Below are positions 1 to 28,565 of a DNA stretch of 28,565 bases, piece by piece. The position numbers and the translations under genes were made by a program. Origin of the DNA: a virus; IMG/VR virus record IMGVR_UViG_3300036770_001362, positions 1-28,565 of that record; one strand, given 5' to 3'. Within the stretch, counting starts at the first letter, position 1; every line of letters starts with the position of its first letter. The notes under the pieces were generated by a model that worked only from the letters and a program-made list of their open reading frames with translations, was not told where the DNA came from and made no database searches.

Positions 1-72
1 ATTTGGAGTAAAGACCTGGACCGAGCACAGCACGGTGCTGCTCTCAACCCGCACAGCGTTGTTTGATTTCAT
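1..72 (-). CDS. Partial gene cut by the left window edge, unknown function
   Basis: The first 24 codons of a gene that runs off the left edge. The reading frame has no stop. It starts with ATG at 72-70, which overlaps the TGA of the preceding 56-aa gene as ATGA, and a GGAG lies about 9 nt upstream. It begins MKSNNAVRVESS and contains one Cys. The same ATGA coupling is used by several neighbours, so I take this start as real. The visible part is too short to assign a family. It would be the next gene of the early/recombination operon. Confidence 0.6.
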   Translation of the reverse strand, partial: MKSNNAVRVESSTVLCSVQVFTPN

Positions 73-239
73 TGGTTCAGCTCCATAAACTCCCGCAGAA
101 CCTCACGGGCAAATTCAAGAACATCATCCTGGTTCTCAAAGTCATACTTCTCAGCCATGGCCAGGATCTCTCGGTCATTGAGGTCATCGTACTTAGTGCT
201 CTCGTCATATTGACGGTCCAAATTCCACTCGTAACTCAT
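69..239 (-). CDS. Small acidic phage protein (56 aa), unknown function
   Basis: A 56-residue acidic protein beginning MSYEWNLDRQ and ending FMELNQ, rich in Asp and Glu and probably helical in its C-terminal half. The frame is open further upstream, but the start at 239 is preceded by AAGGAGAAGAAG, an excellent ribosome binding site, while the upstream extension reads through the NrdR-like gene. It overlaps that gene by 35 bp and shares ATGA with the partial gene after it. I do not recognise a family. Small acidic proteins in phage early operons are often inhibitors or DNA mimics, but nothing here shows that directly. Confidence 0.7.
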   Translation of the reverse strand: MSYEWNLDRQYDESTKYDDLNDREILAMAEKYDFENQDDVLEFAREVLREFMELNQ

Positions 240-408
240 CTTCTTCTCCTTGAAGTTTGTCCAAATCTTCGATGGGCATCTCCACGGACCAAAACTGGAT
301 GTCGCATTCAAAGCACACTCGCCGCCGCTTGGTCCATCGAGGGTAGTCTTCCACTAGCCTGGTCTCCTTCACTTTGGTGTAGTGGTGTCCACAGTTTGGA
401 CAGTTCAT
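205..408 (-). CDS. Stand-alone NrdR-like zinc ribbon protein
   Basis: A 67-aa protein whose first 43 residues match the N-terminal zinc ribbon of the ribonucleotide-reductase repressor NrdR: MNCPNCG at the start, TRLVED in the middle, then KRRRVCFECDIQFWSVE. The four zinc ligands are C3, C6, C32 and C35, and the basic RRR patch before the second CxxC pair is the DNA-contacting region in NrdR. Full NrdR is about 150-160 aa and carries an ATP-cone that senses dATP/ATP; here that domain is missing and only a short acidic tail follows. It sits between a methyltransferase (ATGA overlap) and a small acidic protein. It may bind NrdR boxes in host or phage promoters without nucleotide control. A general zinc-ribbon protein is the alternative. 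Confidence 0.75.
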   Translation of the reverse strand: MNCPNCGHHYTKVKETRLVEDYPRWTKRRRVCFECDIQFWSVEMPIEDLDKLQGEEDELRVEFGPSI

Positions 409-950
409 GGCTTTTCAATAAGCCAGGACTGATGCAGGCTGGCCCAATCCGTTCCGGGTTCGCAGTTGGTAATGTGGAGCTTCAGCTGGCGCTCCTCAGC
501 AAACTTGTTCACCGCATTAACGGTCAATGGAAAGTTGGCCGAGTAGTCATCGCCTGCAAAGAGCCCACCGCTTTTGACCTTGGGCCACCAGTCGGTCAGG
601 GTCTTGCCATTCTCCTGGCCGGTGTGGGCGTACCCATCAATGTAGACAAAGTCAAAGTACCCATCGGGGAATAGATGGAGAGCCACACGAAACTCTGCCC
701 GGATCAAAGTGCATTCACGGCGATAAGGATCCAGCCGCTTCAACGCAATCATGTATTCCCCATCATCATGGTTGCGCTCCCCGGTATACCGATCCACGCA
801 GTAGTGATGACGAACCATTCCATGTTTGATGATCGCCTCACTAAAACCCCCTTCGGCCACACCGAGCTCGATGGTGATGGAATCAATCGGCAGCAGGGTT
901 GGAATGTCGTAGCGATGCTTAATCTGTTTCAGTCGTTCGCTCAGGCTCAT
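405..950 (-). CDS. Class I SAM-dependent methyltransferase (Methyltransf_24-like)
   Basis: A 181-aa Rossmann-fold methyltransferase. The SAM-binding motif I is IELGVAEGGF (residues 28-37), the acidic residue after strand 2 is D53 in CVDRYTGE, FDFVYIDG (99-106) is the post-motif strand, and GGLFAGDDY (128-136) matches the end of the domain in the Methyltransf_24 family. The substrate cannot be read from the sequence; relatives act on sugars, small molecules or peptides, and no DNA-methylase NPPY/DPPY motif is present. I place the start at 950 because it makes an ATGA overlap with the upstream gene; a start at 977 would add nine residues. It is inside the early operon, so a nucleotide-metabolism or host-takeover role is possible but unproven. 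Confidence 0.75.
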   Translation of the reverse strand: MSLSERLKQIKHRYDIPTLLPIDSITIELGVAEGGFSEAIIKHGMVRHHYCVDRYTGERNHDDGEYMIALKRLDPYRRECTLIRAEFRVALHLFPDGYFDFVYIDGYAHTGQENGKTLTDWWPKVKSGGLFAGDDYSANFPLTVNAVNKFAEERQLKLHITNCEPGTDWASLHQSWLIEKP

Positions 951-1222
951 TGCTTCAGCTCCCTCATTAGTTCGCAAAGGTGGGCGCCCAAGTCCTTACC
1001 CTTGACCGCTACCATCTGAGCTTCCGGACAATCGTAGACCACTTGCGCTGCATCCTCTAGGCCCTGGTTGTAGCCGGCCGTGTAGGCGTCATGAGCATCA
1101 ATAATCATCATCACGGCGTTGCGGATCAGCTCCGAGGCCTTGCGTTCCTTTGCAAGATCCTTGAGCTTGTTGACATACTCAGCCGGTAGATAGACCGAGT
1201 ACGGGATTAGTTTTTTTTCCAT
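947..1222 (-). CDS. Ribbon-helix-helix-like small protein
   Basis: A 91-aa protein. Residues 2-42 look like an Arc/CopG-type ribbon-helix-helix unit: a short strand (LIPYSVYLP) followed by two helices (EYVNKLKDLAKERKASELIR and NAVMMIIDAH). The rest contains AYTAGYNQGLEDAAQ and a C-terminal helix with two Cys residues, and matches no family I know. The start has an AAGGA site 9 nt upstream. Codons 2-4 contain a run of eight A residues (minus strand of 1211-1218). It overlaps the gene before it by 16 bp and is ATGA-coupled to the methyltransferase. A DNA-binding regulator of the phage is the likeliest role. Confidence 0.6.
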   Translation of the reverse strand: MEKKLIPYSVYLPAEYVNKLKDLAKERKASELIRNAVMMIIDAHDAYTAGYNQGLEDAAQVVYDCPEAQMVAVKGKDLGAHLCELMRELKQ

Positions 1223-1623
1223 TCCAGGTATTCCTTGTTGATTTTGGATAACCGGTCACGGGCTTCTGCATTTATCTTGAGCTCCGCACGAGACTTGATG
1301 CCCAAGTAACCACGCAGCCAGTTGGTGGTCTGCTCCTCGGTGGGTTCAAAGATCTCATCGGTCTCAAAGAGAAACCTCCAGAACTCCACCTCTCGACACA
1401 GCACACCCGCCAGGCGCAGAGCTCGATGGCCATCAAACTCCCTGCGATCAATTGGACTGTTGTCATCGGCCAGCCGAACCATGACGACCTGGTATCGGGC
1501 CCCGACAAAGTCACGCAGTAACTCATCGGGCACCTCATCAGGGTGGACATTCATGGTCAGCACGTAGCCGTCCTTGTTTTGTTTTAGGGCCATCTTCACG
1601 GCCTCGAACTGTAAGGTCTCCAT
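1207..1623 (-). CDS. Conserved-looking phage protein of unknown function (138 aa)
   Basis: A 138-aa soluble protein beginning METLQFEAVKMALKQ. The middle has alternating hydrophobic stretches (GYVLTMNVHPDEVPDELL, ARYQVVMVRL), which suggest a mixed alpha/beta domain of about 70 residues, and the C-terminus is helical and charged. I chose the start at 1623, directly after the stop of the SSB-like gene; an in-frame start at 1665 would reach into that gene. Its place immediately after the SSB-like and ERF genes suggests a role in recombination or replication. I do not recognise the family and see no catalytic motif. Confidence 0.6.
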   Translation of the reverse strand: METLQFEAVKMALKQNKDGYVLTMNVHPDEVPDELLRDFVGARYQVVMVRLADDNSPIDRREFDGHRALRLAGVLCREVEFWRFLFETDEIFEPTEEQTTNWLRGYLGIKSRAELKINAEARDRLSKINKEYLEWKKN

Positions 1624-1624
1624 A

Positions 1625-1930
1625 TCAGAACGGGATGTCGTCATCGTCAACGGGCTCAGGTTCACGCTCAGACTTTGGCTCGGCTGCCTGGGTCTTTTGA
1701 TCCACCGGCTTCACGTATGGCTTCTTGAAGGTCATTCCAATCCGATCATTGGCGTTGTTCCATGCGCTCACAGAGATCTGCACCAGCTCCCCCTCGGGGG
1801 TGTTGGCCATGCGCTCCTCAAGAAGATCCCGTGCAAGATAGATGTTGCCGGTCATGTCAGGTTGCTCCGACCTCTCTTTCCGAGAGTTGGGGAAGATGGA
1901 TCCCGTGTTTGGTTTGGGGATGTAACTCAT
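1625..1930 (-). CDS. Small SSB-like protein with acidic DDDDIPF tail
   Basis: A 101-aa protein with three parts: an N-terminal segment (GSIFPNSRKERSEQPDMTGN), a short beta-rich segment with ELVQISVSAWNNANDRIGM that could be a minimal OB-like fold, and a disordered acidic tail ending DDDDIPF. That last peptide is the classic C-terminal tip of bacterial single-stranded DNA-binding proteins, which recruits partner enzymes. Phages commonly carry small proteins of this shape. It is shorter than normal SSB (about 150-180 aa), and I cannot confirm a full OB fold. Its start forms ATGA with the stop of ERF. It probably coats or hands over ssDNA for the ERF annealase and exonuclease. Confidence 0.7.
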   Translation of the reverse strand: MSYIPKPNTGSIFPNSRKERSEQPDMTGNIYLARDLLEERMANTPEGELVQISVSAWNNANDRIGMTFKKPYVKPVDQKTQAAEPKSEREPEPVDDDDIPF

Positions 1931-2631
1931 GCGGCCTCCTGGAATTTCTCTTTGGCTGCGGTGAACGAGGCCATAAGGTCTTTGAAGAACTCGGGGTCGG
2001 TTGCCTTGACCGAATCAAAGAGCTCTTTGTTCTTCTTGAAGATGTCCATCACGTCTGCCTTGGACTGAGCCAGGCCCAGCGCAACCTCTGCGGTCTTGCC
2101 TACAGTCTGCAACCAATCGGTTGGATCTCCCTCGGGCGGGGTCTTGGCCACCATCTGCCACGGACCTTCCTTCCCCTTGATCTCCGGGCGCTCAGCTGGC
2201 TTGGCCTCCACGACCTTGGGCTTGAGCTTGACCTCGACACTACCGGTAGTGGCATCCAAGGCGTCATGCTCCACGATCTCTAGGGCTGTGGTCCACAGAT
2301 ACCGGCGAAGATAGGTCTGGACAGCGCCCAGGTTCTGAACCTCGTGGCATCCCTTGAGCTCGGCCCTGGACATAGGAGAGGTGAACTCCACCCTGTCATC
2401 GCCCTCGGTGTTGTGGATGGTCAGCGTGGCCACATCGTTGGTGTAGCTGATCACTCCGCAAAGACCCACGTCCTCGAAGATCATCTGAATGGCCGGGATG
2501 AAATCGCCCAGCTCAAAGTACTCATACCCTGCGAACTTGTTTTTTCCGGACTTGTTTAGTTTGGTGTTTTGCAGCAGCACTCTTGCGAGTTGGAGCTTTC
2601 GGTAGACGTTCATTTTGGCGGTTTCGCTCAT
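1927..2631 (-). CDS. erf: ERF family single-strand annealing recombinase
   Basis: A 234-aa protein whose first 130 residues match the ERF (essential recombination function) family: MNVYRKLQLARVLLQ, the glycine/aromatic segment KNKFAGYEYF, then strands such as VATLTIHNTEG, and VQTYLRRYLWTTAL, the usual C-terminal helix of the ERF domain. The C-terminal half is Lys/Glu-rich with Pro (linker) and a helical end. ERF proteins anneal complementary single strands, commonly to circularise phage DNA or in recombination-dependent replication. The ATG at 2631 has GAGGAAACA just before it. It lies two genes after a PD-(D/E)XK exonuclease and directly before an SSB-tailed protein, the expected set for annealing-type recombination. 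Its 5' end overlaps the preceding gene by 110 bp. Confidence 0.85.
   Translation of the reverse strand: MSETAKMNVYRKLQLARVLLQNTKLNKSGKNKFAGYEYFELGDFIPAIQMIFEDVGLCGVISYTNDVATLTIHNTEGDDRVEFTSPMSRAELKGCHEVQNLGAVQTYLRRYLWTTALEIVEHDALDATTGSVEVKLKPKVVEAKPAERPEIKGKEGPWQMVAKTPPEGDPTDWLQTVGKTAEVALGLAQSKADVMDIFKKNKELFDSVKATDPEFFKDLMASFTAAKEKFQEAA
2238..2251. repeat. 14-bp perfect palindrome CACTACCGGTAGTG, copy 1
   Basis: A perfect 14-bp palindrome inside the ERF gene, where it is read as Thr-Thr-Gly-Ser. An identical copy is at 8548-8561 in the giant gene, in another reading frame. Confidence 0.7.
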
Positions 2632-2956
2632 TGTTTCCTCTTGTGGTTAAGTGATCTTTCCATCGGTCGTCCAGGTCTGGACGGTTCTGTTCCATCCAGT
2701 TTAGGAACATCATGCAGCACATGGCGTGGGCCGAATGGGATAGGCCGGACTCAGGATCGAGATCCTCCCCTCGGTTGAACGCCGTGATATGACGCATGGC
2801 TGCAGCCACCAGGCGGCTGTACTCCAAACCATGACGCCAGTTGTGCTTGGCATACTTCTGTGCCCCGTAGCCTAGAACGTGGGCCAGCTGCTCCATAGCA
2901 TGGGAATCAATTAGATCCATGGGTGCCTTGCCCATGTCGTATTTGACCCCGCTCAT
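2522..2956 (-). CDS. dATP/dGTP diphosphohydrolase-like protein
   Basis: A 144-aa protein. Residues 1-90 match the phage family usually called dATP/dGTP diphosphohydrolase N-terminal domain: SGVKYDMGKAPMDLI at the start, VLGYGAQKYAKHNWRHG, RLVAAAMRHITAFNRGED, then DPESGLSHSAHAMCCMMFL. The His, Asp and Glu residues in these helices are the expected metal and nucleotide contacts of an all-alpha NTP pyrophosphatase. The last 50 residues are basic (ending KQVRKKQVRRV) and lie largely in the region that overlaps the start of ERF, so they may be dispensable. I set the start at 2956, which makes an ATGA overlap with the 48-aa gene. Activity on dATP or dGTP is inferred from the family. Confidence 0.75.
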   Translation of the reverse strand: MSGVKYDMGKAPMDLIDSHAMEQLAHVLGYGAQKYAKHNWRHGLEYSRLVAAAMRHITAFNRGEDLDPESGLSHSAHAMCCMMFLNWMEQNRPDLDDRWKDHLTTRGNNERNRQNERLPKAPTRKSAAAKHQTKQVRKKQVRRV

Positions 2957-3099
2957 CGCACCGTCTCGTAAAAGCGATCCACCAGGGCCTCGGCATAACG
3001 AAACACACAATCAGCGTGTTCCTCGGGCGTCATGTCTTGGGGATCTATTGGTGCCAGGGCCAGCATGAATTTCAATAACAGCTCTTGCCTAGTTTCCAT
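2953..3099 (-). CDS. Small phage protein (48 aa), unknown function
   Basis: A 48-residue protein beginning METRQELLLKFML and ending DRFYETVR, mostly helical and slightly acidic. The open frame extends upstream to 3228, but that extension runs through the exonuclease gene and has poor composition, so I use the ATG at 3099, which overlaps the exonuclease stop by 11 bp. It is coupled by ATGA to the diphosphohydrolase gene. I do not recognise a family. It may be an accessory to the nucleotide-metabolism or recombination proteins on either side. Confidence 0.5.
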   Translation of the reverse strand: METRQELLLKFMLALAPIDPQDMTPEEHADCVFRYAEALVDRFYETVR

Positions 3100-3967
3100 C
3101 TCGACTCTCCTGATAATCCCGCCATTGCTGGCAGTAATTGTTGACTGGGCAAAAAGATTCGCACCGGGTCCGGGTGCCCAACCGGATCTCGATCTCATGA
3201 ACTTTTTCATCACAGGCTTTCTCGGCATCCTCCATGGTCTCGTAGACCTTGATGGCCCGAACGCCTCCCTTCTTCTTTAAAGCGTAGGTCGTGGGCTTCT
3301 CCCACATTTCCTCAGGCGTACAGGGTGGCAGCTCCTCATCGGTCTCCATGTGGAACTCACACTCGGAGTGCTTGCTGATCCGCTCGGAGATAAAGTCTTC
3401 CCGCTGCTGGTATGGCCACAGGTTGATGGGGATCTCTTTGACGGGGGACTGAGGATAGTCGGGGTTCTTGGCAGCCTCACGGCGAGACCAGTCACGGATG
3501 ATGGCCACGATCCCAATCGAATCCACGATCTTGAGCTTGCAGGTCTCCACAAGCCAAGCGTAGATGTTGAGCTGCTGCTCCCATTCGATCTTCTCGTTCA
3601 TCACCGCCCAGGCGCTGGTGGTCTTGTAATCCCGGATGCTGATGGTGTCAGGGCCGGTCACGATCTGTAGATCAATGGCCCCCGAGATCCTCCAACCATC
3701 AAAGGTGGTATGGAGCCTCTCCTCAACAATATGGTTGTCGTCCTTGCCATGCTCCAGGACCCCGTGAATGGCCGTGCCGAAGATCGACCAGACCATGTCG
3801 GACACGTCCTGCTCCAGCTCGTCCTCGAACTTCTTGGTCAGAGCAACGATCTTGGGACTGTTTAAAAGCTGCGTGGCAGACAGATGGGCCTTCCCCTTAG
3901 AATAGGTCGGGCGCTTCAAAACATTGACGAAGGTATCAGGGATACCGTGTTTGTTTGTAATCTTCAA
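3089..3967 (-). CDS. PD-(D/E)XK exonuclease (RecB/Cas4-like)
   Basis: A 292-aa nuclease. The PD-(D/E)XK core is visible in order: GTAIHGVLEH (H68), SGAIDLQ (D99), then IRDYKTT with D113 and K115, and the QLNIYAWL helix (residues 132-139) typical of RecB- and lambda-type exonucleases. Near the C-terminus C269, C273 and C279 (CESFCPVNNYC) resemble the three clustered iron-sulfur cysteines of Cas4/AddB-type nucleases; a fourth ligand could be C143 or another upstream Cys. The start is TTG, supported by a perfect AGGAGG five bases before it and by lack of a suitable ATG until residue 58. It is the first gene of the early operon and probably resects DNA ends for the ERF annealase. Confidence 0.85.
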   Translation of the reverse strand: MKITNKHGIPDTFVNVLKRPTYSKGKAHLSATQLLNSPKIVALTKKFEDELEQDVSDMVWSIFGTAIHGVLEHGKDDNHIVEERLHTTFDGWRISGAIDLQIVTGPDTISIRDYKTTSAWAVMNEKIEWEQQLNIYAWLVETCKLKIVDSIGIVAIIRDWSRREAAKNPDYPQSPVKEIPINLWPYQQREDFISERISKHSECEFHMETDEELPPCTPEEMWEKPTTYALKKKGGVRAIKVYETMEDAEKACDEKVHEIEIRLGTRTRCESFCPVNNYCQQWRDYQESRDGN

Positions 3968-3972
3968 TTGAA

Positions 3973-3978
3973 CCTCCT
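3973..3978 (-). promoter_or_regulatory. Strong Shine-Dalgarno deciding the TTG start of the exonuclease
   Basis: AGGAGG on the minus strand, spaced five bases from the TTG at 3967-3965. This perfect site is why I place the exonuclease start at a TTG rather than at an internal ATG. Confidence 0.8.
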
Positions 3979-3995
3979 AGCAGTAGACGGTTTGA

Positions 3996-4024
3996 ATTAT
4001 GAGCAATAAAACTTTTGATGTCAA
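3996..4024 (-). promoter_or_regulatory. Sigma70-type promoter of the early/recombination operon
   Basis: On the minus strand TTGACA (4024-4019) is followed by a 17-bp spacer and CATAAT (4001-3996). The -35 is a perfect match, the -10 matches five of six, and the spacing is optimal. Transcription would start near 3989 and give a leader of about 22 nt containing the AGGAGG. It fits expression by unmodified host RNA polymerase early in infection and would drive the whole left operon. Confidence 0.8.
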
Positions 4025-4029
4025 CAGAT

Positions 4030-4058
4030 GATTCACTCACCTATTCACCTGCTAATAT
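4030..4058 (+). promoter_or_regulatory. Extended -10 promoter for RusA, giving a leaderless mRNA
   Basis: On the plus strand TGC-TAATAT (4050-4058) is a good extended -10 element. The -35 at 4030-4035 (GATTCA) is weak, as is common with extended -10 promoters. The RusA ATG begins at 4065, six bases after the hexamer, where transcription would be expected to start; no Shine-Dalgarno precedes it. Two direct copies of ATTCAC (4031-4036 and 4043-4048), 12 bp apart, lie within this promoter and could bind a regulator. Confidence 0.5.
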
Positions 4059-4064
4059 ACCACC

Positions 4065-4490
4065 ATGATCACAAGCCTACATCTGCCTTATCCGCCCTCC
4101 GTTAACCATTACTGGGGAACCTCAGGCAAGCAGCGTTTCATTGGGAAGAAGGGAAAAGAGTTTCGCCAGGCGGTCGCAGAAGTCTGCCTGGATCTGCAAG
4201 TGTCCACTTTGGACACTCGTCTCTCGGTTCATGTTGCCATCTGGCCACCCGATAATCGCAAGCGGGACGTGGATAACGTGCTCAAGCCCTTGCTGGATGC
4301 GATGGAACATGCCGGGGTCTATGAGAACGACAGCCAGATTGATGAGCTCCACATCATCCGGCATCCTCCAATGAAAGGGGGCGCCTGTTCAGTGGTGCTC
4401 GTGCCGATCAGTCAGCGTAACGCTACTCTGCGTAGGCTTCCTTCCGAAACTGCTCAATCCCTTCCAGAACCTCCTGCTTCAGAACCATAA
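4065..4490 (+). CDS. rusA: RusA-like Holliday junction resolvase
   Basis: A 141-aa endodeoxyribonuclease of the RusA family, which cuts four-way DNA junctions as a metal-dependent dimer. The start LPYPPSVNHYW (residues 7-17) and the block RDVDNVLKPLLDAMEHAG are diagnostic; D68, D70, K74 and D89 correspond to the catalytic residues D70, D72, K76 and D91 of Escherichia coli RusA. The family core ends near residue 117. The last 24 residues are Pro/Ser-rich, and most of them are encoded opposite the end of the giant gene. It is the only plus-strand gene here, divergent from the exonuclease across a 97-bp gap. It would resolve junctions made by the exonuclease/ERF system or clear branched DNA before packaging. 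Confidence 0.92.
   Translation: MITSLHLPYPPSVNHYWGTSGKQRFIGKKGKEFRQAVAEVCLDLQVSTLDTRLSVHVAIWPPDNRKRDVDNVLKPLLDAMEHAGVYENDSQIDELHIIRHPPMKGGACSVVLVPISQRNATLRRLPSETAQSLPEPPASEP
4200..4216. repeat. Palindrome GTGTCCA-CTT-TGGACAC inside rusA
   Basis: A 7-bp inverted repeat around a 3-bp centre, within the RusA coding sequence. The core TGTCCA-N3-TGGACA is the same as in the three copies at 13753-13837 of the giant gene, but is read in a different frame. Confidence 0.6.
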
Positions 4491-7400
4491 GCTCCTGGAT
4501 CTCGGTCCGTTTGCGCTCGGCAGAGTAGCTGGGATCTTTGACCTCGGCAATAAACCGGATAGCGGAGTTGATGTCCTTCAGGTCATTGGCCATCTGGGTG
4601 GTGTAGTCGTAGTAGGCGATTAGGTTCGGATACCGCTGGAGATACCGGTCGGCCTCGGCAAAGTCACCCCGCTGGATGATCCGATTGAAGGTGTTGTACT
4701 TGCGATCCGTAGCATCCTTGAGGCGGTAGAAGAGATCCTCACGGCCCCTGGGCACCTCAGGCCGCAAGAAGGCACCGACCACTGGGAACTCTTTAATGGT
4801 CATCTCTGGCCGGAAGGAAGATCCCTCACCGATCACGTTGCTTGACCAGGCCACCATGGCGCCAGCTGTACCAAAGATCGACCGGACCAAGTGATCCGCT
4901 TCCATCGGGTTCAGAAGACGGTTGGCCTCCGTTCCAGTCAGACCACTAAGTAGCTTGGCAGCCTCGGACGTGCGCATGTCGTACTGCTGATAGGCGTCCA
5001 GGTTCTCCATGCCCCGTGGCGTGATGGGCCGGCTGGTGAAGAAGTTGTAGTCCAGGCTGATCTCAATGAAGGGCTTGACTGCTGATGGGATCGGAGTAGG
5101 ACCAAGCAGCAAGTCGATGGCCGACTCTTTGAGAGCCGTGCGCAGCCGGGCTGCATCCACCTCGTTTGCGGTTCCTTCGTTGATGATCTTGTTAACAACC
5201 AGCTCAGGGATAGCTTTGAAGAAGAAGGCGGCAGACGTATTCATCGGCAGGATCACGTCAGTGCCTGGGATGATCAGGTTACGAACCTTGGTCTGGTCAT
5301 CGAGCTTCTTGTAGTCATCGTCATCACCAACCAATAGGGTGTAAAGGATGGCCGTTCCAGCCAAGAGTGAGCCGGTAAATGCTAATTGCTTGAGCGCAGC
5401 CGCCCGATCCTTTCCTCGCAGGCCACCACCGATCAGTGCGTTGTAGAGCACGTCAATCGACTGGGCGTAGGCGTTCAAGAAGGGGACCGTCTTGACCAGA
5501 GCCTGGGCAAGTTGGCCAGAGCCGTGGCGCAGGAAGTTGATCACATTAGATGCCTGGTACATGGCCAGGGCCTCGTCACCCGTTTCTTTCATGACACGGT
5601 TGTAGATCGCAATACGCTGGGCCATGTCTGAGGAATCGCCCCAGTGGTCCAGGGCTTTCATCACATAGTCAAAGGTGTTGTTATTGATGATGCCGATCTG
5701 GCGCTTAACATCGGCCTCCGGTGTTCGAGCGGGCGAGTAAAAGCCACCGATACCAGCCGACCGGAGAATGCCTGCTGCCGGATCCGAATCACGGACCGCA
5801 TCAATAAATCCTTTGTAGACCCCCCCCATGAGAATGTCCGGGCGCTGGACGCCAGTAACCAGAGCAGCGGTCGGTGCATCTTTGAAGACCTGCTTGAGCT
5901 GGAAGACGGGCGAGAGGGTAATTGTTCGGCGGGTAAAGTTGGCGGCAGCGGCCAGAGGCTTCCACATTTCCATGCCCACGGTTTCCATGCCATAGGCTGC
6001 CTCAGCGATGAGAGGATCCTGAATCTCAACAATGTAGCGCCGACCGTTGTGGATGAAATCAAACCGGCCTTTCTCCCTGTCCACCTTCGGGAAGATCATG
6101 ATCTGGCCCTTGATGTCCCGGGTCGCATACTCGGAGACGATACGTTGAGCGGCGTATTGACGCAGGCCGTTCATAGTCATGCGCATGACGTTGCGGGTCA
6201 TGTTGTCGATCATGTTCTCGATCTCACGCTGAGTCTCGATCACCACGACATCGCCGGGCCTGTAGTCCACTTTGAGTCGGACCTCACCGTTGGCCGAAAC
6301 CTCGTAGTCCTCAGGTTTCAATCGGACATCGTTGAGCTTGACCGCATTCACACGGCCTGGTTGGATCCTAAAGACATCCTGGTTTTCTTCCACGATGAAG
6401 TCATTGATCACAGAAGGCTTGCCGGAACGGAAGAGTTTCTCCCGGCCAATGTTAGTGGCGCTTCGAGTGGTGGCCTGCAATGGCGAGTGGACATCTACCT
6501 CGTCATTCATGATTCGATACCAGGGAACATAGTCTTTGATCGAGGCCAGGGCGTTGTATCGAGCTTCACTCAGCAGGCCCACGTTGCGCCAGAACTTCAA
6601 GAGGTTTTGATTGACCGCAGTGAAGTTATCCATGATCTCTCTGAGCTCAGGGTGGGCTTCTTCTCGTGCGATGAACTCATCAATCGCTATGTCGCTCATG
6701 ACGACCTTTTCCTCGGCCAGCTGCTTCATGTCCTGGAAAGATTTCTTCTCATCTAAAAAGATCCGGAAAGTTTTGCGCAGCTCTCTCTTTGCTTTTTCAA
6801 TATCTTTATCAGTGGCTGTTGGATCTTTTTCAATCCTCTTAACCTCTTTCTTTTCGTTCTCATATTGCTCATTGATCTTGTCAAATGCTTTTTGGCGTTC
6901 AACTACCTCATCCTTAATGCTGCGGGATCGCTTGGCCTCCAGGTAGCCCTGGATTATGTTGGTGCCCAGCTGCTCACCAAGACGCTCTTTGATCTTTGCC
7001 TCGGCCTCGTAGACCTTGGTCATGTTCTTCTCTTTACGGACGGCGGTGTACTGGAGAGTCTTGTCGTTGAACTCCACACCACCCAGGAAGAGAGTCTGGG
7101 TTGCGATGTTGCCGCCACGGAGCATGTTGTCCAGGGCCAGTGATGCAGTGGCCAGACCTTCAGCTGTCTTAACCTGGCCGCTGTATCGGATCCGGTCAGC
7201 CTCGTTGATGCCGCTGCCGAACCAAACGAACTTGTTGCGCAGGTACATCACGCCACGGTTCAGAGAGTTAAACATCATGCGCAGAGCATCCGATGGATTC
7301 TCAGCCATGTTCTTAAACTCGTCCTTGGCAAAGGAAACACCATTGATCATCATCCGCTTGACCGGAGAGTGATCGAGCATGGGTGTATCAGAAAGCTGAT

Positions 7401-10400
7401 GACGGCGAACCAGCTCGGCATCTTCCTCAACGTTCTTCAGGAAGGTGAACTCGCCATTACCTGCACCCATGTAGGCAGCCAGTGATTCACGATCAAGTCG
7501 CTTCTTGGAGCCGGACATGATCTGGTCAAACACTTCATGCACCGCAAAGCCGTCATCAAATCCAAAGAATGATTTGAGCTTTTGAAAGATCTTGCGCACG
7601 GCCTTCTTGAATCGGTCCCATGGAACACCAAGACGCTGGGCCATGAGCTTCTCAGCATTGACTGCCCAGTACTCGGAGGCATTCACGAACTGATACAGAT
7701 CGAGCGATGGCAGTGACCTCTCAACCTCTTTGGCCGCCTTCTCTGATGGATTATTGTGGAAGGCAAGAACGTTCTCAAAGAACTTCTGAGCCTTCGGATC
7801 TTTGTTTTGCCGGATCGCCTTTTGCAGGGCATTCAGATATGAGTTGATAACAGCCTGGCGTTGCTTGCCGGTCATCATCTGCTCAAGAGTGTGGACCAGC
7901 TCGTGGCGAATGGTTGATGGCTCCCTTACACCTTTGGTTCCAGTGTAGAGATGAACGATCCTTCGAGTGGTTTCAAATGCACCAGCCGATGCCTTGAGGC
8001 CAAACGCCTTGCGCAGCTCCTCATCCCTGGCGTTGAACTCGGGCTTGATTGAAAGTCGCAGTCCTTCGAGTAGCTTGGGGTCATCCATGTAGACCGCTTG
8101 AATGACAGCAAACACGTCGGGATCAATGGCCTGCTCTTTGTAGGGTGCCGTGCCATCGAGAGCTGCTCGTGCCTGGCGCATGAAATTCTCAGCGGAATAA
8201 GTTGGCTGACGATCCAGGTCGATGTCCTCTTTGAGTGTCTTGGCAATCTCATTGAGATTAGTAAGCTGACGTTGGATGTCGAGGGTCGAGCCGTATTGGG
8301 CAACCTGCTTCATCAGAGATGCTTGTTTCTGACGAATCGAGGCGTAGTAGGCGATGCTCTCCTTACGCTCTTGATCTCGCTTGGCGCTATCCTCTTTGCG
8401 CAATCTGTCCAAAAAGGACATATCCGCCGGCTGCGTATCTCCAGCCACTTCGCTTGCATCAATGTTGTAGAGGAAGTCGGCCTTTGAACCAAACGTTGGC
8501 TTCTTGGCCAGGATCATGTTCCCGATCTGGATCACTTCCTCAGCTGCCACTACCGGTAGTGTGGTCCGGCGGTCATAGAAATAAGCATGGCGAGTGGGGT
8601 CGATGCCGATCTGAACGTAGTTTGGATCCTTGATCGCCCTCTGTGCCTCAGCAAATGCCTGCTCGGGAGTGGTGTTAACGTACTCACCTTCCATCGTCTG
8701 GAGTGCATCCTTGGCAGAGCCAGCTGCGATCTCTAGCGCCTTGAGCTGATTGCCCAAACCAAAGGTAACGTTCTTGGCCTTGGCCACGGAGCCATAACCA
8801 ATCACCTTGCCTGGTGCTGAGGCGGTGCGCTTCTGGTGGATGGACACCACAAAGACGCCCTTGCGATTGAATGCGGGGATGTCTAAGCGCAGGCCAACCT
8901 TGGTGCCGTTGGGGATCTCGGGATTGATCTGCTCCCGCTTCTTCACATCCAGGGCATCAAAGACTTGCTCGGACGTGGCAGGCTTCAAGGGCTCGGCGTA
9001 CAAAGGGATGGGCTTATAGATGTCCACCAGCTTGTTGTATTCCTCAGCCGTCATGGTGCCGGCCTTCACAGCCTGGGCAGCAGCGGTCAACTCAGGAGAT
9101 CGACCCGGGGGCAGCTTCTTACCTTTGACCTCCATGGCCTCGCCAATGTCCTTGGCTTCTTTAGGGCTGCCAAAGAGATCTGTCTGCATCTTCGAGGACA
9201 TGTCCTGATTGACCGGATCTTTCACTGGACCAGGGATCGTCTCAACGATAGTGGGCTTAACTTGCTTCAGGTACTGAACGAATGTCTCATCCGGCAGATA
9301 GCCTTGGCCTTTGAGACCCTGGTAGAACCTGCGCAGCGCAGCGCCAAGTCGAGCAAAGAACTTCTCGACCACGCCAACGGGCTTCTCGTCGGTGACAGCC
9401 CAGCGGGATACTTGATCGGCATACCACTCGCTAAATGATGACCAATACCTACGGGGATCTGCTCGGTCAAGCTCTCTTACTGTTGTAATGTCAACGCCAA
9501 TCTTTGTGGTTTGAGCCGTCGTCTTGGCCCTGAGCATTTCAATCGCTTCCCGGGCGGTCTTTCCTTGGCGTTGCGTTACCCACTTTTCATACGCTTCTTT
9601 GAGTTTGTCCTTGAGTTCCTGGGGGGCATTGTTGTAAGCCTCTCGTTCGTGAACGTGACCAAGCTCGTGGGCAAACATTTCTAACACAGCTGTTTTGCTT
9701 GTGGATTTCTCAAATAAGATGAAGTAAGAACCATCGGGCATGCGACGCATACGACCGCCAGTTAATGACTTTAATAGCCCAGAGCCAATCACCCGATGGG
9801 GGCCAGTAAAGTTATCTACGTTTTTCTTGGCGTCCTCAAAGGTAGACAGATAAATGTTGACATTGCCCAGGCCAAGCATGGACTTCCATTCTTTGAAGAT
9901 CTCGCCCGTGGATTGCTCAATGTCTGAAGACATGGCAATGCCATTCTTAAAAGTAATGAATGGATCGTCTTTGTGCTTCTGCTCGGCTTCTTTTTCAAGT
10001 TGATTCTTGATCTCAATCAGCTTTGCTTTGTATGGTAAGAATGGTGTGGCCGTTGTTACCTCAACGTCATTTTCGCTGTAACGGTTGCCCATAGTCACTG
10101 CATAAATCGGGGTGCCGGCCTCTTCACCGTAGCCACGAACCAGACCTATGTTGGTCTCTGGGTCAAAGTAAACGGGCTGGCCACCGACTTGCCGGGCTAC
10201 TGCACGAACACCCTTCTGCTCATCCTCGGTGCCCTTGAGCATGAACTCCCAGCCCTCATCTTCTTCTTTCTGCTGGCGTTTCCTGGCACTAATATCACCC
10301 TCTAGGGATGTGATCCAGTTTGAGTTATATCCAGGAGCCTTATTGAGAGCCTGTATTGCCTTGAGCATCGCTTTTCGTAAGACCTCTCCATCGCCCGTTT

Positions 10401-13400
10401 TGGTGGGCCAAAGGTCTTTCTTGCTGAGCATTTGAAGGCCGGTTTGCGATGTCTTTCGACCTTGAACAAAAATAGATTTTTGATCTCGTAATTGAAGCAG
10501 CCATTCTGTTGCGCTGATTCCTTTTGGCTTTATGTTGGCATCCTCTAAACGTTCAACGCCGACATCGTTATACGCCTCAAAGTAACTGCGAAGCACAGGC
10601 TCTACGTTAGCTTTCCAATAATCAAGATTTTTCTGTTGGCCGGCAGTGGGTGGCTGTTCAGTAGGTTTTGCCTCTTCCAATCCCGCAGCACGACGCATTA
10701 CCTCTTTGTCCCAGAACCGTCCGTCTTTCAGCTTAAACTGTCCAACCACCGGATCTAAAGACACAACCTTTTCTTTAAGCAGTCTATTTAATGCAGTTTG
10801 CGCCTGATCCTTTGTCAGACCAAACTGTTCCATAACCGAATCAATAAACTTGTCAGCAGCATTTTGTTCCCGTATCGCAAGAACATAAGCGCCAGTTAGC
10901 TTTTTATCTTTCTTCTTGGCGGTCAGTCGAGCAATAGACTTAAGACCCTCTTTCTCAGCAGCGATCTCTTTAGCTTTTTGTGCGCTCGGAGCTTCTACGT
11001 TCTCAGCCGCAAGGTTTGTGGTGCCGGTGTAGAACACATCCCAAGTTTGAACCTCAGCTGGCTTTTCTTCTTTCTTGGCTTTGGGCTTGACCTCGGCCAC
11101 TGAAACTCGTTCGATTAAATAACCGCCATCGCTATCTTGTGCCAGTACTCGGAATGTCTCTTTGCGACTTGTTATTTCTGTCGTGTCTTCTGGATCCGCA
11201 TCTTCGGGTAGATATTGTTCAGCGTCCTTCCGATCAAATGTCACCCACTCCAATTTACTTGTAGAAATTTTGCTGAGATCGGCATCTGTGACCACACGCA
11301 AGTCTTGATTCCCAAGCTCTTCTTGTTCATACCGAACAACATCTGCCGCTGTAACGTTGGGACCAAGGTCATCCATGAAGGACGGTCCAGTTCGATAGAT
11401 AGTGCGAGTTTGTACATCATCCTTTGGCTTCTCTGCCTCAGCCTCTTTGCGCTTGGAGATTCCCTTTATGCGATTAAGCAATTTCTGCGCTTCATCGTAA
11501 GCCTCTTGAAAGTCGCTTGAGGGCGCTTTGCCATAACTTATTTTTGCAATAGCTTCAGCTTGCTTACGAACAGCTCGAATATAGGCATCGGCCACGGGCT
11601 TACTAACGCCATACGCTTCTTGGACTTTCTTGGATGCATCATCAAAGTCTGCAACACCAAGCTGCCTCATGCGCTCAGTAATTGCATCTTCTAAGGGGGG
11701 AACATCAGTATCCAAGGTCGTCTTTGAATAGACGTAATTAACGTCTACCCTGCGATCTAAGGGCTTCAGACCCCTGGGTTGGAACGTTAACGTTATTGAC
11801 TCTGTTGGCGTGTTCTTGATGAGGATGGAATACTTGGCACCTCGTTTGGAATCAGTCTTGGTTGCCAACGACACAATGGCATCAAACTCAACACGCTTAA
11901 GGGTTGTATCACCATCCCATGTCTCTTCGGTAAGAATGGTGGTTTCATCCGGCGTTTCAAACCTTCTTTTTCCAGATCCACGGCTGATGCTTTCAACAAA
12001 CTCATCCAACACTTTTTGTGCAGGCCCAAGCTCCTCTGCCTCACGGGCATCTTCTGCCATCTGCTCAATAGGACTAGGCTCCGCTCCTACCCTGCGTGGG
12101 GCACGGGTGGGCTGCTCGGTAATCCCCTTGGTGCCAAATAGATCACCGCTTGGAGCTGCTGCCCTGACTGTAGGTGCACTGGGCGGTGGCGCAAGCTCAA
12201 ACGTCTCACGCTTCTGATCAGCGATCTTGCGTTCTGCCTCAGCTGCTGCCCTGGCTGCTTCCTCAGCTTCGAGTCGCTCACGCTCAGCCTCGGCTTCACC
12301 GGAGAGCTCTCGGCGTTGAAGCTCTGCTAACTCTTCTGGGGTTTGGCCTGTGAGCTCGAATCCCTGATCTTGTGGAGGTACTGCTGCTGGGCTGGGTTCA
12401 GCTTGCCTTTCAACATCGCTCGGAGCAGGCCCTGGCCTTTGGGCTGCTGCCACATCTTCCGTCCTTGTGGGCTCATCACCTCTCCTCATTCGTTCAACAA
12501 TCTCACGTCGTTCCATCTTTGGTTCGACACCAAAAAGTCCCTCCTCGGGTCGGAGAGATTCGTTGTAAGCGGTGGTTGCCGCATTACGCAGTGCTTCAAT
12601 CGCACCTTTGTTGCTGCGTGGATTGGCCGCAAAGAGCTCCACGATAATCCTGGTGTCTGGGTCAACCGTCATGTCTACCTGGGTAGCGATCTCTCGCATC
12701 TTCAGGCCACGACGTTTGCCGCTAATGATGATCTTGGCCGCATCAGTCACGATGTCCCGGATGTCCAGATCGCCAGCGCCTTCTAATTGAGCCATTTGCG
12801 GTGCGACCTGCGCCAGGGCATTGACCACGAGCTTAGCCTCGGGATCATCAGTTTGTGCAAACATAGCGATGAGATCATCATCGTTGTAAGCCTGAGCAAA
12901 GATGGCGTTCTCTAAACGCTGTCGTGCTTGCTTGGTTGGTAGTCCTCGATCAACCAGCTTGGCACGTTCTTCAATCGGCTGGGCATTGATGAACTGACCG
13001 AGAGAGGCATTGGTAACCTCACCGTCCTCACCAAACTCAAGCGCCTCAAGATCCACACGATTGAGATCGTTCCGGGCCTGTTCAACCGGGGAGAGCTCCA
13101 ACATGGAGGACATGTTCAGCTCATCACCAATGTCTCTTGTCAATCCCTCTTGCGGCATCACTCGAACCAGGATTGGCTTTTTCATGCTGGCGATTACATC
13201 AGGGCTAACCCCGTGCATGCTGGCGTCCCCCTCCATCTGCTCTACATACGGAGTAGCTGTCCCTCGATTAAACGCCTCTTGCAGTCCAGTGATTCGGCCG
13301 TTACCAGCAATTGCCCTGGGGCCAGGAACCTCTTTGTTGCCATAACGTGTATCCGGTGTCCCACGCATATCGTTGGACGTGATGACTTCATCGGCCTCGA

Positions 13401-15207
13401 CTACGGCGTATTGGATTGGAATCTTGCGCCCACGGGCCGTGGTTACCACGTCCTCACGGCCAAGCTGCTCAGGAGCAAAGTCGCCGTAGGCAATGATCGG
13501 TGCGCCATCGGGTGTTCGTGAAAAACCAGCCCGGCCATAGTCAGGCTCACTGGCAATTTTTTCCATTTGCTCCAGGGATGCGGTGCTTGATCGGTCCCGA
13601 TTCTGGAGAACAAACTCTCCCTTTTTGGCTTCTTGTGCAGCCTGGCGCTCCCTGCGCTCCTCGGCTTTCTGTGCCCGTATCTGGTCCTCAACGGTCTGGC
13701 CGGTCGGCGTAACCGGCTCTGTGAATATGTCACCAAACGAGGGCTGGGGTATCTGTCCAGGTTGGACACTTGGCTCAACCGGGGGTGGTAACTGTCCAGC
13801 TTGGACACTTGGGGCTAACTGTCCAGGTTGGACACTTAGCTGCTCAATCTGACCAAGGATCTCTTGCTCACGGCGGTCCAGCTCTTGGAAGGCCGGATCG
13901 TCTGGGGTGAGCATCGGGTCCATCCGGGCAGCACGAACCTGAGCCAGCTGATCCGTCAGTGACTTGGTCTGGGGTGTGGCCGGTGCTTGCTGGGCGATCT
14001 GCTCAACCGTGGGCGGAACCTCAATGACTTCTTCCTCTTCCACGACTTGCTCGACTGGAGCGGGTGTAACCGGGGGTTGGACCGCAGCAGGCGCTGGGGG
14101 CAACGGAGGTTGCGGCTGAGGCTGTACGGCCACCGGGGCAGCAGGAGGAGCTGCGGCAAGTCTTGCCTGGAACTCGGCCTCTTCCTCGGGCGTTAGTGCT
14201 TCTTCTTCTGGAATCACAGCGCCAGGCGGTACACCAGCAGGCGGTGGAGTGGGTTCGGTTTGAGGCTCTGCCTCGGGTTGCTGCGCTTGTTGTGCAGCAC
14301 GTCTTTCCAGGTAACGCCCTGGAGGTGCAAGAACGCCACCAAGCACGGCACCGCCAATGAAACTTTCTAAATACTCATCCCGGGCTGCCTGGTCGGTGAT
14401 ATTAAGACCGGCCTGTAACCGCTCAAGGGATTGTTGGGCTGCTTCGGTCAAACCCTCAACCGTCATTGTTTTACCTGTGGCAAGGGCGTAATCGGCTGCC
14501 ACATCTTTAAGGGCTTTGCTGGCAATTAATTGAGCTTCTTTTTCTGTGAGCGTCTTGCCTGCTTGACCAAAGACGCCACGAATGAATGGCATCATCCTGA
14601 AGCTAACAACATTTAATGCCGCCTGGGGAACCGCAGCTAATGCCGCATTCCCAAGATCCGTCTCTCCAATACTCTTGCCACGAGGATTATCTTCGGTTGG
14701 CTCCATTTGTCGCAGGAGGTTTGTTCCGGTGAACTGGGCTCCTGATGCAAGGCCAGCAGCACCTAACGCAGCAACCGTAGCTGCTGGACCAGTAAAGGGG
14801 AGAGTAAGAGCTGCTCCAGCAGCCGCTACAGGCAAAGCCATGAATGGCAAAGATTGACCAAGAAGCTCAAGAGTTTTAGTAACAGGAGCCTCTAAAAAGC
14901 CTTCTTCGGTTGGCTTAAATACTCGTTGTTGATAAGCCTGCTCTTCTTCAATAGCTTTTTGAGCCGCCGCTTCATCCATGAGGCCGGTTCGACCAGCTAA
15001 GGCATACCCTGCTTCTTGAGCTAATGAGACTCCAGACTTAAGCGCAGGCACGAACACATCACCAGATTCTGGCCCAAAGCCAATACGCTGGGAGAAATCC
15101 TCAAACGGTATGTCGGAGTAAAACCGCCGGTGTAATCCCCTGGCTAGATCTTCATCCGAAATGTCGTTGTACTGAGGATACTGCTTACGAAAATCCTCAA
15201 GACGCAT
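4423..15207 (-). CDS. Giant polyvalent virion protein (3,594 aa) with ParB-like and two zincin domains
   Basis: One uninterrupted frame of 3,594 residues. Order: N-terminal helical region starting MRLEDFRKQYPQYNDIS; hydrophobic Ala/Gly segment about 105-165; Pro/Glu-rich linker about 305-520; DdrB-like ParB domain about 540-885 with AIAGNGRITGL (AGNGR at 634-638); Glu/Ala coiled coil about 950-1005; several unassigned domains; zincin 1 with HELGH (1847-1851) and third ligand E1927; a domain ending near 2240; zincin 2 with HELVH (2435-2439) and third ligand E2512; a Lys/Glu coiled coil near 2750-2840; and a C-terminal LPD38-like region with a membrane segment about 3270-3292. This layout is that of phage polyvalent proteins, which are thought to be packaged and injected with DNA. 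It ends the chain of internal virion genes, starts 1 nt after the preceding gene, and overlaps rusA tail to tail. Function is inferred. Confidence 0.85.
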   Translation of the reverse strand: MRLEDFRKQYPQYNDISDEDLARGLHRRFYSDIPFEDFSQRIGFGPESGDVFVPALKSGVSLAQEAGYALAGRTGLMDEAAAQKAIEEEQAYQQRVFKPTEEGFLEAPVTKTLELLGQSLPFMALPVAAAGAALTLPFTGPAATVAALGAAGLASGAQFTGTNLLRQMEPTEDNPRGKSIGETDLGNAALAAVPQAALNVVSFRMMPFIRGVFGQAGKTLTEKEAQLIASKALKDVAADYALATGKTMTVEGLTEAAQQSLERLQAGLNITDQAARDEYLESFIGGAVLGGVLAPPGRYLERRAAQQAQQPEAEPQTEPTPPPAGVPPGAVIPEEEALTPEEEAEFQARLAAAPPAAPVAVQPQPQPPLPPAPAAVQPPVTPAPVEQVVEEEEVIEVPPTVEQIAQQAPATPQTKSLTDQLAQVRAARMDPMLTPDDPAFQELDRREQEILGQIEQLSVQPGQLAPSVQAGQLPPPVEPSVQPGQIPQPSFGDIFTEPVTPTGQTVEDQIRAQKAEERRERQAAQEAKKGEFVLQNRDRSSTASLEQMEKIASEPDYGRAGFSRTPDGAPIIAYGDFAPEQLGREDVVTTARGRKIPIQYAVVEADEVITSNDMRGTPDTRYGNKEVPGPRAIAGNGRITGLQEAFNRGTATPYVEQMEGDASMHGVSPDVIASMKKPILVRVMPQEGLTRDIGDELNMSSMLELSPVEQARNDLNRVDLEALEFGEDGEVTNASLGQFINAQPIEERAKLVDRGLPTKQARQRLENAIFAQAYNDDDLIAMFAQTDDPEAKLVVNALAQVAPQMAQLEGAGDLDIRDIVTDAAKIIISGKRRGLKMREIATQVDMTVDPDTRIIVELFAANPRSNKGAIEALRNAATTAYNESLRPEEGLFGVEPKMERREIVERMRRGDEPTRTEDVAAAQRPGPAPSDVERQAEPSPAAVPPQDQGFELTGQTPEELAELQRRELSGEAEAERERLEAEEAARAAAEAERKIADQKRETFELAPPPSAPTVRAAAPSGDLFGTKGITEQPTRAPRRVGAEPSPIEQMAEDAREAEELGPAQKVLDEFVESISRGSGKRRFETPDETTILTEETWDGDTTLKRVEFDAIVSLATKTDSKRGAKYSILIKNTPTESITLTFQPRGLKPLDRRVDVNYVYSKTTLDTDVPPLEDAITERMRQLGVADFDDASKKVQEAYGVSKPVADAYIRAVRKQAEAIAKISYGKAPSSDFQEAYDEAQKLLNRIKGISKRKEAEAEKPKDDVQTRTIYRTGPSFMDDLGPNVTAADVVRYEQEELGNQDLRVVTDADLSKISTSKLEWVTFDRKDAEQYLPEDADPEDTTEITSRKETFRVLAQDSDGGYLIERVSVAEVKPKAKKEEKPAEVQTWDVFYTGTTNLAAENVEAPSAQKAKEIAAEKEGLKSIARLTAKKKDKKLTGAYVLAIREQNAADKFIDSVMEQFGLTKDQAQTALNRLLKEKVVSLDPVVGQFKLKDGRFWDKEVMRRAAGLEEAKPTEQPPTAGQQKNLDYWKANVEPVLRSYFEAYNDVGVERLEDANIKPKGISATEWLLQLRDQKSIFVQGRKTSQTGLQMLSKKDLWPTKTGDGEVLRKAMLKAIQALNKAPGYNSNWITSLEGDISARKRQQKEEDEGWEFMLKGTEDEQKGVRAVARQVGGQPVYFDPETNIGLVRGYGEEAGTPIYAVTMGNRYSENDVEVTTATPFLPYKAKLIEIKNQLEKEAEQKHKDDPFITFKNGIAMSSDIEQSTGEIFKEWKSMLGLGNVNIYLSTFEDAKKNVDNFTGPHRVIGSGLLKSLTGGRMRRMPDGSYFILFEKSTSKTAVLEMFAHELGHVHEREAYNNAPQELKDKLKEAYEKWVTQRQGKTAREAIEMLRAKTTAQTTKIGVDITTVRELDRADPRRYWSSFSEWYADQVSRWAVTDEKPVGVVEKFFARLGAALRRFYQGLKGQGYLPDETFVQYLKQVKPTIVETIPGPVKDPVNQDMSSKMQTDLFGSPKEAKDIGEAMEVKGKKLPPGRSPELTAAAQAVKAGTMTAEEYNKLVDIYKPIPLYAEPLKPATSEQVFDALDVKKREQINPEIPNGTKVGLRLDIPAFNRKGVFVVSIHQKRTASAPGKVIGYGSVAKAKNVTFGLGNQLKALEIAAGSAKDALQTMEGEYVNTTPEQAFAEAQRAIKDPNYVQIGIDPTRHAYFYDRRTTLPVVAAEEVIQIGNMILAKKPTFGSKADFLYNIDASEVAGDTQPADMSFLDRLRKEDSAKRDQERKESIAYYASIRQKQASLMKQVAQYGSTLDIQRQLTNLNEIAKTLKEDIDLDRQPTYSAENFMRQARAALDGTAPYKEQAIDPDVFAVIQAVYMDDPKLLEGLRLSIKPEFNARDEELRKAFGLKASAGAFETTRRIVHLYTGTKGVREPSTIRHELVHTLEQMMTGKQRQAVINSYLNALQKAIRQNKDPKAQKFFENVLAFHNNPSEKAAKEVERSLPSLDLYQFVNASEYWAVNAEKLMAQRLGVPWDRFKKAVRKIFQKLKSFFGFDDGFAVHEVFDQIMSGSKKRLDRESLAAYMGAGNGEFTFLKNVEEDAELVRRHQLSDTPMLDHSPVKRMMINGVSFAKDEFKNMAENPSDALRMMFNSLNRGVMYLRNKFVWFGSGINEADRIRYSGQVKTAEGLATASLALDNMLRGGNIATQTLFLGGVEFNDKTLQYTAVRKEKNMTKVYEAEAKIKERLGEQLGTNIIQGYLEAKRSRSIKDEVVERQKAFDKINEQYENEKKEVKRIEKDPTATDKDIEKAKRELRKTFRIFLDEKKSFQDMKQLAEEKVVMSDIAIDEFIAREEAHPELREIMDNFTAVNQNLLKFWRNVGLLSEARYNALASIKDYVPWYRIMNDEVDVHSPLQATTRSATNIGREKLFRSGKPSVINDFIVEENQDVFRIQPGRVNAVKLNDVRLKPEDYEVSANGEVRLKVDYRPGDVVVIETQREIENMIDNMTRNVMRMTMNGLRQYAAQRIVSEYATRDIKGQIMIFPKVDREKGRFDFIHNGRRYIVEIQDPLIAEAAYGMETVGMEMWKPLAAAANFTRRTITLSPVFQLKQVFKDAPTAALVTGVQRPDILMGGVYKGFIDAVRDSDPAAGILRSAGIGGFYSPARTPEADVKRQIGIINNNTFDYVMKALDHWGDSSDMAQRIAIYNRVMKETGDEALAMYQASNVINFLRHGSGQLAQALVKTVPFLNAYAQSIDVLYNALIGGGLRGKDRAAALKQLAFTGSLLAGTAILYTLLVGDDDDYKKLDDQTKVRNLIIPGTDVILPMNTSAAFFFKAIPELVVNKIINEGTANEVDAARLRTALKESAIDLLLGPTPIPSAVKPFIEISLDYNFFTSRPITPRGMENLDAYQQYDMRTSEAAKLLSGLTGTEANRLLNPMEADHLVRSIFGTAGAMVAWSSNVIGEGSSFRPEMTIKEFPVVGAFLRPEVPRGREDLFYRLKDATDRKYNTFNRIIQRGDFAEADRYLQRYPNLIAYYDYTTQMANDLKDINSAIRFIAEVKDPSYSAERKRTEIQELMVLKQEVLEGIEQFRKEAYAE
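8548..8561. repeat. 14-bp perfect palindrome CACTACCGGTAGTG, copy 2
   Basis: Identical to the copy in ERF. Here it is read in a different frame, as Leu-Pro-Val-Val, so protein similarity does not explain the match. A possible protein-binding site or modification target. Confidence 0.7.
13753..13837. repeat. Three 19-bp repeats with a TGTCCA-N3-TGGACA palindrome core
   Basis: Three near-identical 19-bp units on the plus strand, CTGTCCAGGTTGGACACTT at 13753-13771, 13792-13810 and 13819-13837; the middle one has GCT for GGT in the centre. Each encodes SVQPGQ or SVQAGQ in the Pro-rich linker of the giant protein. Unit spacing is irregular (39 then 27 bp start to start, both multiples of three), so the reading frame is kept. 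They may have arisen by local duplication. Confidence 0.75.
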
Positions 15208-15208
15208 T

Positions 15209-16585
15209 TTAAGGTGTCCTTAAACCAAGGGGATCGTTGCCTGCTCCACTAGCCATGCCGCCGGCACCAGCACCCAGTCGATAACGAACGTACTCCTCAA
15301 CCGTGTTGATACCCTGTTGGCGTAACCGCATGCGATCCATAGGCTTCATGTCGCCCCACTCTTTTTCCACAATGGCCGGAGTTAAAGCGCCGGTCTTGGA
15401 GACGCCAAAGTATTTCTCAGCAAACTCCTGGCGCTTCGGATCGCCACTGAGGTAATCCTCTCGCATCTGTTCGTAGGTTGAGGATCGTGTCTGAGCTTCA
15501 ACGATCTGACGGGCCCGGTCATCTGACATAAGTTTGTCGGCCAGCTGAGCCTTGCGATCAGCCATCTTGTCACTGGCTGCGTTGTACCGATCCACAGCCG
15601 ACTGATAATCCTTGCTGGCTGCACTGGCCACACCCATGTTGATCTCATTCTGAGCCTGCATGAGCTGACGGGAGGCATTGGTTAACTCTCGTTCTGTCTT
15701 CTGTAAATCCTTGATGTCCGAGGCAAACCCCTGCATCGCCTGCGTTGCGCCTTTGCCGATGTTTTCGAATGCGTTCGGAGATGTCCCCGCCATGATGGCA
15801 AGACCAGCTTCGATGATCCGCATGTTCTTCGCTTCGTCACGCCTACCACCTAATGCTTCTTTCTCAGCTGCGATTTCTGCGGCTTGTTGAGCTGCAAGAT
15901 CAAGATTGACCCCAGCCCTTTTGAAAAACTCTTGCGTTGAATCCACGTAACTCATCTTATCGCCAGGCGCAGGAGCTCCTCCTTGCTTGCCATAAAGACG
16001 CTCGTACATGGTTTCTGTTTGACTTAGCACCTCGTCAACATCCAAAGGTTTGAATCCACGAGCTGGCTGTGTTGCGCCCAATCCCTGGTCGGCAGTCAAG
16101 CTCACCGTCTCGGTTTCCTCGATCTCCGGAGCAATTCCCATGTCTTGGGTCTGGCCCATGGGGCGTCCCTGGAGAGTCTGTAGCCGCATGGGAAGCTGGC
16201 CGGTCTGCTGATAAAGGATCCGCTCTTCCTCGGTCATCTGGGCTGTGACATCCACGAGGCCCTGGTTCTGGAAGCGAGGCACATAGCCACCACCTTCAAA
16301 GGCTACGATCCCACCGCCTGCCATGCTGGGTTCAAAGTTAATGGGAGCCTGGTCAATCCCGCCGGTGATCGCCTCGGCCTGACCCATAACCTGGTCGGCA
16401 ATCGTCATCTGCGGCTGCTGCATCCCAGCCTGAGCCATCTTCATGCGCTTCTCAAGCTGAACCTTTTCCTCTAAGAGGGGAATACCAATGTAGGCCGGGA
16501 TGGTCCGGTTCTCTAAGGCATCTTCAAGCTGCCGAATGGAGAGCTTTTCTGCCTGGGCAACACGCCCTAGTCCTTGCCCGATCAT
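15209..16585 (-). CDS. Putative internal virion protein with coiled coil (458 aa)
   Basis: A 458-aa protein. The N-terminal 60 residues are helical (SIRQLEDALENRTIPAYIG), then come Gln/Met-rich stretches and a glycine motif, MAGGGIVAFEGGG (about residues 88-100), of the kind seen in other presumed internal proteins of aquatic phages. The middle (about 215-380) is predicted from its heptad pattern to be long helices or coiled coil, with AEIAAEKEALGGRRDEAKN and SRQLMQAQNEINM. The C-terminus is Gly-rich. No enzyme motif is visible. ATGA overlap with the Gln-rich gene before it and a 1-nt gap to the giant gene suggest the products are made together, probably as parts of an ejection apparatus. Confidence 0.65.
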   Translation of the reverse strand: MIGQGLGRVAQAEKLSIRQLEDALENRTIPAYIGIPLLEEKVQLEKRMKMAQAGMQQPQMTIADQVMGQAEAITGGIDQAPINFEPSMAGGGIVAFEGGGYVPRFQNQGLVDVTAQMTEEERILYQQTGQLPMRLQTLQGRPMGQTQDMGIAPEIEETETVSLTADQGLGATQPARGFKPLDVDEVLSQTETMYERLYGKQGGAPAPGDKMSYVDSTQEFFKRAGVNLDLAAQQAAEIAAEKEALGGRRDEAKNMRIIEAGLAIMAGTSPNAFENIGKGATQAMQGFASDIKDLQKTERELTNASRQLMQAQNEINMGVASAASKDYQSAVDRYNAASDKMADRKAQLADKLMSDDRARQIVEAQTRSSTYEQMREDYLSGDPKRQEFAEKYFGVSKTGALTPAIVEKEWGDMKPMDRMRLRQQGINTVEEYVRYRLGAGAGGMASGAGNDPLGLRTP

Positions 16586-17832
16586 GCTGCTTTCCTTCCC
16601 TTGATCTTGTTCATAAGACCAACGTCAATTCCTTCCTCAATCTTACCGCCTTCTTTCTTGCCCAGCTGGCTGAAGCCATAGGCTGCCGTGCCCAGGCCGG
16701 CAAGTTGAGAAATGGGGCTTGGTTGGCCGCCATACTGCTCGACCGTAGTCGTGGGTGTGGCGTAGCCTCGGAGAAGACCGCTGAATTGAGACAGACGCTG
16801 ATACGGGGATTCTTGCGACAAGGCGTAGTTCTGAATGGCCTGGTCAATGATCGCCTGGCGTTGTGCCTGAGGAATCGAGCCCATCTGTTGCTGGAACTCC
16901 AGACGGGCAAGATCGGACGCCTGTTGGGTCTGACCCAATGCACCAAGATTCTGTCCAAGGTTGCCAGCCATACCGTAACCAGTCTGTGCTGCACCAAGGC
17001 CTTGAAGGCCAGCCTGCGCACCCTGGATGCCCAAGCCAGCGCCCTGCATACCAGATGTAACTCCAAACTGTTGAGCTTGGACCGCCTTATCATAAGCCGA
17101 CTGAAGGCCCTGCGTTTGGATGTCGCTAAGCTGCTTATTAAGAGCTGCTTCTCGCTGAGTTTGAGCCAGGGTCTGACGGGCACCACCGTAGGTGCCTTGA
17201 CGGGCGGCCTGAAGATTCGCACCGAGCTGAGCTCTTTGAGCATCCTCAATTGCCTTGGTCTTAGCCATCTCTGTCACACCTTGTTGATAGGGTGACATGT
17301 AGGCCTGAACCGCACGGGGGTCTGTGGCCATCTGGCCGTAGGAGAATCCGATGCCCTGACCGTACAAACCAGACTGTTGTCCCTGCTGGCCATATTGATA
17401 GGCGGGAAACGTGGATTCCAAAGCGCCTTGACCGGCTGCACCCATCAGTTGGCCGGCAGCTCCAAATGCGCCAGGACGCTCAAGATTGGCTGTCTCTGTA
17501 AAGACTTGTTCCTGTTGAGGAGTAAACCCAGCTACGTATTGGGTTGGATCCTGACTATAAGGTTGGAACGGTTTAACTCCAGTGATGTCATAGATCGTCT
17601 CTGTACCGCCATCTAGTTTGCTGACCTGCCTGGGTGTGGTCTGAAAGTATTCCTGTGTCGCTGCACCCAAAAGAGCTTCAGTCTGGGGACGAAGCCACTC
17701 CGGGATGTTGGACTGGGTAACCGTGCTTTGCGTGGTGCCACCACCGCCGCCGCCCTCAAGCGTCATGCCGGATCGACCGTTGCGGGGCTGGAAAGCCCGT
17801 TCGGGGAGCATTGAAAAGTGGTCGTATTTCAT
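16582..17832 (-). CDS. Gln/Ala/Gly-rich putative internal virion protein (416 aa)
   Basis: A 416-aa protein of low complexity. After an N-terminal linker with six glycines in a row comes IPEWLRPQTEALLGAATQ, then long Gln/Ala/Gly segments. The block AYMSPYQQGVTEMAKTKA followed by ANLQAARQGTYGGARQ looks like the conserved helical core seen in virion proteins of aquatic phages. Approximate repeats of GLGIQGAQAGLQGLGAAQTG type occur at about 255-290. The C-terminus has GKKEGGKIEEGIDVG, echoing the Gly-rich motif of the 458-aa and 287-aa neighbours. No catalytic motif. ATGA overlaps on both sides tie it to the GNAT-like gene and the coiled-coil gene. I infer a structural or ejected protein; the family is not named. 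Confidence 0.6.
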   Translation of the reverse strand: MKYDHFSMLPERAFQPRNGRSGMTLEGGGGGGTTQSTVTQSNIPEWLRPQTEALLGAATQEYFQTTPRQVSKLDGGTETIYDITGVKPFQPYSQDPTQYVAGFTPQQEQVFTETANLERPGAFGAAGQLMGAAGQGALESTFPAYQYGQQGQQSGLYGQGIGFSYGQMATDPRAVQAYMSPYQQGVTEMAKTKAIEDAQRAQLGANLQAARQGTYGGARQTLAQTQREAALNKQLSDIQTQGLQSAYDKAVQAQQFGVTSGMQGAGLGIQGAQAGLQGLGAAQTGYGMAGNLGQNLGALGQTQQASDLARLEFQQQMGSIPQAQRQAIIDQAIQNYALSQESPYQRLSQFSGLLRGYATPTTTVEQYGGQPSPISQLAGLGTAAYGFSQLGKKEGGKIEEGIDVGLMNKIKGRKAA

Positions 17833-18260
17833 AGTTGTACTTCCATCAAAGTAGTGCGTGGCTCAAAGCCGAATCGTTTCCATAAGCGCACGATAGATTC
17901 CCTACCGTATCCTTGGACTTTTGTCGCCCCGCGCTGCCTCAAAATCATTTTCAACTGCTCAAACGTGTCATGGTTTGCTATGAGCCGTCCACCAATTAGT
18001 GTAATGAACGCTACTCGATGCCGGGGGTAGTTCGCAAATGACACGGTTGCGGCCCCCTTAATTTCATTCTCATCATTTGTGGCCACCAGGAGCAGCCACA
18101 TACCACTGGTCAGAAACGCCTGAACGTGATCAATCCCATAACAGTCACTCCATTCTGGCGCATCGTTGTCTTTTGTTAAAGCGTCTTCTAAATAGTCCTT
18201 TACTAACGGCCAAATCTGGTTGATGTAATTCGCATCAACGTGCTGGATCTTTAATGTCAT
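17829..18260 (-). CDS. GNAT-fold-like protein, possibly analogous to T7 gp13
   Basis: A 143-aa protein with a GNAT-like order of elements: helix pair (NYINQIWPLVKDYLEDAL), strand WLLLVATNDENEIKGAATV, strand VAFITLIGG, helix FEQLKMILRQRGA, then GRESIVRLWKRFGFEPR, which resembles the C-terminal N..a...Y.k.GF segment of GNATs. The acetyl-CoA pyrophosphate loop (Q/RxxGxG/A) is not clear, so catalysis may be lost. T7 internal virion protein gp13 is also GNAT-like, and this gene likewise lies among the internal virion genes. Translationally coupled on both sides by ATGA. Function as virion component or as acetyltransferase is not decided by the sequence. Confidence 0.55.
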   Translation of the reverse strand: MTLKIQHVDANYINQIWPLVKDYLEDALTKDNDAPEWSDCYGIDHVQAFLTSGMWLLLVATNDENEIKGAATVSFANYPRHRVAFITLIGGRLIANHDTFEQLKMILRQRGATKVQGYGRESIVRLWKRFGFEPRTTLMEVQL

Positions 18261-19459
18261 GTCGTCCCGGGTACAACAGCTGCAATCCCCTGATCCTCAC
18301 CGGCAGGCGTCTCACCCGGAGCCGTGGGCGGGTTAAACTGGGCTAAATTTGCCAAATCACTTTGGTACTGAACCAAGGTTGGGTCGTAACCTGTGTATGT
18401 CAGGGGAGTGGGTGCGATGCCGGTGTAATCAAAAGGATTAAACCCTGCCTCAAAATATCCACCAAACGGTGCTGGAGTGCCAGGAGTTTGAGCGGCGCCA
18501 TAGTCCACATACTGCTCACCAGAAATCTGAGCAGGCGAACGTGGTGTCCCAGCGTAGTTGATGCCCTCTGTACCAGTGAGATTAACGCCTTCTTTAAGAT
18601 ACTGATATTGAGGAAGATTTGATGCAGCAAGCAAAGCGTTAATCTGTTGCATTTTAGGATTTTTTGAATACCGAACATCAGGGCTTGCTGCGTAAACTTT
18701 GGTCCAATATTCGATGTCTTGTTGTGTCGGCTCATACCCAAGTCGATCTGTGTAAAGAGATCGTACTTCTTGCTCCGACAATAACTCCGGCATTTCGTAG
18801 GTAAACGTGTCCTCACGCTCAAAAGTTGGTGCCCCGCCGCCAAGTGCCTGGATATAACTAAGCTGACCTTTTGATGGAGCTTCGTAATATTGAGCATTAG
18901 GCGCTAGTGTTAACTCAGGAGCGTACAAAGATTGATATGCCAAATCAGCATTGATCTGCTCCATGCTCTTGCCGCTTTGCAAGTAGCCCTGTATGCCGGC
19001 AACATCAGCTGGTCTGTTATAAAACGTCTCAAATGCTGCATTGATCGCTTCAGGAGTTGGGGCTGTGCCACCCTCCTCTAAAGACTTAGCGCCATACAGT
19101 ACATCGTAGTCCACATCCTCACGGACCTGGAGCGTATCAAAAAAAGGATTTCGTTCTAAAACTGTACCCGCAGGTGCCGGCTGGAAGACCGGTGCATTGT
19201 AATCAATGGGTGTGTAAGAGGATCTTGGTGTCTCAGCTGCGGCGACCTCATAATTTCCTTGACTTGCAGCGGCTTGTGATGCAGCGGCTTGCGAGGCCAC
19301 CATGGCATTAGCCATCTGTGCGCCTGGATCGGGAGAGTAAATAACATCTGGGTTACTAACAGCCCAGTCAGCCCACTCGTTAATCTGAGCGTCGGTATAC
19401 CCACCTGCCGGTGCGTTGGCCGTAGCAATTGCAACTGCTTGGTCTCGACTAATCGTCAT
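18257..19459 (-). CDS. Putative virion protein with three DUF4214-like segments (400 aa)
   Basis: A 400-aa protein. Three segments resemble the DUF4214 repeat: residues 21-56 (YTDAQINEWADWAVSNPDV), about 133-173 (FETFYNRPADVAGIQGYL) and about 228-275 (LYTDRLGYEPTQQDIEYW). The first and third also share a tail of the type Y-S-x-x-P-x-x-Q-x-x-x-A-x-x-A-S. The rest is Pro/Tyr/Ala-rich and probably extended. DUF4214 occurs in secreted and surface proteins of bacteria; in a phage it more likely serves as a structural repeat. The gene follows the 105-aa DUF4214 gene after a 34-bp gap that contains a strong hairpin, and is ATGA-coupled to the GNAT-like gene. Function unknown. Confidence 0.6.
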   Translation of the reverse strand: MTISRDQAVAIATANAPAGGYTDAQINEWADWAVSNPDVIYSPDPGAQMANAMVASQAAASQAAASQGNYEVAAAETPRSSYTPIDYNAPVFQPAPAGTVLERNPFFDTLQVREDVDYDVLYGAKSLEEGGTAPTPEAINAAFETFYNRPADVAGIQGYLQSGKSMEQINADLAYQSLYAPELTLAPNAQYYEAPSKGQLSYIQALGGGAPTFEREDTFTYEMPELLSEQEVRSLYTDRLGYEPTQQDIEYWTKVYAASPDVRYSKNPKMQQINALLAASNLPQYQYLKEGVNLTGTEGINYAGTPRSPAQISGEQYVDYGAAQTPGTPAPFGGYFEAGFNPFDYTGIAPTPLTYTGYDPTLVQYQSDLANLAQFNPPTAPGETPAGEDQGIAAVVPGTT

Positions 19460-19468
19460 GTTTACTCA

Positions 19469-19484
19469 GCCCCCCGAAGGGGGC
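19469..19484 (-). promoter_or_regulatory. GC-only hairpin with UUCG loop before the 400-aa gene
   Basis: On the minus strand GCCCCC-TTCG-GGGGGC forms a perfect six-pair GC stem closed by the very stable C(UUCG)G tetraloop. It lies between the stop of the DUF4214 gene and the ATG at 19459. A GGAGG overlaps the 5' side of the stem, about 25 nt before the ATG, and no U-tract follows. It could stabilise the upstream mRNA end, reduce translation of the 400-aa gene, or bring the GGAGG closer to the start. Confidence 0.6.
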
Positions 19485-19493
19485 CTCCATTAG

Positions 19494-19811
19494 TTAAGCT
19501 GCTGCTCTCGCATCAAGCTCTTTTTGAGCTTCAAACTTAAAAGCATCAACTAGATTGCACCAAGGGCGGTAGGATAACCAGAAACTAAGCCCGGCTGAAT
19601 CCGGTTCACGATCAAGAACCTCGTGATACAGGCCCACAATAAAATCCTTGCGTTTGTCTAACTCCTTCTGAGCTTCCGCCTTGAACGCTGCTACCAGGTT
19701 GTCGTCTGGATACTGCTCCCAGAATCGTAACCCTTCTGCGTCAGGCGCCCGGCCCAGAATGTCGTAATACAAACCCGAAATGAATGCTGTCTTGTCGGCA
19801 TCAAATTGCAT
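19494..19811 (-). CDS. Two-repeat DUF4214 protein (105 aa)
   Basis: A 105-aa protein made of two tandem repeats of about 42 residues: FISGLYYDILGRAPDAEGL then RFWEQ, and FIVGLYHEVLDREPDSAGL then SFWLS, each ending in a helix of type AFK-x-EAQKELD. The pattern Y-x-x-x-L-x-R-x-P-D-x-x-G-L-x-F-W is the DUF4214 signature. The start has AAAGGAGAG eight bases upstream. It follows the Gly-rich gene by 11 bp and precedes the larger DUF4214-like gene. In bacteria the domain is found in exported and S-layer-type proteins. Here a small virion or assembly factor is likely; there is no direct evidence of role. Confidence 0.75.
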   Translation of the reverse strand: MQFDADKTAFISGLYYDILGRAPDAEGLRFWEQYPDDNLVAAFKAEAQKELDKRKDFIVGLYHEVLDREPDSAGLSFWLSYRPWCNLVDAFKFEAQKELDARAAA

Positions 19812-19822
19812 GGATCTCTCCT

Positions 19823-20686
19823 TTAGGTTGGTAGGTACTTCTCCGCTTTGATTTCACGGCCCTGTTTCTTTGAGCCGGTCCGTGCTTCACGAACTCTGTC
19901 CATCATCTGGTAAAGCCGCTTGGCCCCAGCATCGGTTGATCCGTTGCCTATACCAGAGACTACATCGGCAGGAACAACGAACTCACCATCTGCAAGCCTG
20001 GCGGGTTGCTTCCTACCGATCTTGGCCGGGATGTCATCAGACATGCCATCGCCCGGGCCCTTCAATAACCGTCCACCATCAGAATAGGATCCTAAGTGTC
20101 CACCCATACGCATACGTCGGGCAACCGCTGTGTCAGCCAGGCCGCCCTCGGCCATAGAGCGTTTGTACTTATTGGGATCGTAACGGAATCTGCTCAAGGG
20201 GCCTGAGTATCTTGATTGCCCCGGTGCGTTAACTTGTGGGGTAAGAGCTCCGCCTATAGTTGCCCCAGCAGCGCCAAGACCAGCAGGCATCATCATGGGA
20301 TTGTTGGCAGCAAACTGAGCTATCTTAGGGAACATGGGGTTACTAGCAGCTGCCGTTTGAGTGGCCGTTGGTACCGCTGTAGATCCCACCGCCTGCGCAG
20401 CTTGTTGCCGAACCGCTTCTTGAAATGCGGTAGGAGCTGCACTTGCCGCTGTTGATCCGGCGGTCGTCCCGGCAGTTAAACCAGTTGCACCGCCTGCGGC
20501 ACCACCGGCGCCACCACCAGCTGAACCAGCTGCGGCTCCAGCCTGAGCTCCTGCTACACCAGCTCCAAGGCCACCACCAGCTGCGCCAAGTAAGGCGCCT
20601 TTCAGTGGGTCACCACCTGTTAACGCTGACATACCACCACCTGTGGCAGCACCGATTAACATCGCTTCGCCTACACCTGTACCCAT
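19823..20686 (-). CDS. Gly/Ala-rich putative internal virion protein (287 aa)
   Basis: A 287-aa protein. Residues 1-70 are almost only Gly, Ala and small hydrophobics in a glycine-zipper pattern (GAATGGG, GAAGGGLGAGVAGAQAG), which could insert into a membrane or pack as helical bundles. After a Thr/Ala linker and a second hydrophobic patch (MMMPAGLGAAGATIGGAL), the C-terminal third has a conserved-looking block: MAEGG, GPGDGMSDDIPAKI, ARLADGEFVVPADVVSGIG and AGAKRLYQMMDRVREA. I recall this block from virion proteins of aquatic phages. The ATG has TAGGAG upstream. It is the first gene after a possible promoter. A membrane-active ejection protein is a reasonable inference. Confidence 0.65.
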   Translation of the reverse strand: MGTGVGEAMLIGAATGGGMSALTGGDPLKGALLGAAGGGLGAGVAGAQAGAAAGSAGGGAGGAAGGATGLTAGTTAGSTAASAAPTAFQEAVRQQAAQAVGSTAVPTATQTAAASNPMFPKIAQFAANNPMMMPAGLGAAGATIGGALTPQVNAPGQSRYSGPLSRFRYDPNKYKRSMAEGGLADTAVARRMRMGGHLGSYSDGGRLLKGPGDGMSDDIPAKIGRKQPARLADGEFVVPADVVSGIGNGSTDAGAKRLYQMMDRVREARTGSKKQGREIKAEKYLPT

Positions 20687-20713
20687 GTCGATCTCCTACG
20701 TAAGAATGTCCAT

Positions 20714-20751
20714 ATTATGGTTGAAATACCAATCATTTCCTAGTCTGTCAA
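20714..20751 (-). promoter_or_regulatory. Possible promoter of the internal virion gene chain
   Basis: On the minus strand a perfect TTGACA (20751-20746) overlaps the stop codon of the 256-aa gene. At 17 bp lies TATTTC (20728-20723), a poor hexamer but preceded by TG in extended -10 position. A better hexamer, CATAAT (20719-20714), is 26 bp away from the TTGACA, too far to pair with it. The 61-bp gap is the longest non-coding stretch in the right block and leads into six linked genes plus the giant gene. Confidence 0.4.
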
Positions 20752-21518
20752 GCAATGGTCACCGTGGGTGCAACACCTGCAATAGCCAGTCGATCCGGTA
20801 GTGTTGGGACGAACTTGGCTGGTAGTGCGGACACAAAACTGATTGTCACGATGACCGAGGCGATCTCTGGCCGTGTGGGGGATGTCCCGGCGGCGTAGCT
20901 CTCAATCACCACATCTGCCCCATCGGACCACCAGGCAAACTCCAGATACTCACCGTTTGTGACCGTGAAGATCCCCGAGATATTAGCTGTGACGTGCGAG
21001 TAAACGGACACGCTTTTCCTGGCCGGGATGTCAAACCGGGTGTTACTCAGGGGATAGTTGACCCCACTGTTCTTGGCCCAGAGCTCAAACTCTTGAAGGG
21101 CGTTTCCCCGGTTGGCAAATTGGAACCGGGCAGTTACTAGGTACTGTCCGGGATAGGCAAAGGTAATCCTGGAGTTACTCTCAACGTTGATGCCATCGCT
21201 AAAGATGACCTGATTGAGCGTGACGATATTCTCGGATGTTATCCCTGCACTGGTCTGGTCCTGGTTGGACATGAGAAGTGCATAAGGAACCTCAAGCCCC
21301 CGTCCAAACCCGGACAGTAGCCCACCAGTCAGTCTGGAGCCAGAGAACTCGCCCCCGATAAAGTTGTCTGCTGTGTACGACTCGGCCTGGTTCGGTGTTT
21401 TGGAATCTAGGAGGTTGAAGTAAAGCCTGAGCGCCCGGACTAACTCGTCCATCTGGCCCGGATCGTAATCCTGTTTGGGTAACGGGAGTGCCGGAGCCCG
21501 GAACTTGACCATCCCCAT
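20748..21518 (-). CDS. Structural protein with C1q/TNF-like beta-sandwich (256 aa)
   Basis: A 256-aa protein. The first 45 residues are helical (MDELVRALRLYFNLLDS), then a Gly-rich turn region (NFIGGEFSGSRLTGGLLSG). Residues about 105-245 alternate strands like the C1q/TNF jelly-roll found in phage fibre and decoration proteins: SRITFAYPGQYLVTARFQF, then ELWAKNSGV, then VTNGEYLEFAWWSDGADVVI. The start forms TAATG with the stop of the nozzle gene; a second Met two codons later is possible. It sits directly after the tail nozzle gene, so a tail- or fibre-associated trimer is likely. Exact role not known. Confidence 0.65.
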   Translation of the reverse strand: MGMVKFRAPALPLPKQDYDPGQMDELVRALRLYFNLLDSKTPNQAESYTADNFIGGEFSGSRLTGGLLSGFGRGLEVPYALLMSNQDQTSAGITSENIVTLNQVIFSDGINVESNSRITFAYPGQYLVTARFQFANRGNALQEFELWAKNSGVNYPLSNTRFDIPARKSVSVYSHVTANISGIFTVTNGEYLEFAWWSDGADVVIESYAAGTSPTRPEIASVIVTISFVSALPAKFVPTLPDRLAIAGVAPTVTIA

Positions 21519-23443
21519 TAGCGTTGTCCGTCTGGCCTGGCGTCAACCCGTGGTGATCCGAGCTGCCACTGAACGTTTAACCCATCGGAGCTTACCCGCA
21601 TGGCCATCTGGCGTCCACGAGCCCGGATAAAGACCTGCTCGGTGTAGACCCCTACGGATGTTTCAATCACCGGTTTTTCGTTCAGTGCGTTATTGGTGTA
21701 AGAGCTGCCGGGGAAGTTTCTGGCCCGGATGCCGAACGTGACCTCTGCGTCATCCGCCGTGGTCGTGTTGAAGTTGACGTCAGGAATGATCCGCTTGGTC
21801 AGCATCAATTGGTTACCATCCCCAATATCAAAGTCGGAGGACTGGATAAAGCACTCCATGGGACTCTCGTCATCATTGAGCCCCACCTCATGGGTGTATA
21901 AGACGCCCGTGTTGGAGCCCTCTGGTGTGGTGGCTGCAATCGGGAAGTCCCTTGAGGCCACATCCAGCCACGCCGTTCGCACCAGGTTACCGTAGTACCA
22001 GATCTGATTGAGGTGATTGAAGATTACATACCGGTCATTCCAGTCTGAGTTGGCGCTGGGGTAAAACCACCAGATCTCCGTAAAGCCCTCGTTCGTCCCA
22101 CAGACTACCTGATCCGCCTGGTCAAAGTTAATGTCCTTGAACACGTACTCTCGTAAGGTGCATGGAAGGGTCTGGACACGGCCATCGTAGAAGTAAAACT
22201 TATCGGATCCCATCCAGTAAAGGACGTTGTTGGCCGTAATGGCCCCCCGTGGACCGATAATTGAAATGTTGTCGGCAAGTTCCTGCAAGCCAAAGACATC
22301 CGTTGTGCCCAGATACTGAAAGCTGTAAACGTGCGTATCGGTCAGAACAATTGTTTCCTGGCGAGTTGGGATTGCCCGGACGATCTTGGATCCCCTGGAC
22401 ACTCGCAAGAAGCCAGCTGAGTTTAGAGATGTTGGCTCCCAGACATTAGGCTGGTCTTGAGAGGCCCAGCGAATCAGTAGCGGATCAAAGTCATCAGCTG
22501 CCCCAGCATAAGGTTGGCATCCAAACGCTAAGAGATGCTTATCGTTCTGAGAGATAAGGATCTGCATTGCTGAAGTAGGAACCGCTGAGGGTGCCACTCC
22601 GTTTAACGTGAGGCCCGACAACAACACAGCTCGTGTGGCCAGTGCGCTTGTTGGAACCACAGACGATCCACGTTCCCAATAATAGATGGGACCACCCTGG
22701 CTCTTACCGTTCGTGTCCACCTCCGACCGGATGTTCATCACCAGGTCGTTGTCAAAGTTATCAAAGAACCAATCCCTTTGCGGGAGGAAGACGGGCGTGT
22801 TGGATGACAGGCCCCAGGAACTAATTCCCCATCCACCCGTTCCCCAACCATAACCAGCCGTGGTTGCCGCCAGGCCAGGGTTAATTTGGCAGGCGATACT
22901 AATGGAGGATCCGCCCCCGGCTGAAACCGTGGAAGTGGCCAAAGTGGACACTTGGATCGAAAACGAGTCGGAATCAATCAGGGTAATGACATGCTCGGTG
23001 TTGATCTCCGCATCGGGAATCCCACCCACATTCCCAGTCACCCCAGAGATCGTGACATAGGCTCCATCATCACACCCATGGCCAGTGACATTCACAATCA
23101 CCGTTGCTGACCCGGTGGTCGTCTCAATGCAATTGTCAGTGGCCGGGCTGACCAGCGTGGTACGCAAAGGAGTGATGTCGTAAAAAACCGATCCTGCCTC
23201 GATATAAACCTTGAGATTGGTACCGACCGCCAGGAAGTTATCTTGAAACGAAGTAACCCAGTTCCAGAGCTGCCGGCAGACGCCAAGAAACGTGTTGGGA
23301 GATGTCTTAGTCCAGCCACCCAATTTCTGTGGAAACCCGGAAAAGAATCGAATCTTGTCGCACTCAAACCAACCACCCTCGTTTGAGTAATTGGTGGTAT
23401 CCCGATTGATCCCAGGGCGCAACTGAATCTTCTGTAAGGGCAT
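21518..23443 (-). CDS. Tail nozzle / packaged-DNA stabilisation protein (P22 gp10-like)
   Basis: A 641-aa protein. It opens with LQLRPGINRD-like residues (IQLRPGINRDTTNYSNEGG, WFECDKIRFFSGFPQKLGGW), the usual start of phage stabilisation proteins, and later has GPRGAITANNVLYWMGSDKF and IWYYGNLVRTAWLD, repeated beta segments fitting a propeller-like nozzle. Residues about 105-180 look like an inserted Ig-like beta domain (VTGHGCDDGAYVTISGVTG). P22 gp10 is 472 aa; the insert and extra C-terminal strands explain the greater length. In podoviruses this protein forms the lower tail tube and seals packaged DNA. It lies between the endolysin gene (3-bp gap) and the C1q-like gene (TAATG overlap). Confidence 0.75.
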   Translation of the reverse strand: MPLQKIQLRPGINRDTTNYSNEGGWFECDKIRFFSGFPQKLGGWTKTSPNTFLGVCRQLWNWVTSFQDNFLAVGTNLKVYIEAGSVFYDITPLRTTLVSPATDNCIETTTGSATVIVNVTGHGCDDGAYVTISGVTGNVGGIPDAEINTEHVITLIDSDSFSIQVSTLATSTVSAGGGSSISIACQINPGLAATTAGYGWGTGGWGISSWGLSSNTPVFLPQRDWFFDNFDNDLVMNIRSEVDTNGKSQGGPIYYWERGSSVVPTSALATRAVLLSGLTLNGVAPSAVPTSAMQILISQNDKHLLAFGCQPYAGAADDFDPLLIRWASQDQPNVWEPTSLNSAGFLRVSRGSKIVRAIPTRQETIVLTDTHVYSFQYLGTTDVFGLQELADNISIIGPRGAITANNVLYWMGSDKFYFYDGRVQTLPCTLREYVFKDINFDQADQVVCGTNEGFTEIWWFYPSANSDWNDRYVIFNHLNQIWYYGNLVRTAWLDVASRDFPIAATTPEGSNTGVLYTHEVGLNDDESPMECFIQSSDFDIGDGNQLMLTKRIIPDVNFNTTTADDAEVTFGIRARNFPGSSYTNNALNEKPVIETSVGVYTEQVFIRARGRQMAMRVSSDGLNVQWQLGSPRVDARPDGQR

Positions 23444-23446
23444 CTT

Positions 23447-23947
23447 TTAACTCAGGTAAAGTTTTTTCTCATCAGCACGGCGCTTGACCAATCCTGGAAG
23501 CGTCCGTCCACCTGCCTTTACCCACATCATAAAGGCTTCTGCCGCCCCTTCATAGTCTCCCCGGTTATGGCGCATACGCACAGAAGACCGTTGAAGATTG
23601 CCAAGCCCCACATTAAATGCGAAGGAAACGAGAGCAGACTTTTGGCCATCAGTAGTAACAGGGCAAAGTCGATCCACGCCCCGTGTAAAACGCTGAAGAT
23701 CTTGCCTAAGTAACTCATCGACTTCCTCCATGCTCCAGACCCGGTTGTCCTCCGGTCTGATTGGATATTCCCTGCGAATCTGCCCGGTGTAGTCGCCCTT
23801 TCGGACCATCGGCAGCTTGATCTGGTCGTGATACAAAACCCGTCCCACCCCGACTGTCCAGATATGCGCCGGACAGAGATAGGGCTTCTGCCGCACCCCC
23901 TCGTGGTGCTTCATCTGTTCAATGGCCTCGGGTAGTAAAACACTCAT
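23447..23947 (-). CDS. GH24 endolysin (T4-lysozyme type muramidase)
   Basis: A 166-aa lysozyme that cuts the glycan strands of peptidoglycan to release phage. The active-site block reads HHEGVRQKPYLCPAHIWTVG: E16 and T31 line up with E11 and T26 of T4 lysozyme with identical spacing, while the middle residue D20 is replaced by C25, as in many related phage enzymes with the LCPAG-type signature. Further GH24 marks are ALVSFAFNVGLGNLQ, TLPGLVKRRADEKKLY at the end, and length within the family range. No signal peptide or signal anchor is seen, so export depends on the holin. It overlaps the holin gene by ATGA. Confidence 0.92.
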   Translation of the reverse strand: MSVLLPEAIEQMKHHEGVRQKPYLCPAHIWTVGVGRVLYHDQIKLPMVRKGDYTGQIRREYPIRPEDNRVWSMEEVDELLRQDLQRFTRGVDRLCPVTTDGQKSALVSFAFNVGLGNLQRSSVRMRHNRGDYEGAAEAFMMWVKAGGRTLPGLVKRRADEKKLYLS

Positions 23948-24432
23948 CGCTTCTTAGCAAAGGCTTGGGTACCGAACCAGAACGCCACAATCGAGGACAC
24001 AATCGTCATCTCATCCTCAGAGAACACAAGGTCCAACGCCAAGGCAAAGTCCACCCCGGTGTTAATCGCCCACCACATGGCGGCGATATTGATGCAGACC
24101 AACTGCACCACGAAGATGTAAGTCACGATAGGACGCACCGAGGATCTTAGGTCGGTCACCCACTGGGAGGCGTTTTCCCCGATCTTGGCGTCATGCTCCA
24201 GAGCCGCTTGGATTGTTGCCGCTGAAGTCTCCATAGCAACCTGATCGGTTCGGATCTCCTCAATCCGTGCTTGAGCCGCAAAGCCTTGAGCCATTAGCGC
24301 AAGCTCTCTCTCCGTTGCCATTTTTGCAAGGTTTAACTCATGGGCTTTGTCTTGCCGGTCCTGGAAGAAATCAAGGATCTTGGGCAGGCCACCCGCCAGA
24401 AAAGAGATAAGTGTGGTCAGTAAGGTGATCAT
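23944..24432 (-). CDS. Holin with three transmembrane segments (GTA-type)
   Basis: A 162-aa membrane protein. TM1 is residues 2-20, a charged helical stretch follows (21-98, with RQDKAHELNLAKMATEREL), TM2 is 101-122 after the VRP turn, and TM3 is 143-158 (IVSSIVAFWFGTQAF). This layout, with the C-terminal AFWFGT motif, matches the 3TM holin family first described for gene-transfer-agent release. It would make membrane lesions that let the endolysin reach the wall. ATGA overlaps join it to the C-terminal-TM gene before it and to the endolysin after it, forming a lysis cassette. Confidence 0.85.
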   Translation of the reverse strand: MITLLTTLISFLAGGLPKILDFFQDRQDKAHELNLAKMATERELALMAQGFAAQARIEEIRTDQVAMETSAATIQAALEHDAKIGENASQWVTDLRSSVRPIVTYIFVVQLVCINIAAMWWAINTGVDFALALDLVFSEDEMTIVSSIVAFWFGTQAFAKKR

Positions 24433-24926
24433 GTCGCCCCCATGCTAATAACTTGAATCGTCATCCACAGAATTGAGATGACCGCCGTTGCCCCACCAAG
24501 AACCAAAGCCACCGTGATGGACGCTTCAATTAGCGCCTGGCGTTGTGCCCTCTGGTCTTGAATTGCCTTGATCCGTTGCTCACGAATCTGGCGTCTTACG
24601 TTATAAAACTCCCGAAGACCGTCCATGCCGAGATGGCACAGACCGCCGTACAAAAACTCGTGCCGAATCTCGGCTTCCATCTCCCGCATCTTGACCTTGG
24701 CGGCGTAAGCATCGAAGGCTTGTTTGGTGTCGTCACCGAAGCTGAGCTTCTTAAATAACGGGGGCTTCTTGGGCTTTTGCTCTGCCGCCTGCTCTAGTAC
24801 ATCTGCTGCCTGCGCCCATTGGGATAGCTGACCGAAGACATCTTGGACTTCACGCCCGACCTCGACCGCTTTCTTGATACCACCCCATACCGCTGAGATG
24901 GTCGCTAGGGCAGTGATTGGATCCAT
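24429..24926 (-). CDS. Lysis-region protein with one C-terminal membrane segment
   Basis: A 165-aa protein: helical N-terminus (MDPITALATISAVWGGIKKA), a middle with KKPPLFKKLSFGDDTKQAF and charged helices (KMREMEAEIRHEF, REQRIKAIQDQRAQRQ), and one hydrophobic segment at about 133-160. Proteins of this shape are common next to holin genes in aquatic phages, but I know no assigned role. Classical inner-membrane spanins have an N-terminal rather than a C-terminal anchor, so it is not an obvious spanin. The start has AAGGTGA before it. ATGA-coupled to the holin; it could modulate holin timing or be a minor virion protein. Confidence 0.65.
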   Translation of the reverse strand: MDPITALATISAVWGGIKKAVEVGREVQDVFGQLSQWAQAADVLEQAAEQKPKKPPLFKKLSFGDDTKQAFDAYAAKVKMREMEAEIRHEFLYGGLCHLGMDGLREFYNVRRQIREQRIKAIQDQRAQRQALIEASITVALVLGGATAVISILWMTIQVISMGAT

Positions 24927-24931
24927 TCACC

Positions 24932-25381
24932 TTAAATCCCAGGTGCTACATAGTCAGGAGAATAAGGCAAATCAACATCAGGAAAGCCCTCGGCACTAGG
25001 CAGATCTCGTAAAGCCTGACGGTAGTTAGCCCATTCCTGATCCATCGCCACGCCTGTCTCAGCCGCACGAATCACACGCCAGTCACAAGCCTCTAAAGCC
25101 CTATCACGAGCCGCACGAACCTGTGCAGACTTGCTTGCAACATCAGCCGCAATTTCTTCTGCGGTTTTATCAGCCACAGCGACAATAAAGGCAAAGCCGT
25201 TTTCTACTACAGGCTCACAAGGCACAAGTTTCTGCGTGGCTCTGTTATGTTCTCTAAACAATGACACTTTATAGGCTTGGTGGGCTGATAAAAAAGCATC
25301 GCTAGGCCCAGAGGCAGGGAAGGATGTGTTTGGGAAAGCGTCTTTGTAGTGGCTTACTTTGCCGTTAAAGTAGATTTGCAT
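24932..25381 (-). CDS. Tail assembly chaperone-like protein (Phage_tail_APC type)
   Basis: A 149-aa protein. The C-terminal part carries the motif RAARDRALEACDWRVIR followed by WANYRQALRDLPSAEGFP (residues 117-132), the signature of the phage tail assembly chaperone family in which RD-x-x-L-x-x-x-DW and W-x-x-YRQALRD-x-P are fixed. The N-terminal 70 residues form a small beta-rich domain with GFAFIVAVADKTAEEI. Such genes usually lie right after a tail fibre gene and help fold or attach it; here it follows the LamG adhesin gene by 9 bp. The start has AAGGA upstream. Confidence 0.75.
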   Translation of the reverse strand: MQIYFNGKVSHYKDAFPNTSFPASGPSDAFLSAHQAYKVSLFREHNRATQKLVPCEPVVENGFAFIVAVADKTAEEIAADVASKSAQVRAARDRALEACDWRVIRAAETGVAMDQEWANYRQALRDLPSAEGFPDVDLPYSPDYVAPGI

Positions 25382-25390
25382 GATTAGTCC

Positions 25391-27400
25391 TTATAAGTCA
25401 GGTAAAGCCGCAGTAGGTGGGGTAAATGCCGATGTATAACGGGCCACGCCCTTTGTGATACGAAGGTCGTCTATGAAGCCGTTGAAATAGTTTGTATTAC
25501 CAGAGGCAGAATCAACGCCAATTAAAGGTCTATTTGTTGCATTTGTGTAAGTTGTTGAATCTGTATAAGTAGAACCAGCTTGAGTTCCATCAACAAATAA
25601 CTTTGTATCTGTGCCTGATCTTGTTAAAGCAATGTGATACCAAGTTGAAGTTGTTAGCGTTGCCCCCGTAATTCTATTGGCATTGTTTGCAAAATAAGTA
25701 ATGACCGCACCATTCATATAAATAGTTGGTTGCGCCCCGTTTGTTGATGGTGGCCTGCTGTCATAAATAATTGGTGTTCCAGAGGTTGTATTAAGATAGA
25801 GCCAAAACTCAATCGTAAAATCACCAGTACCAAAGGCAAAGTTTTCAGCTTGCCCGCCACCCATAGCCAAATAATCCCCAGTCCCATCAAACTCCATAGA
25901 CCCAGTACCGTACTTCTTAGTGGTCGTATCCACCTGAGCATTGCCGACTGTCTCTAGGTTGTTCTTGCCTGTGTTGTCGAATATGCCAGCGTTGGTGAAG
26001 TTTAGGAGTAAATTGCCGCCTGTTGTAGGTGCAGTTGGGATTGCTACTGTAGACGATGTTGCATTGTAACTGGACGAATTTGATTCGTATTTGAAATTAG
26101 AAATGTAACCATTATAAATTTGGCTTGCCGTCACTCCATTAGAACCTATTGCTACATTTTGATTTCCTATAATGTTTCGTGTATTAGAATTTGTGTCATT
26201 ACGAACTCCATTTGAATAGATAGAAAGCGTTGAGGATGTCCTTGTAACAACAATCCAATTCCATGCCCTTTTTTGAAGTGGCACTGAGTCCAAAGTATCA
26301 TTAGTTATTCCTCCTCCATCAAAAACCTGTATTCTCATTTTGCCATTTGCTTGAAAGCGTAACCTCCAAGAGTTGTTGTCTGTTAAATCATCTTTAACTT
26401 TTGACGCTACGACTTGTTCTGTAGCGGGATAATCGTCAAAATACATCCAATAAGAAATACTAAAGTTTCCAGTTCCAGGGTTTAACGCAGTTGTCCCAGT
26501 TGCAACAAGAAAATCCCCATTCCCATCAAAATACCCACTCCCGCCATTCACACTCGCAGAATAAGCCGCAGATGGCGCAAAGGGGCTGAAGGGTTGGACG
26601 GAGGTGTTGCCGTTTACTGTGATGGCAAAGTTGTTTGTGCTGTTATCCTTGAAACGGTTGGTCTGGCAGGTGAGTAGAGAGGTGTTAGCGATTGCTGTTA
26701 GGGGTGAAGTAGGTGGGGTGAAGGCGGCTGTGTAGACCGCTGTACCTTTTACAACCCGCACATTTGACATATACCCATTAACAGAATACTTAGTTGCGTT
26801 TGATGCCGCACCGCCAATTCCTAAAACAGAAGAGGTATTAAAGTTTGTAGTATTTGTTGCGCTTCCTGATGAAGTGCCGTTCCTATAAAGCGTAAGTGTT
26901 GAGCCGTTACGCACTAAAGCATAGTGAATCCATTGTCCTACTGTAGCCGTTCCAGTTTCTGTAATTACAACAGAGCCTGATGCATAGACTACTAATCTTC
27001 CATTGCCCGCTCCTGTCTGCAACATTAAATCACCAGCAGAAATGTAGCCCTTAGCGTATGGAGTCTGGTATCCCGAAATAGAACTGAAGTTAATCCAAAA
27101 CTCTATCGTGAAGTCTCCGCTTTCCATATCTGAAGCGATATTGTCAGCAAATTGCAGATAGTCATCAGCCCCGTCAAAATAATTACTCCACCCCTCAGAG
27201 AACGGGCTAAATGTACCCTGCGTGGTATTGCCGTTACGAGTGATGGTGAAGTTGTTTGTAGACGAGTCTAAGAAGGTGTTGTTCTGTGCGCCGTTGGTTC
27301 CGTCACCGTGTAAGAGTAGGACGGTTTGGTTGAAGTTGGGGTCAGGTTGACCGCCTCCAGAGCCGGAAGCAGCCATTAACATTCCAGTTAAATCAGCCAT
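25391..27400 (-). CDS. Tail adhesin with three LamG (concanavalin A-like) domains
   Basis: A 669-aa protein. After a short N-terminus (MADLTGMLMAASGSGGG) it has three LamG/concanavalin A-like domains at about 20-235, 245-455 and 470-665. Their landmarks repeat every 213-216 residues: YFDGADDYL with SGDFTIEFW, YFDGNGDFL with TGNFSISYW, and EFDGTGDYL with TGDFTIEFW. Domains 1 and 3 end with almost the same words (VVKGTAVYTAAFTPPT and ITKGVARYTSAFTPPT). These folds bind carbohydrates, so this is a good candidate for the receptor-binding protein. Parts of the gene are AT-rich (lines 26101-26280 about 34% GC by hand count), unlike neighbours. It overlaps the fibre gene by TAATG. Confidence 0.85.
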   Translation of the reverse strand: MADLTGMLMAASGSGGGQPDPNFNQTVLLLHGDGTNGAQNNTFLDSSTNNFTITRNGNTTQGTFSPFSEGWSNYFDGADDYLQFADNIASDMESGDFTIEFWINFSSISGYQTPYAKGYISAGDLMLQTGAGNGRLVVYASGSVVITETGTATVGQWIHYALVRNGSTLTLYRNGTSSGSATNTTNFNTSSVLGIGGAASNATKYSVNGYMSNVRVVKGTAVYTAAFTPPTSPLTAIANTSLLTCQTNRFKDNSTNNFAITVNGNTSVQPFSPFAPSAAYSASVNGGSGYFDGNGDFLVATGTTALNPGTGNFSISYWMYFDDYPATEQVVASKVKDDLTDNNSWRLRFQANGKMRIQVFDGGGITNDTLDSVPLQKRAWNWIVVTRTSSTLSIYSNGVRNDTNSNTRNIIGNQNVAIGSNGVTASQIYNGYISNFKYESNSSSYNATSSTVAIPTAPTTGGNLLLNFTNAGIFDNTGKNNLETVGNAQVDTTTKKYGTGSMEFDGTGDYLAMGGGQAENFAFGTGDFTIEFWLYLNTTSGTPIIYDSRPPSTNGAQPTIYMNGAVITYFANNANRITGATLTTSTWYHIALTRSGTDTKLFVDGTQAGSTYTDSTTYTNATNRPLIGVDSASGNTNYFNGFIDDLRITKGVARYTSAFTPPTAALPDL

Positions 27401-28512
27401 TATTTAATATCCAATCCAGCAACAAATCCAAACCATGTGGTCCCAGCATCACGGGTCGTAAAGACCAACTGATCCACACCCGAGGCCGTTAAAGTCGGAG
27501 CAGTACCGTCGGGCCAGTCCACAGCCGCAGGCCATGTAATAGCAAATGCACCGCCGTTGGTAAGCTCCAACACAAAACATCCAAAATCGCCAGAGGCTGG
27601 GGGATCGCTAAACGTAAACGTACACGCCTGGTCCAGCGTGGCAGAAAAGAAGTTCGCATCATTTAAATCAAGCGTTCTCGTTGCGCCCGTATTACCAACC
27701 GCAGAACCTTCAATGGCGTAATCTTTTAACGTAGGACGGCTGACAATCTGATCCGCACAAGCCAACTCACCAGACATCGTTGCACCAGCAAGTGTGGGGT
27801 TTGCATTAAACACAGCCAGCCCCGTGCCAGTCTCGTCTGTTAATGCTGATGCCAGGTTGCTTGAAGAAGGTGTAGCTAAAAAGGTTGCGACATTAGAGCC
27901 AAGACCAGAAACACCGGTTGCAATAGGCAGGCCCGTAGCGTTTGTCAGGGTTCCAGAAGAAGGAGTGCCAAGAGCGCCGCCATTAACAACAAACGCCCCG
28001 GCTGATCCAGTATTAACGCCTAGAGCTGTAGCGACCCCAGTACCAAACGATGTGATACCCGTACCGCCCGAAGCCACAGGAAGTGCTGCGCCAAGAACCA
28101 AGGACGGGATGTAATCAATTGCTCCAACGACATCGGTGCCGTTGTTGTAAACAATCGCTGTTTTGCCCGTGGGGATTGCTACACCGGTCTGACCTGAGAC
28201 CTTGATCGTAACCTGCTGGTTCGAACCGTTCTTAACAATGTAAGGCTTTTCAATCGCTGGGACTTCAAGAACCGCAGCTCCGCCAGGAGAACCCGTTAGG
28301 TTTAGGTAAATCGCCCGTGCGTCTTGGGCAGCATTTGAATTAGTGAGCGTCAGCGTGATCGTGGTGCTTGACATCGCCACGTCAGCTTTACCGACAATCG
28401 ACTGCTCAAGAGCCGTTCCAAGGTTGGTGTTAGTGGTTGTGCCCCAGGTTCCCGCCTGTTCGCCCGTGGCGATCAGCTCGATCTTTAGGTTGGTTGAGTA
28501 GGTGCTTGCCAT
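27400..28512 (-). CDS. Tail fibre protein (370 aa)
   Basis: A 370-aa fibre. The N-terminus (MASTYSTNLKIELIATGEQ, then AGTWGTTTNTNLGTALEQSI) is the common attachment domain of many aquatic phage fibres. Residues about 140-250 are Gly/Ser/Thr-rich with LPVASGGTGITSFGTG and LGTPSSGTLTNATGLPIATG, typical of repetitive fibre shafts. The C-terminus (NGGAFAITWPAAVDWPDGT, then DQLVFTTRDAGTTWFGFVAG) is a beta-rich tip found in many such fibres. The start has TAGGAG upstream. Its stop overlaps the start of the LamG adhesin, so the two probably form one adsorption apparatus. Confidence 0.85.
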   Translation of the reverse strand: MASTYSTNLKIELIATGEQAGTWGTTTNTNLGTALEQSIVGKADVAMSSTTITLTLTNSNAAQDARAIYLNLTGSPGGAAVLEVPAIEKPYIVKNGSNQQVTIKVSGQTGVAIPTGKTAIVYNNGTDVVGAIDYIPSLVLGAALPVASGGTGITSFGTGVATALGVNTGSAGAFVVNGGALGTPSSGTLTNATGLPIATGVSGLGSNVATFLATPSSSNLASALTDETGTGLAVFNANPTLAGATMSGELACADQIVSRPTLKDYAIEGSAVGNTGATRTLDLNDANFFSATLDQACTFTFSDPPASGDFGCFVLELTNGGAFAITWPAAVDWPDGTAPTLTASGVDQLVFTTRDAGTTWFGFVAGLDIK

Positions 28513-28521
28513 TTAAAACTC

Positions 28522-28565
28522 CTATGCGGCGATGAGTGTCCAGTTGGGCGTCTGGTTATCGTTGA
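28522..28565 (-). CDS. 3' end of a gene cut by the right edge, likely a structural protein
   Basis: The last 13 codons and TAG stop of a minus-strand gene, reading NDNQTPNWTLIAA. Endings of the type QTPNW are common in phage structural proteins with short tandem tails and in fibre-associated proteins, so this is probably a virion gene. The stop lies 9 bp before the tail fibre start. Nothing more can be said from 44 bases. Confidence 0.55.
   Translation of the reverse strand, partial: NDNQTPNWTLIAA

Follow-up and report, generated by a model that had tools for sequence, protein, structure and literature searches.

Polyvalent proteins are a main route by which phages bring enzymes into a cell along with their DNA, and the zincin is their commonest domain, with a role that is still unproven. 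Such proteins carry between one and five zincin-like metallopeptidases (MPTases) interspersed with other domains and sorted into 12 clades, and about 8% have more than one (Iyer et al., 2017, PMC5512222). The same study argued that zincins serve to process polyvalent proteins and that P1 DdrB undergoes processing. The closest analogue studied by experiment is the virion RNA polymerase (vRNAP, gp50) of phage N4, in which a zincin-type C1 region is followed by a helical C2 region and which is ejected along with the DNA (PMC12633501). This protein is packaged uncleaved (PMC5512222) and has been purified at full length, with its C-terminal region autoinhibiting the polymerase (PMC12633501). A DarB-like giant protein, other than the one described here, was detected in virions of phage JC1 by mass spectrometry (PMC9144972).

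Architecture and genomic context of the giant protein

The window, by which we refer to the whole stretch of DNA that was analysed, is a virus contig of 28,565 bases. It contains a gene for a polyvalent protein of the ejection type (4423..15207, minus strand), which encodes 3,594 residues in a single open frame and exceeds the Pfam gathering scores for ddrB-ParB and LPD38. From the N- to the C-terminus, the protein consists of an N-terminal segment (residues 1-55; 15043..15207, minus), a DdrB-like ParB domain (residues 533-683; 13159..13611, minus; PF18763, E 5.4e-14), a first zincin module termed Z1, a domain termed D3, a second zincin module termed Z2 and a C-terminal block (residues 2990-3594; 4426..6240, minus) that includes LPD38 (residues 3296-3477; PF18857, E 2.3e-22). 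In tblastn searches, the N-terminal segment matches large proteins of Vibrio, Thalassomonas, Shewanella, Ruegeria and Pelagibacter phages (down to E 2e-11); the C-terminal region also matches large proteins of Vibrio, Thalassomonas and Shewanella phages, with several records matching at both ends. Several domains of unrelated activity are thus assembled in one polypeptide (ddrB-ParB, LPD38, two zincin-type domains and D3), and the protein resembles those of Iyer et al. in being giant and multidomain, in carrying DdrB-ParB, LPD38 and zincins with HExxH and a downstream Glu and in its late-gene context.

This context is defined by a gene for a DNA ejection protein (16582..17832, minus; phrog_4287, E 1e-11), which lies on the same strand and is separated from the polyvalent gene by a single gene (15209-16585), and by a virion structural protein of the packaged-DNA-stabilization type (21518..23443, minus). 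Latter was assigned by phrog_3287 (E 1.1e-59) and by tblastn matches to genes named 'stabilization protein', and has relatives in Pelagibacter, Roseobacter, Planktothrix and other phages. Upstream, PHROGs also identify an endolysin, together with proteins of the tail fibre or virion. The polyvalent gene belongs to one gene run with ejection and virion structural genes, as expected of a phage-type polyvalent protein, and its classification as virion-type in the initial annotation is backed by ddrB-ParB, LPD38 and the nearby ejection gene. Judged from this gene context, the 3,594-residue protein is probably packed into the phage particle and then ejected into the bacterium.

Other genes of the window deserve a brief description. 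A 669-residue protein (25391-27400, minus) contains three related stretches that match virion or baseplate PHROGs and resemble repeated LamG/concanavalin-type domains, possibly with a role in attachment. Among the virion genes, a protein of 143 residues (17829-18260, minus) appears GNAT-like by eye and has no Pfam match; in phage JC1 and in a Microcystis phage, the virion genes include annotated acetyltransferases. A small protein (19494-19811, minus) holds two DUF4214 stretches, and positions 1-4490 contain a cluster of recombination genes encoding RusA (plus strand), a PD-(D/E)XK nuclease and ERF.

Two zincin-type domains with conserved active-site motifs

Z1 covers residues 1655-2000 (9208..10245, minus) and contains the motif HELGH at residues 1847-1851 (9655..9669, minus), followed by SEWYADQ starting at residue 1926 (9412..9432, minus), whose E1927 is the proposed third ligand. 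Z2 covers residues 2270-2585 (7453..8400, minus), with HELVH at residues 2435-2439 (7891..7905, minus) and SEYWAVN starting at residue 2511 (7657..7677, minus), in which E2512 would take the equivalent position in zinc binding. All four motifs are located at exactly the residues where they had been annotated initially, and the reported spacing holds, with the Glu following the first His of the motif by 80 residues in Z1 and 77 in Z2. The described stretches rich in Phe, Lys and Arg that come after the ligand Glu are equally present, with FFARLGAALRRFY at residue 1950 and IFQKLKSFFGF at residue 2540. These two HExxH motifs are the only ones in the whole protein, and among 5,000 composition shuffles, 4,952 contained none, 47 contained one and a single shuffle contained two.

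The conservation of both motifs was investigated in relatives from viral contigs, which were obtained by searches with each domain separately and afterwards with alignments (A1, 32 sequences, for Z1; A2, 51 sequences, for Z2). Among 170 distinct related open reading frames (ORFs), HExxH is intact in all 83 Z1 and all 87 Z2 domains, and the proposed ligand is Glu in 83/83 cases in Z1, whereas in Z2 it is Glu in 85 of 88 cases and Asp in the other 3. HExxH and the downstream Glu are invariant or nearly so across dozens of relatives whose identity is 33-60%. Since most relatives were retrieved by peptide patterns holding one of the two motifs, only the other motif provides an independent test in each sequence. 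With identity down to about 27%, the motifs persist in the Z2 of Erwinia phage Pavtok and the Z1 of an Acinetobacter contig, and a Z1-like domain of a Microcystis phage keeps HELGH followed by FQEW. The Pavtok and Microcystis phage domains were found by whole-domain tblastn, and both retain HExxH and the Glu motif. The conserved surroundings of the site differ between the domains, with HExGHxH..EWYADQ in Z1 and RHExxHxxEQMM..SEYWAVNAE in Z2. As judged from their sequences, the HExxH/Glu pattern in Z1 and Z2 is more than a product of chance.

Structure prediction points in the same direction. In AlphaFold2 models of Z1 (mean pLDDT 79.6) and Z2 (mean pLDDT 79.5), an initial helix and a pair of strands are followed by a long helix bearing HExxH (model residues 184-202 and 161-175, respectively) and by a later helix with the Glu near its start (271-284 and 241-257), a predicted secondary structure that gives a zincin core for both domains. 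The initial proposal that the protein has two distinct domains of zincin type, in each of which HExxH is followed by a Glu close to where a later helix begins, is supported. A Foldseek search of the PDB yielded no match at E 1e-3 for either model; weak matches include collagenase H for Z1 (4arf, probability 0.85, E 0.16) and, for Z2, lethal factor as well as PprI. Among models of viral proteins, the matches of Z2 include large polyvalent and MuF-type proteins. Sequence searches for relatives of solved structure returned none for Z1 or Z2. In Pfam, neither domain reaches any gathering cut-off, including those of MPTase-PolyVal (PF18818), LPD1 (PF18796) and other zincins, which appears to set Z1 and Z2 apart from published polyvalent MPTases; several Z1 relatives show weak matches to Pfam metallopeptidases and Z2 relatives nothing consistent. 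Since published polyvalent proteins contain up to five zincins (PMC5512222), the presence of two in one protein is not new. What is new, as judged against Pfam, are the Z1 and Z2 families, which are without a Pfam model.

Known phages provide further points of comparison. The DarB-like giant protein of Erwinia phages Pavtok, PEp14 and Stean contains a homologue of Z2 at 26-27% identity, which in Pavtok keeps HEILH and SEYWAVNA. It spans about 5,000 residues with methylase, helicase and transglycosylase annotations and lacks Z1, whereas the window protein contains it. When a phage with virion proteomics was sought that contains a relative of Z2, only Erwinia phages were found, and a search for prophage hosts by Z1 in bacterial genomes returned one distant match, the Acinetobacter contig. 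The Z1-like domain of Microcystis phage Mae-Yong1326-1 resides in a protein of 2,441 residues, where a second HExxH (HEWAH) is found just before an LPD1 match. This protein thus also has two different zincin-type motifs, the second of which is of the LPD1 type and not Z2.

Comparison with N4 vRNAP and the proposed processing role

N4 vRNAP carries an HExxH motif at residues 2228-2232 and a Glu at position 2310, a spacing similar to that in Z1 and Z2, and HELVH and E2310 are invariant in 39 sequences. The Glu is followed by a helix-like stretch rich in Lys, Ile and Trp and then by about 1,100 C-terminal residues, and N4 vRNAP and the window protein thus have in common a zincin that precedes a C-terminal part of roughly 1,000 residues. 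In profile comparisons, Z2 is closer to the N4 C1 zincin than Z1: the hhalign score of 33.7 for Z2 (probability 41%, P 2.8e-4) is weak but above the null tiles, while the probability for Z1 is 14.5%. Unlike N4 vRNAP, which has a single zincin, the window protein contains two and has no RNA polymerase. This layout and the weak, above-null link between Z2 and the N4 zincin are new, and latter points to a laboratory phage of solved structure as a system for the question of processing. We also considered the LPD38 block as a homologue of N4 C2, which by eye is suggestive and is not significant with either a single sequence or a 44-sequence profile.

Among the relatives, an LPD38-type block is found at the extreme C-terminus in 52 of the 80 Z2 proteins and 35 of the 73 Z1 proteins, ending a median of 4 and 10 residues before the C-terminus, respectively. 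The zincin precedes this block by a median of 338 residues for Z2 and 412 for Z1. Z1 and Z2 take each other's place ahead of this shared C-terminal block and rarely combine, which offers a natural comparison for a role in the processing of the carrier.

In the reading that we prefer, to which we assign a probability of roughly 50%, the window encodes a packaged polyvalent ejection protein with two zincins of different families and intact active-site motifs, which were joined by recombination and would serve in regulated self-processing. Processing of the polypeptide would proceed during packaging or after ejection and would separate the C-terminal block from the ParB domain and further modules, which would thereby be freed, with Z1 and Z2 cutting different junctions of the carrier. 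Such regulated processing is favoured by the analogy to the N4 layout and by the published argument on P1 DdrB (PMC5512222). The fact that N4 vRNAP is packaged uncleaved and purified at full length counts against this reading, in particular against a constitutively self-cleaving enzyme. In the window protein, no cleavage site was identified, which also speaks against it, as do the absence of a PDB match at E 1e-3 and the lack of significant similarity between the C-terminal block and N4 C2.

The substrates could instead reside in the bacterium, with one or both zincins acting as effectors that cut host defence or regulatory proteins after ejection and the two domains directed at two different substrates. 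This option is named in PMC5512222 and agrees with the strong constraint on active-site residues and with the conserved residues around the site, which differ between Z1 and Z2. Since roughly half of the proteins or more have Z1 or Z2 ahead of a shared C-terminal block, which fits a function linked to the carrier at least equally well, we consider host effectors to be possible but on the unlikely side.

Rather unlikely as well is a mainly structural or regulatory function of the zincin folds in docking, unfolding during ejection or inhibition of a neighbouring enzyme, with no cutting of peptides. The autoinhibition exerted by the N4 C-terminal region, which contains a related zincin, and the recovery of that protein at full length (PMC12633501) speak for such a function, whereas the retention of HExxH and the ligand Glu in nearly all relatives exceeds a purely structural need. 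Regulated self-processing could also be timed in two steps, with Z2 acting at packaging or ejection, Z1 freeing upstream cargo in the host and the pairing gained repeatedly by phages richer in cargo, a scheme that we regard as doubtful.

Modular history of the Z1 and Z2 pair

The distribution of the two domains is nearly exclusive. In the 170 related ORFs, 82 contain only Z1, 86 only Z2 and two contain both, namely the window protein and L046 (of which L047 is an identical copy). Searches of whole records, some of which may be partial contigs, detected Z2 in none of 31 contigs with Z1 and Z1 in none of 49 contigs with Z2. In a tree of Z2, the window protein forms a sister pair with L040 (support 0.998), a protein that has a further HExxH (HELAHTGS) but no Z1, while L046 forms such a pair with L054 (0.993). 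In a tree of Z1, the window protein and L046 are part of one clade (0.972), whose other members contain Z1 only, but reside in separate subclades, L046 within one of five members (0.988). Because the two double proteins are in both trees placed among single-zincin proteins and not as sisters, the pair was built by the joining of modules, apparently twice. This evidence of repeated joining of Z1 and Z2 is new.

The similarity between the profiles of Z1 and Z2 is weak and centred on HExxH (score 31.7, P 5.7e-4), compared to scores of 33.7 between Z2 and N4 and 28.8 between Z1 and N4, with maxima of null tiles at 20.4 for Z1, 22.3 for Z2 and 25.5 for N4. The real Z1-Z2 score is also attained by 3 of 100 shuffles in which the HExxH block alone is left intact. 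The two domains are thus at most distant members of one superfamily. The helix rich in Phe, Lys and Arg after the ligand Glu has a counterpart in N4 and is therefore no mark of a shared duplication. The initial interpretation of Z1 and Z2 as a tandem duplicate that has since diverged, which could draw on the HExxH-centred similarity and the similar Glu spacing, does not stand and is highly improbable given their co-occurrence in only 2 of 170 ORFs, the non-sister position of the double proteins and a mutual likeness that does not exceed that of Z2 to N4 and is equalled in a few HExxH-block shuffles.

Other combinations of HExxH-containing segments are found among the relatives. Z1 is accompanied by an extra HEVQHAIQ segment in L008, L017 and L021, and Z2, in proteins without Z1, by an extra HE[LI]AHTGS segment in L040 (residue 2034), L051 (residue 1731) and L188, which in L040 and L051 is located upstream of Z2. 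In L043 and L184, Z2 is combined with an N4-like HELIHAAT.

A separate observation concerns D3, the conserved domain between Z1 and Z2 (residues 2008-2262; 8422..9186, minus; alignment A3 of 21). The copy in the window matches no Pfam family and the copies of its relatives match weakly. With its conserved motifs RxDI, VxxIH and DPxRHxYFYD and its tandem arrangement in L010, L019, L043 and L183, D3 is a candidate for a new polyvalent domain.
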